From Tessaracoccus timonensis (GTDB lineage Bacteria; Actinomycetota; Actinomycetes; Propionibacteriales; Propionibacteriaceae), in the NCBI RefSeq assembly GCF_900343145.1, contig NZ_LT996886.1, positions 1,798,001-1,862,000 of the forward strand: a DNA stretch of 64,000 nt, written 5' to 3'. Below, piece by piece: positions 1 to 64,000 of the stretch; the stretch's first letter is position 1; every line of letters starts with the position of its first letter. Both the position numbers and the translations under genes were made by a program. The notes below the pieces were generated by a model. It was not told the DNA's origin, made no database searches, and saw nothing but the letters and a program-made list of their open reading frames with translations.

Positions 1-1
1 G

Positions 2-370
2 CTCGCCAACCGCGCCGGGCGGCGGATCGGTGAGGCGCTCCGGCACGCAAGCGGAGTGCCCGCGTTGGCCGCCGACGCCACGGAGCTTGCGGCGGTGTTG
101 CGCAACACGGAGCGACGAGATCCGTTCGCCGACCCCGACGACCAACCTCGCACTCCGATGGTGCTCCTGCTCGACGTCGACGAGGTGCCTCAGGGGGTGC
201 AGGCGCGCGTGAGAGAGATCGAGAACCTGGCCGACGCCGCGTCGGTGCGGGTAGTGCGCGTTGCATCGGGCGCCGCTGACTACCCGCTTGCCCCCGTCGA
301 GCGCTACGTGACGCTGCTCGCACGCGGGCTGTACGCCGTCGAATATCTGAAGATTGGATTGTGCCGATGA
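2..370 (+). CDS. SIS-domain phosphosugar isomerase-like protein, C-terminal part
   Basis: The reading frame is open from the left edge, so only the last ~122 residues are present. The C-terminus ([20 protein letters not shown]) resembles the end of bifunctional phosphoglucose/phosphomannose isomerase-like SIS proteins (the mycobacterial TobH group), where this helix packs on the sugar-phosphate site. In many actinobacteria such a gene sits near pmm/manA and ahcY, and ahcY follows here, which supports the call. Its stop codon overlaps the aroQ start (ATGA), implying co-transcription. The catalytic region lies outside the window, so whether it is an active isomerase cannot be judged. Confidence 0.55.
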
Positions 371-804
371 CGACGAAGGTGCTGGTGCTGAACGGACCGA
401 ACTTGGGCAGGCTGGGGTCGAGGCAGCCCGACGTGTACGGCGCGCTCACCTACGAGGGGCTGGCGGAACACCTCGTCGAGACGGGGAAACCGCTCGGCTT
501 CGACGTCGACGTGCGCCAGACCGAGCACGAGGGCCAGATGATTCAGTGGCTGCACGAGGCCGCAGACGGCGGGCACCCCGTCGTGATCAATGCTGGGGCG
601 TGGACGCACTACTCGTACGCGATTGCCGACGCCGCCGCCCTCGTCCCGCGCTACGTCGAGGTGCACATCTCCAACGTGTTCGCGCGTGAGGAATTCCGGC
701 ATCATTCGGTGCTGAGCGCCGGCGCGGCGGGGATCATCGTCGGCTGTGGAGTGGGCGGCTACGACCTCGCCCTCGCGCACCTTGCCTCGCTGTCGCAGCG
801 GTAG
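367..804 (+). CDS. aroQ: type II 3-dehydroquinate dehydratase
   Basis: Catalyses reversible dehydration of 3-dehydroquinate to 3-dehydroshikimate in the shikimate pathway, as a cytosolic dodecamer. The 145-residue length is normal for the type II family. Visible signatures are [14 protein letters not shown] with the downstream active-site Tyr (DVYG), the [11 protein letters not shown] substrate loop and the [17 protein letters not shown] segment carrying the catalytic His. The ATG at 367 overlaps the previous stop (ATGA) and is preferred to the in-frame GTG at 361. No other aro genes are adjacent, so it appears to be a stand-alone aro gene translationally coupled to the upstream SIS gene. Confidence 0.95.
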
Positions 805-814
805 ATTCCGCCCA

Positions 815-935
815 GGCACCTGCAACCTGTGCGGCAACTGAGCGGATTATGTGTCACCTGCTTCTGGACGACGCCTCGTCGCGGCTAGGCAAGTGACACT
901 TGTTCCGCAACTGAGCCGCACAGGTTACGTGTGCC
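815..935. repeat. ~120-bp imperfect palindrome, family E copy 1
   Basis: The outer arms 815-834 and 916-935 pair at 16 of 20 positions, and an inner pair (GTGTCACCTGC at 851-861 and GCAAGTGACAC near 889-899) pairs with one mismatch. A near-identical copy lies at 14149-14269. Both sit between a gene end and a leaderless promoter. It fills most of the gap between aroQ and ahcY, and no gene is seen there. Function unknown. Confidence 0.8.
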
Positions 936-1034
936 CGGCGGAGGGAGCGCGCCCGGTGGAGGGAGTACGCCCGCCGCCCACCCGCCGCACCGACGACCCC
1001 CGCTGCCGGGCGGGCATCGTCGCGGCAAAGCGCG

Positions 1035-1040
1035 TAGGCT
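1035..1040 (+). promoter_or_regulatory. -10 box of a leaderless ahcY promoter
   Basis: TAGGCT lies 8 nt before the GTG at 1049 and no Shine-Dalgarno is present, consistent with transcription starting at or next to the start codon. Confidence 0.55.
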
Positions 1041-1048
1041 TGGCTACC

Positions 1049-2464
1049 GTGGAATACCAAGTTGCAGACCTGTCGTTGGCCGAGTTTGGGCGCAAGGAGA
1101 TCGCGCTCGCTGAACACGAGATGCCGGGCCTCATGGCCATGCGCGAGCGCTACGCAGCCGAGCAGCCGCTCAAGGGCGCGCGCATCGCCGGCTCGATTCA
1201 CATGACCATCCAAACCGCCGTCCTCATCGAAACCCTCACCGCGCTGGGCGCGGAGGTGCGCTGGGCGTCGTGCAACATCTTCTCGACACAGGACCACGCG
1301 GCGGCGGCGATCGTCGTCGGCAAGGACGGCACCCCCGAAGACCCGCGCGGCGTGCCCGTGTTCGCGTGGAAGGGTGAGACGCTCGAGGAGTACTGGCAGT
1401 GCACCTCGCGCATCTTCGACTGGGGCGACGAGCTGCCCAACATGATCCTCGACGACGGCGGCGACGCGTCCATGCTCGTCCACGAGGGCGTGCGTGCGCA
1501 GGAGGCAGGCTCGGTCCGCGAGGCCACCGACGACGACTCGCACGAGTTCCGCATCTTCCTGGACACGCTGCGCAACAGCACCCTCGACTGGAAGGCCATC
1601 GCCGAGTCGGTGCGCGGCGTCACGGAAGAAACCACGACGGGCGTGCACCGTCTGCACGAAATGCATCGCAACAACGAGCTGCTCTTCCCGGCCATCAACG
1701 TCAACGACTCGGTCACCAAGAGCAAATTCGACAACAAGTACGGCTGCCGCCACTCGCTCATCGACGGCATCAACCGCGCCACCGACGTGCTGATCGGCGG
1801 CAAGGTCGCCGTCGTGTGTGGCTACGGCGACGTAGGCAAGGGCTGCGCGGAGTCGTTGCGCGGGCAGGGAGCTCGCGTGATCGTCACGGAAATCGACCCC
1901 ATCTGCGCGCTCCAGGCCGCGATGGACGGCTACCAGGTGGCGCGCCTCGACTCCGTCATCGAAGAAGCCGACATCTTCGTCACGTGCACCGGCAACCGCG
2001 ACATCATCATGGCCGACCAGATGGCCCGCATGAAGCACCAGGCCATTGTCGGCAACATCGGCCACTTCGACAACGAGCTCGACATGGCCGGCCTCGAAGC
2101 CCGCACCGACGTCACGAAGGTCGAAATCAAACCGCAGGTACACGAGTGGCGCTTCGACGACGGCCACAGCATCATCGTGCTCTCCGAAGGCCGCCTGCTG
2201 AACCTCGGCAACGCCACGGGGCACCCGTCGTTTGTGATGAGCAACTCGTTCACCAACCAGGTGCTCGGGCAAATCGAGCTGTTCACGAAGCGCGACGAGT
2301 ACCCCGTCGGCGTGTACGTGCTGCCGAAGCACCTCGACGAGGAAGTCGCCCGTCTGCACCTCGACGCCCTCGGCGCCGAGCTGAGCACGCTCACGCAGGC
2401 GCAGGCCGACTACATCGGCGTCCCCGTCGACGGGCCCTTCAAACCGGACACGTACCGCTACTGA
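1049..2464 (+). CDS. ahcY: adenosylhomocysteinase
   Basis: Hydrolyses S-adenosylhomocysteine to adenosine and homocysteine with tightly bound NAD, keeping the methylation cycle running. The frame is open back to 851, but that stretch is repeat DNA with no family similarity. The GTG at 1049 ([10 protein letters not shown]) is the family start and follows a leaderless promoter, giving 471 residues. Key motifs are [15 protein letters not shown] near the N-terminus, the central [19 protein letters not shown] segment, the Rossmann loop [13 protein letters not shown], and the C-terminal KPDTYRY that reaches into a neighbouring subunit's NAD site. A palindrome follows the stop. Confidence 0.97.
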
Positions 2465-2480
2465 GCCCACCCACCTCGAC

Positions 2481-2540
2481 ACACATGATGGTGTGAGATC
2501 TGTTACGGAAAACCGCAATAGATCTCACACCATCAGTGTT
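2481..2540. repeat. palindromic hairpin downstream of ahcY (family C)
   Basis: The arms 2487-2501 (GATGGTGTGAGATCT) and 2520-2534 are perfect inverted repeats, extendable to about 20 bp with a one-base bulge; the loop is 18 nt. It lies between the convergent ahcY and DUF3039 genes and could terminate transcription from either side, although no long T-run follows. Confidence 0.75.
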
Positions 2541-2591
2541 TAAGGGGCGAGCACCAGAAACCCGACGCGCCCCGCGCCGGGCGAGCGTCGC

Positions 2592-2834
2592 TCAGTCGTT
2601 CGACTTCAGCGACTCCCAGATCTCTTTGCACTCGGGGCAGACGGGGTAGCGGTCGGGGTTGCGCGACGGCACCCACACCTTGCCGCACAGCGCCACGACG
2701 GGGGTGCCATTCACCATCGCTGCGGTCAGCTTGTCTTTCGGCACGTAGTGCGAGAAGCGGTCTTGGTCGCCGTCCTCGAACACCTCCGTGCGTTCGTCGA
2801 GCACCGTCTGTGAACCGGGGGCCATCTCACTCAT
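2592..2834 (-). CDS. DUF3039 family protein
   Basis: A small conserved actinobacterial protein of 80 residues and unknown function. The core DRFSHYVPKDKLTAAMVNGT, then PVVALCGKVWVPSRNP and YPVCPECKEIWESL, is the family signature; three cysteines (ALCGK and CPEC) suggest a small metal-binding site. I chose the ATG at 2834 because TAGAAT lies 7 nt upstream on the same strand; an ATG three codons earlier at 2843 would fall inside that box. The gene is convergent with ahcY and downstream of the kinase gene's promoter region. Confidence 0.85.
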   Translation of the reverse strand: MSEMAPGSQTVLDERTEVFEDGDQDRFSHYVPKDKLTAAMVNGTPVVALCGKVWVPSRNPDRYPVCPECKEIWESLKSND

Positions 2835-2841
2835 GCCCCAC

Positions 2842-2847
2842 ATTCTA
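2842..2847 (-). promoter_or_regulatory. -10 box of a leaderless DUF3039 promoter
   Basis: On the minus strand TAGAAT is followed by 7 nt and then ATG at 2834. No ribosome binding site is visible. Confidence 0.5.
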
Positions 2848-2867
2848 CGACGGCGCTCCTCGCGGTT

Positions 2868-3968
2868 TCAGGAGAGCAGCGATACCGTCAACCACAGCAC
2901 CAGCCCGCCGAGTGCCAGCGCGCTGCCAATCACCCACACCCAGAACCAGGCGTTGTGGGTTTCCTTCGTCTTCTTCGGCTGATACTTGCCCTGCCCCAGG
3001 TAACTGTTGAGCACACTCACGGGCGTCTCACTGCGCGGCGACAAGCTTCCCGGTGATGCCCCGACGAACGACACTGGCGTGATGGGCGCGTTGGGCACAG
3101 CAACGCTGCCCGACGGGAGACCCGTCGTTCTGGGCATGGGGGAGTAGAGGTCGCCGCCCGGCAGTTGCGCCGCGAAGTAATCGAGCGCCTTCGCGAGTTG
3201 CGCGGCGGTTTGGGGACGCCGGTTCGGATCAGGGGAGAGAACGGAAGCGAAGAATGTGTCGAGGCTGGCGGGGGCGCCGATCTGTTCGGCAATCGGCACC
3301 GGCCCGATGGCCGAGTTGCGCGAGAGCAAATCTTGCAGCGTCTTGATGGGGAACGGCGGATGCCCGGTGAGCAGGGCGTAGGCGACGCATCCCATCGAGT
3401 ACAGGTCGGAGCGCTGGTCGAGCTGCGTCGACTTCGCCTGCTCGAGGGCCATGTACGCGGGCGTGCCGGCAGTCATGGTGTCGCGGTATTCGTCGAGGAG
3501 TGATTTGGCGACGCCCAAGTCGGCCAGCAGCACCTTCACCCCCGATTTGGTGTTGTTGAGCAGCACGTTGCCGGGCGTGATGTCGCGGTGCACAAGCTGG
3601 TGCTTGTGCAGCACTTCCAACGCTCGCGTGGCTTCGGCACACAGCCGTAGCGCGAGGCCGGGCGGTACCCGTCGCTTCCGGAGCTGATCGAGCGAGCCGC
3701 CGTCGGCGATGTCCATCACGTAGTAGGGCTGGCCTCGGTCGGTGGTGCCGATGTCGTAGACGCGCACGATGCGCTCGTCGGAGAGCCGCCGCAGCAACCT
3801 AGCCTCGGCGAGGAACCGCCCGCGAACGTCGTCGTTCGTCGACCAATTCTCCGCTAATACCTTGATGGCGACGGCGACGTCGAGCGTGTCGTCGTGGCCC
3901 TGGTACACCGTCGCAAACGACCCGGACCCGATGCGTCCGGTGATGCGATAGCGGTCGATCATCTCCAT
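2868..3968 (-). CDS. membrane-anchored serine/threonine protein kinase
   Basis: A Hanks-type kinase of about 366 residues. The N-terminal kinase domain begins at once with the glycine loop GRIGSGSFATVYQG (about 10-23), then AIKVL with the ATP-anchoring Lys, HRDITPGNVLL near 126 with the catalytic Asp, and ADLGVAKS near 147, where DLG replaces the usual DFG. The APE motif reads YMALEQ. After a Pro/Ser-rich linker a single membrane helix (about 339-366, rich in Trp/Leu) ends the protein, leaving essentially no extracellular sensor and no PASTA repeats. The frame extends upstream to 4199, but that part overlaps the divergent RDD gene and is low-complexity shadow. The ATG at 3968 or 3962 starts the family homology. 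Confidence 0.9.
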   Translation of the reverse strand: MEMIDRYRITGRIGSGSFATVYQGHDDTLDVAVAIKVLAENWSTNDDVRGRFLAEARLLRRLSDERIVRVYDIGTTDRGQPYYVMDIADGGSLDQLRKRRVPPGLALRLCAEATRALEVLHKHQLVHRDITPGNVLLNNTKSGVKVLLADLGVAKSLLDEYRDTMTAGTPAYMALEQAKSTQLDQRSDLYSMGCVAYALLTGHPPFPIKTLQDLLSRNSAIGPVPIAEQIGAPASLDTFFASVLSPDPNRRPQTAAQLAKALDYFAAQLPGGDLYSPMPRTTGLPSGSVAVPNAPITPVSFVGASPGSLSPRSETPVSVLNSYLGQGKYQPKKTKETHNAWFWVWVIGSALALGGLVLWLTVSLLS

Positions 3969-4038
3969 CTCGGTTCCATTATTGGGCCAGACGGTTGCGA
4001 AAGGGAAGCCTGGGGCTTTGTCTGGCATGCTTGGAGTT

Positions 4039-4863
4039 ATGACGCAGATGCCACAGCAACCACCGCCAGGTTGGTACCCCGACCCCGCCGGAGGCCCCGG
4101 TGAACGTTTCTGGGACGGAGAGGCGTGGTCGCAGGCCACCAGAGAGCAGCAAGCTCCGACGCAGGAGCAGCCGCCAGCGCACCCGCAAGGGGGAAGCACT
4201 CCGTACGTCGACCCCAGGCTGCGCGCCCACTCGAGCGGCTACGGGAACCAGGGTGGTTATGGCCCGCAAGGCGGCCACAGCCAGGGCGGCTACGGCGCCC
4301 AGGGTGCTGGGTACGGCGTCTCGGGGCAGAGCTACGGCAAGCAGATTCCCGTGCAGGGCGGCTACGCGTTGGCCGGGTTTTGGTGGCGCGTGCTCGGCTT
4401 CATCATCGACAGCATCATCGTCGGCGTCGTCAACGGCATGCTCACCGCTGGCTTGAACGCCGGCATCGACAGCCAGCTCGAACGTTACCTCGTACAGCTC
4501 ATCGACTCGCTCGCCGACCCGACCGTCCCCGCGCCGGAGATTCCGATGAGCCTCATCCAATCTCTGGGCACGGCGGCGCTGGTCACCACCATCGTGTGGA
4601 TTGCGTACCGCACCATCTTGATCGGCACCATGAATGCCACGCTGGGCCAGAAAATCTGCGGCCTTCGGGTTGCGAAACTAGGCGACGAACAACTCGCCCC
4701 CGTGGGTTGGAAGGTCGCCATCATCCGAGGCGGCGTCGGGGCCATCATCTACCAGATCATCGGCTTCCTGGCGCAGATCACCGTGCTGTTCCTCGACCGC
4801 AAGCAGACACTGCCTGACCTGCTATCCAAGACCGTCGTCGTCAACACTCGAGAGGCTGTGTAA
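4039..4863 (+). CDS. DUF2510 and RDD domain membrane protein
   Basis: A 274-residue membrane protein. Residues ~5-32 form a DUF2510 motif (PPGWYPDPAGGPGERFWDG). A Gly/Gln/Tyr-rich low-complexity linker follows, with repeated GGYG-type units (about 65-110), then an RDD domain with about three hydrophobic helices and the family's AGFWWRVLGFIID and TLGQKICGLRV segments. RDD proteins are of uncertain, possibly transport-related, function. The ATG at 4039 begins exactly at the DUF2510 motif; upstream in-frame starts (3982, 4027) have no support. It is divergent from the kinase 70 bp away, so the kinase and this protein may be functionally linked (inference). The stop abuts the malQ start without a gap. 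Confidence 0.85.
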   Translation: MTQMPQQPPPGWYPDPAGGPGERFWDGEAWSQATREQQAPTQEQPPAHPQGGSTPYVDPRLRAHSSGYGNQGGYGPQGGHSQGGYGAQGAGYGVSGQSYGKQIPVQGGYALAGFWWRVLGFIIDSIIVGVVNGMLTAGLNAGIDSQLERYLVQLIDSLADPTVPAPEIPMSLIQSLGTAALVTTIVWIAYRTILIGTMNATLGQKICGLRVAKLGDEQLAPVGWKVAIIRGGVGAIIYQIIGFLAQITVLFLDRKQTLPDLLSKTVVVNTREAV

Positions 4864-7002
4864 GTGAGCACCGCGCATTCTTCGCTCATCGCACTCGCCG
4901 ACCATTTCGGCATCGCCCGCGATTTTTGGGACTGGAAGGGCCGACACGTCGACATCCCGGCGGAGACCATCGTCGCAGTGCTCGCAGCCCTCGACGTCGA
5001 CGCCAGCACACCGGAATTGTGCGACGCGGCCCTGCACCGCATCGAAGCCGAGCGCTGGTACACCGTGCTGCCGCCGTGCACCGTGCTGGAGGAAGGACAC
5101 GGCCGCACGATCGAGGTGCACGTCGTATCCGGACACGACGTCGAACTCGTCGTCGAGCTGGAACAGGGCGGCACCCGTCAGGCGTGGCAGGTGGACAACT
5201 TCGTCCCCGACCGCGAGGTCGACGGACAGTGGCGCGGCGAGGCGAGTTTCTGGATTCCAGGTGACCTCCCGACGGGTTTCCACCGCATCGTCGCCACCAC
5301 CGACGGGGAGCGTCACGAGGCAGCCGCCATCGTGACGCCGCGCTTCGTCGGGTTCCCCCAAAAGATGCACAACCGGCGAGTGTGGGGGTACGCCACGCAG
5401 CTGTACTCCGTCACCTCCGAGCGCTCCTGGGGCGTGGGCGACTTTGCCGACCTGGCAGACCTCATCACCTGGTCAGGCGCCGAACAGGGCGCCGACTACA
5501 CGCTCATCAACCCGCTCCACGCCGCCCAAGTGGTGCCGCCGCTGGAACCGTCGCCGTATCTGCCGATGAGCAGGCGGTTCCTGAACCCGATCTACATCCG
5601 CCCCGAAGATGTGCCCGAGTACGTGAGCCTCGATCCCGACGCACGCCGCGCCATCGAGACGCTCCGCATCGACGCGCGTCGCGCGGGCGAGAAGTCGGGC
5701 GCGGTGGAACGCAACGACGTGTGGGTGCGCAAGCTCGAGGCGCTTCGGCCGCTGTACGAGCTGGGGCTGCGCCCGGCGCGGCAGATCGCATTCGACGAGT
5801 TCCTGCGTCGCGAGGGCGAAGGCATCCGCCTCTACGGCGTGTGGAGCGCGCTGAGCGTGGAGTTCGGCCCCATCTGGCACCGCTGGCCCGAGGCATTCCG
5901 CGACGTCGCCTCGCCCGCGGTGGCCGCGTTCGCTGCCGAGCACGCTGACGAGGTGCGCTTCCACCAGTGGCTGCAGTGGATCGCGCAAGAGCAGGTGAGC
6001 CGCGCGCAGACAGCGGCAGAAGAAGCGGGCATGTCGGTCGGCGTCGTGAACGACCTCGCCGTCGGTGTGCATAAGGCCTCCGCGGACACGTGGATGATGC
6101 CCGACATGTTCGCCCGCGACATGCACGTCGGGGCCCCGCCAGATGCGTACAACCAGGCCGGGCAAGACTGGGGCCAGCCGCCCTGGCGCCCCGACCGTCT
6201 CGCCGCGCAGGCCTATCAGCCGTACCGCGAGATGGTGCGCGCGGCGCTTCGGCGGGTGGGCGGCGCCCGCATCGACCACATTCTTGGGTTGTTCCGCTTG
6301 TGGTGGGTGCCGCAGGGGCTCGGCCCGCAGCACGGCACCTACGTGCGTTACGACCACGAAGCGATGGTGGGCATCCTGGCGCTCGAGGCGCAGCGCGCGC
6401 AGGCGCTCATCGTCGGTGAAGACCTCGGCACGGTCGAGCCCTGGGTGCGCGAATACCTCGCCCAGCGGGGCATCCTCGGCACGTCGGTGCTGTGGTTCGA
6501 GTACGACGCGCACGGCGGCCCGCTCGACGCGCAGCATTGGCGCGAGTACTGCATGGCGAGCGTCACGACGCACGACCTCCCGCCCACGCTCGGCTACCTG
6601 AGCGGCGATCACGTGCGGCTGCGGCACCAGCTCGGGCTACTCACTGAGCCACTCGACGAGGAACTCCGCATCGCGGCTTCGGAGCACGACGGCTGGATCG
6701 ACCTGCTCGTCGCCCGCGGCCTGCTCGACGCGAGCCAGCGCGACCAGCCGGAAGAGGTCATGCTCGCGCTGCACCGCTTCCTGCGCGAGACGCCGTCGAA
6801 GGTGCTGCTCGCCAACCTTGTCGACGCGGTCGGGGAGCGGCGGATGCAAAACCAGCCGGGCACCGTCGACGAGTACCCCAACTGGCGCGTGCCGCTGGGC
6901 GACTCGTCGGGCAAGCCCATCGCGTTGGAGCAGATTTTCGACGCCGCACTGCCCAAGCGGCTCGCGGCGGTGATGAACGGCACGGAGGCGCCGCGCGGCT
7001 GA
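4864..7002 (+). CDS. malQ: 4-alpha-glucanotransferase (amylomaltase)
   Basis: GH77 enzyme that transfers alpha-1,4-glucan segments between maltodextrins and releases glucose, in cytosolic maltodextrin/glycogen metabolism. At 712 residues it has the long actinobacterial form, with an extra ~150-residue beta-rich N-terminal domain before the GH77 barrel (which opens around RVWGYATQLYSV). Catalytic signatures are GARIDHILGLFRLWW (nucleophile Asp), VGEDLGTV (acid/base Glu) and SVTTHDLPPT (transition-state Asp). The GTG start directly follows the RDD gene's TAA, so the two are co-transcribed. No other mal or glg genes are in the window. Confidence 0.95.
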   Translation: MSTAHSSLIALADHFGIARDFWDWKGRHVDIPAETIVAVLAALDVDASTPELCDAALHRIEAERWYTVLPPCTVLEEGHGRTIEVHVVSGHDVELVVELEQGGTRQAWQVDNFVPDREVDGQWRGEASFWIPGDLPTGFHRIVATTDGERHEAAAIVTPRFVGFPQKMHNRRVWGYATQLYSVTSERSWGVGDFADLADLITWSGAEQGADYTLINPLHAAQVVPPLEPSPYLPMSRRFLNPIYIRPEDVPEYVSLDPDARRAIETLRIDARRAGEKSGAVERNDVWVRKLEALRPLYELGLRPARQIAFDEFLRREGEGIRLYGVWSALSVEFGPIWHRWPEAFRDVASPAVAAFAAEHADEVRFHQWLQWIAQEQVSRAQTAAEEAGMSVGVVNDLAVGVHKASADTWMMPDMFARDMHVGAPPDAYNQAGQDWGQPPWRPDRLAAQAYQPYREMVRAALRRVGGARIDHILGLFRLWWVPQGLGPQHGTYVRYDHEAMVGILALEAQRAQALIVGEDLGTVEPWVREYLAQRGILGTSVLWFEYDAHGGPLDAQHWREYCMASVTTHDLPPTLGYLSGDHVRLRHQLGLLTEPLDEELRIAASEHDGWIDLLVARGLLDASQRDQPEEVMLALHRFLRETPSKVLLANLVDAVGERRMQNQPGTVDEYPNWRVPLGDSSGKPIALEQIFDAALPKRLAAVMNGTEAPRG

Positions 7003-7017
7003 TGGCGGCTGGCGGCG

Positions 7018-7596
7018 TCAGGCGTCGTCGTGGTGCTCGGCGGCGATCGCTTCGAGGTGGTCGTCGACGTCGTTGAGCCTTCCGACGATGTCCCTCCAAG
7101 TTGACTCGAACAGCCCAGCGAGCGGGGGTCCGTCGTGCCTGGACTCCGCGGCGTGGAGGGCGGCGTTGACCACGTCGGGGAGCAGTTGCAGGTGTTGGTG
7201 CGTCGGCACATCCACCCAGGTGACGAGACATTTGCTGCCGTCGATGCGCACGAGCACACCGGCGAGGTCGGCCTCGTAGTCGCGCAAGTGCGGCGGTGTG
7301 GGCGCTTCGGGTGCGGAGGCGCCGTCGAGGATGCTGCGAATGCCCGGTGGGAGGTCGAGGCCGGACTCGCTGGCAAGGTATCGGCTGAGCGTTTCGCGCG
7401 CGGTGATAAGGCCGTAGTTGATCGCTTTGCGGATGCACGCGGAGGTGTTCTCGTGGAACGGCCCGTCGACGTGCACCTCGACGAGCGACAGGGCGCCATC
7501 CACCGTCGCGGTGGCGTGACCGCAGAGCCCTTCGAAGCGTCGATCAGTGAACCGGGCGAGGCCATCCGACGGGGTCTGCTCGCGTGGGTCCGTCAT
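7018..7596 (-). CDS. YbaB-like protein of an ESX-like gene cluster
   Basis: 192 residues, function unknown. Residues ~25-75 (ATATVDGALSLVEVHVDG followed by a long amphipathic helix) resemble the strand-strand-helix pattern of the YbaB/EbfC nucleoid-associated fold. The C-terminal half contains a second mixed alpha/beta segment ending in an Asp/Glu/His-rich helix that may form a coiled coil (VGRLNDVDDHLEAIAAEHHD). A related-looking gene lies immediately upstream (7650-8258), and both point away from the EspC/WXG genes. In mycobacteria the YbaB-like EspL is encoded within ESX loci, so this is probably an ESX accessory protein; that role is inference. Confidence 0.5.
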   Translation of the reverse strand: MTDPREQTPSDGLARFTDRRFEGLCGHATATVDGALSLVEVHVDGPFHENTSACIRKAINYGLITARETLSRYLASESGLDLPPGIRSILDGASAPEAPTPPHLRDYEADLAGVLVRIDGSKCLVTWVDVPTHQHLQLLPDVVNAALHAAESRHDGPPLAGLFESTWRDIVGRLNDVDDHLEAIAAEHHDDA

Positions 7597-7649
7597 GCAT
7601 GAGATTCAACCACGCCCAGCTGGTTTGCACTGGAGATCGCGGGAAGTCG

Positions 7650-8258
7650 CTACTCGGAGCGGAGGTCGTTGTCTACTTCCGTCAGGCGGTCGTTGATGAT
7701 GTCGAGCTCGGCCTGGATGGAGTTGAGCGAGGCCGAAAACTCATTGAGCGTGGCCTGAATGTTGGTGTCGAGTTCTGCCACTTCGGCGCCGCCTCGGGCG
7801 TCGGCGAACGCGGCCGAGATGGCCTGCGGTATGGCGGCGAGCGTGGATTCCTCGAGATCAGGGAGGAAGAGTTCGACGAGCTCCATCGTGTTGGCGTCGA
7901 CGGTGGCGACGAGCATGCCTTCGAGTGCCTCGGCTCGGTGAAGCTCCTTGTCGCGCACGGGTTCGTCGAACTCGTGCACCTCGGCGAGCACCTCGTCGGG
8001 GACGCTCCCGCTGGCTGCGATGTACCGCTGCGCGGCCGCATGGCTTTGCTGCAGCGCCTGGTTACAGGCGGTCACGATGTCGGAGGCGGCGGTGGCGGGT
8101 GCGTCGTCGGTGCCAGGGGTGAGCGCGACGATGGCCCCCGCCCCGTCGACGGTCACGGAAGCGCCCCTGGGCCCATGCCCGACGTACTGCGCCTCGGCGA
8201 GCTTGAGGAGTTGAGCGACTTCCGGGCGATTGAAGGTTTCGTCCCATTCGGCATCCAT
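7650..8258 (-). CDS. YbaB-like protein with C-terminal coiled coil
   Basis: 202 residues, function unknown. Residues ~28-75 (GASVTVDGAGAIVALTPG then an Ala-rich helix) match the YbaB/EbfC pattern of a short beta hairpin followed by a helix. The C-terminal ~45 residues (about 155-200) are strongly heptad-like and should form a coiled coil. It starts 71 nt from the divergent EspC-like gene, so the two probably share a regulatory region, and it is followed by a second YbaB-like gene with a 53-nt gap. Together they suggest chaperone or nucleoid-type partners of the secreted proteins encoded on the other strand (inference). Confidence 0.5.
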   Translation of the reverse strand: MDAEWDETFNRPEVAQLLKLAEAQYVGHGPRGASVTVDGAGAIVALTPGTDDAPATAASDIVTACNQALQQSHAAAQRYIAASGSVPDEVLAEVHEFDEPVRDKELHRAEALEGMLVATVDANTMELVELFLPDLEESTLAAIPQAISAAFADARGGAEVAELDTNIQATLNEFSASLNSIQAELDIINDRLTEVDNDLRSE

Positions 8259-8316
8259 GTCGCAAATTCAAGCACATTCGTGGGGCGATGCGACGGGAGA
8301 TGCACCCCTCGGCCTT

Positions 8317-8322
8317 TAGTGT
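8317..8322 (+). promoter_or_regulatory. -10 box of a leaderless EspC-like gene promoter
   Basis: TAGTGT is followed by 7 nt and then GTG at 8330. It lies in the 71-nt divergent region shared with the YbaB-like gene. Confidence 0.4.
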
Positions 8323-8329
8323 GGCAGAC

Positions 8330-8647
8330 GTGACTGATTTCAAGGTGGTTGCCGACGAACTGGACCAGGCGTCGGAGAGTTTTCAGCAAAACAGCAGTGC
8401 CGCGCAGACGCTCGCAGGGGCGCTCTCGTCGATCTCTTTGGGGGCGGGCGATTTCGGGCGCATGCCTGGCCAGGGCGGTCTCTATCTCGCCTACCGCGCG
8501 AACCAGAATCAGTGTATGAAGACGCTACGTGAGGTCAGCAATTCCTTGAAGGAAGTGTCGGCGGGGCTCAGCGAGACGTCGAATACGTACGGCGATATGG
8601 AGCGCCAAGCCGTCGAACTGTCCCAGCGATACTTCTCGGAGATCTGA
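8330..8647 (+). CDS. EspC/WXG100-like ESX secretion protein
   Basis: A small, almost fully helical protein of 105 residues with the size and two-helix layout of WXG100/EspC (DUF2580-type) substrates of type VII secretion. The N-terminal helix (VTDFKVVADELDQASESFQQ) is followed by a turn around LGAGDFGRMPGQGG and a second long helix ending in ELSQRYFSEI. No classic WXG is present; the turn has GDFG. I start at GTG 8330 because of the leaderless promoter; an in-frame GTG at 8321 and ATG at 8300 are alternatives. Its stop overlaps the start of the long WXG gene by one base (TGATG), so they are translationally coupled and likely secreted as partners. Confidence 0.6.
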   Translation: MTDFKVVADELDQASESFQQNSSAAQTLAGALSSISLGAGDFGRMPGQGGLYLAYRANQNQCMKTLREVSNSLKEVSAGLSETSNTYGDMERQAVELSQRYFSEI

Positions 8648-10071
8648 TGTCTGTCCACACCCAGCAAGTCTCGTCCGCATTCGCTGCCCCCGCGCCAGTG
8701 CAGGGGGCCATGGCCGCCGCTCGAATGGGGGTCACCACCGCCACCAGGCTCGTCGTCGGCCAGCCGGAGAAGTTGCAGGGTGCGGCGCCGATGTTCGAAA
8801 CCATCGGCGGCCAGGTGGCGCAGCTCGCCAGCCAGGCACGCAGCGCTGCGTCGGGGATTGCCAGCTGGGACGGCCACGCTCGCGAGGCGTTCAACAACAA
8901 GGTGGAGCGCATCGGTTCGCAGCTCGACAGCTTGGAGCCGACGTTTTCGCAGATCACCCAGCTGCTGAACCAAGCCGCCAACACGAGTATCCAGACTGCG
9001 AATTCGATTGCGACGTTGGTGCGCTCCATCGTGACGGCCGTCACCACCGCGTACCACACGGCAAAGGCCGCTGCGGTCAAGACGTTGGGGGCTGCGCTCG
9101 CGAAGTGGCTCGCGTGGGCCATCCAGCAGGCCGCACGGCTGCTGCAGATGGTGATTCAGATGGCCAACACCGCGGCGAAGATGCTCGACGCCATCGGGAA
9201 GACCATCGACCGCGTGAAAGAGGTCGCCCGCAATGTCGGCGAGCGGTTGCTTGAACTGTGCCGAACCCTCGGCCTTCCTGAGAAGGCGCGAAAGCTCGCA
9301 GACGTTGCCTTGAACAAGGGCAAGGAAATCTGGGACAGCGCCGAGTATAAGTACGGTGATGACGAGGAATTCCGGCCGGGCGAGGGCGGACGTCGCGGAC
9401 GATGGAGCGAGCGATCGTTCGGCGGCCACGACGATCTGGAGGATCACAAGCCCACATCCCCGGATGTCAAGGTCAAGCTGATGGAGGGCGAGAGGAACTT
9501 CGGCCTGCACGGCGAAGGCGAGCTCCGGGGCGAACACGATCTTGGGGATGGGAACACCATCTCCGGTGGTGTCAAAGGTGAGGCCGGGGTGCTGATGGCC
9601 GACGGCAGCGTGTACGCGGGCAACAAGGGCATCGGCGCTGAGGGGTCGGTGTTCAGCGGCGTACGTGCGTCTGCAGACGGCAGCGTCAGCACGCTGGGCG
9701 GGCACGCCTCGGTGAATGCGGAAGGTACCGCGTCGGCTGGGGCTGGCGCTGAGGGTAATGTCGCGGTCGGGCGTGACGGTGCACAGGCGACGGCTGGGGC
9801 GTTTGCTGGCGCCAAGGCTGAGGGCTCCGTTGGAGGCGAGGTTGCCGGTGTGGGTTCCACCGTGAAGGGCGAGGCCTGGGCAGGTGCTGGCGCCGAAGTG
9901 GATGCCAAGCTGAAGTGGGACGACGGCAAGTTGCAGGTTGGTCTCGGCGTCGGTGCGGGCCTCGGCGTGGGCGGCAAGGTTGGTGGCGAGATCACCATCG
10001 AGCCGGCCAAGACGGTGGACGCGGTGAAGTCGGCGGGCGGCGCCGTCGTCGACTACTTCAAGGGCAAGTAG
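8647..10071 (+). CDS. large WXG-type ESX substrate with Gly/Ala-rich repeat tail
   Basis: 474 residues. Residues ~35-105 form a WXG100-like helical hairpin with SWDGHAREAF at the turn. Residues ~106-215 are a long Ala/Thr-rich amphipathic helical stretch, a charged linker follows to ~270, and residues ~290-470 are a repetitive beta-type region dominated by alternating G-x-G/A-x-A motifs (AGAGAEGNV, AGAFAGAKAEGSV, GLGVGAGLGVGGKVG). There is no obvious catalytic motif. The layout, a WXG head plus a distinct C-terminal domain, is that of polymorphic ESX effectors, but the tail reads as a structural or binding domain rather than a known nuclease or deaminase. It is coupled to the EspC-like gene upstream and followed 10 nt later by a DUF1795-like gene. 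Confidence 0.55.
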   Translation: MSVHTQQVSSAFAAPAPVQGAMAAARMGVTTATRLVVGQPEKLQGAAPMFETIGGQVAQLASQARSAASGIASWDGHAREAFNNKVERIGSQLDSLEPTFSQITQLLNQAANTSIQTANSIATLVRSIVTAVTTAYHTAKAAAVKTLGAALAKWLAWAIQQAARLLQMVIQMANTAAKMLDAIGKTIDRVKEVARNVGERLLELCRTLGLPEKARKLADVALNKGKEIWDSAEYKYGDDEEFRPGEGGRRGRWSERSFGGHDDLEDHKPTSPDVKVKLMEGERNFGLHGEGELRGEHDLGDGNTISGGVKGEAGVLMADGSVYAGNKGIGAEGSVFSGVRASADGSVSTLGGHASVNAEGTASAGAGAEGNVAVGRDGAQATAGAFAGAKAEGSVGGEVAGVGSTVKGEAWAGAGAEVDAKLKWDDGKLQVGLGVGAGLGVGGKVGGEITIEPAKTVDAVKSAGGAVVDYFKGK

Positions 10072-10081
10072 GGTGTGAACG

Positions 10082-10537
10082 ATGAGTGACACAATCGAGT
10101 TTGAGCTCCCCAACGCGCTGTGGGAGCCGGCGCAGCCCGAGGCCGGTCAGATGTTCAACGCGATGCGGGTAGGGGAGTTCCAGTACTTCCGGCCCAATAT
10201 CAGTGGCGACATGGCGGAGTTGCAGCCCGAGGCATCCCTCGAGGATGCCGTGGCGAACGTCAGCCAGCGCCTGCAGACACTGGACCCGTCGGCGCAGGTG
10301 GTGAAGCGCTCGGTCGACGAGGCCGAGGGCTCCGCCCTGCAGCAGGTGGATCTGAACGTGCAGGTGGCGCCCGATGTTCGCCGCAGCATCTCGCAGGCCC
10401 AGGTGTTCACGGTGATGGAGGACGAGGAGTCCGACCGCCGCATGCTGCTGTGCCTGATGCTCACCGCCGAAACCGACACCCTCGACGACTACCTCGAAGA
10501 CTTCCAAACCTTCGTCCAGAGCGTCCACGCTGCCTGA
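10082..10537 (+). CDS. DUF1795/PsbP-like protein in ESX cluster
   Basis: 151 residues, cytosolic, with no signal peptide. The pattern IEFELPNALWEP near the N-terminus, then alternating strands with a conserved aromatic in EFQYFRPNISG, and a C-terminal LEDFQTFVQSVHA helix fits the DcrB/PsbP-like fold (DUF1795, LpqN-type). Such proteins are often encoded beside WXG effector genes in actinobacteria and may be chaperones or immunity proteins for them; that role is inference from position only. It is the last gene of the rightward cluster before a repeat-rich gap. Confidence 0.45.
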   Translation: MSDTIEFELPNALWEPAQPEAGQMFNAMRVGEFQYFRPNISGDMAELQPEASLEDAVANVSQRLQTLDPSAQVVKRSVDEAEGSALQQVDLNVQVAPDVRRSISQAQVFTVMEDEESDRRMLLCLMLTAETDTLDDYLEDFQTFVQSVHAA

Positions 10538-10597
10538 GCGGTTCGCTCCTGGTGGTTGAGCGCCTCTCGAGCTCCCGGTGGTTGGGTCCCCCTGGCT

Positions 10598-10640
10598 CCC
10601 GGTGGTTGAGTAGCCGCCGTAGGCGGCGTATCGAAACCAC
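10598..10640 (+). repeat. GTTGAGTAGCCGCC repeat (family F)
   Basis: A short dispersed repeat with an internal GCCGCC/GGCGGC hairpin, ending in GTATCGAAACCAC. Degenerate half copies (GGTGGTTG) precede it at 10551-10587. Related copies occur at 10798, 17000, 20757 and 26519. Confidence 0.8.
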
Positions 10641-10655
10641 ACCCTTCGCTCGCTC

Positions 10656-10738
10656 AGCTAACCCGATATCCACATTCGTTTGTCAAAACGGGCCAAAATC
10701 GTGGTTCTCAGCAAACGCGTGTGGATATCGGGTTAGCT
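10656..10738. repeat. long palindrome, family A copy 1
   Basis: The 27-bp arms 10656-10682 and 10712-10738 pair with two mismatches around a 29-nt loop. The arms read AGCTAACCCGATATCCACA inward. Related copies are at 18440-18516 and 41785-41867. It lies in the 370-bp gap between the DUF1795-like gene and pncB, which holds only repeats. Confidence 0.85.
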
Positions 10739-10797
10739 GTTAGATCGCCCGCTCGATGGTCGGGGTGGTCGCGCCCGGTGGTTGGGTCCGCGCCGCT

Positions 10798-10840
10798 CCC
10801 GGTGGTTGAGTAGCCGCCGGAGGCGGCGTATCGAAACCAC
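10798..10840 (+). repeat. GTTGAGTAGCCGCC repeat (family F)
   Basis: Nearly identical to the copy at 10598-10640, with GCCGCCGGAGGCGGC as the hairpin core. Confidence 0.8.
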
Positions 10841-10847
10841 ATCGGCA

Positions 10848-10890
10848 GATGATTTCGACTCGCGGGCTGCGCCCGCGGCTCAATCATCGA
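10848..10890 (-). repeat. variant repeat with ATGATT/AATCAT ends
   Basis: An inverted-type variant of family F: GATGATTTCGACTCGCGGG, a GC-rich hairpin, then CTCAATCATCGA. A similar unit occurs near 26800-26840. Confidence 0.55.
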
Positions 10891-10907
10891 GGCACGGAGT
10901 ACAGTCC

Positions 10908-12239
10908 TCAGCTGGTGTACGGGCTCTGACTCTCGCGCCCGTGGTCGTCGACGACGTGCGTTTCGATCACCGGATCGCCCTTCGAAATCCGACGGGCGGA
11001 GCGCGGCAGTTCCGTGCGTGAGCGCAGGTGGCGTTCGCGCGCCTGCTCGAGCGTCTCGTGATGGACGCGTTCGCCGTCGACGACCATGTCAACCAGCAAA
11101 TCGCGGTCGTTGCCGTCGTTGTCGGGGGGTGTGCCCAGCCCGATCACCTCAGCCTCGGCCTTGCCCTGCGCATCAAGCCGCCGCATGGCGAACTTACGAC
11201 CCCCGAGCGACCCCTTCCCAGACGATTTCTTCGCGACGGGCTCCAGCGGCGCGTCGGGATCGTTGGAGTCGGCGCGGGCAACGAGCTTGTACACGAACGA
11301 CGCCGTCGGGTGGCCGGACCCGGTGACGAGGTTCGTGCCGACGCCGTACCCGTCGACGGGCGCGCCCTGCAGCAGGGCGATCTGCCATTCGTCGAGATCC
11401 GACGTGACGATGATCTTCGTCTCCGTCGCGCCGAGATCGTCGAGCAGGTCGCGGGCTTCGCGGGCGACGAGTGCGAGATCGCCGGAGTCGAGGCGGATCG
11501 ACCCAAGTTTGCCGTCCGTGAGTTCTACGGCGGTGCGGATGGCCGTCGGGATGTCGTAGGTGTCGACCAGCAGTGTGGTGCCGACGCCGAAGGTGTCGAG
11601 CTGCGCGCGGAAGGCGTCTTCTTCGGAGTCGTGGAGGAGGGTGAAGGAGTGCGCGGCGGTGCCCGCCGTCGGGATGCCGTAGCGGCGGCCGGCTTCGAGG
11701 TCGGAGGTCCATGCGAAGCCCGCGATGTAGGCGGCGCGGGCGGCGGCGACGGCGGCGTGTTCGTTGATGCGTCGCGCGCCCATCTCTGCGCAGGGGCGGT
11801 CGCCGGCCATCCATGTCATGCGCGACGCGGCGGAGGCGACGGCGGAATCGTAGTTGTAGATGCTGAGCAGCACCGTCTCCAAGATGACGGCCTCCGCGAA
11901 GGTGCCCTCGACGGAGAGCACGGGCGATCCGGGGAAGTACACCTCGCCTTCGGGGTAGCCCCAGATGTTGCCGCTGAAGCGGTAGTTCGCGAGCCACTCG
12001 GCGGTGTCATCGTCGACGATGTTGTTGCTGACGAGGAAATTCACTTCTTCGTCGCCGAAGCGGAAGTTCTCGACGGCGTCGAGCGCGCGCCCGACGCCCA
12101 CAACCACTCCGTAGCGACGCCCCTCGGGCAGGCGCCTGGCGAAGAGGTCGAACAGGCTGCGTCGGCTATCCGTGCCGGCGACGCGGGCGGCCTGCACCAT
12201 GGTGAGTTCGTAGTGGTCGGTCAGCAGGGCTGTGCTCAT
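10908..12239 (-). CDS. pncB: nicotinate phosphoribosyltransferase
   Basis: Converts nicotinate and PRPP (ATP-assisted) to nicotinate mononucleotide for NAD salvage, in the cytosol. 443 residues. Recognisable family segments are [14 protein letters not shown] at the N-terminus, [16 protein letters not shown], the [19 protein letters not shown] region, the [20 protein letters not shown] phosphate-binding stretch, and TSDLDEWQI. The ATG at 12239 is set by a leaderless promoter 7 nt upstream. The frame continues to 12473 but would overlap clpS on the other strand. It is divergent from clpS, as in many actinobacteria. Confidence 0.95.
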
Positions 12240-12246
12240 GCGCTCA

Positions 12247-12252
12247 ACTCTA
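12247..12252 (-). promoter_or_regulatory. -10 box of a leaderless pncB promoter
   Basis: On the minus strand TAGAGT is followed by 7 nt and the ATG at 12239. Confidence 0.5.
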
Positions 12253-12299
12253 CTGCCGATGCCGTGCCCTTCCTTGGGATCAGTGGCAAGCTTGGACGT

Positions 12300-12578
12300 G
12301 TGACTGAGACCGTATCGCGCCCCGAGGAAGCCGTCGAGGCTACCGTGCAGCGGCAGTGGGTCACCATCGTCTGGGATGATCCGGTGAACCTGATGAGCTA
12401 CGTCGCGCACGTGTTCCAGGAATACTTTCACTACCCCGAAGCCGAGGCCGAGCGCCTCATGCTGAAGGTGCACAACGAGGGTCGGGCGGTCGTCTCCACC
12501 GGCAACCGTGAGGAGATGGAGCGCGACGTCATGGCCATGCAGAACTATTCGCTGTGGGCGACGATGGAGCCGGCGTGA
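12300..12578 (+). CDS. clpS: ATP-dependent Clp protease adaptor ClpS
   Basis: A 92-residue adaptor that binds N-degron substrates and the ClpC/ClpA N-domain to deliver proteins to ClpP. The family core is clear: [40 protein letters not shown] and the C-terminal [20 protein letters not shown]. The GTG at 12300 gives the usual N-terminal extension of actinobacterial ClpS; the open frame further upstream is the shadow of pncB. Its stop overlaps the DUF2017 start (GTGA), and clpS-DUF2017 is a conserved actinobacterial pair. Confidence 0.95.
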
Positions 12579-13174
12579 AGTTACAACCCGATGCTGTCGT
12601 GTGGGTATTTGATGGCCGCGACGGGGTCCGCGCCATGCTGGCGGATCTCGTCGGGGGCTACCGCAACTCGCTGCAAGACCTGCTTCCGCCGAGCGCGGTG
12701 GATTCGTTCGACGACCCGTTCCAGGCGATGGCGGCCGACGAGCAATTCCGGGCGCTCAACCACGTCGAGGGCTACCGCTTGCAGCGGCTGTTCCCGAAGC
12801 CGTTGACGGAGGAGGAATCGGACGATGAGGTGTGGGAGGGCATGGTGCGCGGGCGCGCTGCGACGCTCCACGCGCACGCCACGACCGTCCTCACCGAGCT
12901 TGCCGACGACGGCGACCTCGTCCCTGTCCTGGAGATGTCGGTGACCCCGTGGCTGCAAACCCTGGGCGCGCTGCGCACGTCGCTGCACGCTGAACTCGCG
13001 CAATCATCCAAGCCCGACGCGGAACCCTCGGCCGAGCAGGTGGAGGCGTATCCGGCGCTGGCGGCGGTGCTGGACTGGCTCGCCTACAACATTGAAGACC
13101 TGCTCGAGACGCGGTCGATCTGCCTCGCGGCAGGCGCCGGGCTCGACGTGAGTGAACGCGGGGAGTGGGAGTGA
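12575..13174 (+). CDS. DUF2017 family protein
   Basis: 199 residues, function unknown, conserved downstream of clpS in actinobacteria. Mostly helical, with a short leading strand (DAVVWVFDG) and the diagnostic central [19 protein letters not shown] plus the C-terminal [19 protein letters not shown]. The GTG start overlaps the clpS stop and its own stop overlaps the murI start, so clpS-DUF2017-murI form a translationally coupled operon. A role as a ClpS partner is plausible from context but unproven. Confidence 0.85.
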
Positions 13175-13971
13175 GCGTCGGCCAGCCGATTGGCGTGTTT
13201 GATTCGGGCTTCGGTGGGCTGACCGTCGTGCGGTCACTCGTCGAACAGTTGCCCAACGAGGACCTCATCTACCTGGGTGATACCGCGCGGGCGCCGTACG
13301 GGCCGCGCCCCATTGCTGAGGTGCGCGAGTTTGCGTTGCAGGGGCTCGATTTCCTCGTTGACAAGGGAGTTAAGGCCCTGGTGATCGCCTGTAACTCGGC
13401 GTCGTCGGCGGCGATCCGCGACGCCCGGGAGCGCTATGACGTGCCCATTATCGACGTGGTGTTGCCCGCCGCGACGCGCGCCGTCGCCACTACTCGTAAC
13501 GGACGGGTGGGGGTGATCGCGACGGAGTCGACGGTGTCGTCGGGCTCATACGACGAGGCGGTTGCCGTCGCGCAGCATGTGCAGCTGACGAAGCAAGCCG
13601 CGCCGCGGTTCGTGGAGTTCGTCGAGGCGGGGGTGACCGGCGGGCCCGAGCTGCTCGACGCGGCGCGCGAGTATCTGGCGCCGATTCAGCGTGATCAGTG
13701 CGACACGCTGATCCTCGGCTGCACCCACTACCCGCTGTTGCAGGGGGTGATCTCGTTCGTCCTGGGGGATTCGGTTACGCTCGTGTCCAGCTCTGATGCC
13801 TGCGCTCAGGCGACGTACTCGCGGCTGGTGCAGATGTCGTTGCTGCGCCATCATCCCCGCGAGGCGCGCCGCACGTTTTTCACGACGGGCGACCCCGGGG
13901 ATTTCCGAGGGATCGGAAGGCGCTTGGTTGGGGGCTTCGTCGGGAATGCCACCACCGTTGAGTTGGGCTGA
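13171..13971 (+). CDS. murI: glutamate racemase
   Basis: Interconverts L- and D-glutamate to supply peptidoglycan synthesis. 266 residues, normal length. GVFDSGFGGLTVVRSL at the N-terminus, IACNSASSAAI with the first catalytic Cys, and LILGCTHYPLL with the second are all intact. The start is the GTG at 13171 overlapping the preceding stop (GTGA). A 39-residue Cys-rich gene follows 20 nt later. Confidence 0.95.
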   Translation: MSVGQPIGVFDSGFGGLTVVRSLVEQLPNEDLIYLGDTARAPYGPRPIAEVREFALQGLDFLVDKGVKALVIACNSASSAAIRDARERYDVPIIDVVLPAATRAVATTRNGRVGVIATESTVSSGSYDEAVAVAQHVQLTKQAAPRFVEFVEAGVTGGPELLDAAREYLAPIQRDQCDTLILGCTHYPLLQGVISFVLGDSVTLVSSSDACAQATYSRLVQMSLLRHHPREARRTFFTTGDPGDFRGIGRRLVGGFVGNATTVELG

Positions 13972-13991
13972 GGCCCGGGAAGGAGCACACC

Positions 13992-14111
13992 ATGTGCGTA
14001 CGAGTGACCTGCAAGCGCTGCGGCAAGCCTACCTGGAAGGGCTGCGGGGAGCACATCGAGGAGGCGCTCGACGGCGTGCCCGTCGCCGACCGCTGCTCCT
14101 GCCCGCGTTGA
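13992..14111 (+). CDS. 39-residue cysteine-rich (zinc-ribbon-like) protein
   Basis: The translation begins MCVRVTCKRCGKPTWKGCG and ends with DRCSCPR, giving six cysteines in 39 residues, arranged CxxC-x7-C and CxC. A good ribosome binding site (AAGGAG, 13979-13984) sits 7 nt before the ATG, so the gene is likely real despite its size. Similar very short proteins with CKxCGKxTWxGCGxH are widespread in actinobacteria and have no assigned function; a zinc-binding fold is inferred from the cysteine spacing. It probably shares the murI transcript. Confidence 0.75.
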   Translation: MCVRVTCKRCGKPTWKGCGEHIEEALDGVPVADRCSCPR

Positions 14112-14148
14112 GGTACGTGCCGTCGCGCAGGTGTGACGTGTGCCGCCG

Positions 14149-14269
14149 GGCACCTGCAACCTGTGCGGCAACTGAGCGGATCATGTGTCACCAGCTTCCC
14201 GACGGTGCCTCGTCGCGGCTAGGCAGGTGACATCTGTTCCGGGACAGAGCCGCACAGGTTACGTATGCC
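14149..14269. repeat. ~120-bp imperfect palindrome, family E copy 2
   Basis: Nearly identical to 815-935, with outer arms reading GCACCTGCAACCTGTGCGG and the inverted CCGCACAGGTTACG. It occupies most of the 248-bp gap before rph; no other gene is seen there. Confidence 0.8.
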
Positions 14270-14347
14270 TGGTTGGTTACCCCTGCCCGGTGGGCAGCAC
14301 CTGCCGGGGCGACGAGGACGCGCGTGGAGCGGACTGGGTCGAAGCAC

Positions 14348-14353
14348 TAGGGT
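14348..14353 (+). promoter_or_regulatory. -10 box of a leaderless rph promoter
   Basis: TAGGGT is followed by 6 nt and the ATG at 14360. Confidence 0.5.
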
Positions 14354-14359
14354 GGCACC

Positions 14360-15082
14360 ATGAGCTTTTCGCGCTTTGATGGACGCCGCCCCGACGAGCT
14401 GCGGCAGGTGAAGATCACCAGGCATTGGCTGGACCACGCGGAAGGGTCGGTGCTGGTCGAGTTCGGCAAGACCCGCGTGCTCGTCGCCGCGAGCGCCACC
14501 GTCGGGGTGCCGCGCTGGCGCAAAGACTCCGGCCTGGGCTGGGTGACCGCCGAATACGAGATGCTGCCGCGCGCGACGCACACCCGCTCCGACCGCGAAT
14601 CGCGACGCGGCAAAGTCGGCGGACGCACCCACGAGATCTCGCGGCTCATCGGTCGCTCGCTGCGCGCCATCATTGACATGGAGAAGCTCGGCGAGAACAC
14701 CATCGTGCTCGACTGCGACGTGCTCCAGGCCGACGGCGGCACCCGCACCGCGTCCATCACCGGCGCGTACGTGGCGCTCGTCGACGCAGTCGAAACCCTC
14801 CGTTCACAAGGGGCAATCGACGGTGATCCGTTCACCGATTCCGTCGCGGCGATCTCCGTAGGGTTCCTGGGCGACGAAGCACTCCTCGACCTCGCCTACG
14901 AAGAGGACTCCCAAGCCGACACCGACCTCAACGTCGTGATGACTGGTTCGGGCAAATTCATCGAGGTGCAGGGCACCGCCGAAGGTGAGCCCTTCTCCCG
15001 CGAACAGCTGGGGCAACTCCTCGACCTCGGCGCACTCGGCTGTGAGCAGCTCACCCGGTTGCAGCGCGAGGCCCTGGCATGA
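14360..15082 (+). CDS. rph: ribonuclease PH
   Basis: A phosphate-dependent 3'-5' exonuclease that trims tRNA 3' ends. 240 residues, the usual size. The N-terminal [11 protein letters not shown], the [15 protein letters not shown] strand pair, [20 protein letters not shown] (RNA and phosphate contacts) and [16 protein letters not shown] (catalytic Asp region) are intact. It starts a compact operon rph-rdgB-thyA-folA; the stop overlaps rdgB by four bases. Confidence 0.96.
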
Positions 15083-15687
15083 ACCGCCCGACGCGGGTGG
15101 TGCTTGCCACCAACAACCCGAAGAAGCTCGTCGAGCTGCGACGAGTGGTCGAGCAAGCGGGCGTCGACCTCGAGGTGCTCAGCCTCGCCGACGTGGAACC
15201 CTACCCCGAGCCGGACGAGACCGAGCGCACCTTCGAAGGCAACGCGCTCATCAAAGCGCGCGCCGCGGCGGAGCGCTCAGGCATCGCTGCCGTCGCCGAC
15301 GATTCCGGCCTCGAAGTGGACGAGCTGAACGGCATGCCGGGCGTGCGTTCGTCGCGCTGGGCAGGGCCGATGTGTGACGACGACGAGAACAACGAACTCC
15401 TGCTCGCGCAGCTCCACGGGGTTCCGGCGGAGCGCCGGACGGCCAGGTTTTGCTGCGCGCTGGCGCTGGTGTCCCCCGACGGTGAGCAGCGCATCTGGCA
15501 CGGCACCATGGAGGGGCGCATCGGCGAGGCGCCCGTCGGTGACAACGGGTTTGGCTACGATCCGCTGTTCATTCCGGAAGGCGAGGAGCGCTCGTCGGGG
15601 GAGATGAGCCCGGAAGAGAAGGACGCGATCAGCCATCGCGGTGAGGCGGTGCGCGCGTTCGTCGCGTGGCTGGGGGAGCAGGCGTGA
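15079..15687 (+). CDS. rdgB: XTP/dITP diphosphatase
   Basis: Removes non-canonical purine nucleoside triphosphates (ITP, XTP) by pyrophosphohydrolysis, keeping them out of DNA and RNA. 202 residues of the Ham1 fold: [15 protein letters not shown] at the N-terminus, [37 protein letters not shown] (metal and substrate residues), [12 protein letters not shown] and the C-terminal [11 protein letters not shown]. The ATGA overlap with rph fixes the start. Confidence 0.96.
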
Positions 15688-16478
15688 AGCAGTACCTCGA
15701 CCTGCTGGAGCGCATCATGGCCGACGGTGTGGTCAAGGCCGACCGCACCGGAACCGGCACGCGCAGCATCTTCGGACACCAGATGCGCTTCGACCTCACC
15801 GAAGGGTTTCCCCTTGTCACGACGAAGAAGGTGCACACTCGGTCGGTGTTTGGCGAGCTGCTGTGGTTCCTGCGCGGCGACACCAACGTCGCGTGGCTGC
15901 ACGAGCACGGCATCTCGATCTGGGACGAGTGGGCCGACGAACACGGCGACCTGGGGCCGATCTACGGCCACCAGTGGCGCAGCTGGCCGACGCCTTCGGG
16001 CGAGCACATCGACCAGATTGCGCGCGTGATCGACGGGCTGCGCACCAACCCAGATTCGCGGCGCCACATCGTCTCGGCGTGGAACGTGGCGGATGTCGAC
16101 GACATGGCCCTGCCGCCGTGCCACACCATGTTTCAGTTTTATGTGGCCGACGGGCGGTTGAGCTGCCAGCTGTATCAGCGCTCCGCCGACGTGTTCCTCG
16201 GCGTGCCGTTCAACATTGCGAGCTACGCGCTGCTGACGCACATGGTGGCGCAGGTCACGGGGCTCCAGGTGGGCGATTTTGTGCACACGCTCGGCGACGC
16301 GCACATCTACTCCAACCACGTGGAGCAGGTGGCGCTGCAGCGAACGCGCGAGCCGCGGCCGCTGCCGACGCTGCGCCTGAACCCCGACGTGCGCGAGATC
16401 GACGCGTTCGAGCTCAGCGACATCGAGTTGAGCGGGTACGATCCGCACCCCGCGATCAAGGCCCCCGTGGCGGTGTGA
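15684..16478 (+). CDS. thyA: thymidylate synthase
   Basis: Methylates dUMP to dTMP using methylenetetrahydrofolate. 264 residues, equal to the E. coli enzyme. Signatures are GDGxx-type [18 protein letters not shown], the [17 protein letters not shown] stretch, the nucleophile in [33 protein letters not shown] and the C-terminal [13 protein letters not shown]. The GTG at 15684 overlaps the rdgB stop (GTGA). It lies directly before folA, so thymidylate production and dihydrofolate recycling are paired. Confidence 0.97.
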
Positions 16479-16488
16479 GGAGTTTGTG

Positions 16489-16977
16489 ATGCGCATTGTG
16501 GCAATCGCGGCGGTGGCCGAGAACGGCGTCATCGGGTCCGGCGACGACATGGTGTGGCACCTGCCGGACGACTTCCGTCGGTTCAAGCGGGTGACCACCG
16601 GCAACACACTGGTGATGGGGCGGAGGACCCACGAGCAGATCGGCCGAGCGTTACCGGGGCGGCGGACCATCGTCGTGACTCGAAACAAGGAGTGGCGCGA
16701 CGACGATGTCGAGGTCGCGCACAGCATCGAGGAAGCGCTGGCGCTGGCCGAACAGACCCCTGACAAGGTGTGTTACATCGCGGGTGGGTCGCAGATCTAC
16801 GAGGCGGCCTGGCCGTATCTCACGGAGCTCGATATCACCCAGGTGCACCTCGCGCCCGAGGGCGAGGCTCTGTTCCCGCACATTTCCCCGCGCGAGTGGA
16901 CGGAGATCTCCCGCGAAGTGGGCGACGAGTTCGACTTCGTCCAGTACCGCCCGACGCCGTCTCCGGCCATCGAGTAG
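16489..16977 (+). CDS. folA: dihydrofolate reductase
   Basis: Reduces dihydrofolate with NADPH, restoring the cofactor oxidised by ThyA. 162 residues. AAVAENGVIGSGDDMVWHLP contains the substrate Asp region, followed by RRFKRVTTGNTLVMGRRTHE (NADPH and folate contacts), PGRRTIVVTRN and YIAGGSQIYEAAWPYLTEL. I chose the ATG at 16489, 5-6 nt after a GAGGAG site; a GTG one codon earlier is possible. Last gene of the rph operon. Confidence 0.95.
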   Translation: MRIVAIAAVAENGVIGSGDDMVWHLPDDFRRFKRVTTGNTLVMGRRTHEQIGRALPGRRTIVVTRNKEWRDDDVEVAHSIEEALALAEQTPDKVCYIAGGSQIYEAAWPYLTELDITQVHLAPEGEALFPHISPREWTEISREVGDEFDFVQYRPTPSPAIE

Positions 16978-16999
16978 CCCGCGGCGCCCCCCCATCCTC

Positions 17000-17066
17000 G
17001 GTCATCGAATAGGCGACGCGCCCTCCCTCGGTCATCGAGTAGGCGACGTAGTCGCCGTATCGAGAT
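17000..17066 (+). repeat. variant GTCATCGAGTAGGCGAC repeats (family F-like)
   Basis: Two tandem units beginning CGGTCATCGA(A/G)TAGGCGAC; the second continues with GTAGTCGCCGTATCGAGA, echoing the hairpin core and GTATCGA end of the GTTGAG repeats. It fills the folA-dinB gap. Confidence 0.6.
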
Positions 17067-17087
17067 GCCCCGTCCATCTGCCGCAAC

Positions 17088-17093
17088 TAGGAT
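17088..17093 (+). promoter_or_regulatory. -10 box of a leaderless dinB promoter
   Basis: TAGGAT is followed by 8 nt and the ATG at 17102. A weak CAGG precedes the start, so an SD is not wholly excluded. Confidence 0.4.
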
Positions 17094-17101
17094 CAGTCAG
17101 G

Positions 17102-18442
17102 ATGACCACCCGCATCCTGCACCTCGACCTCGACGCGTTCTTCGCGTCGGTGGAGCAGCGCGATAAACCCAGCCTGCGCGGCAAACCCGTCGTCGTGGGC
17201 GGCACCGGCACGCGCGGGGTAGTGGCCACCGCGAGCTACGAAGCGCGGGTATTCGGGATCCGCTCGGCGATGTCCGGCGCCGAGGCGCGCCGACGCGCTC
17301 ACGGCCGGGTCGCATTCCTCGGGGGACGCTGGCAGGCGTACAAAGAATCGTCGCAGGTAGTCATGGGGCTCTTGCGCGAGATCTCACCCCTGGTCGAACC
17401 GCTCAGCTTGGACGAAGCCTACGTGGACCTGGCGCCGTCGGGATGGGCTGCCGACGAGCTCCCCGACAAGGTGGCGTGGCTCCGGGCTGAGCTGACGCGT
17501 CGCACGAGCGGGCTGAGTGCGTCGGTGGGGGTGGGGTCGTCGAAGCTCGTGGCGAAGCTGGCCTCCGAAGCAGCGAAGCCGGATGGCTCCCGCATTCTTG
17601 CGCCCGACGAGGAGTTGGCGTTTCTGGGGCCGCTGCCGGTGAGGGCGATTCCGGGTGTCGGGCCGGCGACGGAGCAGCGCCTGCTCGCCATCGGCATGTA
17701 CACGGTGGACGACCTCCGAGCCGCTGATCCGGGAGAGCTCATCCGGGAGCTTGGTCAGGCTTCGGGCGCCTCGCTCGCGCGGCTAGCCCGCGGCGAGGAC
17801 GACCGTCGGGTAGTGGCAAACTCCGAAGCCAAGTCGATCTCAACCGAGGACACCTTCCAGCAAGACCTCACCGATAGCGCCCACCTCCAAGCCATCCTGC
17901 GCCGCGACGCCGCCGCCGTCTCCAAGAGACTCCGCGGCAAATCGTTGTTCGCGCGCACCGTCACCATCAAGGTGCGATTCGCGGATTTCGAGACGATCAC
18001 CCGCGCCGCCTCGCTCGGCGGGGCGACGGACGACGTCGACGTCATCACTGCCGCCGGGTTGGGCCTTCTTGAGGAGATCGATCCGTGCCGGGGCGTCCGA
18101 CTGCTCGGCATCGGGGTGAGTAACTTCGCAGGTGCGGCGCAAGACCGCCTGTTCGGTGACGAGCAGGCCCAAGAAGAGGAGCCCAGTTCCTCCGCATTCG
18201 ATACCGAAGAGCTGGCTGGGGTGCGCGGGCACGGCTGGTACACGGGCGCGGACGTCGAGCATGACGAGTTCGGACGCGGTTGGGTCTGGGGGAGTGGCCG
18301 GGGGCTGATTACCGTGCGCTTTGAGCAGCGGGGAGGCCGGCCTGGGCCGGTTCGCACCCTGCCCCTCGACGACCCGGCGCTGCATCTCGCGGAACCCGAG
18401 CCTCTCCATGGGGCTGAGGAGAGGGGCTCTCGCGAGAGCTAA
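17102..18442 (+). CDS. dinB: DNA polymerase IV (Y-family translesion polymerase)
   Basis: An error-prone polymerase for bypass of template lesions. 446 residues. ILHLDLDAFFASVEQ carries the first metal-binding Asp, ATASYEARVFGIRSAM binds the incoming nucleotide, and PLSLDEAYVDL gives the catalytic Asp-Glu pair; the IPGVGPATEQRL helix-hairpin-helix and the little-finger domain follow. An extra C-terminal stretch of ~70 residues with HGWYTGADVEHDEFGRG is typical of actinobacterial DinB. The TAA stop lies within the left arm of a family A palindrome. The long open frame upstream is the shadow of folA. Confidence 0.95.
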   Translation: MTTRILHLDLDAFFASVEQRDKPSLRGKPVVVGGTGTRGVVATASYEARVFGIRSAMSGAEARRRAHGRVAFLGGRWQAYKESSQVVMGLLREISPLVEPLSLDEAYVDLAPSGWAADELPDKVAWLRAELTRRTSGLSASVGVGSSKLVAKLASEAAKPDGSRILAPDEELAFLGPLPVRAIPGVGPATEQRLLAIGMYTVDDLRAADPGELIRELGQASGASLARLARGEDDRRVVANSEAKSISTEDTFQQDLTDSAHLQAILRRDAAAVSKRLRGKSLFARTVTIKVRFADFETITRAASLGGATDDVDVITAAGLGLLEEIDPCRGVRLLGIGVSNFAGAAQDRLFGDEQAQEEEPSSSAFDTEELAGVRGHGWYTGADVEHDEFGRGWVWGSGRGLITVRFEQRGGRPGPVRTLPLDDPALHLAEPEPLHGAEERGSRES

Positions 18443-18516
18443 CCCAATATCCACACGCGTTTGCTGAAATCGGCCAAAATCGGGCATTTTGACAAACGCG
18501 TGTGGATATTGGGTTA
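18440..18516. repeat. long palindrome, family A copy 2, overlapping the dinB stop
   Basis: Perfect 24-bp arms (18440-18463 and 18493-18516) around a 29-nt loop containing CGGCCAAAATCGGGCATTTT. The left arm contains the dinB stop codon. It is the most perfect of the three family A copies. Confidence 0.88.
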
Positions 18517-18575
18517 GGTCTGGTGGTAGACCGGGAGGTCGGCCGGCCCACAAGACCGTTGCCGCGCTGGGTGCG

Positions 18576-18581
18576 TAGAAT
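18576..18581 (+). promoter_or_regulatory. -10 box of a leaderless thpR promoter
   Basis: TAGAAT is followed by 7 nt and the ATG at 18589; no SD is present. Confidence 0.55.
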
Positions 18582-18588
18582 CGTCGCG

Positions 18589-19143
18589 ATGGCGAATCGA
18601 ATGTTTGTGGCGGTGTTGCCCCCAGAATATGTGGTTGAAGAACTGGACGCTCTGCTGCGCCCCCGGCGTAGCCACGACCCAAGACTGCGCTGGACCAAAC
18701 CCGAAGGCTGGCATCTCACCTTGGCGTTCATGGCTGACGTCCCGGACATCGAGCGCTTGGAGGAAACGCTCGACGAGGCTACAGCCACGGCGGCACCGTT
18801 TCAGATCCGCGTCGCATCTGGCCTGTCGTTCCCGCATCCGGTGCAGGCCAGGTTGCTGGCACTCGGTGTGACCGAGGGCGAGCGCGAGTTGGCTGCGCTG
18901 TCGACGAAGTGTCGAGGCGCTGCGAATCGTGCAGGGGCCGCGCCGGACGGGGCGCGCTTCGTCGGGCACCTCACGCTCGCCCGCGCCAATCGCGGTATCC
19001 AGGCGACGAAGTGGCTCGGCGTGCTCGATTCCTTCCCAGGATGGGACGTGCCGGTGAATGAGGTGGCGCTGGTGCAGTCGCATCAGGTGGGGCGCAGCTA
19101 TGAGGTGGTCGAGCGATTCGAGCTTCGGGGGACGAAGCCCTAG
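18589..19143 (+). CDS. thpR: RNA 2',3'-cyclic phosphodiesterase (2H family)
   Basis: A 2H phosphoesterase opening 2',3'-cyclic phosphate RNA ends, formerly called 2'-5' RNA ligase. 184 residues. The two catalytic HxTx motifs are HLTLAF (about residue 45) and HLTLAR (about 126), with MFVAVLPPE at the N-terminus. A leaderless promoter supports the ATG at 18589. It lies between dinB and tRNA-Leu, with no obvious operon partner. Confidence 0.9.
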   Translation: MANRMFVAVLPPEYVVEELDALLRPRRSHDPRLRWTKPEGWHLTLAFMADVPDIERLEETLDEATATAAPFQIRVASGLSFPHPVQARLLALGVTEGERELAALSTKCRGAANRAGAAPDGARFVGHLTLARANRGIQATKWLGVLDSFPGWDVPVNEVALVQSHQVGRSYEVVERFELRGTKP

Positions 19144-19156
19144 AATTGCCCGGTAC

Positions 19157-19238
19157 GCGCGAGTGGTGGAATTGGTAGACACGCAGGATTTAGGTTCCTG
19201 TGCCTTCGGGCGTGAGGGTTCAAGTCCCTTCTCGCGTA
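19157..19238 (+). tRNA. tRNA-Leu (UAG)
   Basis: Acceptor strands GCGCGAG and CTCGCGT (terminal G-U pair), discriminator A, no encoded CCA, and the long class II variable arm (TGCCTTCGGGCGT). The anticodon loop TTTAGGT gives anticodon TAG, reading CUA. Confidence 0.93.
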
Positions 19239-19275
19239 CGGGTTTTGGAGCGGAGCAGTGGGTCCGAAACGGCTA

Positions 19276-20214
19276 GGGCGTGTCTGAGAATAGATGCACG
19301 AGTCAGCTGAGACCCTGGGGACATGTCCCGGTTCCAGATGCTCTCCGACGCCCAATGGGAGTTGATCGCCCCGATGCTCCCGACCCGGACCGGCCGCGCC
19401 GGCAGGCCGTTCGCCGACGCCCGCGCCATGGTGGAGGCGATCATCTACCGGTACCGGTGCGGAATCGCTTGGAGGGATCTGCCCGAGGTCTACGGGCCCT
19501 GGCAGACCGTGTGGACCTGGCATCGGCGCTTGGCCGAAAAAGGCACCTGGGACACGGTGCTGGCCACGCTGACCGCCGCCGCTGACGCCGAAGGCCTGAT
19601 CGATTGGTCGGTCTCGGTGGACTCCACGATCGCCCGCGCCCACCAGCACGCGACGAACATCACCCGCCACACAGGGGGATGGATCGAACTACAAGAATCC
19701 GCGTGAGGAGCCGGCCGATCACGGCATCGGGCGCTCCCGTGGCGGGCTGAGCACGAAGATCCATCAGCTCGTCGATGGGACCGGGCTGCCGCTGGTCAGC
19801 CTGATCACCCCCGGCCAGGCAGGGGACTCCCCGATGCTGCTTCCTCTTCTGGAGCAGCTGCGCGTGACCCGGCCAGTAGGGCGGCCCCGGACCCGCCCCG
19901 AGGCCGTGCTGGGCGATAAGGCGTACTCCTCCCGGGCGATCCGCACCCACCTACGTGCCCGTGGGATCAAAGCGGTCATCCCCGAACCGGCCGACCAGCA
20001 GGGCCACCGCAGACGGCGCGGTGCCCGCGGCGGGCGCCCCGTCAGCCTCGACGCGGACGCCTACAAGGGCCGCAACGTCATCGAGCGTCAGTACGCTCAC
20101 CTGAAGCAGTGGCGGGGTCTGGCGACCCGGTATGACAAGTACGCGATCATCTACAGGGCCGCTGTGGTCCTGAATGCTGTGCTCGCATGGTCAAAACGAT
20201 TGTCAGACATGCCC
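19276..20214 (+). mobile_element. IS5-family insertion sequence (IS427-like group), 939 bp
   Basis: Terminal inverted repeats GGGCGTGTCTGAGAAT (left, from 19276) and GGGCATGTCTGACAAT (right, complement, ending 20214) differ at two positions. The flanks on both sides are TA (19274-19275 and 20215-20216), matching the 2-bp target duplication of this group. It carries a transposase split over two frames (19323-19706 and about 19675-20217) with DDE residues intact. It sits between tRNA-Leu and the RHH gene. Ends and frames look undamaged, suggesting recent insertion. Confidence 0.9.
19323..19706 (+). CDS. IS5-family transposase, OrfA
   Basis: 127 residues, the N-terminal part of the transposase. 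It contains the helix-turn-helix-like opening LSDAQWELIAPMLP, the DUF4096-type IIYRYRCGIAWRDLPEVYGPW and the first catalytic Asp in SVSVDSTIARAHQHA. The frame ends shortly after a run of five G at 19674-19678, where a +1 (or -2) shift would join it to OrfB, as in other frameshifted IS5 elements. A short OrfA alone may act as a regulator. Confidence 0.88.
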   Translation: MSRFQMLSDAQWELIAPMLPTRTGRAGRPFADARAMVEAIIYRYRCGIAWRDLPEVYGPWQTVWTWHRRLAEKGTWDTVLATLTAAADAEGLIDWSVSVDSTIARAHQHATNITRHTGGWIELQESA

Positions 20215-20217
20215 TAG
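19675..20217 (+). CDS. IS5-family transposase, OrfB (reached by frameshift)
   Basis: In the frame entered at the G-run, the coding sequence runs ...EEPADHGIGRSRGGLSTKIH, then GDKAYSSRAIRTHLR with the second catalytic Asp and RNVIERQYAHLKQWRGLATR with the catalytic Glu. It ends MP-stop within the right terminal repeat and target duplication. The first internal ATG (19834) is inside the catalytic domain, so independent translation would give an inactive fragment; expression by frameshift from OrfA is the likely route. Confidence 0.85.
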   Translation, partial: GDGSNYKNPREEPADHGIGRSRGGLSTKIHQLVDGTGLPLVSLITPGQAGDSPMLLPLLEQLRVTRPVGRPRTRPEAVLGDKAYSSRAIRTHLRARGIKAVIPEPADQQGHRRRRGARGGRPVSLDADAYKGRNVIERQYAHLKQWRGLATRYDKYAIIYRAAVVLNAVLAWSKRLSDMP

Positions 20218-20250
20218 TAGCGGGTGCGGTCGTTGCGAAGGAACTGAGCT

Positions 20251-20580
20251 ATGAATGACATTACGATCCGTTTAGAGGATGGCAGCAGCTTCCAGACCAC
20301 CGGCGGAGAAACTGCCTCCTTGGAAGAGATTCATGTCCGAGGTCTCGATGGTGAACGTCTCACCGACGACAACGTTGACGAAGAGATTCGCGCCATTGCC
20401 ACTCGATTGGGTAGCCGGGGTGGGCGTCCCAGGGTGGCAGAAGGTGAGAGTACGGTAGGGATCTCCTTCAAGGTTCCGGTGAGTATCAGAGATGCCGTCC
20501 AGCATCGTGCACAGGCAGATGGGGTCCGCCAATCTGACGTGCTGCGCGCCGCGCTCGAGGAGTATCTCGAGACCGCGTAA
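20251..20580 (+). CDS. ribbon-helix-helix (CopG-like) protein, orphan antitoxin candidate
   Basis: 109 residues. The C-terminal ~40 residues (VGISFKVPVSIRDAVQHRAQ and the following QSDVLRAALEEYLETA) match the strand-helix-helix of CopG/Arc-type DNA-binding proteins, often antitoxins. The N-terminal two thirds (MNDITIRLEDGSSFQTTGGE, then an acidic helix) is unassigned and could be the partner-binding or sensing part. An AAGGA site precedes the ATG by about 9 nt. No toxin gene lies on either side, and the IS ends 36 bp upstream, so its native promoter may have been displaced. It could simply be a regulator. Confidence 0.6.
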   Translation: MNDITIRLEDGSSFQTTGGETASLEEIHVRGLDGERLTDDNVDEEIRAIATRLGSRGGRPRVAEGESTVGISFKVPVSIRDAVQHRAQADGVRQSDVLRAALEEYLETA

Positions 20581-20663
20581 AGGTGTATCCGTTTTCTACG
20601 TGGGGGTATCCAGCGCACCGAGCCTCTCCCATGCTCGAGTAGCGCCGACAGTGCTGGCCACGG

Positions 20664-20747
20664 AACTTCAAAATCCGTACGCAGATGGAATTCTCCCCCT
20701 GAATTGAGGGTGGTAGATCGATCTGCGTACGGATTTTGAAGTTTTTC
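20664..20747 (+). repeat. long palindrome, family B copy 1
   Basis: Perfect 23-bp arms (20664-20686 and 20721-20743, AACTTCAAAATCCGTACGCA inward) around a 34-nt loop, followed by a T-run, so it could act as a terminator for the RHH gene. Other copies are at 58178 and 59180. The 480-bp gap 20581-21062 holds only this and family F repeats. Confidence 0.88.
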
Positions 20748-20756
20748 TCTCCCCGC

Positions 20757-20893
20757 CTCGATACGCGGCTTCGCCGCTACTCGACGGTCGGGTGTTGGCC
20801 GCCCCCGGTGGTTGAGTAGCGCCGTAGGCGCGTATCGAAACTCCGGCACTGCGTCTCGATACAGCGGCTTCGCCGCCTACTCGACGGTCGGGG
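20757..20893. repeat. three family F repeats in alternating orientation
   Basis: A reverse unit (CGATACGCGGCTTCGCCGC.. at 20757), a forward unit (CCCGGTGGTTGAGTAGCGCC at about 20803-20842) and another reverse unit (20854-20893, ending CTACTCGACGGTCGGGGG). The alternating arrangement recalls composite REP clusters. Confidence 0.75.
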
Positions 20894-21062
20894 GACGCTG
20901 GCAGGCCCTCCCCACCCCGCTTTGTAGCTCCGTCACAAGGTTTCTGGCTGATATTCAGATTTGGCCGTGTTTTTTCGTTGGAAGTGTGCAAGAAGCGCGG
21001 GTGTTGCTTCCGTTTGGCCTTCTGAAGTGCCACATTCTTCGTCAGCCCCGAAAGGAGATGCC

Positions 21063-26510
<5,448 letters not shown>

Positions 26511-26518
26511 TACCTCGC

Positions 26519-26905
26519 CCCGGTGGTTGAGTAGCCGCGCCCTCTCCGATGGTTGAGTAGCCGCCGTAGGCGGCGTATCGAAACCTTGTCGCTGCGTCTT
26601 GATTCGGCGGCTGCGCCGCCTACTCGACGGTCGGGAGGCCGGAACCCCGGTGGTTGAGGAGGCGCACCCCCTGGTGGTTGAGTAGCCGCGCCCTCTCCGA
26701 TGGTTGAGTAGCCGCCGTAGGCGGCGTATCGAAACCTCGTCGCTGCGTCTTGATACGGCGGCTGCGCCGCCTACTCGACGGGCGGGCAGGGGCCTCCAAG
26801 ATGATTTCGATACGCGACTACGCCGCTACTCAATCATCGGCTAGAGCGCTACTCAATCATCGGCTAGAGCGGTGCTCAATCATCGAATGGGAGGTGCGGC
26901 GACCA
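26519..26905. repeat. dense cluster of family F repeats
   Basis: The whole 405-bp gap is made of these units. Forward copies GGTTGAGTAGCCGC at about 26523, 26549, 26678 and 26702, reverse copies (CGGCTGCGCCGCCTACTCGAC) at about 26606 and 26757, and ATGATTTCGATACGC...CTCAATCATCG variants at 26800-26890. A ~70-bp segment (26527-26600 and 26682-26755) is directly duplicated. No gene is seen. Confidence 0.8.
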
Positions 26906-26915
26906 GGCCGGCTCC

Positions 26916-29441
26916 TCAATCCTGGCGCGAGAAGCTCAGCGACTGGATCACCAGCTCACCGGCGTCGTCGCTGGCGTCGAGGTCGACGCGCGCGGTGACC
27001 GACCAGTCGTGGTTGCCCTCCGGGTCGTCGATGATCTGCCGCACGAGCCACACGCGCGACCCCTTCTGATGCTCCACTTCGAAGAACTGCGGCCCGCGCG
27101 CGTCGGCGTCGGTGTAGAGGTCGTCGTGCTCATCCCAATAATCGCCGAGCGCCTCGTCCCACGCCATCTTCGTCATGGGGCCGCCCGCATCCAGCGCGGC
27201 CAGCGCGTCGACGTCGTCGGCAGACATGAGCTCAACCCGCCGCCACATGGCGTTGCGCACCAGCACCCGAAACGCCCGCTCGTTACCGGTGACGGGGCGC
27301 GACGGCGGCGCCGGCGCGTCGGCCACCTCCAGCTCGGCACCCGACATGGCGGTGAGCTGCGCCCACTCATCGAGCAGCGACGAATCCACCAGCCGCGTGA
27401 GCTCGCCCAGCCAGGCGATGAGGTCGGCCAGCTCCTCGGTACGGAACCCCTCGGGCACGGTTTGGCGCAGGGCGCGGTAGCAGTCGGTGATGTACCGCAG
27501 CAGCAGGCCCTCCGAGCGCTGAATCTTGAGGTGCGCAACGTACTCGGCGAACGTCATGCCGCGCTCCACCATGTCGCGCACGATCGATTTTGGCCGGATC
27601 GGGGTCTCCATCAACCACGGGTGCTTCTCGCCGGCCTCCCGGTGCGCCTGCTCCAGCTCCTCACCAAGGGGCTTCGGCCAGGTCACCTCCTCGACGATGT
27701 CCATGCGCTCGTCGTACTCGACGCCGTCGGCCTTGAGCTCGCCGATCACCTCGCCGCGCTCACGGTGCTGCTGGGCCAGCAAGATGGTGAGCGGGTCCTC
27801 GAGGGTTGCTTCGATGACGCTGATCGTGTCCAGCGCGTAGCCAGGCTCGGTGTCGTCCATCGTCTCCATGTACGCCAGCGCGAGCGCCGACAGCGGCTGG
27901 TTCAGCGCAAAATCGTTCTGCAGGTCGACGTCGAGCTGGTAGACGCGCCCGCCCGGCTGCGGATTCGGCACTCGGGTGATGATCTCCGCCGCGAGCAGCG
28001 AGCGCGTGAGCGACACCGCCCGACGTAGCAGTCGACGTCGCATGGCCTTGTCGGGCGACACGGAATCCACCAGGCGGATCACCGCCTGGCTGACGTCCTC
28101 GTCGCGCTCCAGCAGGTTGAGTATGAACGAGTGCGTGATCCGCATCCTGGGATGCAGCTCCTCCGGCGCGGCTTCGATCAGCTTTGTGAACGTCGCCTCG
28201 GTGTAGTTGACGAACCCCTCTGGCGGCTTCTTGCGCCGCACCGATTTCAGCTTCTTCTCGTTGCCAGCAAATTTCTTGAGGATGCGCTCGTTCTCCACCT
28301 CGTGCTCGGGTGCTTGCGCGATGACGTAGCCGATGGAGTCGAAGCCCGCCCGCCCGGCACGCCCCGCGATCTGGTGGAACTCGCGCGAGCGCAGGTGGCG
28401 TTGGCGGCGCCCGTCGAACTTCGTCAGCGTGGTGAACAACACCGCGCGGATGGGCACGTTGATGCCGACGCCCAGGGTGTCGGTGCCGCAGATCACCTGC
28501 AGCAGTCCTTGCTGGGCGAGTTGCTCCACCAGGCGGCGATACTTCGGCAGCATGCCCGCGTGATGCACCGCGATGCCCTGAAGCAGGAGCTTCCTGAGCG
28601 TCGTGCCGAAGCCGCTCGAGAACTTGAACCCATGAAGGGCCGCCTTGAGCTGCTCGACCCGCTCCTTCGACGGTTTGGCCGCGCCCAAGCTCAGTACCGA
28701 CTGCGCCTGCTCCACCGCCAGCGACTGCGTCGAATGCACGATGTAGACCGGCGCTTTCTGCTCCTCGACCAGCGTTTGGATGGTCTCGTGGATCGGCGTC
28801 GTCTGCCACGCGTAGGTGAGCGGCACGGGGCGCTGAGCGTCGGAAATCTCGACGATGTCCCTCCCGGTCGTGCGGGTCAGGGTGGATTGCAGCGACGTGG
28901 TGTCGCCCAGCGTGGCCGACATGATGATGAATTGCGCCTGGGGGAGCTCCACGAGCGGCACCTGCCAGGCCCAGCCGCGGTCGGGGTCGGCGATGAAGTG
29001 GAACTCGTCCATCACCACCTGGTCGACGTCGGCATCGCGGCCTTCGCGCAGCGCGATGTTCGCGAGGATCTCCGCCGTGCAGGCGATGATGGGGGCCTCG
29101 GGATTCACCGACGCGTCTCCCGTCACCATACCCACCAGGTCGGCGCCGAACTGATCGACGAGCGCGAAGAACTTCTCGCTGACTAGCGCCTTAATAGGGG
29201 CCGTGTAGTACGTGCGTCCCCTGCCTGCGAGCGCCGAGAAATGCGCGGCGGTGGCGATCATCGACTTACCCGAGCCCGTCGGGGTGGTAACAATCACGTT
29301 CGCGCCCGACAAGATGGCCAGCAGCGCCTCATCCTGGTGCGGGTACAAGCTGAACCCGTCCTGCTCCGCCCAGCCGACGAACGCGTCGTAGAGTGCGTCG
29401 GGTGTGTTGGGGGTGTGCTCGAGCAAGCTGGTGAGAGTCAT
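26916..29441 (-). CDS. DEAD/DEAH-box helicase with C-terminal DUF3516
   Basis: 841 residues, a superfamily 2 RNA helicase of the Ski2-like actinobacterial group. Walker A TTPTGSGKS near 52-60, MDEFHFIADPDRGW as the DExH box, SATLGDTT (motif III) and GTDTLGVGINVPIRAVLF/QIAGRAGRAGFDSIGYV (motifs V-VI) are intact. The C-terminal ~430 residues match DUF3516, including the terminal WSVTARVDLDASDD. Probable role is RNA turnover or remodelling. Start ATG 29441 has GGAGG upstream; the frame continues to 29531 but without support. Divergent from the GNAT gene. Confidence 0.9.
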   Translation of the reverse strand: MTLTSLLEHTPNTPDALYDAFVGWAEQDGFSLYPHQDEALLAILSGANVIVTTPTGSGKSMIATAAHFSALAGRGRTYYTAPIKALVSEKFFALVDQFGADLVGMVTGDASVNPEAPIIACTAEILANIALREGRDADVDQVVMDEFHFIADPDRGWAWQVPLVELPQAQFIIMSATLGDTTSLQSTLTRTTGRDIVEISDAQRPVPLTYAWQTTPIHETIQTLVEEQKAPVYIVHSTQSLAVEQAQSVLSLGAAKPSKERVEQLKAALHGFKFSSGFGTTLRKLLLQGIAVHHAGMLPKYRRLVEQLAQQGLLQVICGTDTLGVGINVPIRAVLFTTLTKFDGRRQRHLRSREFHQIAGRAGRAGFDSIGYVIAQAPEHEVENERILKKFAGNEKKLKSVRRKKPPEGFVNYTEATFTKLIEAAPEELHPRMRITHSFILNLLERDEDVSQAVIRLVDSVSPDKAMRRRLLRRAVSLTRSLLAAEIITRVPNPQPGGRVYQLDVDLQNDFALNQPLSALALAYMETMDDTEPGYALDTISVIEATLEDPLTILLAQQHRERGEVIGELKADGVEYDERMDIVEEVTWPKPLGEELEQAHREAGEKHPWLMETPIRPKSIVRDMVERGMTFAEYVAHLKIQRSEGLLLRYITDCYRALRQTVPEGFRTEELADLIAWLGELTRLVDSSLLDEWAQLTAMSGAELEVADAPAPPSRPVTGNERAFRVLVRNAMWRRVELMSADDVDALAALDAGGPMTKMAWDEALGDYWDEHDDLYTDADARGPQFFEVEHQKGSRVWLVRQIIDDPEGNHDWSVTARVDLDASDDAGELVIQSLSFSRQD

Positions 29442-29530
29442 GATGCCTCCATCGTCCCATGCCCGCGTCCGAGGGGAAAGCGACGGCGAAGAAGGTGCAA
29501 TATTCTGGGTACCGCGCGGTGGCAAGCGCA

Positions 29531-29536
29531 TAGACT
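29531..29536 (+). promoter_or_regulatory. -10 box of a leaderless GNAT promoter
   Basis: TAGACT is followed by 6 nt and the ATG at 29543. Confidence 0.5.
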
Positions 29537-29542
29537 CCTGCC

Positions 29543-29959
29543 ATGACGAATCTCCAGCTTCACGCCAATGACGTTCCAGGCCGGGACGAGGTGCTTCACC
29601 TCTACGACGCGGTGGGCTGGAGCGCCTACACGAACGACCCGGAGAAGCTGATGCGCGGGCTGCATCACAGCCTGCGTGTCGTCACCGCACGGGCCGACGG
29701 GAGACTCGTCGGGCTCGCGCGGGTGGTGGGCGACGGCGAGACCATCGTGTATTTGCAAGACATTCTGGTGCTCCCTAAGATGCAGAGAACGGGGATCGGC
29801 AGGCGACTGTTCGAGGCCGCGTTTTCCCCCTATGCAGGTGTGCGACAGCACGTGCTCATCACCGATCAGGAACCGCGCCAGCGTGCCTTCTACGAGGCGA
29901 TGGGCTTCAAGGAGATCGGCGAAGCTGACGGCCGAGCATTCGTGCGCTACCAACACTGA
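29543..29959 (+). CDS. GNAT family N-acetyltransferase
   Basis: 138 residues with one acetyltransferase domain. GRLVGLARVVGDG forms the central strands, YLQDILVLPKMQRTGIGRRL carries the acetyl-CoA pyrophosphate-binding loop (QRTGIGRR) and ERQRAFYEAMGFKEI-type residues close the fold. The substrate is unknown; the size and FYEAMGF ending are typical of small stand-alone acetyltransferases. The leaderless promoter supports the start. Convergent with YigZ. Confidence 0.85.
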   Translation: MTNLQLHANDVPGRDEVLHLYDAVGWSAYTNDPEKLMRGLHHSLRVVTARADGRLVGLARVVGDGETIVYLQDILVLPKMQRTGIGRRLFEAAFSPYAGVRQHVLITDQEPRQRAFYEAMGFKEIGEADGRAFVRYQH

Positions 29960-30021
29960 CTCTTCGAGTGCACGCCCGCACGCTGGGCTGCTTCCGATGC
30001 TGCGGTTGGAGGCCTGCGTGC

Positions 30022-30672
30022 TCACCCGACCCAGCGCTCGCCCGCGGGCTGCGCGTCGAGCGAGCCTGCGGAGAGGGTCTGCAGCGCGGCGTGGAACTCG
30101 TCGACGCACTCCGCGTCGACGCCGACGGTGATGTGGGCCTGGTTGCCCCACGCCACGTCGGTCACCTCGACGGGCCTGCCGGAGGGCAGCTGGAGGGTCC
30201 GCAGCTGATTCTCGACGGTGCCCGCGTCGGCGTAGTCGACGTCGACGCGCAGCAGCCGGGCGAGCCGCACCTCGCGCACTCCGGCCGCCTCGATGCCTTG
30301 CTGGACCGCGTCGGAGTACGCCCGCACGAGCCCGCCGGCGCCGAGCTTGATGCCGCCGAAATAGCGCGTGACGACGGCCACTACGTCGGTGAGGTTGTTG
30401 TGCTGCAGCGTGGTGAACATGGGCATCCCAGCAGTGCCGCCGGGTTCGCCGTCGTCGGAGCTGCCGCCGGTGCGCCCGTCGGGGCCGAGGATGAACGCCG
30501 AGCAGTGGTGGCGCGCGTCGTGCATGGCGGCGCGACGCTCCTCGACGACAGCGCGCGCGGAGGCTTCGTCGTCGACGCGGCGGATACGGGTGAGGAACCG
30601 GCTGCGTTTGATTTCGAGTTCGACGTCGACCCCGCCGCCCAGCGGGGCGTCGACGGTGCGGTAGCTGGTCAG
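30022..30672 (-). CDS. yigZ: YigZ/IMPACT family protein, probable CTG start
   Basis: 216 residues, the full family length. The diagnostic core is DARHHCSAFILG, SDDGEPGGTAGMPMF and VTRYFGGIKLGAGGLVRAY, followed by a DUF1949-type C-terminal domain. The N-terminal part SYRTVDAPLGGG...EIKRSRFLTRIRRV is also family-like, yet the only in-frame ATG (30525) would delete it. The sole suitable codon is CTG at 30672, overlapping the bcp stop (CTGA) with GGGAG about 8 nt upstream. I therefore read a CTG start coupled to bcp translation. IMPACT proteins regulate translation in eukaryotes; the bacterial role is unclear. Confidence 0.8.
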   Translation of the reverse strand: MTSYRTVDAPLGGGVDVELEIKRSRFLTRIRRVDDEASARAVVEERRAAMHDARHHCSAFILGPDGRTGGSSDDGEPGGTAGMPMFTTLQHNNLTDVVAVVTRYFGGIKLGAGGLVRAYSDAVQQGIEAAGVREVRLARLLRVDVDYADAGTVENQLRTLQLPSGRPVEVTDVAWGNQAHITVGVDAECVDEFHAALQTLSAGSLDAQPAGERWVG

Positions 30673-31148
30673 ACGCCCAGCTCCCGACGCAGTTTCGCGA
30701 CGTGCCCCGTCGCCCGCACGTTGTATTGGGCGACGCGCACCGTGCCGTTGCCATCGTCGTCGACGTCAATCACGAACGTGGAACGGATGATGCCCTCGAT
30801 CTCTTTGCCGTACAGCTTCTTCGTGCCGAACGCGGCGTAGGCGTTGGTGACCTCGAGGCTGGGGTCGGCGAGCAGGGTGACGCTGAGCTCGGATTTCTCC
30901 GTGAATTTGGCGAGCTTCTCGACCGTGTCTGGTGAGCAGCCGAGCACCGCGTAGCCTGCGCTGGCGAGCTCTTCGAGCGACGCGGAGAAATCGACGGCCT
31001 GGGTGGTGCAGCCGGGCGTCATTGCTGCGGGGTAGAAATAGAGGATGACGGCTTGGCCGGCGAAGTCGGTGAGCGACACCTCTTCCCCTCGTTGATTCGG
31101 CAAAGTGAATGCCGGTGCGGGGGATCCATGAGTCAGACGAGCAACCAT
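30669..31148 (-). CDS. bcp: thioredoxin-dependent peroxiredoxin, BCP group
   Basis: Reduces hydrogen peroxide and organic peroxides. 159 residues. The peroxidatic Cys is in YPAAMTPGCTTQAVDF; the usual second Cys five residues later in two-Cys BCP proteins (TPGCTxQACxF) is Val here. The only other Cys is in VLGCSPD, so either that residue resolves the sulfenate or the protein works in one-Cys mode. A near-consensus leaderless promoter sets the ATG at 31148. The stop overlaps yigZ. Divergent from the DUF3618 gene. Confidence 0.9.
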   Translation of the reverse strand: MVARLTHGSPAPAFTLPNQRGEEVSLTDFAGQAVILYFYPAAMTPGCTTQAVDFSASLEELASAGYAVLGCSPDTVEKLAKFTEKSELSVTLLADPSLEVTNAYAAFGTKKLYGKEIEGIIRSTFVIDVDDDGNGTVRVAQYNVRATGHVAKLRRELGV

Positions 31149-31155
31149 GTGCCCA

Positions 31156-31161
31156 ATTGTA
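31156..31161 (-). promoter_or_regulatory. -10 box of a leaderless bcp promoter
   Basis: On the minus strand TACAAT is followed by 7 nt and the ATG at 31148. Confidence 0.55.
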
Positions 31162-31198
31162 CGGCTAGGCTGGGGTAACCAACGTTGAAGGAGTGTTG

Positions 31199-31531
31199 AT
31201 GGCTAAGGAGCGCACCGTCGAAGACATTCGCGCCGAACTCGCCGGCACGCGAGCGAACTTGAAGTCTTCGATTGCCGGATTCCGTGAATCCGTCGAGCCG
31301 AAGAACGTCGCCAAACAGAGCGTGGCCGAGGTGAAACAGTTTGCCCAGAACGAGTTCAACGAGGCGAAGAAACAGTTCGTGCACGAGGACGGCAGCATCC
31401 GCACCCAGCGCATCCTTGCTATCGCGGGCGCGGTGGTCGGCGTCGTGGCGTTCGCGGTGACGCTCAACGCACTGTCGAAGCGCGGCCAGCTCAACTCGGC
31501 CAAGGCGAAGAAGGCGATCACGGCCAAGTGA
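31199..31531 (+). CDS. DUF3618 family membrane protein
   Basis: 110 residues. The N-terminal VEDIRAELAGTRANLKSSIA is the DUF3618 signature; a charged helical middle and one membrane helix (about 73-93, ILAIAGAVVGVVAFAVTL) follow, with a short basic tail. Function unknown; the family is often tied to cell-envelope or phage-shock-like genes. GAAGGAG 5 nt before the ATG at 31199 decides the start over the GTG at 31193. Coupled by a GTGA overlap to a GroES-like gene. Confidence 0.85.
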   Translation: MAKERTVEDIRAELAGTRANLKSSIAGFRESVEPKNVAKQSVAEVKQFAQNEFNEAKKQFVHEDGSIRTQRILAIAGAVVGVVAFAVTLNALSKRGQLNSAKAKKAITAK

Positions 31532-31851
31532 GCGACGCCCAGCTAGCCATTCGGATGCTGCACGACCGGGTGCTCGTCGACGCCGAATCCGGCGACCACG
31601 AGCGCAAAAGCGGTGGAGGCATCCTGATTCCAGCCACTGTCCAGATGGGCAAGCGCCTGGCCTGGGCGCAAGTGGTGTCTGCCGGCCCGAGCGTGCGCGC
31701 CGTCGAAGTGGGAGACCGAGTGCTGTTCGATCCCGAAGACCGAGCCGAGGTGGAGCTGAACGCCCGTCGCTACGTGCTGCTGCGCGAGCGCGACATCCAC
31801 GCCGTCGCCGCCGAGCGCCTCGACGACGCCGGCACCGGGCTGTACCTGTAA
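31528..31851 (+). CDS. GroES-like co-chaperonin paralogue
   Basis: 107 residues of the Cpn10 fold. IRMLHDRVLVDAE opens the barrel, SGGGILIPATVQMGKRLAWA corresponds to the mobile loop with an ILI-type tripeptide that contacts GroEL, and VVSAGPSVRAVEVGDRVLFDP is the central Cpn10 segment. It is longer at the C-terminus than GroES and is not next to groEL, so it is probably a paralogue rather than the main co-chaperonin. Its start overlaps the DUF3618 stop, an odd pairing of unknown meaning. Confidence 0.8.
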   Translation: MSDAQLAIRMLHDRVLVDAESGDHERKSGGGILIPATVQMGKRLAWAQVVSAGPSVRAVEVGDRVLFDPEDRAEVELNARRYVLLRERDIHAVAAERLDDAGTGLYL

Positions 31852-31864
31852 CCCCCTATAACCT

Positions 31865-31951
31865 CAATGCGCGACTGAGCGCACTCCAGATGCCGATTTT
31901 GGCCCGTCAGGGGCGATTTTCGCCTTCTGTTGTGCGCTGAGTCGCGCATTG
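31865..31951. repeat. long palindrome (family D)
   Basis: The 19-bp arms 31865-31883 and 31933-31951 (CAATGCGCGACTGAGCGCA inward) pair with one mismatch around a 49-nt loop containing GATTTTGGCC, a motif also seen in family A loops. It lies between the convergent GroES-like and ABC permease genes. Confidence 0.8.
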
Positions 31952-31970
31952 GGGGAGCGATGAGCGTGCG

Positions 31971-32879
31971 CTATCCCTTGACCGCACCTTCGGTGATGCC
32001 GGCAATGAACTGCTTCGAGCCGAGCGCAAAGATGATGATGAGCGGCACGACGGAGATGAGCGACGACGCCATCAGCATGCCGTAATCAGTGCCGTGTGCG
32101 GTCTTCAACTGCGACAGCGCTACCTGCAACGTGAGCTTGCTGGGGTCGTTCAACACAATCAACGGCCACATGAAGTCGTTCCATGCGCCGATGAACGAGA
32201 ACATGCCCAGGAACGCGAGCGCAGGGCGAATGGTGGGCAGGCACACGTGGAGGTACTGCCGCCAGAATCCACAGTTATCAATGCGGGCGGCTTCCAGCAG
32301 CTCGCGCGGAATGGCATTCGACGCGTACTGACGAAGCCAAAACACACCAAATGCGCTCGCCAGGGAGGGGAAGATGAGCGCCTTGAGCGACCCAACCCAG
32401 CCCAGCTTGCTCATGAACAGGAACTGGGGAATCGTCGCGAGCTGTGCCGGGAGGAGGAACGTCGCGAGCACGAGGCCAAACAGAATCCGTTTGCCCGGGA
32501 ACTCGTACTTGGCAAAGGCGAACGCTGCCAGCGACGAAATGAAGAGCACGAGCACCGTCACGCTAATGGCCACGAACGCGGTGTTCGACATGGCCGCCCA
32601 GATGTTGATCTTGTCCATGATCGCGCCGACGTTGTCGTCGAGGCGATCGCCAGGCGTCATCACCGGTGGGAACTTGTAAATCACCGACGAGGGCTGGGAC
32701 GCCAGCACAAACATCCAGTAGAAGGGGAACACGGAAACGAGTGCGCCCAGGATGAGCAAAATGTGGCGTACCACCGCACCCCGATGGCGGCGCCACGACG
32801 GCCGACGCTTCGGGCGGGAGCCGGTTTCAATGGCTGCGCCTGCCAGAGCTGCCGGCACTGCGCGCTGGTTGATAGACAT
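31971..32879 (-). CDS. carbohydrate ABC transporter permease (MalG type)
   Basis: 302 residues, one of two inner-membrane channel subunits of a sugar importer. Six membrane helices are visible, preceded by a basic cytosolic N-terminus (RPKRRPSWRRHR). The EAA loop that contacts the ATPase reads ELLEAARIDNCGFWRQYLHV. Start ATG 32879 overlaps the stop of the partner permease (ATGA). No ATPase gene is present in the cluster, so an MsiK-like shared ATPase elsewhere is likely. Confidence 0.92.
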   Translation of the reverse strand: MSINQRAVPAALAGAAIETGSRPKRRPSWRRHRGAVVRHILLILGALVSVFPFYWMFVLASQPSSVIYKFPPVMTPGDRLDDNVGAIMDKINIWAAMSNTAFVAISVTVLVLFISSLAAFAFAKYEFPGKRILFGLVLATFLLPAQLATIPQFLFMSKLGWVGSLKALIFPSLASAFGVFWLRQYASNAIPRELLEAARIDNCGFWRQYLHVCLPTIRPALAFLGMFSFIGAWNDFMWPLIVLNDPSKLTLQVALSQLKTAHGTDYGMLMASSLISVVPLIIIFALGSKQFIAGITEGAVKG

Positions 32880-33859
32880 CAGCCCTTCACCTTTCGTTCG
32901 CGGGTGACCAGCCAGTTGATGATGGAGAAGAACATCACGACGACGAACACACCCCATGCGATCGTCGCGCCGTAGCCGTAGCGGTTCTCCTGGAACGCGA
33001 CGGAGTAGAAGTAGAGCACCATCGTCATACCCGAGTTGCCGACGCCGCCCGCCGCGGCCGCGCCAGACGCCTGCGACGAGGTGAGCACCTGGGATTCGGT
33101 GAAGCTTTGGAGCGAACCGATGGTGGACATCAGCGTGATGAACAGCACGATGGGACGCAGCTGCGGGAGCGTGATGCGGAAGAACGTCTGGAAGCCGTTC
33201 GCCCCGTCGATTGCAGCCGACTCGTACTGTGTCTTATCGATGGCCTGCAAACCAGCGAGGATCAGCAAGGCGTTGTAGCCCACGAATGACCAGGTGGTGA
33301 GGGCAGAGATAGCAATCTTGATGCCCCATTCGTTTTGTAGCCAAGCGATGTTCTCGAACCCGAACAGGTTGACGATCACGTTGGCCAAGCCAAACTGGCT
33401 GGAGAACAGCGAGCTAAACAGAATGCCCATCGCCACCATGGAGGTGACGTTGGGAATGAGGTAGACCACGCGGTACGTGGTGGAGAAGCGCATCGTGGAG
33501 TTCAGCATGAGCGCGACGATCGTCGCCAAGACGAGCGTCGGCACCGTGCCCATCACCCACAAGATGAGCGTGTTGACCAGCGACTTGTAGAACAGCGGAT
33601 CAACGATGAGGTACTTGAAGTTCTCAAACCCGATGAAGTGGATGTCGCCGAGTCCGGACCAGTTCGTGAATGCCAGCGCCATGGTGAACACCATGGGCAT
33701 GGCGCCGAACATAAAGAAGAAGAAGAAATACGGGGAAACCGCAAAGTATTGCGGAAGTGAACGCTTCATCCGTTTCCCCAGCGACGGTGTTCTCACCTCA
33801 GCAATGGGAGGGAGGGTGGCGGTGGCGCCACCCTCCCCGGCAGTTATTCCCGGATTCAT
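32879..33859 (-). CDS. carbohydrate ABC transporter permease (MalF type)
   Basis: 326 residues with about six membrane helices; the first (PYFFFFFMFGAMPMVFTMAL) is unusually Phe-rich. The EAA loop reads YESAAIDGANGFQTFFRITL. A Gly/Ala-rich periplasmic loop (SSQASGAAAAGGVGNSG) lies near the C-terminus. It overlaps both neighbours by one to four bases, giving the order binding protein, MalF-type, MalG-type. With the adjacent glycosidases it probably imports mannose- and N-acetylhexosamine-containing oligosaccharides (inference). Confidence 0.92.
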   Translation of the reverse strand: MNPGITAGEGGATATLPPIAEVRTPSLGKRMKRSLPQYFAVSPYFFFFFMFGAMPMVFTMALAFTNWSGLGDIHFIGFENFKYLIVDPLFYKSLVNTLILWVMGTVPTLVLATIVALMLNSTMRFSTTYRVVYLIPNVTSMVAMGILFSSLFSSQFGLANVIVNLFGFENIAWLQNEWGIKIAISALTTWSFVGYNALLILAGLQAIDKTQYESAAIDGANGFQTFFRITLPQLRPIVLFITLMSTIGSLQSFTESQVLTSSQASGAAAAGGVGNSGMTMVLYFYSVAFQENRYGYGATIAWGVFVVVMFFSIINWLVTRERKVKG

Positions 33860-35163
33860 CGAACCGTGAGCCCCACTTGCTTTGCGATTCGCTTCGCCTG
33901 CGTTACGGCGTCGTTCCAGGCCTTCTCACGATCCTTCTTCGACGACTCGATGAGATCGATCTCGGCGAGGAAGGGAGCCTGCACAGCGCTGGACTGCGGG
34001 TCTTCGTACAGCGGGCGTACGGTCTCCGCAGCGTGGCCGAACACCTCGGCAGCTTTCTGTCCACCCAGGAACTCGACGGGGCCAGCCACTTCCTCCATAT
34101 CGAAGGATTCCGGCGTTGCCGGGAAGTTGCCCTTGTCCTGGTACTCGTAGGCCTGGTTCTTCGGGTTCAGGATGTACTTGATGATCTCGAATGAAGCCTC
34201 CGGGTCCTTCGCGCCCTCGGGGATAGTGAGGAACGAACCACCGCTGTTGGTGGCTTCACCCGGGTGCTCACACACGCGCCACTTGCCCGCAGTCTCGGGC
34301 GCATCCACCATGAGGTCTGCCAGGTGCCAGGACGCACCGAAGTCGGCGGGCAGCTTGCCCTCGTTGATGGCAGCGGCGGAGTCTGCGGTGTTAGACTCGA
34401 TGCTCGCGACGATGCCGGCGTCGTAGGCCTTCATCATGGTGTCCCAGGCGCTACGGATGTGGTCCTGGTCGCCGATGAACACGCCTTCTTCGTCGATGAA
34501 GCCCATGCCGGATTGCGGCCAGGCAGTGTCGAACAGGCTGGCGCAGTTGCGGATGAGGTAAGTGTCGGGCTTCTTCGAAAGGAGCTGCTTGCCGAGCTCG
34601 AAGTAGGCCTCCCACTCGCGGATTTCCTCAGCAAGCTTCTTCGGGTCGTAGGTGAGACCGGCGCCCTCGAACACGTCAACGCGGTAGAACAGCGCGGTGG
34701 GGCCGATGTCGATCGGAATACCCAGCTGCTTGCCGTCCTTCGTCGTGGCCTGGTCCCACTTGTACTCCAAGTAGGTGTCCTTGATGTCCTTGGCGCCAAT
34801 CGAGTTGAGGTCGACGAAGTACTTGTCCTGGGAGAGGAAGAAGGGGATGTCCTGGCCCTTCACGCCGGTGATGTCTGGCAAGCCGCTGCCAGCTGCGAAG
34901 GTGGTGGTGAGCTTCTGTTTGAAGTCGCCGCCAATGATGTCCTGGCGAAGCTTGTACTGCTTCAGATCCTTTGCGACGCCCTCCAGCACCTTCTTGCCAA
35001 AGCCTTCAGGCCAGGTCCACAGCACCATGTCTTTCATGTCGCCGGTGCCCTTGTCTGAGGAGCCTCCGCCGCCAGTGGAGCCCGCGGTGGAACATGCGGA
35101 GAGCCCGAGCAAGCCGAGCGTGGCAGCCCCTCCGCCGAGTAGGTGTCGCCGTGACAAGTTCAT
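33856..35163 (-). CDS. extracellular solute-binding lipoprotein of sugar ABC importer
   Basis: 435 residues. The N-terminus NLSRRHLLGGGAATLGLLG then LSAC is a lipoprotein signal with a twin-arginine-like start; Cys ~23 would be lipidated. The mature part is a family 1-type periplasmic binding fold with DMVLWTWPEGFGKK at the start and many aromatic residues, as expected for an oligosaccharide site. ATG 35163 is preceded by AAGGAG. First gene of the leftward operon, 320 bp from the divergent DeoR gene that probably controls it. Confidence 0.92.
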   Translation of the reverse strand: MNLSRRHLLGGGAATLGLLGLSACSTAGSTGGGGSSDKGTGDMKDMVLWTWPEGFGKKVLEGVAKDLKQYKLRQDIIGGDFKQKLTTTFAAGSGLPDITGVKGQDIPFFLSQDKYFVDLNSIGAKDIKDTYLEYKWDQATTKDGKQLGIPIDIGPTALFYRVDVFEGAGLTYDPKKLAEEIREWEAYFELGKQLLSKKPDTYLIRNCASLFDTAWPQSGMGFIDEEGVFIGDQDHIRSAWDTMMKAYDAGIVASIESNTADSAAAINEGKLPADFGASWHLADLMVDAPETAGKWRVCEHPGEATNSGGSFLTIPEGAKDPEASFEIIKYILNPKNQAYEYQDKGNFPATPESFDMEEVAGPVEFLGGQKAAEVFGHAAETVRPLYEDPQSSAVQAPFLAEIDLIESSKKDREKAWNDAVTQAKRIAKQVGLTVR

Positions 35164-35484
35164 TGTTCGCTCCTTGAGGTAGCTCGCCGTGGTTCCCCTT
35201 CCATGGTTGTCACGGCGTTGTGCGTAGTCGATCAAATTGCTTCAACAAAGCGTGATGGGGAGTGCTGGCCTGGGCTTCGTGTCGCAGGGGTTGCTCCGTT
35301 GCGACGCGACGTCGGAAGATGTGACAACCCTGCAAATACCCTTTGACAAGCATATTCATGTCTTCGGATCCGCCTTGATCGAGTGTGTGAGACTCAATCT
35401 AGCACCCCGGCGCCTGATTTGAAAGAGAATGAGCGAGTTGTGCAAAACTGAGCGAAATAGGTTTACCTGCGCTACGGTGTATCT
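35164..35484. promoter_or_regulatory. divergent control region of the sugar locus
   Basis: A 321-bp region with no gene between the ABC operon and the DeoR operon. It contains two direct copies of TGAGCGA (35430-35436 and 35449-35455, 19 bp apart, about two helical turns), close to the DeoR start and plausible as its operator. It also has a GAGTGTGTGAGACTC imperfect palindrome at about 35391-35405 and a TTTGACA -35-like element at 35342. Assignments are by inspection only. Confidence 0.4.
35473..35478 (+). promoter_or_regulatory. -10 box of a leaderless DeoR gene promoter
   Basis: TACGGT is followed by 6 nt and the GTG at 35485; no SD is visible. The TGAGCGA repeats lie in the -35 to -10 zone, suiting autorepression. 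Confidence 0.4.
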
Positions 35485-36240
35485 GTGTTGAAAGCATCTC
35501 GGCAGGAGTCAATGTTGCGCCTCTTGGAGGTGCGACGTCGTGCTGGCATCGTCGATATTGCGCGCGAGCTCCAGGTCAGTGAAGCCACCGTGCGACGTGA
35601 CGTTGCGGAGCTCGAAGAGCAAGGCATGGTGACGCGCTCTTGGGGTGCTGTGGAGCTTGCCCACACCGCCGACGACCCGTTCCATGAGACTCTCGCACGC
35701 GAAGGCTTGGCGAAAGAGCGCATTGCACGCGCGGCTGCGAAGCTGGTGCAGCCTGGCCAGACCGTCATCCTCGACATTGGCACGACCGTGCATTATTTGG
35801 CGCTGGCGTTGCAAGAGATGCCGCTCACGGTCATTACCCCTTCACTCGCCGCATTCGAGGTGTTCCGCAACCAGCCCAACATCTCTGTGGTGCTACTGGG
35901 CGGACGGTGGTCTGAGCCGTATCAGTGTTTCGAGGGAGACCCCGTCGGGGATGCGCTCGCTCGCCAGCATGCCGACATCGCGTTTCTTGGCTGTTCCGGG
36001 GTGGGGGATACCGGACGAATCCGAGACACGTCGTACACCCAGGCCGCCATGAAACGGGCCATGCACGCAGCAGCGTCCCGCACCTATTTGCTCGCCGATG
36101 CCAAGAAATTCCCTGGGCAAGGCAACAGCGCCCCCTTCGACCTCGCTGTCGTTGACGGGCTCATCACCGACTTAGACCCGCTCCCAGAAAAGCTGGCTGA
36201 GCAGGTTGCAGCGATCGATCTGGAGGTCATTCACGCATGA
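35485..36240 (+). CDS. DeoR family transcriptional regulator of the glycan locus
   Basis: 251 residues. The N-terminal helix-turn-helix (ASRQESMLRLLEVRRRAGIV, DIARELQVSEATVRRDVAEL) is typical DeoR, followed by the sugar-phosphate-sensing domain with TVILDIGTTVHYLA and the C-terminal ADAKKFPG. Members usually repress sugar operons and respond to a phosphorylated sugar. Its stop overlaps GH4 (ATGA), so it is the first gene of the rightward operon and probably controls both divergent operons. The inducer could be a product of the PfkB kinase in this locus (inference). Confidence 0.92.
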   Translation: MLKASRQESMLRLLEVRRRAGIVDIARELQVSEATVRRDVAELEEQGMVTRSWGAVELAHTADDPFHETLAREGLAKERIARAAAKLVQPGQTVILDIGTTVHYLALALQEMPLTVITPSLAAFEVFRNQPNISVVLLGGRWSEPYQCFEGDPVGDALARQHADIAFLGCSGVGDTGRIRDTSYTQAAMKRAMHAAASRTYLLADAKKFPGQGNSAPFDLAVVDGLITDLDPLPEKLAEQVAAIDLEVIHA

Positions 36241-37622
36241 AACTCACCATTCTGGGCGGCGGCGGTTTCCGTGTGCCCCTCGTGTACAAGGCGCTCATGG
36301 AAGATGAATCTGACGAACGCGTCGACGAGGTGCGCCTCTACGACACCGATCCGGTGCGGCTCGCGGCCATCAACAAAGTGCTCGAAGAACTCGGTGCCAC
36401 GTCGGCCGACGCCCCTCGCGTCGTCGCGACCACCGACCTCGGAGAGGCCCTTGCCGGGGTGGACTTCTTGTTCTCCGCCATGCGCGTGGGCGGCACCGAA
36501 GGGCGCGCCGCCGACGAGCGCATCGCGCTCCACAACGGCGTCATCGGCCAGGAAACGGTGGGAGCGGGCGGCATCTCGTACGCGCTGCGCGGCATTCCCG
36601 TCGTCATCGGTTTGGTAGAGCAACTGCGCAAGCACGCGCCCGACGCCTGGGTGATCAACTTCACCAACCCCGCCGGCGTCATCACTGAGGTGATGCAGCA
36701 ATCGCTCGGCGACCGCGTCGTCGGAATCTGCGACTCCCCGGTGGGGCTCGCCCGTCGCGTGCTCACCACGCTGCAGGGCGAGGGAATCGTCGCCGACGAT
36801 GTGCCCCCGCTCACCGCTGCCGATGGGCGAGTACGCCTTGACTACGCCGGCCTCAACCACCTGGGCTGGCTGACGGGCCTGCACGTGGACGGCGAAGACG
36901 TGCTGCCGCGGTTGCTCGAGCGTGCCGACCTCATCGAATCCCTTGAGGAGGGTCGCCTCTTCGGCGCGCCGCTCGTGCAAGCGCTGGGATGCCTGCCCAA
37001 CGAATACCTCCACTACTACTACTTCTCGCGAGAAGACCTCCTCCTCGACAGCAAATCGGAAGCCACGCGCGGGGTGTTCCTCGCCCAGCAACAGCGTCAC
37101 TTCTATGAAGCAGCGACGAACGCGACTGGCGACGTCCACGCGCTGTGGGAGCAGTGCCGCCTGGAGCGCGAAGCCACCTACATGGCGTCCAACCGAGACG
37201 CAGCCGGCGGCTTCGAGCGCGACGTTGCCGACCTCGAGACCGGGGGATACGACAAGGTGGCGTTGGCGATCATGCATGCCATCGCCAACGACGTGCCCGC
37301 CCGGCTCATCTTGAACGTAGCCAACCGGGGCATACTGCCCGACCTGGACGACACCGCGGTGGTGGAAGTTCCCTGTGACGTCGACGGCAACGGCATCCAC
37401 CCGCTGCCGGGCGCCGCGCTGCCGGACCATGGGCGAGGCATCGTCGTGAACGCGAAGTATGTGGAACGCCGCACCATTGCAGCCGCACTCCACGCATCCC
37501 GCAGCGACGCGGTGCTGGCGCTCGCGCACCACCCGCTCGTGGACTCCGTGAACGTGGCGCGCGACATCCTGGACGACCTCGTCGAGCACTTCCACGAACT
37601 CGCCTACCTGGAGAAGCACTGA
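36237..37622 (+). CDS. GH4 family glycosidase (6-phospho-glycosidase-like)
   Basis: 461 residues of the NAD- and metal-dependent GH4 family, which cleaves glycosides by oxidation-elimination at C3. TILGGGGFRVPLVYKAL is the Rossmann loop; VINFTNPAGVITE and GICDSPVGL provide the metal-binding region with the conserved Cys; GLNHLGWLTG holds the catalytic segment. Most relatives act on 6-phospho-beta-glucosides, but no PTS gene is here, so the substrate may be an unphosphorylated or kinase-made sugar. Second gene of the rightward operon, between DeoR and the alpha-mannosidase. Confidence 0.88.
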   Translation: MKLTILGGGGFRVPLVYKALMEDESDERVDEVRLYDTDPVRLAAINKVLEELGATSADAPRVVATTDLGEALAGVDFLFSAMRVGGTEGRAADERIALHNGVIGQETVGAGGISYALRGIPVVIGLVEQLRKHAPDAWVINFTNPAGVITEVMQQSLGDRVVGICDSPVGLARRVLTTLQGEGIVADDVPPLTAADGRVRLDYAGLNHLGWLTGLHVDGEDVLPRLLERADLIESLEEGRLFGAPLVQALGCLPNEYLHYYYFSREDLLLDSKSEATRGVFLAQQQRHFYEAATNATGDVHALWEQCRLEREATYMASNRDAAGGFERDVADLETGGYDKVALAIMHAIANDVPARLILNVANRGILPDLDDTAVVEVPCDVDGNGIHPLPGAALPDHGRGIVVNAKYVERRTIAAALHASRSDAVLALAHHPLVDSVNVARDILDDLVEHFHELAYLEKH

Positions 37623-37623
37623 C

Positions 37624-40600
37624 ATGCATGACGACCGCAAGCTTGTAGAAGAGCGCATCGAGGATCTGCGAGAGCGCCTCATCGGCAAGGAGTACGTAAC
37701 GCTCACGAAGCTCAACGTTGAGGCGTGGAAAGCGCCAGACGAGCCCGTCCCCTTTGCGGAGGCGGCCAGTCAGCAGTATGAGCCGTTCCCCGTCGGCACC
37801 TGGTGGGGGCCGGCATGGAGCACGTGGTGGCTGCGGCTCGACGGCATCCTCCCCGACGATGCCCCCCGCGAGCGTGTCGAACTCCGTGTTGACCTGGGGT
37901 TTTCCGGTGACTGGGCGGGCAACCAGTCGGAGGGGCTCGTCTACACGTGCGACGGGGTGCCGCTGAAGGGGCTCAACCCCATGAATCGCACCGTGCCGCT
38001 CACGTTCGGGTCGATCGCCGAGCAACTTGAGCAGGAAGGCTCGCCACTGGTGGCGGCCGACGGTTCGGTGCGGCTGATGGTGGAAGCCGCCGCCAACCCC
38101 AACCACGGGGAAGACATGGCCAAGTACGGCGACAAGGCCACCATGCCGATCGAGCCCATGTGGCAGTTCAAGGCTGCGGACCTGGTGGTGCGCAACGACG
38201 ATGTCTGGCACCTTCAGCTCGACCTCGAGGTGCTCGACGGGCTCATGCGCGAGCTCTCCGTCGACTCGACCTGGCGCGCCACCCTCCTTCGTGGGCTCGA
38301 GCGCGCCGCCGACGTCGTCGACCAGGGCAGCATTGAGGAACAAGCCGCCGCCGCGCGCGCCGTGCTTGCGCCCTTGCTGAACAGCGGCCCGCATGGTTCC
38401 GCGCAGCGCATGACCGCCGTCGGGCACGCGCACATCGACTCCGCCTGGTTGTGGCCCATCCGGGAGACCCGTCGGAAGGTGGTACGTTCGCTGTCGAACG
38501 TCGTCGCGCTCGCCGACGAATACCCCGACTTCCACTTCGCCTGCACCGCTCCACAGCACCTCGAGTGGCTGAAGGAAGACGCGCCGATGGTGTTTGAGCG
38601 GATGCGCGAAGCCATCCAGCGCGGCCAATGGCACATGGTGGGCGGCACCTGGATAGAACCGGACGCCAACCTCCCCGGCGGCGAGGCGATGGTTCGACAG
38701 CTCACCAGCGGCCTTCGGTGGCTGCGCGAGGAGCTGGATGTCACCACCGACTGCCTCTGGCTGCCCGACTCGTTCGGCTACTCCGGCGCGCTGCCGCAGA
38801 TCGCCAAACTCGCCGGCATGCGGTGGTTCTTCACCCAGAAAATGAACTGGAACCAGACGAACACGCTCCCGCACCACACGTTCTGGTGGGAGGGCATCGA
38901 CGGCACGCGTATCTGGACGCACTTCCCGCCCGTCGACTGCTACGACTCCATCCTCTCCTCAGACCAGGTGAAGTTCGCTGAACGAAACTTCAAGGAAAAG
39001 GGCGTTGCCAAGGAGTCGTTGTTGCCGTTTGGTTATGGCGACGGTGGTGGCGGCCCCGTGCGCGAAATGGTGGAACGTGCCCGTCGGCAGAGCAATCTCG
39101 AGGGGTCGCCGGTGCTCACCATGGGTAGCCCGCAAGACTTCTACGACGCCGCTCGCGCCGAGCGCGATGAGCTCCCCGTGTGGGCCGGCGAGCTGTACTT
39201 CGAGTTCCACCGCGGTGTCCAGACCTCGCAACTGGCCTTGAAGCAAGGCAACCGACGCGTCGAGGCCGGCCTCGCAGCGCTGGAATGGCTCGGCACGCTG
39301 GCGATACTTCGCGGACATGCGTACGACGCCGAGGGCGTCGAACAGCTCTGGCGACGCATGATGCTGCTGCAGTTCCACGACATCCTCCCGGGTAGCGCCA
39401 TCGCCTGGGTGAACGAAGAAGCGCGCGAGGAATACACGTCGCTACTGCAAGAGATTGAGGAACGTATCGACGCGCTACGTCGCGACGTGTTCCCGGGGGA
39501 GCAGTGCGCCATTGCGAACCCCGCGCCGTTCGCGAGGCGCGAGCTGGTCGAGGTCGAGGGGCGACGGGTGCTCGTCGACGTCGGCCCGCTCAGCGTGGTG
39601 GCTCTTGCCGACGCCGAAGCAACCCCGACGCACGCCGTCCAGGCCCAGCGCCAAGACGAGGGCATCGTGCTCGACAACGGTTTGGTACGCGTCGTCGTCG
39701 CGCCGGACGGAACGGTGACGAGCCTCGTCGACGTGGAAGCCGAGCGCGAACTGCTGCTTCCCGACGAGCGGGCCAACCTTCTGCGCCTGCACCCCGACCA
39801 CCCCAGCTGCTTCGACGCGTGGGAACTCCAGGCACAGTACCGCCACCACGTGTGGGAGGTCGACGACGTCGAACAGGTTGCGCTGGTGGAGGACACGCCG
39901 CTTCGCGCCCAGGTGGATGTGGTTCGGTCCTTCGGCGACTCTCGGGTGACGCAGTCGCTGTGGCTGGACGCGGACAGCAAGACGGTGCGGTTCGCCGTCG
40001 ATATCGACTGGCGCGAACGCTCCCGGGTGCTAAAGGTGGCGTTCCCCCTTGCGGTGAAGGCCACCCATGAGTCGTCCGAAATCCAGTTCGGACACGTGCG
40101 GCGCGCGCTGACGTCGAACACCAGCTGGGACGAAGCGCGCTTTGAGGTGCCCGGGCATCGTTGGACGCTGCTCGACGAACCGGGCTACGCCGTGGCGCTG
40201 TCGTACGACTCCTCCTACGGCCACGACGTGGAACCCGCCGGCGCTGATGAGCACGCGCCCACCGCGGGTGTGGTGGCGAGCTACACGTTGCTGCGGGCGC
40301 CACTGTCGCCGGATAAGGAATCCGACCAAGGACAGCACCGCATCCAGTACCAGCTCACCGTCGACGCCGACGTGCGCGCGGCGAGCGAGGCGGGCATCGC
40401 GCTCAATCAGCCACTGCGTGTGCTGGACGGCGCGGGCGCGAGCGAGGCCGCCGTGGCGTCGCTGGAGATGCTCCGCGGACATGCGGTGATTGATGCGGTG
40501 AAGCCGGCATTCGACGAGTCCGGTGACATGGTGATCCGATTGCATGAGGCCACGGGCGGGCGGTCGCGCGTGCGGCTGCACCTCGGGTTCGACGCCCAGG

Positions 40601-40737
40601 GCATTCACGAGGTGGATCTCTTGGAGCAGCCGGTGGCCGAGCCCACTCAGCAGCGCCTGGGAGACCTGCGCGACGGCGCGGTGGAACTCACGCTTCGTCC
40701 CTTCCAAATCCTCACGTTGAAGGTGTGTGCCAAATGA
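37624..40737 (+). CDS. GH38 alpha-mannosidase
   Basis: 1,037 residues, with no signal peptide, hence cytosolic. A zinc-dependent retaining alpha-mannosidase. The zinc site is in VGHAHIDSAWLWP (about 265-277) and the nucleophile Asp in LWLPDSFGYSGALPQI near 381; WIEPDANLPGGE supports the active site, and a long beta-rich C-terminal half follows. It starts one base after the GH4 stop and overlaps the next gene by four bases. With GH125 and GH20 nearby it suggests stepwise breakdown of mannose-rich glycans after import. Confidence 0.94.
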   Translation: MHDDRKLVEERIEDLRERLIGKEYVTLTKLNVEAWKAPDEPVPFAEAASQQYEPFPVGTWWGPAWSTWWLRLDGILPDDAPRERVELRVDLGFSGDWAGNQSEGLVYTCDGVPLKGLNPMNRTVPLTFGSIAEQLEQEGSPLVAADGSVRLMVEAAANPNHGEDMAKYGDKATMPIEPMWQFKAADLVVRNDDVWHLQLDLEVLDGLMRELSVDSTWRATLLRGLERAADVVDQGSIEEQAAAARAVLAPLLNSGPHGSAQRMTAVGHAHIDSAWLWPIRETRRKVVRSLSNVVALADEYPDFHFACTAPQHLEWLKEDAPMVFERMREAIQRGQWHMVGGTWIEPDANLPGGEAMVRQLTSGLRWLREELDVTTDCLWLPDSFGYSGALPQIAKLAGMRWFFTQKMNWNQTNTLPHHTFWWEGIDGTRIWTHFPPVDCYDSILSSDQVKFAERNFKEKGVAKESLLPFGYGDGGGGPVREMVERARRQSNLEGSPVLTMGSPQDFYDAARAERDELPVWAGELYFEFHRGVQTSQLALKQGNRRVEAGLAALEWLGTLAILRGHAYDAEGVEQLWRRMMLLQFHDILPGSAIAWVNEEAREEYTSLLQEIEERIDALRRDVFPGEQCAIANPAPFARRELVEVEGRRVLVDVGPLSVVALADAEATPTHAVQAQRQDEGIVLDNGLVRVVVAPDGTVTSLVDVEAERELLLPDERANLLRLHPDHPSCFDAWELQAQYRHHVWEVDDVEQVALVEDTPLRAQVDVVRSFGDSRVTQSLWLDADSKTVRFAVDIDWRERSRVLKVAFPLAVKATHESSEIQFGHVRRALTSNTSWDEARFEVPGHRWTLLDEPGYAVALSYDSSYGHDVEPAGADEHAPTAGVVASYTLLRAPLSPDKESDQGQHRIQYQLTVDADVRAASEAGIALNQPLRVLDGAGASEAAVASLEMLRGHAVIDAVKPAFDESGDMVIRLHEATGGRSRVRLHLGFDAQGIHEVDLLEQPVAEPTQQRLGDLRDGAVELTLRPFQILTLKVCAK

Positions 40738-41744
40738 AACTGCTATTGATCTGCCTCGACGGTGTGCGCGCCGACTTCGCGTTGCCCGAGGAGGTGGCGA
40801 GCAACCCGGATTTCGCGCAACCATCGCACCCAGCCGACCCGAGGTTCAGCGTCGGTGCTCCGGACCACACCGTGCAGGATTTCCCAGCGGGGCTTGCCCC
40901 GACGCTCGCCCGCCTCGCCCGCGGGGACGAGGCGTCGGATGGCGTGTGCCTGCCCATGTGGATGACGCCTCCCACCGATTCGGGGCCGGGGTGGTCGTCC
41001 ATCCTGACCGGCTCCACCCACGAGGAATGCAACGTGTGGTGGAACGAGTTCGTCGGCCACGACATGGCCAGGCGCCCCGACCTGCTGTCTCGCGTGTTCT
41101 TCGCCAACCCGCGAGCGCGGACGCTCGCAGCGGCCACCTGGACCGCCTTCACCGTCGGCGTCGGCCCGGGGCCCATCTTGCAGCAGCGCGTCGACCAGCA
41201 GCGCACGAGGCAACACGCCGTGTTCCAACCCGATCTCACCAACGGCATTGAGGCGGCGGACGACGCCGTGTGTACGTGGGCGTGCCACAGGCTCCTTCAC
41301 GAGGGGCCAGATGCGTCGGTGGTGTACTTCGAGAGCGTCGACGCCGCCGGCCATGCCGCGGGCTCGGACAGCAAGGAGTACCGCGAGGCCATCCAGCGCG
41401 TCGATGAGCGAGTGCGTTACCTGGTCAAGGCAGTGGCGGAGCGGCACGAGCAGCTCGGTGAAGACTGGGTTGTAGCCGTCACCACCGACCACGGGCACAA
41501 GCCTGAGGGTGGGCACGGCGAGGACGAGGTCGAGGTGCGCCGAAGCTTCCTGATCCTGCACCGCATCGGTAGCCAATTGCCCGCCGAGATGCACGAGCGC
41601 GGCGCGCTGCGAAGCGAAGACGTCATGTGGCTCCTGCTGGACCTCATGGGCGCCCGGCAGGGCGAGATGGAAGGAGACGACGTCGGCGTGCTGAAGGACA
41701 TCGATCCGGTGGGGCCGACGCGGGACCTCCGCTTCGAATGGTGA
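40734..41744 (+). CDS. alkaline-phosphatase-superfamily phosphodiesterase-like protein
   Basis: 336 residues, cytosolic. LLLICLDGVRADFA carries the first metal Asp; TDSGPGWSSILTG is the expected nucleophile region; VYFESVDAAGHAAG and VTTDHGHK give further metal ligands, the pattern of type I phosphodiesterase/nucleotide pyrophosphatases. The substrate is unknown. Inside a mannosidase operon it might remove phosphate or phosphodiester groups from phosphomannan-type glycans, which is speculation. ATGA overlap with GH38 fixes the start; it ends the first rightward operon. Confidence 0.8.
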   Translation: MKLLLICLDGVRADFALPEEVASNPDFAQPSHPADPRFSVGAPDHTVQDFPAGLAPTLARLARGDEASDGVCLPMWMTPPTDSGPGWSSILTGSTHEECNVWWNEFVGHDMARRPDLLSRVFFANPRARTLAAATWTAFTVGVGPGPILQQRVDQQRTRQHAVFQPDLTNGIEAADDAVCTWACHRLLHEGPDASVVYFESVDAAGHAAGSDSKEYREAIQRVDERVRYLVKAVAERHEQLGEDWVVAVTTDHGHKPEGGHGEDEVEVRRSFLILHRIGSQLPAEMHERGALRSEDVMWLLLDLMGARQGEMEGDDVGVLKDIDPVGPTRDLRFEW

Positions 41745-41784
41745 CACATCCGGCGGTTGCATCCGCTGGGTGGGTAGAGCGTCG

Positions 41785-41867
41785 AGCTAACCCAATATCC
41801 ACATTCGTTTCGCTGAAACGGCGATTTTGGCGTGATTTGGCAAACGAATGTGGATATCGGGTTAGCT
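41785..41867. repeat. long palindrome, family A copy 3
   Basis: 26-bp arms (41785-41810 and 41842-41867) pair with one mismatch; the loop contains GGCGATTTTGGCG. It lies between convergent genes and ends 26 bp before the PfkB stop. Confidence 0.87.
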
Positions 41868-41893
41868 GCGCTGTGGTCCCACCTGGCTGGCGG

Positions 41894-42832
41894 CTACTGC
41901 GCCAGCAGCTCCGCGACGCGGCGAGCGCGAGGGTCGTCGTGGGCGCGGGCAGCTTGGAGCACCTCGGCCAGGCGCGGCGGATCGGCGGCTCCGCTCTCGC
42001 CCGCCAAGATAGTGCTGGCGACGAACGCCGCGACGAGGAGTTGCTCTTCGAGCGCATCGGTGAGGCCCGAGGCGACGGCAAACGCCGCCAGCGTCGCGTC
42101 GCCGGCGCCGGTGGTGTTGCGTGGGCGCACGGGGAAGGCAGCCACGCTGGCTTCCTGTCCGGTGGCAGCATCCACCGCAACCATGCCGTCGGCGCCACGG
42201 GTGACGACGACGGTGGGCACGCGGCAGGTCAACTGCCGGGCAGCGTCCATGGGGTCGCTCAGCTGCGTGAAGGCGCGAGCTTCCAGGTCGTTCAGCATCC
42301 ACACATCGGCGCCTTCGATGCCTGCGAGTTGCTCGTCGCCCCACAAATCCGTCTCGTCGAAGCCCCTCGACGCAAACACGCGAGCCCCGCGGCGGCGTGC
42401 GTCGACGAGCCAGGGGAGCGTCGAGTCGCGCAAGTCGATGACGATGGCGTCCGTGTCCACGTTGGTGAGGGAGTGTCCGACCGGCTTTGCAGGGGGATGC
42501 TCGACCGTCACCATCGCGCGGTCAGCGCTGGTGGCGAGGGCCACCGTCGTGGGGAGTTGCCAGTTGGTGTAGTGCTCGCAGTGGGTGGTGCCGATGCCTT
42601 CGAGGCGCAGGCTGCGCAGCAGCCGCTCGCTGGCTTCGTCGTCGCCGACGGGGGAGCACAGCTCGGTGCTCACACCGAGGCGAGCTGCCACTCGCGCCAT
42701 GGTGGCCACGCCACCCCAGCCCTCGTGCAGTCCTGTGGCCTGCAGCTCGTGGCCGGGCACGGGCATCGCTGGGACGCCGGTCATGATGATGTCGCGGTAC
42801 GTGATACCGACGGTCAGCATGCGTGTGGGCAC
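41894..42832 (-). CDS. PfkB family carbohydrate kinase
   Basis: 312 residues, ribokinase-like. WGGVATMARVAARLG near the N-terminus is the sugar-binding GG region and RNTTGAGDATLAAFAVA has the anion hole and catalytic Asp. The substrate could be mannose, fructose or N-acetylhexosamine derived from the surrounding glycosidases; the sequence alone does not decide. I start at GTG 42832, four nt after GGAG; ATG 42820 is an alternative. The gene is the only leftward one in this part and is divergent from HAD-GH20-GH125 over 139 bp. Confidence 0.85.
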   Translation of the reverse strand: MPTRMLTVGITYRDIIMTGVPAMPVPGHELQATGLHEGWGGVATMARVAARLGVSTELCSPVGDDEASERLLRSLRLEGIGTTHCEHYTNWQLPTTVALATSADRAMVTVEHPPAKPVGHSLTNVDTDAIVIDLRDSTLPWLVDARRRGARVFASRGFDETDLWGDEQLAGIEGADVWMLNDLEARAFTQLSDPMDAARQLTCRVPTVVVTRGADGMVAVDAATGQEASVAAFPVRPRNTTGAGDATLAAFAVASGLTDALEEQLLVAAFVASTILAGESGAADPPRLAEVLQAARAHDDPRARRVAELLAQ

Positions 42833-42971
42833 GGCACTCCTTCTCACGGACGAACAAGCCAAAGTCTTGCACAGACGCATCTCTGCGAGCACCTGGGTAG
42901 GGTGGTCGTGTGCTGTCTGAGCTGCATATCCAACGAAGTAGCAGGCACGCCGGCATGGAGGTGTTGATCGA

Positions 42972-43649
42972 ATGAATCGTGCTCTCCCGCAGCACATCGG
43001 CGCAGTGTTGTTCGACATGGACGACACACTCGTCGACTCCGAGCAAGCTTGGTTCGATGCCACCCGTCAACTCTGGGAAGAGTACGAGGTATCGAAGGGC
43101 TTCGACGATGACGTATCTGATGAGCTTCGAGGCGGCACCATTGAGGATGTCGTCGCGGTGTTCAGCCGTGTCCGTCCGGGCGTAGACGCCGACGTAGCGG
43201 AACGCCGAATGCTGGAGCTCCTGCAGGAACACTTGGCGGACGGTGTGGAGCCGATGCCGGGGGCGGAAGCCCTGCTCGAGGCGCTCTCCGGGACGATACC
43301 GCTGGCTGTGGCCTCGAACTCGCCGTCGGCCATCGTGAAAGCCACGATGCAATCGCTCGGCTGGCAGCGCCGTTTCGTTGCGATGCTGGGCACCGAGGAT
43401 GTGGAGCGCCCCAAGCCGGCGCCTGATCTGTACCTCGCCGCAGCCGAGCGTTGTGGCGTGGCGCTGGAGCACTGCGTCGTGCTGGAAGACTCCCGCACCG
43501 GCGCTACGGCAGCCAGGGAGGCCGGCGCGTTCGTCGTCGCGGTTGGCCCATTCGCCGCGGATTTGGGGCACGTGCACGTGCCCTCGCTCGATCACCCGAT
43601 GCTGCAGTCTTGGCAGCCTCAACCAATCGCACACGCGAAGGAGCTGTGA
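42972..43649 (+). CDS. HAD superfamily hydrolase (sugar-phosphatase-like)
   Basis: 225 residues. VLFDMDDTLVDSE carries the nucleophile and acid Asp, VASNSPSAIVKA is motif II, and RPKPAPDLYLAAAE with VLEDSRTGATAA gives motifs III and IV. The helical cap lies between about residues 20 and 85, the layout of beta-phosphoglucomutase/sugar phosphatases. GGAGG lies about 10 nt before the ATG. It is the first gene of the operon HAD-GH20-GH125 and may dephosphorylate or isomerise a sugar phosphate made by the PfkB kinase (inference). Confidence 0.88.
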   Translation: MNRALPQHIGAVLFDMDDTLVDSEQAWFDATRQLWEEYEVSKGFDDDVSDELRGGTIEDVVAVFSRVRPGVDADVAERRMLELLQEHLADGVEPMPGAEALLEALSGTIPLAVASNSPSAIVKATMQSLGWQRRFVAMLGTEDVERPKPAPDLYLAAAERCGVALEHCVVLEDSRTGATAAREAGAFVVAVGPFAADLGHVHVPSLDHPMLQSWQPQPIAHAKEL

Positions 43650-45184
43650 TGCCCACCATCATCCCCACGCCCGCTCACGTCGACTGGGGGCAGGGTTCGT
43701 TCCTGCTGCCCAACCCCCTCCCAGTGCGTGGTGGCGGCGTTCCCGCTGAGGTCCTGGCCGAGCGTCTCTCGCGGTCGGCCGGTGTGCAGGTGCTTGCCGA
43801 CGGGGTCGGCGCCGGCGTGGACTTCGTCGAAGATACTTCGCTCCCCGACGAGGGGTACCGCCTCAGCGTCAACGCGGACGGTGTGCGCATTGGGTATTCC
43901 GCGCAGGCCGGCGCGTCGTGGGCGGTGCAGACGCTGCTGCAACTTCTGCCGCGCGAGGTGCACACCACCGGCCCCTTGGACCCGGCCACGCTCGTTGTGC
44001 CGTTCGTGGAGATCGTCGACGAGCCAGCGCTGGCATGGCGCGGCTCCATGGTGGACGTGGCAAGGCATTTTCTGCCGCTCGACGGGTTGCTCAGGCATCT
44101 TGATGTGATGGCCATGCACAAGCTCAACGTGCTGCACCTGCACCTCACCGACGACCAAGGCTGGCGCTTCCCCGTGCCAGGCTGGCCGAAGCTCACGGAG
44201 GTGGGGGCGTGGCGGCCGGGTACCCTCGTCGGACTTCAGCCGCCTCCCGACGAGAACGACTGCGACGATGTGGCCGAGCACGACGGCATCCCGCACGGCG
44301 GGTTCTACACAGCCGAAGAGATCGGCAGGCTCGTGGAGCACGCGAACCGGCTCGGCATCACCGTGGTGCCGGAGGTGGATATGCCCGGCCACATGGAGGC
44401 CGCGGTGGCGGCCTACCCGGAGCTGGGCGCGTCGGGTGTGCAGCACCCGCGCACGTGTTGGGGTATTTCCGAGCATGTGCTGCGGCTGGATGACAACGTG
44501 ATTCAGTTCTGCAAGGACGCGCTGGACGCCGTCATGAATCTATTCCCTGACTCGCCCGTGCACGTCGGGGGCGACGAGTGCCCGGGGTCGGAATGGCTCG
44601 CCGACGAACGCTCGCAGGCCACGATGCGTCGCGAAGGGCTCTCTACTCCTGCCGAGGGGCAGGCGTGGTTCGAGCGCATCGTGTGCGAGCACGTGCTGGC
44701 GCGTGGACGTCGCGTGATTGCGTGGGACGAGGTGCTGGAGGGCGGCGTGCCCGACGACGTCACCATCATGGTGTGGCGCGACGCGGCACAGGTTGGGGAC
44801 GTGATTAGCAAGGGGTACGACGTACTGGCCGCGCCCACCCAGTACACCTACCTCGACTACTGCCAGGGCAAGTGGGATGACCACCCGCTCAACTACGGGC
44901 ATTACACGCCCCTCGAAAAGACGCAGGATTTCGCCCAGATGCTCGCGGCGCTCCCGGATGGCCCGGGGCGCCTGCTGGGCGGGCAGTTCCAACTGTGGGG
45001 AGAGTATGTGCGCGACTGGGCGAAAGCCGAGTACATGACGTGGCCTCGAGGCACGGCGCTGGCACAGCAGTTCTGGGCGGGCAGCGCGGCCTCGGAGAGT
45101 GAGCTGGGGGCGTTGCTCCGCAGGCTCACGGTTATGGGTATCAGCTGGTGTCGGGAAGGAATGGCATGGACGAGCGAACAGTGA
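43649..45184 (+). CDS. GH20 beta-N-acetylhexosaminidase
   Basis: 511 residues without a signal peptide. A short alpha/beta GH20b-type N-terminal domain (about 1-120) precedes the barrel, which opens WRGSMVDVARHFLP; LHLHLTDDQGWRFP and the catalytic pair in VHVGGDECPGSEW (about 306-318) are intact. It removes terminal beta-linked GlcNAc/GalNAc by substrate-assisted catalysis. TGATG overlap with HAD and a 19-nt overlap with GH125 indicate tight coupling. Its presence with alpha-mannosidases points to N-glycan fragments. Confidence 0.93.
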   Translation: MPTIIPTPAHVDWGQGSFLLPNPLPVRGGGVPAEVLAERLSRSAGVQVLADGVGAGVDFVEDTSLPDEGYRLSVNADGVRIGYSAQAGASWAVQTLLQLLPREVHTTGPLDPATLVVPFVEIVDEPALAWRGSMVDVARHFLPLDGLLRHLDVMAMHKLNVLHLHLTDDQGWRFPVPGWPKLTEVGAWRPGTLVGLQPPPDENDCDDVAEHDGIPHGGFYTAEEIGRLVEHANRLGITVVPEVDMPGHMEAAVAAYPELGASGVQHPRTCWGISEHVLRLDDNVIQFCKDALDAVMNLFPDSPVHVGGDECPGSEWLADERSQATMRREGLSTPAEGQAWFERIVCEHVLARGRRVIAWDEVLEGGVPDDVTIMVWRDAAQVGDVISKGYDVLAAPTQYTYLDYCQGKWDDHPLNYGHYTPLEKTQDFAQMLAALPDGPGRLLGGQFQLWGEYVRDWAKAEYMTWPRGTALAQQFWAGSAASESELGALLRRLTVMGISWCREGMAWTSEQ

Positions 45185-46434
45185 CGAACCCCGTCGGAGA
45201 GAAGCTACGGGCCCGGCTGGACGCGGAGGCCGAGCGCATTGCTGCGACGGTGGGGGCGCCCGCCGCGGAACGGTTCCGCGCCATGATGGTGAACACCTGG
45301 ACGACGACGATGACCCGCCGCGGTGATCGCACCTTCGTCATCACCGGCGACATTCCCGCGATGTGGCTGCGTGACTCGTCGGCACAGGTGTGGCCGTTCC
45401 TGAGGATGACCGACGTGGACGAGGTGCGCGAGGTGCTGCTGGGCATGGTGCGCGAGCAGTGGCGCTGCATCGGTCTGGACCCGTACGCGAACGCGTTTAA
45501 CGAGTCGGAGAACGACGCGCACCATGATGCCAATGACCTCGATCTCCATCCTGGTGTGTGGGAGCGCAAGTACGAGATCGATTCGCTGGCGTTCCCCGTG
45601 CTGCTCGCGCATCGCCTCCGTGGGCTCGAGGGTTGGGACGACGAGCTCGACGCTGCCCTGCGCGAGGGCTGCGGGCGCATCGTCGCGTTGTGGCGGCTGG
45701 AACAAGACCACTTCGGGGCGTCCACCTATCGTCACGTGCGCGAATCGGAGCCGTGGGACACCTTGGGCGACGACGGACGCGGCACGCCCGTGGCTATCAC
45801 AGGCATGACCTGGAGCGGGTTCCGGCCATCCGACGATGCTTGTCAGTACGGGTACAATATCCCCGCGCAGCTCATGGCCGTGCACGCGCTCGGGCTGATT
45901 GGGGAGTTCGCGCGCGATTGGGGCGACGAGGAGCTCGGCGCCTCGGCCGGCAGGCTGGCGCAGGAAATCGGTGACGGTGTCGAGCGTTACGGCATGGAGG
46001 GGGAGCGATACCTCTACGAAGTGGACGGGCTGGGCGGCAAGCTGGCCATGGACGACGCCAACATGCCGTCGTTGCTCTCCTTGCCGCTCACGGCTGGGTT
46101 CGCGCTCGACGACCCGCGGTACCGGGCCACTCGCGCATGGGTGCTGAGCGACGAGAACCCGTTCTTCTACACGGGCGAGTTCGCGTCGGGTGTGGGCAGT
46201 CCGCACACGCCGGAGGGGTACGTCTGGCATATCGCGCTGGCGGTGCAGGGGCTCACGGGCGACGAGGCCGAGGCCAGGCGGTGCCTCGACGTGATCCTCG
46301 CCACCGACGGCGGCACCGGGCTGACGCACGAGAGCTTCGATCCGAATGATCCGACGAAGTACACTCGGCCGTGGTTTTCTTGGTCGAACTCCATGGCGTG
46401 CGAGCTCATGCTGCGCATCGCGGAGGGAGCATAG
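45166..46434 (+). CDS. GH125 exo-alpha-1,6-mannosidase
   Basis: 422 residues of the (alpha/alpha)6 GH125 family (formerly DUF1237), inverting exo-alpha-1,6-mannosidases. GDIPAMWLRDSSAQVWPF, YEIDSLAFPVLL, TGMTWSGFRPSDDACQYGYNIPA (read in parts) and DANMPSLLSLPL are family hallmarks. No signal peptide. ATG 45166 has AAGGA 5 nt upstream and lies inside the GH20 gene. It would act with GH38 on the alpha-1,6 branch of mannose-rich glycans. Followed by a strong terminator. Confidence 0.93.
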   Translation: MDERTVTNPVGEKLRARLDAEAERIAATVGAPAAERFRAMMVNTWTTTMTRRGDRTFVITGDIPAMWLRDSSAQVWPFLRMTDVDEVREVLLGMVREQWRCIGLDPYANAFNESENDAHHDANDLDLHPGVWERKYEIDSLAFPVLLAHRLRGLEGWDDELDAALREGCGRIVALWRLEQDHFGASTYRHVRESEPWDTLGDDGRGTPVAITGMTWSGFRPSDDACQYGYNIPAQLMAVHALGLIGEFARDWGDEELGASAGRLAQEIGDGVERYGMEGERYLYEVDGLGGKLAMDDANMPSLLSLPLTAGFALDDPRYRATRAWVLSDENPFFYTGEFASGVGSPHTPEGYVWHIALAVQGLTGDEAEARRCLDVILATDGGTGLTHESFDPNDPTKYTRPWFSWSNSMACELMLRIAEGA

Positions 46435-46469
46435 GCGGGGCCTGGCCTTGCCGGGGCTGACAATGCAAG

Positions 46470-46496
46470 AAGGCCGCCCGTGAAGGCGGCCTTCGT
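46470..46496. terminator. intrinsic terminator after GH125
   Basis: AAGGCCGCC (46470-46478) pairs with GGCGGCCTT (46485-46493) around a 6-nt loop. The T-run is weak (CGTTCGTTTGG). It could serve the glycan operon and the opposing tRNA-Lys transcript. Confidence 0.75.
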
Positions 46497-46501
46497 TCGT
46501 T

Positions 46502-46577
<76 letters not shown>

Positions 46578-46710
46578 TCGCAGCGAGAACTAAACTTACT
46601 ACGCCGCTCACGAAATGGGAAATCGAGCTTGGTGCAGGTGCAATGGTGCTTGTCACGACGGTGTTCAGGTGGTGGACGCGACGTTCACCGGTGAGGCGGT
46701 TGGCGCCAAG

Positions 46711-47397
46711 ATGGCAGGCGTGCGAAACCGGGATGCTCTCGAAGTTGCTCGCCTGAGTTTGGGAGGCGGGCTCGGGTTGATCCCACTCGGCATCGCGTTC
46801 GGCATGATGGTGATCCAAGCGGGTTTCCCCTGGTGGGTAGCGCCGGTGATGTCCATCGTCGTGTATGCGGGCTCGGTGGAACTGCTGCTGGTGAGCCTCA
46901 TCGCTGCCGGCACGCCGGTGCTCACCGTCGGCCTCACCGTGCTGCTGGTGAACGTGCGGCACGTGTTCTACGCCTTCAACTACCCGATCGACCGGGTGCA
47001 CGGCCTCGCGCGAGCGTACGGCGTGTATGCCCTCACCGACGAGACGTACGCGTTCATCGCAGGGGGTGAGGAGCATTGGACGGGAAGGCGGATCATCTGG
47101 CTCCAAGTGCTGCTGCAGGCGTACTGGGTGGGCGGCGGACTCATCGGCGTGGCCACGGCATTGTCGCTGCCCAGGCCCATCGAGGGGTTGGAGTTCGCGC
47201 TCGTCGCGCTCTTCATCGTGTTGGCGCTCGACGCCACGCGTACCCGGCGGGAGGTGCCGTCGGTGGTGATGGCGGTGGGTTGCTTCGGCGCGGCGCTCCT
47301 CGTGGCGCCCGGTGCGGCCCTACTGACATCGATGGTGCTGTTCACCGCCGCGCTGTTCGGCCGTCACCTGATGCGCGAGGGGAGCCGGCATGCCTGA
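46711..47397 (+). CDS. azlC: branched-chain amino acid exporter, large subunit AzlC
   Basis: About 228 residues with roughly seven membrane helices. GLIPLGIAFGMMVIQAGFP at the N-terminus and YAGSVELLLVSLI and LLVNVRHVFYAFNY match AzlC, which with AzlD exports branched-chain amino acids or analogues. The ATG at 46711 begins just before family similarity; the frame is open to 46615, but that part overlaps nothing and lacks similarity. It overlaps azlD by eight bases. Confidence 0.9.
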   Translation: MAGVRNRDALEVARLSLGGGLGLIPLGIAFGMMVIQAGFPWWVAPVMSIVVYAGSVELLLVSLIAAGTPVLTVGLTVLLVNVRHVFYAFNYPIDRVHGLARAYGVYALTDETYAFIAGGEEHWTGRRIIWLQVLLQAYWVGGGLIGVATALSLPRPIEGLEFALVALFIVLALDATRTRREVPSVVMAVGCFGAALLVAPGAALLTSMVLFTAALFGRHLMREGSRHA

Positions 47398-47722
47398 CCT
47401 CGGATATTTCGTGGCCGTCGTGGTTGTGGCCGGCGCGATCACCGTCGGGCTCCGCGCGGTACCGTTTCTGTTGCTTGCGCCGCTGCGCGAGTCGACGCTG
47501 GTGCGTCGCATCGGCGTGTGGATGCCGGCTGGGATTCTCACCATCCTGGCGCTGGCTACGCTGGTTTCTGCCTCCGACGGGGGACGCGCCGCGGCAGCCC
47601 TCATCGCGGCGGGGGTGACCGTCGGGGTGCACCTGCTCTTCGGGCGACGTTCACTGCTCAGCATCTTCGCTGGGACGGCCTGTTTCGTCGCGCTGGTGAA
47701 CAGCGGTTGGTTCGGTGGGTGA
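47390..47722 (+). CDS. azlD: branched-chain amino acid exporter, small subunit AzlD
   Basis: 110 residues with about four membrane helices. The ITVGLRAVPFLLLAPLR segment and WMPAGILTILALATL match AzlD. Its start lies inside azlC, the normal arrangement. A gap of ~140 bp then separates it from the DUF3800 islet; that gap has a GGTAC...GTACC inverted repeat at about 47795-47813 but no clear promoter. Confidence 0.9.
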   Translation: MPDLGYFVAVVVVAGAITVGLRAVPFLLLAPLRESTLVRRIGVWMPAGILTILALATLVSASDGGRAAAALIAAGVTVGVHLLFGRRSLLSIFAGTACFVALVNSGWFGG

Positions 47723-47863
47723 AGTACACCGGGCCGTGGATGCGCTCTGCAGGGGATGCTCCTGAGGACATCCGGGATTTGCCACAGCTGGCGGGTACCA
47801 TACTGAGTACCGGCAGGTGGTGTTTGACTTTCGGTTCGACGTGAGATGGGGAGGTGGCTTGAC

Positions 47864-48202
47864 GTGACCACCACGTCACTCACGAAGATCACGAGCGGAG
47901 ATGGCTACATTCAGGGCAGTCAGCTCGGCAAACTCGACGCTGGGCTGAAGTGGCCGTCTTGCATTGCTGCGCGAATCCTCCGAGGTGGGTCAACCCTCAC
48001 CTCCATCGCGGACGTCTCTGATGAAGAGCTGTTTGCCGAGGTTACTCGCAGGATGCAAGGAGAGCCGAAGGAGGCTAGCAATGCTGAGGCTGAGAAGAGC
48101 CCAGTCAGGTCGCTCGACGAGCACCGATGCAACAAGCTGATCGCCCATGCGCAACAAGTCGAGGCCGCTGCCGCGCCGGATGACCTGGAGGACGAGGAAT
48201 GA
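47864..48202 (+). CDS. unknown small protein paired with DUF3800
   Basis: 112 residues, not recognised. Residues ~1-45 (TSGDGYIQGSQLGKLDAGLK and following) are neutral; the rest is acidic and helical (SDEELFAEVTRRMQG ... AAAAPDDLEDEE). No membrane segment or catalytic motif. GTG 47864 lies about 9 nt after GGGAGG; ATG 47846 is an alternative. Codon third positions are less GC-biased than in neighbours, suggesting transfer. The stop overlaps the DUF3800 start (ATGA), so the two are a unit; it could be the partner or antitoxin-like subunit of that protein (inference). Confidence 0.55.
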   Translation: MTTTSLTKITSGDGYIQGSQLGKLDAGLKWPSCIAARILRGGSTLTSIADVSDEELFAEVTRRMQGEPKEASNAEAEKSPVRSLDEHRCNKLIAHAQQVEAAAAPDDLEDEE

Positions 48203-48957
48203 ACGGAATGCAGGACGCCCTCATCCCCGAATCGGGGGATCTTGCCGATGTCCCTTTCTGTCTCCCCGCCGACGTTCCGGTCTCAAGCCTGTTCCTAGAC
48301 GAGAGCGGATCTATGAATCCCAACGGTGGCCTCTTCGTTGTTGGGTTCCTCAAATGCCGGGACACGGCGTCTATCGATCGCGAGATTCGGCAGCTTCGGC
48401 AGCAGCTCAAGTTCTTCGGTGAGATCAAGTTCGGTCGTATCACGCAAGCCACTGAGCGCTTCTACATCGAACTCGTGGAGTACCTCGCCACATGCGACGT
48501 CCGGATTGGCGGTTCGGTCTACGAGCTGTCCCCCGCGGACTCAGCGAAGAGGCGATCCTGGGAGACGCAGGCGGTCATGGCGCGTCGACTCGTCGTCGCT
48601 AACGTGAATCAAGGTGAACTGGTCAACGTCTTCCTTGACCTCATCCAGACACCCAAGGGGCGCGTTCTGGCGGATGAAGTGCGGGAGCGGGCGAATGAGC
48701 AGCTTGGTACTCGTCGTGTTCTTGGGTGCTACGACCTGAACTCGGAATCGACGAACCTCCTGCAAGTGGCGGACGTGATCGCTGGCGCGATTGCGTACGA
48801 TCGGCGAAAGTGGGTAGGGGAGGTTCCCGATGCTCCGGCATCGGAGTCCACGCCCAAGGGTCGCGTGGCGGGACGCCTTCGTCGCGCCTTCGGACTCGAC
48901 AGCTTCGGTGACGTGCGCCGTGGGAGAGTGAACATCCTGACCATGAACCGGGTATAG
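48199..48957 (+). CDS. DUF3800 family protein (RNase-H-like fold candidate)
   Basis: 252 residues. SSLFLDESGSMNPNGGLFVV near the N-terminus carries the conserved Asp-Glu, and STNLLQVADVIAGAIAYDRR near the C-terminus the conserved Asp; these acids and the strand order suggest an RNase H-like nuclease fold, though activity is unproven for most members. DUF3800 proteins occur in phages, genomic islands and defence regions. GC and codon bias are lower than in housekeeping genes. It lies with a small upstream partner between azlCD and tRNA-His. Two hairpins follow in the 370-bp gap. Confidence 0.75.
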   Translation: MNGMQDALIPESGDLADVPFCLPADVPVSSLFLDESGSMNPNGGLFVVGFLKCRDTASIDREIRQLRQQLKFFGEIKFGRITQATERFYIELVEYLATCDVRIGGSVYELSPADSAKRRSWETQAVMARRLVVANVNQGELVNVFLDLIQTPKGRVLADEVRERANEQLGTRRVLGCYDLNSESTNLLQVADVIAGAIAYDRRKWVGEVPDAPASESTPKGRVAGRLRRAFGLDSFGDVRRGRVNILTMNRV

Positions 48958-49094
48958 CGATTTTCTTGTGCGGATCCGCGATTTGGGGCAAGATGGAGAC
49001 ACCGAACGGCTTTGGGTTACGTTCCCAGTATCCGGTCGGTGGGGCGTGAAGTTTCACGTACCCATGCGTGCTTAAAGGTCACGCTCACATACTT

Positions 49095-49129
49095 GCCCCG
49101 TGGCGACCACCCGGTTACCACGGGGCTTT
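49095..49129 (+). terminator. hairpin downstream of DUF3800
   Basis: GCCCCGTGG (49095-49103) pairs perfectly with CCACGGGGC (49118-49126), followed by TTT. The loop is 14 nt. The surrounding 48958-49329 region has no convincing gene. Confidence 0.65.
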
Positions 49130-49275
49130 GTGTTGCTCGTTCGGTTCTGCCGCACATCGCTGCAACCCTGATTGGTATGGAGCCAAGCCGATCTAGGAAT
49201 TGGATGCGTCAGCGGATGCTTTCATCGCGGCGCTTCGTGGGCTTGGGGCGGCCATGCCTCAGATTTCACCGGGTT

Positions 49276-49307
49276 GTAGCCGCAGGTGTAGCTGCGAGGC
49301 TACTTTT
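49276..49307 (+). terminator. second hairpin with T-run before tRNA-His
   Basis: GTAGCCGCAG (49276-49285) pairs with CTGCGAGGCTAC (49292-49303) with a small bulge, followed by TTTT. It could terminate rightward transcription before the opposing tRNA-His gene. Confidence 0.5.
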
Positions 49308-49329
49308 ACCGGCAAACCCCTAGCCGCAG

Positions 49330-49406
49330 TGGGGTGAGTAACGGGGCTTGAACCCGCGACCTTCTGGACCACAACCAGACGCTCTACCAGCTGAGCTATA
49401 CCCACC
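49330..49406 (-). tRNA. tRNA-His (GUG)
   Basis: A minus-strand cloverleaf including the extra G at position -1 (opposite C73) that marks tRNA-His, encoded CCA, and anticodon loop TTGTGGT giving anticodon GTG. Confidence 0.95.
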
Positions 49407-49477
49407 AATGTCGTTCATGACGACGACCAGCGATCATAGCGCACCTTGCCGCACTAAGGGAAACCGACGGCGCCTCA

Positions 49478-50131
49478 TCACTCCCCAACGTTGGTGTCCG
49501 GGGCGGCTGAGGGTTCGGCGGGGCGATGACCAGTCAGCGCGCCGCAGTGTTTCGTCGCGATCTCGGTGAGCTCCTCCGACGACGGCCCAGGCTGGGCGAC
49601 GAACAGGGCGTCGCGGTAGTAGCGCAGCTCCTCGATCGACTCCTGGATGTCCGCGAGCGCGCGGTGGTTGCCCGTCTTCGCCGGGGCCTTGTGCTGCACG
49701 CGGGGGTACCACCTGCGCGCGAGTTCCTTGATGCTGGAGACGTCGATGTTGCGGTAGTGGAGGTGCTGCTCGAGCTCGGGCATGTACTTGGCGAGGAACG
49801 CGCGGTCGGTGCCGATCGTGTTGCCCGCCAGCGGCGCTCTACGGGCGGTGGGGCAGTGCTCCTGCACGTACGCGAGCACCTGCTGCTGCGCGTCCGCGAG
49901 CGTGGTTCCCTCCGCGAGGAGGGGAAGCAACCCCGACTTGGTGTGCATCTCGGTGACGAACTCGCCCATGTGCTCCAGCTGGGCGTCGGTCGGCTTGATG
50001 ACGACGTCGATTCCTTCGCCCAGCACGTTGAGCTCCGAGTCGGTGACGAGCGCAGCCACCTCGCACAGCCCGTCGGCCTCCAAATCGAGGCCGGTCATTT
50101 CGCAGTCGATCCACACCATGTTGCTATTCAC
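49478..50131 (-). CDS. orn: oligoribonuclease
   Basis: A DEDDh 3'-5' exonuclease that degrades RNA fragments of two to five nucleotides, including pGpG. 217 residues. MVWIDCEMTGLDLEADGL holds the first Asp-Glu pair, IGTDRAFLAKYMPELEQHLH the second Asp and NHRALADIQESIEELRYY the His and last Asp. A leaderless promoter (TAGGCT, 8 nt) supports GTG 50131; ATG 50119 is a possible alternative. The ~25-residue Pro/Ala-rich C-terminal tail is an actinobacterial extension. Confidence 0.95.
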   Translation of the reverse strand: MNSNMVWIDCEMTGLDLEADGLCEVAALVTDSELNVLGEGIDVVIKPTDAQLEHMGEFVTEMHTKSGLLPLLAEGTTLADAQQQVLAYVQEHCPTARRAPLAGNTIGTDRAFLAKYMPELEQHLHYRNIDVSSIKELARRWYPRVQHKAPAKTGNHRALADIQESIEELRYYRDALFVAQPGPSSEELTEIATKHCGALTGHRPAEPSAAPDTNVGE

Positions 50132-50139
50132 GTCTCCTG

Positions 50140-50145
50140 AGCCTA
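50140..50145 (-). promoter_or_regulatory. -10 box of a leaderless orn promoter
   Basis: On the minus strand TAGGCT is followed by 8 nt and the GTG at 50131. Confidence 0.45.
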
Positions 50146-50179
50146 CCGCGTAGATGTCCCGGCTTTAGATGGTGGTTTG

Positions 50180-50185
50180 TAAGCT
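50180..50185 (+). promoter_or_regulatory. -10 box of a leaderless lipoprotein gene promoter
   Basis: TAAGCT is followed by 6 nt and the ATG at 50192. Confidence 0.5.
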
Positions 50186-50191
50186 TTCCCT

Positions 50192-50857
50192 ATGAGAAAC
50201 GCATGCCGCGCCGCCGCTGTGGCGCTCGCCCTCGTGCTCACCGGATGCGGGGGAGCCGCCGACGAGCAACCCAGCCAGCAGCCTGCTCCGGAGCCTTCCG
50301 AAGTGGCCTCCGGGCCCATTCAGGCGCCGAGCCCCGTCGAAACCATGAACGAGGAGCAGGCTTGGGACAACTGGGGCGACGAGTTGCCCGCGCCCGGTGA
50401 CGTCGACGGTGTGGTGCAGTTGGTACGTCTCACGTTCATGAGCGCTGAAGACATCCGCGCTCACCTGCGCATCGCGATCCCGGAGCAGATGATCCAAAGC
50501 GACGAGGTCACCTTCTGCGAGGAAGGCGACGTGCCCGGTGACATGGTCGGGTTCGGGTCGAATTGGCAGGCGAAGCGCAGCGACGCCCCCGGCTACCACG
50601 TCTGCGACACCACGGCGCAGTTCACCCTCGAGCAGTGGGGCGACGATGAGTGGGCGCCGCAACCGACGCTGGAGGACGGAGTCTGGCGCGTCAACCTTGG
50701 GGAAGTGCTCGCGCCGGAGGATACCGTCGGGCTGTATCGAATGCGGCTCGAGTTCGGGGGCGAGGTAGTGAACGCCTCCGACGGCGGCCAGATCGACGGC
50801 AAATCCGTCACCTGGCGGTCTGCCGCACCCGTGACCGCCGAAGCGAAGCAAGGGTGA
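50192..50857 (+). CDS. secreted lipoprotein of unknown function
   Basis: 221 residues. The N-terminal MRNACRAAAVALALVLTGCG is a lipoprotein signal with the lipobox LTGC, predicting lipidation at Cys ~19. A Pro/Ser/Glu/Gln-rich linker (about 24-50) leads to a domain with two cysteines (VTFCEEG and YHVCDTT) that could form a disulfide outside the cell. I do not recognise the family. It is divergent from orn and precedes tRNA-Arg; no operon partner is evident. Confidence 0.75.
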   Translation: MRNACRAAAVALALVLTGCGGAADEQPSQQPAPEPSEVASGPIQAPSPVETMNEEQAWDNWGDELPAPGDVDGVVQLVRLTFMSAEDIRAHLRIAIPEQMIQSDEVTFCEEGDVPGDMVGFGSNWQAKRSDAPGYHVCDTTAQFTLEQWGDDEWAPQPTLEDGVWRVNLGEVLAPEDTVGLYRMRLEFGGEVVNASDGGQIDGKSVTWRSAAPVTAEAKQG

Positions 50858-50905
50858 GGCTCACGTCGCGCATCCCGGCCGGCAGTGACTAGACTGATGC
50901 GCCGA

Positions 50906-50981
50906 GCGCCCGTAGCTCAATGGATAGAGCACCGGCCTTCTAATCCGTAGGTTGCAGGTTCGAATCCTGCCGGGCGCGCCA
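50906..50981 (+). tRNA. tRNA-Arg (UCU)
   Basis: Acceptor GCGCCCG/CGGGCGC, T-arm CAGGTTCGAATCCTG and encoded CCA. The loop CTTCTAA gives anticodon TCT, reading AGA. The anticodon stem CCGGC/TCCGT has C-U mismatches at its first and last positions, which is unusual. Confidence 0.9.
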
Positions 50982-51009
50982 CACCGGCGGGGGCGTCGCG
51001 ACAACAAAC

Positions 51010-51051
51010 AATGCTGGAACCCACCTGTTTCGGTGGGTTCCAGCATTCTTT
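51010..51051. terminator. strong intrinsic terminator after tRNA-Arg
   Basis: Perfect 16-bp arms (AATGCTGGAACCCACC at 51010-51025, inverse at 51032-51047) with a 6-nt loop, followed by CTTTATT. Confidence 0.88.
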
Positions 51052-51112
51052 ATTGCGACGTAGCGTCGTCGATGACGACCTACGAACAGCGTGCCTGCCC
51101 TGGGCTGGCGGA

Positions 51113-51118
51113 TAGCAT
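51113..51118 (+). promoter_or_regulatory. -10 box of a leaderless fic promoter
   Basis: TAGCAT is followed by 7 nt and the GTG at 51126. A similar TAGCGT lies 5 nt before the alternative ATG at 51072. Confidence 0.4.
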
Positions 51119-51125
51119 TGGTGTG

Positions 51126-51854
51126 GTGAGCGACGAGTATGAGGTGCACGCTGCCGGGCTGCTACAGGTCTTCCGAGAGCAGCGCGACATGCGCCTCCCG
51201 GGCGGGCTGTACCACCTGACCCAGCTTGAGCTTGCATACAACTCGAACCGGATCGAAGGCAGCCGACTCACTGCCGACCAGACCCGCTACCTGTTCGAGA
51301 CGAAGACAGTGATGGGCGACGCGCTCGTCGACGACGTCGTCGAAACGACGAATCACTTCCGCGCATTCGATGTCCTCATCGGGCGTGCGGGGGAACCTGT
51401 GACCGCAGGATCGCTAAAGGAATACCACCGCATCCTCAAAACCGGCACGTCAGACGCCGACCACGACTGGTTTCAGGTGGGCGATTGGAAGACGCTACCG
51501 AACGAGGTGGGTGGCCGGGCGACGACGCCGCCCGACGAGGTGCCGCACGCAATAGAGCAACTGTTCGACGATGCCCCCGATCAGATGACGTTCGAAGACA
51601 TCTGCAGGTTCCACTACGAGTTCGAGCGAATCCATCCGTTTCAAGATGGCAATGGGCGCGTCGGCAGGCTCGTGATGTTCGAACAGTGCCTCGCGAACAA
51701 CATTCTTCCGTTCGTGGTGCTCGACCACGAGAAGGCCTTCTACTACCGAGGGCTCCAGGAATTCGAGGAACAGCCAGGGTTCTTATTCGACACGCTGCGC
51801 CACTTCCAAGATCGCTACTTCGAGCGCTTCCAGCAGTTCATTCCCCGTCCATGA
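51126..51854 (+). CDS. Fic-domain protein (probable AMP transferase)
   Basis: 242 residues. The active-site motif is intact: ERIHPFQDGNGRVGRL (about 167-182), with the catalytic His and phosphate-binding loop. The self-inhibitory helix motif S-x-x-x-E-G occurs near the N-terminus as SNRIEGSRL (about 39-47), so this is an N-terminally autoinhibited Fic protein rather than one with a separate antitoxin. Such enzymes transfer AMP (or other nucleotide parts) to hydroxyl groups of target proteins; the target is unknown. Start GTG 51126 is chosen from the promoter; ATG 51072 would add 18 residues. No partner gene is adjacent. Confidence 0.9.
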   Translation: MSDEYEVHAAGLLQVFREQRDMRLPGGLYHLTQLELAYNSNRIEGSRLTADQTRYLFETKTVMGDALVDDVVETTNHFRAFDVLIGRAGEPVTAGSLKEYHRILKTGTSDADHDWFQVGDWKTLPNEVGGRATTPPDEVPHAIEQLFDDAPDQMTFEDICRFHYEFERIHPFQDGNGRVGRLVMFEQCLANNILPFVVLDHEKAFYYRGLQEFEEQPGFLFDTLRHFQDRYFERFQQFIPRP

Positions 51855-51901
51855 GCAGCGACGGCGCCTCGTCGCCGGATCGTTTTGTCAGACCCACCTT
51901 G

Positions 51902-51907
51902 TAGGCT
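51902..51907 (+). promoter_or_regulatory. -10 box of a leaderless prsW operon promoter
   Basis: TAGGCT is followed by 8 nt and the ATG at 51916. Confidence 0.45.
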
Positions 51908-51915
51908 TTGCAACT

Positions 51916-53250
51916 ATGAGCCAGGTAGCGATGCGTGAGCGCCGTCTAGCCGGCATCGCGTCCTCCGAGCACGTGGCGTGGTGGCGGCGGTTGCTTCGTC
52001 GCCCTGAACTGTGGCTCGCGGTGGTGTTACTGCCGGTGTATTTCCTGATGCTTCGCGATCAGTGGCACATGTTCACCACCCCGGAAACCTTCGAGGACGG
52101 CACCCAGACGCTCGCGTTCACGAAACAAACGGTGAAGCAGGCTGCGTTACTCGCTGCGCCCACCGCGGCGGTGTACGTGCTGTTGTTCATCTGGCTCGAC
52201 CGCTTCCGCCCGCAAAAGCCACTCATCTGGTTGCTGGTGTTCGGGTGGGGCGGCGCGGCCTCCACGTGGTTCTCCCTCCACATCAACACGTGGATGGGAC
52301 GCATGATGGCCACCACCGCTGCAGATTCAGACACGGGCTCACGCGCCGCCGTGTTCGCCGCGCCATTCAGTGAAGAGGTCACGAAAGCGACGGTGCTGTT
52401 CCTGCTGATTATTCTGCTGCGGCGCAAGATCGTCTCCAGGCTGAGCGTTGTGATGCTCTCCGGGCTGTCGGCAATCGGCTTCGCCTTCGTCGAGAACATC
52501 ATCTACTACGGGCGCATCATCACCTACGCCCTCCACGACGTCTCCGTCGCGAACCCCGAAGAAGCGGTGAACGAGCTGGTCATGCTGCGCGGCGTGTACA
52601 CGTCGTTTGGCCACCCGCTGTTCACCATGATGACGGCGACGGGGCTCGTCGTGGGTATCACCGCGCGCTCGAAACTCGTGCGCGTGATGGCGCCGCTTGG
52701 CGGGTTCCTGCTTGCAGTTGGCGGGCACATGTTGTTCAACGGTTTGGCCTCGACGCGGCCGCCCGAGGCGCTGATGACGCAGTGGATTATGGCGCTGGTG
52801 CTGGTGGGGCTGCTCGTCATCTCGCTCATTGTTTCTGTGGTGCAGCAGGCGCGGCTCATCCGCCATCGCCTCACCGATTTCTCCGCGCAAGGCTGGGTGA
52901 GCGAGCGCGAGGTCGAGCTGTTCTCCGGCCCGTTCCGGCGCATGCGCTACCTGTTCGTCGCGGTCTTCTGGGGCCCCAAACGCTGGTGGTACACCGTTCG
53001 CTTCACCCGCCGCATGACGGAACTGGCCTACCTGCGCTCCGACCTCACCCGCGGCCTCATCAGCAACGGAGCCGAGCACCGCATCCACGAGATCATCGAA
53101 GAGCTGCCCACGCTGCGCAGTAAGGCGCTACCCACGGCTCCGGGCGTGAAGCCGCTGGGGTGGCGTAAACCCAAAATCCGACGTGCCCCCGCACCCCAGG
53201 CGGTGTACCCCGGCCCGAGCGGTCTCGGCGGAAACTGGCCGCAACCATGA
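51916..53250 (+). CDS. PrsW family intramembrane protease
   Basis: 444 residues, with about eight to nine membrane helices in the first ~320 residues. The glutamate protease-like motifs are intact: APFSEEVTKA near 153 (catalytic Glu-Glu), FAFVENIIYY, SFGHPLFTMMTATGLVVG and the GGHMLFNG helix. The last ~125 residues are cytosolic and basic, ending in a Pro-rich tail. PrsW enzymes cleave membrane anti-sigma factors and related proteins. Its stop overlaps the first dynamin-like GTPase (ATGA), forming a three-gene membrane-related operon. Confidence 0.9.
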   Translation: MSQVAMRERRLAGIASSEHVAWWRRLLRRPELWLAVVLLPVYFLMLRDQWHMFTTPETFEDGTQTLAFTKQTVKQAALLAAPTAAVYVLLFIWLDRFRPQKPLIWLLVFGWGGAASTWFSLHINTWMGRMMATTAADSDTGSRAAVFAAPFSEEVTKATVLFLLIILLRRKIVSRLSVVMLSGLSAIGFAFVENIIYYGRIITYALHDVSVANPEEAVNELVMLRGVYTSFGHPLFTMMTATGLVVGITARSKLVRVMAPLGGFLLAVGGHMLFNGLASTRPPEALMTQWIMALVLVGLLVISLIVSVVQQARLIRHRLTDFSAQGWVSEREVELFSGPFRRMRYLFVAVFWGPKRWWYTVRFTRRMTELAYLRSDLTRGLISNGAEHRIHEIIEELPTLRSKALPTAPGVKPLGWRKPKIRRAPAPQAVYPGPSGLGGNWPQP

Positions 53251-54920
53251 GCCTCGAATCCGCGTTGGCGGGCCTCCTTTCCGAGCTCGAGGCGCTGCGC
53301 TTCCCGCTGGCGCTATCCTCCTCCGACGAGCATTCGCACCGCGCACAGGCAGCAGCGGGGCAACTCCGCGACTATCTGCTCCCACGCGCGGCCACCATCG
53401 ACGCGCCGCTGCTCGCCGTCGTCGGCGGCTCGACGGGTGCCGGGAAATCCACCCTTGTCAACTCTCTCTTGCGCCGCCACGTCACGCGGCCCGGCGTGCG
53501 CCGCCCGACGACGAAGTCGCCCGTGCTCATCTGCCACCCATCGGACGCGCAGTGGTTCCGCTCCGGCAACGTCCTGCCCGAGCTCACCCGCACCGATGTC
53601 GAACTCGAAGATACCCGCGCGCTGCACATCGTCGAGGTGCCATCGATGCCGGAAGGCCTCGCACTGCTCGATGCACCCGACGTCGACTCTGTCGACGACG
53701 CCAACCGCACCCTCGCGCGCCAACTCCTGCTGGCTGCCGACCTGTGGCTGTTCGTCACCTCCGCAGCCCGCTACGCCGACGCGGTGCCCTGGGAACTGCT
53801 GAAAAGCGCCGCCGCGCGCGAGCTGTTCCTCGGCGTGGTCATCAACCGGTGCCCGCCAGGTAGCACGCAAGAGGTCGGCTCAGACTTGGCGAGGATGCTC
53901 GTCGACGAAGGCCTCGGCGCCGCGCCGCTGTTCGCCATCGAGGAAACCCCGCTCGAAGACGGCATGATGCCCGACACCGCCGTCGCGCCCATCCGCGGGT
54001 GGCTGGGCGGGCTCACCTCGCAGCAGGAGGCGCGCGTCGAGGTGGTGAAACAGTCGCTCACCGGGGCGCTTCGGCAGCTCGACGTCGAGGTCGAGGCGCT
54101 GCGCGAGGGCGTCGAGGCACAGCAACGCGCCGCCGACGACCTACGCGGCCAAGCCACCGGCGAATTCGAGGGCGCGGCCGAGCAGATCGGCGTCATGCTG
54201 GGCGACGGTTCCATGCTGCGTGGCGAGATCGTCAACCACTGGCACGACGTCGTCGGCACCTCGCAACTCATGCGCGGCCTCGACGAGAAAGTGGCATCCC
54301 TGCGCGCCACGGCCCACCGTTGGTTCCGTGCCGAACCGAACGCGGAGGAAGCCAACGAAGAAGTCTCGAGCCAGCTCGCGCGCGTCATCACTGCCGCCGC
54401 CGACGAAGCATGCGACGACATTGCGCAGGCCTGGTCGCACACCGCGTGGGGGCGCACCCTACTTACTGACGACCTGCGCGCGGCATCCCCCGATTTCCAC
54501 GACCGCGCCTCGGCCGCGGTGCGCGGCTGGCAGCAAGATGTGCTCGGGCTCGTCAGTGAGCAGGGCAAGGGCAAACGCTTCCGCGCGCGCATGTTCGCGT
54601 TCGGCACGAACGCGCTCGGTCTCACGCTGATGATCGCGGTGTTCGCGTCCACAGGCGGGCTCACCGGAGCCGAAGCGGGCATCGCGGGTACCACGTCGGT
54701 GTTGTCGCAGCGCGTGCTGGAATCCGTGTTCGGTGCCGGAGCCGTCGAACGCCTCACCACTGAGGCACGCTCCCTGCTCGATGCGCGCGTGCAGAACCTG
54801 CTCGTCGAGGAAGCCGCCCGGTTCACCAGCGTCGTCGACGAGGCGTCCGTCGCGCCCGATGTCGCGGAACGGCTCGCGGCAGCGGCTGCGCAGGTGCGGG
54901 AAGCGAGGGCCACGCTGTGA
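53247..54920 (+). CDS. dynamin-like GTPase, first of tandem pair
   Basis: 557 residues. Walker A is VVGGSTGAGKSTLVNSLL (about 57-74), switch I Thr in RRPTTKSPV, LLDAPDVDS (DxxG-like G3) and VVINRCPPG (G4-like). A long helical stalk follows, with a hydrophobic stretch near 455-490 (ALGLTLMIAVFASTGG) that may dip into membrane. The layout matches bacterial dynamin-like proteins, which often occur as adjacent pairs (Streptomyces DynA/DynB, Bacillus fused DynA) and remodel or repair membranes. ATGA overlap with prsW and GTGA with the second GTPase show coupled translation. Confidence 0.8.
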   Translation: MSLESALAGLLSELEALRFPLALSSSDEHSHRAQAAAGQLRDYLLPRAATIDAPLLAVVGGSTGAGKSTLVNSLLRRHVTRPGVRRPTTKSPVLICHPSDAQWFRSGNVLPELTRTDVELEDTRALHIVEVPSMPEGLALLDAPDVDSVDDANRTLARQLLLAADLWLFVTSAARYADAVPWELLKSAAARELFLGVVINRCPPGSTQEVGSDLARMLVDEGLGAAPLFAIEETPLEDGMMPDTAVAPIRGWLGGLTSQQEARVEVVKQSLTGALRQLDVEVEALREGVEAQQRAADDLRGQATGEFEGAAEQIGVMLGDGSMLRGEIVNHWHDVVGTSQLMRGLDEKVASLRATAHRWFRAEPNAEEANEEVSSQLARVITAAADEACDDIAQAWSHTAWGRTLLTDDLRAASPDFHDRASAAVRGWQQDVLGLVSEQGKGKRFRARMFAFGTNALGLTLMIAVFASTGGLTGAEAGIAGTTSVLSQRVLESVFGAGAVERLTTEARSLLDARVQNLLVEEAARFTSVVDEASVAPDVAERLAAAAAQVREARATL

Positions 54921-56446
54921 TCGAACAAGCGCTGAGCGAACTCGAGGAGTACCTGCAGCTGGCAGGCGGCAAACTCCCACCAGACCTGGAAGAACGTGCG
55001 CGCCAAGTCGCAGCCTTCGCCACCCGACGGATGCGCGCCGGCGAACAGACCGTCGTCGCGCTCTCAGGAGCCACGGGGTCGGGCAAATCGTCGCTCTTCA
55101 ACGCCATCTCCGGCACGTCGCTCGCGCAGGTGGCGGCGCGCCGGCCCACCACATCGCAGCCCCTCGCCCTGAGCTTTTCCGCCACGAACGAGGCCCTGCT
55201 GGAGCTCCTCGCCATCGGGCAGCGACGTGAGGCGCGTCCACCCATCCCCGATTTCGCCGACGTCGTCTTGCTCGACCTGCCCGACCACGATTCCATCCGC
55301 GACGCGCACCGCGAGGAAGTCGACCGCCTGGTGCGCATCGTCGACCAATTCGTGTTCGTCGTCGACCCGCAAAAGTACGCCGACAACCTGCTCCACGAGC
55401 GCTACCTGCGCCCGCTGCGCGAGCACAGCGACGTCATCACCGTCGTGCTCAACCACGCTGATGTGCTCACCGACGGCAGCCCGATCTACCCCGGCGCGCA
55501 AGGCATGGACGAGCGAGTGGAAGACGTGCTCACGCACCTGCGCACACTGCTCGAAGCCGACGGGTTGCAGGGCGTGCCCGTCTTCGCGACGAGCGCGCGC
55601 GACGGGGAGGGCGTCGATTTGTTGCGGCGGCACCTCGGGCGGGTTGCCGCCCACAAGCGCGCCACCCGAGAACGGCTCACTGCCGACCTGCGCGGTCTGG
55701 CCCACGAATTGCGCCAAGTGAGCGGGCAGAGCGTCGGCATGGAGGAAACCGCCGTCGAGGAGCTGAAGCGCGAGGTTCGCGCGGCGGCAGGCGTGGAGCG
55801 TCGGGCGGAGGGCATCCGACGAACGGTGCGCAGCAGGGGAGCCATGGTGCAGGGCTGGCGTGGGGCGAAGGGCGCCGGCCCGCTTGAGTTGCCGAGCCAC
55901 CAGGTGGCGTCCGCCGCCGATGACGCTCGAGCCACGTCGGCGGTGCGACGATTCCTCGCCACGCAGACTGCGGCGTTGCCCGAGCGGTGGCGCGACGATG
56001 CACGTCGCCGCATCATGGCTGGCTCCGCAGCCACGCTCCCTACCCGCCTCGACCACGTCATGCGCGACGTCGACCTCTCCGATATGAGCGCACCCTTCGG
56101 ATGGGGCCTGGTGCGCGGCCTGAAATGGCTGCCCGTCGTGGCACTCGTCGGCGTTGCCGGCTGGGTGGTGTACCAATTCGTCTGGGCCACCGGGGAATTC
56201 GCGCCCAAAGTGGTGACGGTCATCGTCGCCACACTCGTGGCCCTCGTGCTCATCTCCCTCTCCGGCGACGCCATCCTCCGCCTCACCGCCAACCGCGCCG
56301 GGCGGCAGACCGCCAAACGCCTCGGGAGCGCCATCGACGAAGAACTCGAGGCCACCGTGATCGCCGACGTGCAAGCAGAACTCGACGATCACCAGCGCGC
56401 AGCAGCCGCATTGGCGCGTTTGGATGGCATACTTGCACGCGATTAG
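54917..56446 (+). CDS. dynamin-like GTPase, second of tandem pair
   Basis: 509 residues. Walker A LSGATGSGKSSLFNAISG (about 50-67), switch Thr in RRPTTSQPL, VLLDLPDHDSI (G3) and VVLNHADVLTDG (G4) are canonical, more so than in its neighbour. Two strong membrane helices lie near 415-435 (LPVVALVGVAGWVVYQFVW) and 440-460 (VIVATLVALVLISL), so this subunit is the likely membrane anchor of a heteromeric pair. GTG start overlaps the first GTPase stop. The next gene, ettA, follows after 41 bp. Confidence 0.82.
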   Translation: MIEQALSELEEYLQLAGGKLPPDLEERARQVAAFATRRMRAGEQTVVALSGATGSGKSSLFNAISGTSLAQVAARRPTTSQPLALSFSATNEALLELLAIGQRREARPPIPDFADVVLLDLPDHDSIRDAHREEVDRLVRIVDQFVFVVDPQKYADNLLHERYLRPLREHSDVITVVLNHADVLTDGSPIYPGAQGMDERVEDVLTHLRTLLEADGLQGVPVFATSARDGEGVDLLRRHLGRVAAHKRATRERLTADLRGLAHELRQVSGQSVGMEETAVEELKREVRAAAGVERRAEGIRRTVRSRGAMVQGWRGAKGAGPLELPSHQVASAADDARATSAVRRFLATQTAALPERWRDDARRRIMAGSAATLPTRLDHVMRDVDLSDMSAPFGWGLVRGLKWLPVVALVGVAGWVVYQFVWATGEFAPKVVTVIVATLVALVLISLSGDAILRLTANRAGRQTAKRLGSAIDEELEATVIADVQAELDDHQRAAAALARLDGILARD

Positions 56447-56487
56447 GTCCGCCTCGCGGCCTCCAACGTCTTCCAGAAGGGATCCCC

Positions 56488-58167
<1,680 letters not shown>

Positions 58168-58177
58168 CCCGGCGCCC

Positions 58178-58261
58178 AAACTTCACAATCCGTACGCAGC
58201 TTGAGGTAACCCCCTGGTTTCGGGGGTGAAGATCCATCTGCGTACGGATTTTGAAGTTTTT
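58178..58261 (+). repeat. long palindrome, family B copy 2
   Basis: 22-bp arms (58178-58199 and 58238-58259) pair with one mismatch around a loop with a nested ACCCCC/GGGGGT hairpin, ending in a T-run, so it could terminate ettA. Copy 3 at 59180 has the same loop in the same orientation. Confidence 0.88.
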
Positions 58262-58345
58262 GGGCGAGTAACCCTCCCACAGGAGTTTTCCACAGGTGGC
58301 GATGGGGGTCTTCCCTTGCGCTCCATCTTGGGGTGAGGTGGTGCC

Positions 58346-59206
58346 ATGCACCCCGAACTCCAGCGACTGCTCGCGGCCGACGGCGCAGTCTCCCGCCGCG
58401 AGCACCCCGAGCTCGCCAATGCCATCCGCCATGCGCTGCGCACCGGCGCGCTGGTTGCGCTGTTGCCGGGCACCTACTCCTTCGAGCGATCGTTCGAGAC
58501 TCTCGTCACGGCAGTGAAGCTCTGGGATCCCGATGCGGTGTTCACCGGCGCGACGGCTGCGAAGCTGAGCTGGTGGCCAGAACTCGAGGTTCGGGAGGTG
58601 ACAGCCGTGGTGCGGCGCCCGAGCGAGCGTGCAGTCCCCGGGCTGCGGCTGAGTCGCGGAGAAATCGATCCCGACCTCGTCTTCGAGAAGGATGGTTACC
58701 GGCTCGTGCATCCTGCCTGGTGCGCATTGGAGCTCACCGACACGCTCGGCGGCGAGGCCATCGACCAGGCATTGCGCCGACGCGCAACCAGCCTGAAAGC
58801 GATGCGCTGGGCCATTGGGGTGATGGCCAGGCGAGCGGGCAACGTGGAACGGCGACGGTTACTGCTGGAGTCACGAGACCAGCCGTGGTCTGAGTTGGAG
58901 CGTGACGGCCACCGGATGCTGCGTCGAGCCCGAATCAAAGGGTGGAAGGGCAACCAACGGATTGTGCTTCCTGACGGCTCGGTGCGCTACGTCGACATCG
59001 CGTTTCGTGGGCTGAAGCTGGCGGTGGAGTTGGATTCGTGGGAGCACCACAAGTCGTACGAAGCGTTCGTCGATGATCGACGCAAAGACGTCCAGCTCAT
59101 CATGCAGGGCTGGACGGTGCTGCGCTTCACCCATGCGACGCTGCCCGACCTGGTGCCGACGATCCGGGCACTGCTCCAGAAACTTCAAAATCCGTACGCA
59201 GCTTGA
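58346..59206 (+). CDS. DUF559-like (Vsr-fold nuclease-like) protein
   Basis: 286 residues. The N-terminal ~70 residues resemble the winged-helix AbiEi-type antitoxin head (LAADGAVSRREHPELANAIR then GALVALLPGTYS). The C-terminal ~90 residues (VRYVDIAFRGLKLAVELDS, followed by RRKDVQLIMQGWTVLRF) match the DUF559/very-short-patch-repair endonuclease-like fold with Asp, Glu and Lys candidates. Proteins of this architecture are common as single genes in actinobacteria; their role is unknown. The last six residues and the stop codon come from the left arm of a family B palindrome, so the reading frame ends inside a repeat. Confidence 0.65.
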   Translation: MHPELQRLLAADGAVSRREHPELANAIRHALRTGALVALLPGTYSFERSFETLVTAVKLWDPDAVFTGATAAKLSWWPELEVREVTAVVRRPSERAVPGLRLSRGEIDPDLVFEKDGYRLVHPAWCALELTDTLGGEAIDQALRRRATSLKAMRWAIGVMARRAGNVERRRLLLESRDQPWSELERDGHRMLRRARIKGWKGNQRIVLPDGSVRYVDIAFRGLKLAVELDSWEHHKSYEAFVDDRRKDVQLIMQGWTVLRFTHATLPDLVPTIRALLQKLQNPYAA

Positions 59207-59262
59207 GGTAACCCCCTGATTTCGGGGGTGAAGATCAATCTGCGTACGGATTGTGAAGTTTT
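59180..59262 (+). repeat. long palindrome, family B copy 3, overlapping the DUF559-like stop
   Basis: 22-bp arms (59180-59201 and 59240-59261) pair with one mismatch; the loop is almost identical to that of copy 2. Copies 2 and 3 are direct repeats flanking the DUF559-like gene. Confidence 0.88.
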
Positions 59263-59277
59263 GGCGGGGACAAGATG

Positions 59278-59997
59278 TCAGAGCGCGAGCTGGATGGCTG
59301 CGAGGACGGCGGTGACGACGGGCACTATGAGACTGGGCGCCATGGCGCCCAGCAGGTTGGCAGGCTTGGTGATCTCGTTGGGGCGGACGACGGGATCGGC
59401 GTCGACGCCGCGCACCGAGCGCTCGATGCCGAGCATCACCCCGATGGCTAGCAAAGCGACCCCAACTCCCAGGACCCACCACCCCGAGACGGTTGCGACA
59501 GTCCCAGGGATGAAGCAGGCTCCGATGCACGCCGCGAAGAACGCTGCAGCGAAAGCAGCTCCGACGACCGGCCGACTCGTTGCCACACGCAGGATGGGCG
59601 TCGGGCACATGGCCAACGCCACGAATGCGACGACCAGCAGCGCTGCCATGACGAGCAATCCGACGGTGAGCTGTACCCCGTCTCCGTGCCGCAGCAGCCA
59701 CACCGCCTGCAGCACAGCGAACATGCCGAAGACCTGCAGCGCGGACGGGAGCATCACCTGTGCAAAGTCGGTCCCGGCGGCCGCGTCGACGGGGAGATGG
59801 TGCGCGTAGTCCTTCGGATCTCCGAAAGCCTCCTCAGCGCTCTGCCCGGAATCGACGACGTGCGCGTCCACCTCGGCCAGCGCGTCGCCGATGACGGTCC
59901 CGAGCACGCCGCGCAGGCGCGCTTCGAGGATGAACGCCTCGCTCCATGCGGGGTTGACGTGCGGAGCCAGACGCTGCTCGAAGGAGTGATCGGCCAT
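59278..59997 (-). CDS. membrane protein partner of PadR regulator
   Basis: 239 residues. The N-terminal ~90 residues are cytosolic with FILEARLRGVLGTVIGDALA and SAEEAFGDPKDYAHHL, a pattern shared by DUF1700/HAAS-type domains that accompany PadR regulators; about six membrane helices follow. ATG 59997 starts one base after the padR stop, so the two are co-transcribed and padR probably controls both. Function unknown; similar pairs are thought to respond to envelope stress, which is inference here. Confidence 0.7.
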   Translation of the reverse strand: MADHSFEQRLAPHVNPAWSEAFILEARLRGVLGTVIGDALAEVDAHVVDSGQSAEEAFGDPKDYAHHLPVDAAAGTDFAQVMLPSALQVFGMFAVLQAVWLLRHGDGVQLTVGLLVMAALLVVAFVALAMCPTPILRVATSRPVVGAAFAAAFFAACIGACFIPGTVATVSGWWVLGVGVALLAIGVMLGIERSVRGVDADPVVRPNEITKPANLLGAMAPSLIVPVVTAVLAAIQLAL

Positions 59998-59998
59998 G

Positions 59999-60343
59999 TC
60001 AGTGGTCCTTTCCGATAGGGGAGACGTGGTTGGTGACGGCAGCGGAAAAGCGTCGCCAGACGTCGGCGAGCTCGTCTCTTCGCGCGCGGCCCAGCTCGTT
60101 GAGCTCGTAGAACTTGCGCCCGGGCCCGCCCTCACCCGGGCGCCACTCGACGACGACCAGCCCGCCCTGCTCGAGGCGCTTGAGCAGCGGGTACAGCGTC
60201 CCGCCCTTGACCTCGCCCAAACCGGCGTCGGCCAGCCTCGAGGCGATGTCGTAGCCATAGGTGGGGCCGTCGCCGATGATGCGCAGCACGCACAGCTCGA
60301 GGATGCCGCGCTGCCAGCCGGCTGGCCACTGGATTATTTCCAT
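59999..60343 (-). CDS. PadR family transcriptional regulator
   Basis: 114 residues, one winged-helix domain. WQRGILELCVLRIIGDGPTY, GYDIASRLADAGL, VKGGTLYPLLKRLEQGGLVV and GPGRKFYELNELGR are classic PadR. It lacks the long C-terminal dimerisation helix of PadR-s1 proteins, so it belongs to the short form. A leaderless promoter fixes the ATG at 60343, and a large palindrome overlaps that promoter, indicating autorepression. Confidence 0.92.
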   Translation of the reverse strand: MEIIQWPAGWQRGILELCVLRIIGDGPTYGYDIASRLADAGLGEVKGGTLYPLLKRLEQGGLVVVEWRPGEGGPGRKFYELNELGRARRDELADVWRRFSAAVTNHVSPIGKDH

Positions 60344-60349
60344 GACTAG

Positions 60350-60355
60350 AGCGTA
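60350..60355 (-). promoter_or_regulatory. -10 box of a leaderless padR promoter
   Basis: On the minus strand TACGCT is followed by 6 nt and the ATG at 60343. Confidence 0.5.
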
Positions 60356-60356
60356 A

Positions 60357-60389
60357 CACCATCTAGATAGACAGACAATCTAGATGGTG
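60357..60389. promoter_or_regulatory. probable PadR operator palindrome
   Basis: Perfect 12-bp arms CACCATCTAGAT (60357-60368) and ATCTAGATGGTG (60378-60389) with a 9-nt spacer. It covers the region from just upstream of the -10 box to beyond the expected -35 of padR. Confidence 0.8.
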
Positions 60390-60520
60390 GCTCTTGGCCG
60401 TCAAGGCGGAGTTCGTCCGTCGTGCTCAGCAGTGGTGACCCCCAGGCGCGATAGGGTGCTTTGGGCGTTGTGATCCACGAGCGGCGCCTGAGTACGGACC
60501 ACACACATGAGGTGACTGTC

Positions 60521-60910
60521 ATGAACGCATACGAGTCTCAGCCCGGCCCTGACAGCGGCCTGCCGATGCAGGTTTCCTCCGACGATCGCACGATGGCCAC
60601 CCTTACCCATGCGCTCGGGGCGGTGTTCACGCTGCTTGTGCCGTTGGTCATCTGGCTGATCAACAAGGACAATCCCGCCAAGCGGTTCGTCAATGAGCAC
60701 GCCAAGGAGGCACTCAATTTCCAGATCACGATGCTGATCGCCTATGCCATCGCCGGTGTCCTCAGCATCCCGCTCGCATTCGTCTTCATCGGTTTCATGC
60801 TCGTGCCGGTGGTCTACGTGTTGAACATCATCTTCGGTGTCATCGCCGCAATGGCGTCCAATAAGGGAGAGCGCTACCGGTACCCCTTCGCGCTGCGCCT
60901 GATCGCCTGA
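60521..60910 (+). CDS. DUF4870 family membrane protein
   Basis: 129 residues with about three membrane helices. DRTMATLTHALGAVFTLLVP, the NEHAKEALNFQITMLI motif and the C-terminal helix before YRYPFALRLI are typical of DUF4870 (Tic20-like) proteins of unknown function. ATG 60521 follows GAGGTG by about 7 nt; the frame is open to 60461 without support. It has its own promoter region, divergent from padR, and ends 17 bp from the convergent oxidase. Confidence 0.85.
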   Translation: MNAYESQPGPDSGLPMQVSSDDRTMATLTHALGAVFTLLVPLVIWLINKDNPAKRFVNEHAKEALNFQITMLIAYAIAGVLSIPLAFVFIGFMLVPVVYVLNIIFGVIAAMASNKGERYRYPFALRLIA

Positions 60911-60927
60911 CCCGACCCGCGGGCGCT

Positions 60928-63675
60928 TCAGTGCGTGGCGAGTAGCTCAGCCAGCGACATCGAGTCGCGGTTCGACAGGGAGCGCATCTGGGTTTGGCAG
61001 GAGAATCCGTCGGCGAGGATGATCGCATCGGGGTTGTTCTCGAGCGCGGGCTGCAGGTTCGACTCGTACACCTTCACGCTCACTTCGTGGTGTCCGCGCT
61101 CGACGCCGAAGTTGCCGGCCAGACCGCAGCACCCGCCGACGACGACCAGCTCCGCCCCGGTGGACTCGAGCAGCTTGCGGTCTTCGCGCCAACCGATCAC
61201 CGACGCATGGTGGCAATGCGGCTGCGCGACGATGGTGTGGCCGGAGAGGTCCGGGGGAGTGAAGTCAGGATCGTCGGCGAGGAATTCCGCCAGCGTCCGC
61301 ACCTTGCCCCGAAGCGCTGCCACGTTCTCGTCGTCCGGTAACAGATCAGACGCATCCCCGCGCCACACCGCCGTGCAGCTCGGCTCCAAGCCGATGATGG
61401 GGATGCCATCCGCGACGAACGGCGCCAGCACCGCGGCCGCCTTCCGCAGCTGCGTGCGAGCGCCGTCGAGTTGCCCGGTGGAGATCCAGGTGAGCCCGCA
61501 ACACGCGGTGCGGTCGAGCACGGTCGGCTCGTAGCCCAGCCAGCTCAGCACCTGCACCATCGCGGCGAAGGTGTTCGACTCGAAGCAGTTGGTGAACGAG
61601 TCCACCCACAGCAGCACCCGCCCCTTGTCAGCACGTGATTGTGGCGACGAGGCCTCCTCCAGTGCCGACGTGGCGCGCCGCTTCGCGAACCGCGGAATCT
61701 GCCGCCGCCCGTCCACGCCCGCGGCCCATTTCAACGCGTTCCCTACGACGGGAGCCGCGCCGATGGCGTTCACCACACGCCCCAGCCCGGGCACCGACGT
61801 GATCATCCGCCCCCAGCGCGGCAGCCAGCCCAGCGCGTAGTGATTGCGGGGCCGGAGCCTGCCTTTGTACCGCTCGTGCGTGACGCGAGCCTTGTAGGCC
61901 GCCATGTCGATGCCGGTCGGGCAGTCGCGGGCGCAACCCTTGCATGACAAGCACAAATCAAGTGCCTCAGCGACTTCGGGAGAGCGCCAGCCCTGCGTAA
62001 TGATCGACCCGTTCACCATCTCCTGCAGCACCCGCGCGCGGCCCCGCGTCGAGTCTTTCTGCTCACGCGTGGCGTGGAAGCTCGGGCACATCACCCCACC
62101 CGACGGCGCGTTGTTGGCGAGGCACTTCCCGACACCCGTGCACTGATGCACCTCCCGCACGAAGTCCGGGTCGCTCAGGTTCAGGGGCGACGAAGCCGCA
62201 GCCACCATGCGCGCGTCGGCCTCTACCGGTACGGGGTCGACGAGGATGCCTGGGTTCAGCAGATTCTGCGGATCAAACAAGTGCTTGACTTGCGCAAACA
62301 GCTCGAGTGCCTCGTCGGAGTACATGTACTTCAGCAGCGCGGAACGCGCCCGGCCGTCGCCGTGCTCGCCGCTCATCGAGCCGCCGAATCCCGCGACGAT
62401 CTGCGCGGCCTCCTCGACGAACGCGCGGTAGCGCTCGGGGCCGTCGGGCTCGTCGAGCGGGAAATCGATGCGGCAGTGCACGCATCCGTCGCCGAAATGC
62501 CCGTAGGGGAGCCCCTGCAAGCCGTGCCGCTCGAGGCACGCGTCGAACGCGCGCAGGTAGTCGCCGAGGTGCTCCGGCGGCACCGCGGAATCCTCCCAAC
62601 CGGGGTACGCCGGCTTCTCGAGCGACACGCCCGCCAGGCCCGCACCGTCGGCGCGAATCTGCCACAGCCGGGCAGCCTCGACGGGGTCGTCCACGATCCA
62701 ACCGTCGCCGGCGCGCGCGGTGTCGAGGAGCTGCTGCGCCCGGCTCCGCAGCGCGGCGGGGTCGTCGTCGGTGAGTTCGAGTAGCATCCAGCCGTCGCCC
62801 GCAGGCAGCGCGTCCACGGCGTCGGGGCCCTTCTGGCGGATGACCACGTCGACGATGCGCCGGTCGAGCCCTTCGCACGCGGTGGGGGAGAACTGGAGCA
62901 GGTTGGCGATGTCGTCGCCGGCATCCGCCATCGTGGGGTAGCCGAGCGCCACCATCAGCTTGTGGGGCGCATCAGCGACGAGCTTCACCGTCGCCTTCGT
63001 GATCACTCCCAGCGTGCCCTCGGTGCCGGCGAAGAACTTCGCGACATCGAAGCGGCGCTCGGGCAGCAGGTGCTCCAACGAATAGCCGGACACCTGCCGC
63101 GTGAACCGCCCGAACTCAGTACGGATCACGCCCAAATTGGCCGCCACAAGGGCTTTGAGCTCGGGGAACTCGTCGCGGCCCAGCGTCCGCAGCTCGCCGG
63201 TGCCGTCGATGATCTCCAGTTCGACGACGTTGTCGGCCATGCGCCCATACCCCAGCGCGCGCGGCCCGCAGGCGTTGTTGCCGATCATGCCGCCGACGGT
63301 GCACCGCGACGACGTCGACGGGTCGGGGCCGAGGCGCAGCCCGTATGGGGCGGCGGCTTGCTGCAGCTGGTCTTGCACGACGCCAGGGTCGATCACAGCC
63401 GTGCGGGATTCCGCGTCAATGGAGTGGATGCGGGTGAGGTGGCGCGACACGTCGACGATCAGCCCAGTCCCGACGGCGTTGCCGGCGCATGAGGTACCCG
63501 CACCGCGCATAGTGATGGGTAGCTGTTGGCGGAGTGCCCAACGCACGGTTTCAATGAGCTCTGACGTGGTGCGTGGCGTCGCCACAGCGGTGGGTTCAAC
63601 TCGGTAGAGGGACCCGTCGGAGGTGTACAGCGCACGGGTGAGCGGCGAAGAATCTAGGTTGGGCACGCACTCCAT
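60928..63675 (-). CDS. FAD-linked D-lactate dehydrogenase-like oxidase fused to Fe-S reductase
   Basis: 915 residues in two halves. The N-terminal FAD-binding oxidoreductase domain (GlcD type) contains PITMRGAGTSCAGNAVG and GTEGTLGVITKATVKL with the FAD loop, and SGEHGDGRARSALL. The C-terminal half has two 4Fe-4S motifs (QCTGVGKC...CP and LCLSCKGCARDCPTG) and two CCG domains (RTACCGLTW, VGGCCGLAGNFG) as in GlpC/GlcF. Such fused proteins oxidise D-lactate or related 2-hydroxy acids and pass electrons to quinone at the membrane. I start at ATG 63675; the frame extends to 63738 but overlaps the MarR gene. Confidence 0.88.
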   Translation of the reverse strand: MECVPNLDSSPLTRALYTSDGSLYRVEPTAVATPRTTSELIETVRWALRQQLPITMRGAGTSCAGNAVGTGLIVDVSRHLTRIHSIDAESRTAVIDPGVVQDQLQQAAAPYGLRLGPDPSTSSRCTVGGMIGNNACGPRALGYGRMADNVVELEIIDGTGELRTLGRDEFPELKALVAANLGVIRTEFGRFTRQVSGYSLEHLLPERRFDVAKFFAGTEGTLGVITKATVKLVADAPHKLMVALGYPTMADAGDDIANLLQFSPTACEGLDRRIVDVVIRQKGPDAVDALPAGDGWMLLELTDDDPAALRSRAQQLLDTARAGDGWIVDDPVEAARLWQIRADGAGLAGVSLEKPAYPGWEDSAVPPEHLGDYLRAFDACLERHGLQGLPYGHFGDGCVHCRIDFPLDEPDGPERYRAFVEEAAQIVAGFGGSMSGEHGDGRARSALLKYMYSDEALELFAQVKHLFDPQNLLNPGILVDPVPVEADARMVAAASSPLNLSDPDFVREVHQCTGVGKCLANNAPSGGVMCPSFHATREQKDSTRGRARVLQEMVNGSIITQGWRSPEVAEALDLCLSCKGCARDCPTGIDMAAYKARVTHERYKGRLRPRNHYALGWLPRWGRMITSVPGLGRVVNAIGAAPVVGNALKWAAGVDGRRQIPRFAKRRATSALEEASSPQSRADKGRVLLWVDSFTNCFESNTFAAMVQVLSWLGYEPTVLDRTACCGLTWISTGQLDGARTQLRKAAAVLAPFVADGIPIIGLEPSCTAVWRGDASDLLPDDENVAALRGKVRTLAEFLADDPDFTPPDLSGHTIVAQPHCHHASVIGWREDRKLLESTGAELVVVGGCCGLAGNFGVERGHHEVSVKVYESNLQPALENNPDAIILADGFSCQTQMRSLSNRDSMSLAELLATH

Positions 63676-63686
63676 CCAACCACGCC

Positions 63687-64000
63687 TTACCGCTTGCCGG
63701 TCGCCTCGTCCGCGACCTCCAGGATCGCATCCATGCACCGCCCGAGCGCCTCCAAATCCTCGGGGGACACGGCGTCGATGAGCACCTGGCGCACCGAATC
63801 AACGTGGTGCGGCGCGGCGTCACGCAGCACGTCGAGGCCCTCAGCAGTGAGGACTGCCTGGACGCCGCGCCCGTCGCAGGTGCTCGGTTCGCGGCGGACG
63901 AGGTTGCGGTTTTCCATCCGGGCGATGGTGTGCGTGAGGCGCGAGCGGGAGTGGCCCACGCTCTCGGCGAGTTCACCCATGCGCAGCGTGGTGTCGGGGG
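63687..64000 (-). CDS. MarR family transcriptional regulator, N-terminus missing
   Basis: About 104 residues are visible, and the frame runs off the right edge. TLRMGELAESVGHSRSRLTH is the recognition helix region and IARMENRNLVRREPS with GRGVQAVLTAEG the wing, as in MarR. It ends 11 nt before the oxidase start on the same strand, so it may regulate that gene and share its transcript. The N-terminal dimerisation helices lie beyond the window. Confidence 0.85.
   Translation of the reverse strand, partial: PDTTLRMGELAESVGHSRSRLTHTIARMENRNLVRREPSTCDGRGVQAVLTAEGLDVLRDAAPHHVDSVRQVLIDAVSPEDLEALGRCMDAILEVADEATGKR

Follow-up and report, generated by a model that had tools for sequence, protein, structure and literature searches.

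The locus considered here occupies positions 31971-46434 of the window, that is, of the whole 64,000-nucleotide stretch of Tessaracoccus timonensis DNA that was analysed. On one side lie genes for two permeases and a lipoprotein that serves as binding protein; divergent from these are a DeoR-family regulator, GH4, GH38, a HAD phosphatase, GH20 and GH125, with a PfkB kinase on the strand opposite to the DeoR-GH4-GH38 side (Table 1). Profile searches placed all families named in a preliminary description of this DNA where it had put them, with matches far above chance: BPD_transp_1 twice, SBP_bac_8/1, DeoRC with HTH_DeoR, HAD_2, both GH4 domains, the four GH38 domains, GH20, GH125 and PfkB. That gene list had overlooked one gene, which lies between GH38 and PfkB and encodes a predicted phosphodiesterase (PDE). 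The enzyme N-termini, read by eye and predictor-free, carry no signal peptide, as had been described, and that of the binding protein reads as a lipoprotein-type signal (MNLSRRHLLGGG...LSAC). The earlier remark that ATPase, PTS and endo-glycosidase genes are missing agrees with the genes found in the locus.

Table 1. Features of the locus, with positions in the window.
Feature	Position	Strand	Evidence
ABC permease B (MalG/UgpE type)	31971..32879	-	PF00528 E 5.6e-14; UgpE-like 131 bits vs cut-off 297; start chosen at the ATG overlapping the permease A stop
ABC permease A (MalF type)	32879..33859	-	PF00528 E 1e-9
Solute-binding lipoprotein (SBP)	33856..35163	-	SBP_bac_8 E 6.4e-26; best solved relatives 5ixp, 8bfy
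Possible DeoR operator, three tandem TGANCRAA-like units	35430..35456	+	29-55 bp before deoR
DeoR-family regulator	35485..36240	+	DeoRC E 8.9e-40, HTH_DeoR E 2.3e-12
GH4 glycosidase, 6-phospho-glycosidase branch by sequence	36237..37622	+	PF02056/PF11975
GH38 alpha-mannosidase, Ams1-like	37624..40737	+	7ufr, 7ufu, 7ufs, 7uft E 7.5e-214 to 7.9e-203, then Ams1
PDE, alkaline-phosphatase-superfamily phosphodiesterase (predicted)	40734..41744	+	PF01663 E 5.3e-19
PfkB-type sugar kinase	41894..42820	-	PF00294 E 4.3e-27; no curated subfamily reached
HAD phosphatase (beta-PGM/YqaB-like)	42972..43649	+	HAD_2 E 1.2e-30; TIGR02009 109 bits < cut-off 153
GH20 beta-N-acetylhexosaminidase	43649..45184	+	PF00728 E 1.2e-96; best solved relative 3rcn E 8.8e-97
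GH125 alpha-1,6-mannosidase	45148..46434	+	PF06824 E 4e-116; 3qt3 E 1.2e-108, 5m7i E 6.1e-108

Conservation and repeated co-localisation place the PDE in the mannose locus, and its active site is conserved as well. The residues expected for two metals (D, S/T, D, H, D, H, H) are intact: among 81 sequences D9 is kept in 78, H207 in 80, and S83, D203, D252, H253 and H261 in all 81. In NPP/AP enzymes such residues act as the metal ligands. Sulfatases, alkaline phosphatases and mutases match its fold about as well as diesterases do, within about 2 Z units, and the fold search does not narrow its substrate. In a FastTree tree of GH38 (66 of 68 rows) the PDE adjoins GH38 in three lineages, and in the PDE tree, which leaves out one frameshifted row (L109), the main mannose-locus set, a Streptomyces row (L168) and a Microbacterium row (L153) are separate from one another.

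Conservation of the locus was surveyed through GH125 (60 genomes, 25 match rows, 18 regions taken from these), the PDE (best 80 of 415 relatives) and GH38 (matches in 96 of 394 genomes; 40 regions, comprising the 18 highest rows, others spread down the list and the second GH38 of the window's genome). GH4, GH38 and PDE stand beside GH125 in 13 of the 14 same-genus genomes that have GH125 (36 searched); GH20, HAD and PfkB proved optional. Permease A is 65-89% identical in the same-genus copies and 78-80% in Cutibacterium. In the remaining one of the 14 (G307), GH125 stands alone with about 6 kb of flanking sequence on either side and is therefore probably a real exception, as is, likewise, a second, split GH125 in G310. 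Among order-mates, the rest of the locus was found in none of the four regions fetched, of eight with GH125. GH38 or GH4 lies in the fetched stretch of 25 of the best 80 PDE loci; the binding protein is also present in 24 of these and GH38 in 24, against 0 of the other 55, presence meaning that the fetched stretch gives a tblastn match at E <= 1e-10 to 40% or more of the query, with genes beyond the stretch missed. Among these 25 loci the PDE is retained where GH20, HAD, PfkB and even GH125 are missing. GH20, taken to be the GlcNAc-specific element, is optional and occurs in 12 of the 25. GH4 is absent from the stretch in three PDE loci (Dermabacter, Helcobacillus and an Actinomyces MAG), and an inspection by eye for a neighbour replacing it in Dermabacter and Helcobacillus found no glycosidase beyond GH20. 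Across the class it is commoner for GH38 to lack GH4 and PDE, as it does in 33 of the 40 regions fetched. In a Streptomyces-like genus (g24), seven of nine GH4-GH38 loci lack the PDE in the fetched stretch; six of these seven contain a LacZ-like GH2, and the one Streptomyces-like locus examined for it (L199) a GH29 fucosidase. This GH2 and GH29 would suit a complex glycan.

Further phosphoesterases are found in the related loci. A calcineurin-motif protein (X471), whose D, GD, GNHD, H and GH are invariant, occurs in 8 of the 25; since it has no sequence match in Pfam, NCBIfam or the PDB, its class rests on these motifs. An inositol-monophosphatase-family gene (PF00459) is present in three, among them Tessaracoccus caeni, and absent from the window's own locus; the two of the three that were tested score below the curated cut-offs of named functions. 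In T. caeni the PF00459 domain is fused to a GDPD domain and runs into the DeoR gene of the locus, and the survey count for GDPD is 0 of 25 because the stretch fetched (L089) starts inside that gene. Each of 12 locus genomes has strong IolB/KduI-type genes, and IolB-type genes are also strong in 8 of 12 that lack GH125.

Judged by sequence, the GH4 protein groups with 6-phospho-glycosidases: the nine best solved sequences match with E values between 5e-51 and 3e-42. Eight bear the name of a 6-phospho-glucosidase or of maltose-6'-phosphate glucosidase, and one is called 'cellulase IBT99'; other GH4s begin at 4.9e-20. Its glycine loop, GGGGFRVP, differs from those of GlvA (GGGSTFTP) and 1s6y (GGGSSYTP), so that the requirement for a 6-phosphate may differ as well. 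The GH4s of the Streptomyces-like loci are 33-38% identical. A role in starch or cellulose breakdown was rejected, as the locus has no such enzymes and its GH4 is not near AglA.

The gene families give good support to a scheme proposed at the outset, in which an alpha-mannose-rich glycan is imported with the help of an ATPase from elsewhere and then exo-trimmed inside the cell. No local ATPase was found; a single one in the genome scores above the curated threshold for the UgpC/MsmK type (476 bits, C1:1504696-1505787), about 0.33 Mb off, and the 12 kb around it hold no relatives of the locus's other proteins. Three other ATPases of the genome resemble, by eye, those of other transporters in their neighbours or sequences. 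The TGANCRAA-like units before deoR are spaced 9-10 bp apart, and 9 such regions contain 8 tandem unit pairs, where shuffled sequence gave 0.03 on average and 1 at most, for a pattern picked after looking and shuffles that preserved base composition only. The case for a common regulon under a shared operator could not be made: the tandem units are convincing before deoR, but the PfkB-HAD promoter of the window has just two separate units.

In outline the locus has already been published, as the hypothetical and untested N-glycan-processing locus 2 of C. acnes (PMC6160142, S6 Fig), which likewise contains GH4, GH38, GH125, GH20, a HAD phosphatase, a sugar kinase, a regulator, SBP and permeases, and no beta-mannosidase; it differs in that its authors present it as serving N-glycans and list 'hypothetical proteins' and a GH4 whose activity they leave unknown. 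By position, its gene after GH38 would be the PDE. The gene set of the window (GH4, GH38, HAD, GH125, GH20, kinase, DeoR-type regulator, divergent SBP and permeases) is that of four Cutibacterium loci (L096, L097, L100, L107), C. acnes itself not among them, which are ordered GH4-GH38-PDE-HAD-GH125, then GH20 and PfkB; unlike in the window, HAD there is followed immediately by GH125, with GH20 and PfkB on the far side of GH125. Identity to these four loci is 57-80% for SBP, permeases, GH4, GH38, PDE and GH125, and 38-52% for DeoR, GH20, HAD and PfkB. The Streptococcus pneumoniae CPL with NgtS-NgtP1-NgtP2 shares GH38, GH125, GH20, a kinase and SBP with two permeases, but has GH92, GH29 and a ROK kinase, obtains its substrate from EndoD (GH85), and shows no GH4 or phosphodiesterase in its table (PMC5215778). 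The yeast alpha-mannan pathway of Bacteroides thetaiotaomicron combines GH38 and GH125 with phosphatases on phosphorylated mannan, but has GH76, GH99 and GH92, and no GH4 is named for it (PMC10154615). The csn cluster of Streptomyces and Kitasatospora also unites an importer (csnEFG), a GH4 (csnH) and a putative oligosaccharide kinase (csnK), but is described for chitosan oligosaccharides and the repressor CsnR (PMC5635096). Finally, SBP-permease-permease-GH38 loci, one of which (L221) belongs to the window's genome and has a ROK-type regulator, resemble the locus in the importer adjoining GH38, but lack GH4, PDE, GH125 and DeoR in the fetched stretch.

The conserved PDE hints at phosphate on the sugar chain. 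The reading that we favour, tentatively and at slightly less than an even chance, is that the locus serves the intracellular breakdown of an imported alpha-mannosyl oligosaccharide with a phosphodiester, a GPI-type glycan or fungal phosphomannan coming first as substrate. DeoR would control this scavenging locus; the lipoprotein would capture an alpha-mannose-rich oligosaccharide freed by something else, and the two permeases would import it, probably powered by the genome's single UgpC/MsmK-type ATPase. In the cytoplasm, GH38 and GH125 would strip alpha-linked mannose, GH20 would take off a beta-HexNAc residue, and the PDE would cleave the glycan phosphodiester, which may be phosphoethanolamine-mannose, mannose-1-phospho-6-mannose or phospho-inositol. 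HAD would then remove phosphate, a task for which relatives may also use a metallophosphoesterase or an inositol-phosphatase-family enzyme, and GH4 would split the last glycoside, with or without earlier phosphorylation by PfkB. We infer the order of these steps, the action of the PDE on the imported glycan and the identity of that glycan. Counted for the phosphodiester reading were the PDE linkage, the phosphoesterases of relatives, the GH4 grouping and the IolB/KduI-type genes; counted against it were the PDE-less majority of Streptomyces-like GH4-GH38 loci (7 of 9), the three PDE loci without GH4, the solitary GH125 of G307, the commoner GH38 regions lacking GH4 and PDE, the similar fold matches of the PDE to other enzyme classes, and activities that are predicted from sequence. 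Precedents exist in PGAP5, a metallophosphoesterase that takes phosphoethanolamine off GPI mannose (PMC10704324), and in fungal mannan breakdown, where GH38, phosphatases and GH125 are described as working together (PMC10154615).

Of the candidate substrates, a GPI-type glycan would leave the fewest enzymes without a role: GH20 could act on a HexNAc side chain, GH4 on GlcN-inositol, the PDE and metallophosphoesterase on phosphoethanolamine, and the inositol-phosphatase on the rest. We consider it rather unlikely that a first gene cluster for the catabolism of the GPI-anchor glycan or related inositol-phosphate mannans, with inositol fed to the iol pathway, has been met here; a cytoplasmic PDE would then strip phosphoethanolamine from Man-GlcN-inositol glycans, GH38/GH125 would demannosylate them and GH4 would split glucosaminyl-inositol. 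Three further points count against the phosphodiester reading: the Man-alpha-1,4-GlcN of GPI has no obvious enzyme, PF00459 genes occur in 3 loci only and, in the two tested, score below function cut-offs, and IolB-type genes are found in genomes without GH125 too. Among the open-access matches listed, none deals with the catabolism of GPI glycans by bacteria or with this PDE in a comparable locus.

The main rival, put forward both in the preliminary description and by the authors of the C. acnes locus, is one we regard as possible though doubtful: plain N-glycan use, in which high-mannose or paucimannose GlcNAc-ended fragments would be imported, GH38/GH125 would trim them to Man-beta-1,4-GlcNAc, GH20 would take GlcNAc, GH4 would stand in for a beta-mannosidase after phosphorylation by PfkB, and the PDE would act on an occasional phosphate or something unrelated. 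In its favour, GH38 is closest to 7ufr-7uft, which we take to be Bifidobacterium longum N-glycan mannosidases, and GH29 occurs in one Streptomyces-like version and GH2 in most. We know of no precedent for a GH4 acting on a manno-configured sugar, which counts against it, as does the retention of the PDE where other enzymes are lost. GH38 and GH125 both lie in the locus, as in N-glycan loci of the S. pneumoniae or C. acnes locus 1 type; the family set is that of C. acnes locus 2 (PMC6160142), and the pneumococcal counterparts of GH38, GH125, GH20, kinase, SBP and permeases serve N-glycans (PMC5215778), but the NgtS structures 5SWA/5SWB are absent from the relatives of the SBP at E <= 0.001. The 'complete-looking' N-glycan pathway of the preliminary description could not be upheld, as it left the conserved PDE and the phosphoesterases of relatives unaccounted for and the locus contains none of the families named for Man-beta-1,4-GlcNAc, namely GH2, GH5_18 and GH130 (PMC10154615). 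Nor is one clear in the genome: the GH5 profile PF00150, a model that may miss GH5_18, matched only a GH35; the GH2 profile PF02836 matched a 999-codon frame (319 bits) and a GH2/DUF2804 protein; and the GH130 profile PF04041 matched one protein that is better as GH32 (40.6 bits) and also over the GH130 cut-off (28.9 vs 26). Given these GH2 and marginal GH130 matches, a beta-mannosidase may exist elsewhere; GH85 has no match in the genome.

It is quite improbable, in our view, that the locus recycles or scavenges actinobacterial phosphatidylinositol lipoglycans of the PIM/lipomannan type and not eukaryotic glycans, with GDPD or PDE opening glycerophospho-inositol, the inositol-phosphatase clearing it and the mannosidases clearing the mannan. 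The T. caeni fusion adjoining the locus, the fit of an alpha-1,6 backbone to GH125, the inositol catabolism genes of the genome, a main mannose-locus set in the PDE tree whose every row is actinobacterial, and enzymes for such lipoglycans such as the reported LamH of mycobacteria would agree with it; the locus lacks arabinan- or acyl-removing genes, however, GH20 is left without explanation and the fusion was seen in one genome. Still less probable is a PDE that is a co-regulated passenger acting on a small metabolite (organophosphate salvage) beside an ordinary mannoside pathway. Of the 55 PDE loci that have neither GH38 nor GH4 (among the best 80 of 415 relatives), 22 place the PDE behind a same-strand ABC ATPase, the one such ATPase examined (L134) having an aminoethylphosphonate transporter's as its best model, below cut-off, and Streptomyces-like loci are frequently without the PDE; against this, the PDE-GH38 linkage is tight and repeated in many genera, usually directly behind GH38.

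The locus is common to Cutibacterium, Dermabacter, Arachnia and other actinobacteria, the three named genera being human-associated. If the reading of phosphodiester-bearing mannose glycans is true, these bacteria would have a way to use zwitterionic N-glycans, phosphomannan or the glycans of GPI, and a locus now filed as 'N-glycan' would be reassigned. Few specific phosphodiesterases have been described for such glycans (PMC10704324), and the PDE and GH4 would be useful as analytical enzymes. Should the substrate instead be an ordinary N-glycan, GH4 would represent a novel way of breaking Man-beta-1,4-GlcNAc.

The locus at window positions 31971-46434 lies in a 2.76-Mb actinobacterial genome assembled on one contig (C1, of which the window covers 1798001-1862000), and within each run its neighbouring genes abut or overlap, as in operons. 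All families named in the preliminary description were found there, but one gene had been overlooked, which encodes an alkaline-phosphatase-superfamily phosphodiesterase (PDE; PF01663). The next genes past the locus, AzlC and AzlD, belong to families unrelated to it. The parts of the locus, their order and conservation, and the intact site of the PDE are established.

Features of the locus and of related loci (G000, genome of the window; C1, its contig; L numbers, fetched loci or regions; SBP, solute-binding lipoprotein; X471, calcineurin-motif protein of related loci)
Feature	Location	Strand	Remark
Permease B, permease A, SBP	within window 31971-46434	-
DeoR, GH4, GH38, PDE, HAD, GH20, GH125	within window 31971-46434	+	divergent from the SBP/permease run
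PDE	window 40734-41744	+	PF01663
PfkB	between PDE and HAD	-
DUF3800 protein	window 48199-48957		downstream of azlCD
Layout with GH20, HAD and PfkB	window, L072, L075, L076, L077, L087		L087 frameshifted
Layout with HAD and PfkB, without GH20	L071, L073
Layout without GH20, HAD and PfkB	L081-L085
Second GH4 module	G000:C1:440521-447010 (L204, 9521-16010)		also in two relatives, L205 and L206
GH76 locus	G000:C1:559868-562355 (L207)
Second GH38 locus	G000:C1:1001714-1009176 (L221, 4714-12176)
GH2-type domains and DUF2804 in one protein	G000:C1:2376581-2377009 region (L211, 79-2853)		924 residues
X471 example	L076:8684-10099	-	and relatives; C-terminus lectin-like
GDPD and inositol-monophosphatase-family (PF00459) fusion	L071:2075-3619		Tessaracoccus caeni
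ATPase-PDE arrangement	L122, L128, L132, L134, L142, L145, L150 and others, ~8.8-10.7 kb

GH125 is present in 14 of the 36 same-genus genomes searched, and in 13 of these, the window's own included, it is adjoined by GH4, GH38 and PDE, in three layouts. In genome G307, GH125 lies on a contig of 13.7 kb, flanked by about 6 kb on each side, and GH4, GH38 and PDE are all missing there; this is probably a genuine exception. Among the best 80 of 415 PDE relatives in named genomes, 25 loci contain GH38 or GH4, together with permease A (25), SBP (24), permease B (24), DeoR (22), GH38 (24), GH4 (21), GH125 (16), HAD (16), PfkB (14), GH20 (12) and the extra phosphoesterases X471 (8) and PF00459 (3); the other 55 have none of these locus genes, bar HAD in 5/55. 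Named carriers include Tessaracoccus, Cutibacterium, Arachnia, Dermabacter, Helcobacillus, Brachybacterium, Kineococcus, Acidipropionibacterium and Actinomycetaceae MAGs, as well as Streptomyces violaceoruber, which lacks GH38. GH38 itself was detected at E <= 1e-60 in 96/394 genomes of the class. GH4 adjoins it in 7 of the 40 GH38 regions taken, all from a Streptomyces-like genus (g24) and one of them with PDE, and neither GH4 nor PDE occurs in the remaining 33; when two further g24 loci are added (L037 with, L199 without PDE), PDE is found in 2/9. In this Streptomyces-like version a LacZ-like GH2 appears, and GH29 in the one locus checked for it. The counts from all three sides therefore indicate that PDE is nearly fixed in the Propionibacteriaceae/Dermabacteraceae/Actinomycetaceae version, and the g24 counts that it is an occasional member of the Streptomyces-like one.

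At least two lineages are represented among the GH38s paired with GH4, with PDE alongside both, and a third lineage, represented by L153 of Microbacterium testaceum, has PDE without GH4 (FastTree). Of the 24 rows labelled mannose locus in the PDE tree (IQ-TREE), 23 belong to a single starred set of 24, a clustering equalled in 0/500 shuffles; L110 is the mannose-locus row outside it, and the Streptomyces row L168 stands apart from the main set, in a position that is unsure because of its long branch.

Outside the mannosidase loci, PDE follows a same-strand ABC ATPase within ~2 kb in 22/55 loci (manual count), an uptake-and-cleavage module that seems not to have been studied and may serve organophosphates. 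Of these ATPases, the one inspected, in L134, has the aminoethylphosphonate PhnT2 model as its top match (378 bits vs. a cut-off of 458); the binding protein of L128, likewise the single case inspected, is SBP_bac_6. X471 is given a name by no family library; seven aligned members share D12, G53-D54, G93-N94-H95-D96, H185 and G216-H217, which make up the calcineurin-type metallophosphoesterase signature, and the Streptomyces-like member has a signal-like N-terminal stretch (by eye) and a C-terminal Laminin_G_3 domain. Two Actinomycetaceae loci show the order PDE-HAD-PF00459, and in T. caeni a permease, an ATPase and the GDPD-PF00459 fusion run into the DeoR gene of the locus. In both L112 and T. 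caeni the PF00459 domain stays under the curated cut-off for every named function, so an 'inositol' function is not established.

The nearest solved relatives of the window GH4 are 6-phospho-glucosidases (GlvA, E 5e-51), other GH4s matching about thirty orders more weakly. GlvA and BglT are described as needing 6-phospho substrates (PMC10628242); because the loop GGGGFRVP of the window GH4 is unlike theirs, its requirement may differ. A second GH4-DeoR pair at ~440 kb is divergent from SBP-permease-permease-PfkB and lacks mannosidases; this putative paralogous GH4-kinase importer, a candidate sugar-uptake module, suggests that GH4, PfkB, DeoR and importer form a unit that acquired mannosidases and PDE. 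At 1.0 Mb a second GH38 (43% identical) follows an SBP and a pair of permeases, with a ROK-type regulator divergent from them; this is possibly the organism's plain mannoside importer. A GH76 without apparent signal peptide beside another SBP at 560 kb is a possible intracellular alpha-1,6-mannan system. An IolB/KduI-type gene lies at 810 kb beside genes that, judged by eye, resemble iolD and iolC; IolB-type genes are strong in 12/12 locus genomes and do not mark out the locus, because they are also strong in 8/12 genomes without GH125.

The SBP and permeases presumably form an importer driven by an ATPase from elsewhere, and one UgpC/MsmK-type ATPase in the genome exceeds the cut-off; GH20 is taken to be an exo-hexosaminidase. 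The imported glycan would be the substrate of PDE, and its core that of GH4. The reading as intracellular N-glycan utilisation is borne out for the import and exo-mannosidase families, but it left PDE out of account and the genome holds no clear beta-mannosidase, a marginal GH130 match fitting GH32 better; GH85 has no match in the genome either. An imported mannosyl glycan carrying a phosphodiester, of GPI type or phosphomannan, is the favoured though tentative reading, with plain N-glycan as its main rival. GH38 is described as an exo-alpha-mannosidase of varied linkages and GH125 as one for alpha-1,6 linkages, and phosphatases work together with both to break down fungal mannan (PMC10154615). 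The metallophosphoesterase PGAP5 is reported to strip phosphoethanolamine off GPI mannose, and GPI, fungal and invertebrate glycans to carry phosphoethanolamine or phosphorylcholine (PMC10704324).

The locus type has been published as hypothetical N-glycan-processing locus 2 of Cutibacterium acnes, for which the authors note the lack of a beta-mannosidase candidate and call the GH4 activity unknown (PMC6160142). Four Cutibacterium relatives have the order GH4-GH38-PDE-HAD-GH125, so that the C. acnes gene after GH38, given there as one of the 'hypothetical proteins', is by position likely PDE. Among the open-access literature matches listed, none deals with the catabolism of GPI glycans by bacteria or reports a phosphodiesterase within a locus of this kind. 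The locus is a variant of this published type, and it gives concrete, testable grounds to doubt the N-glycan label.
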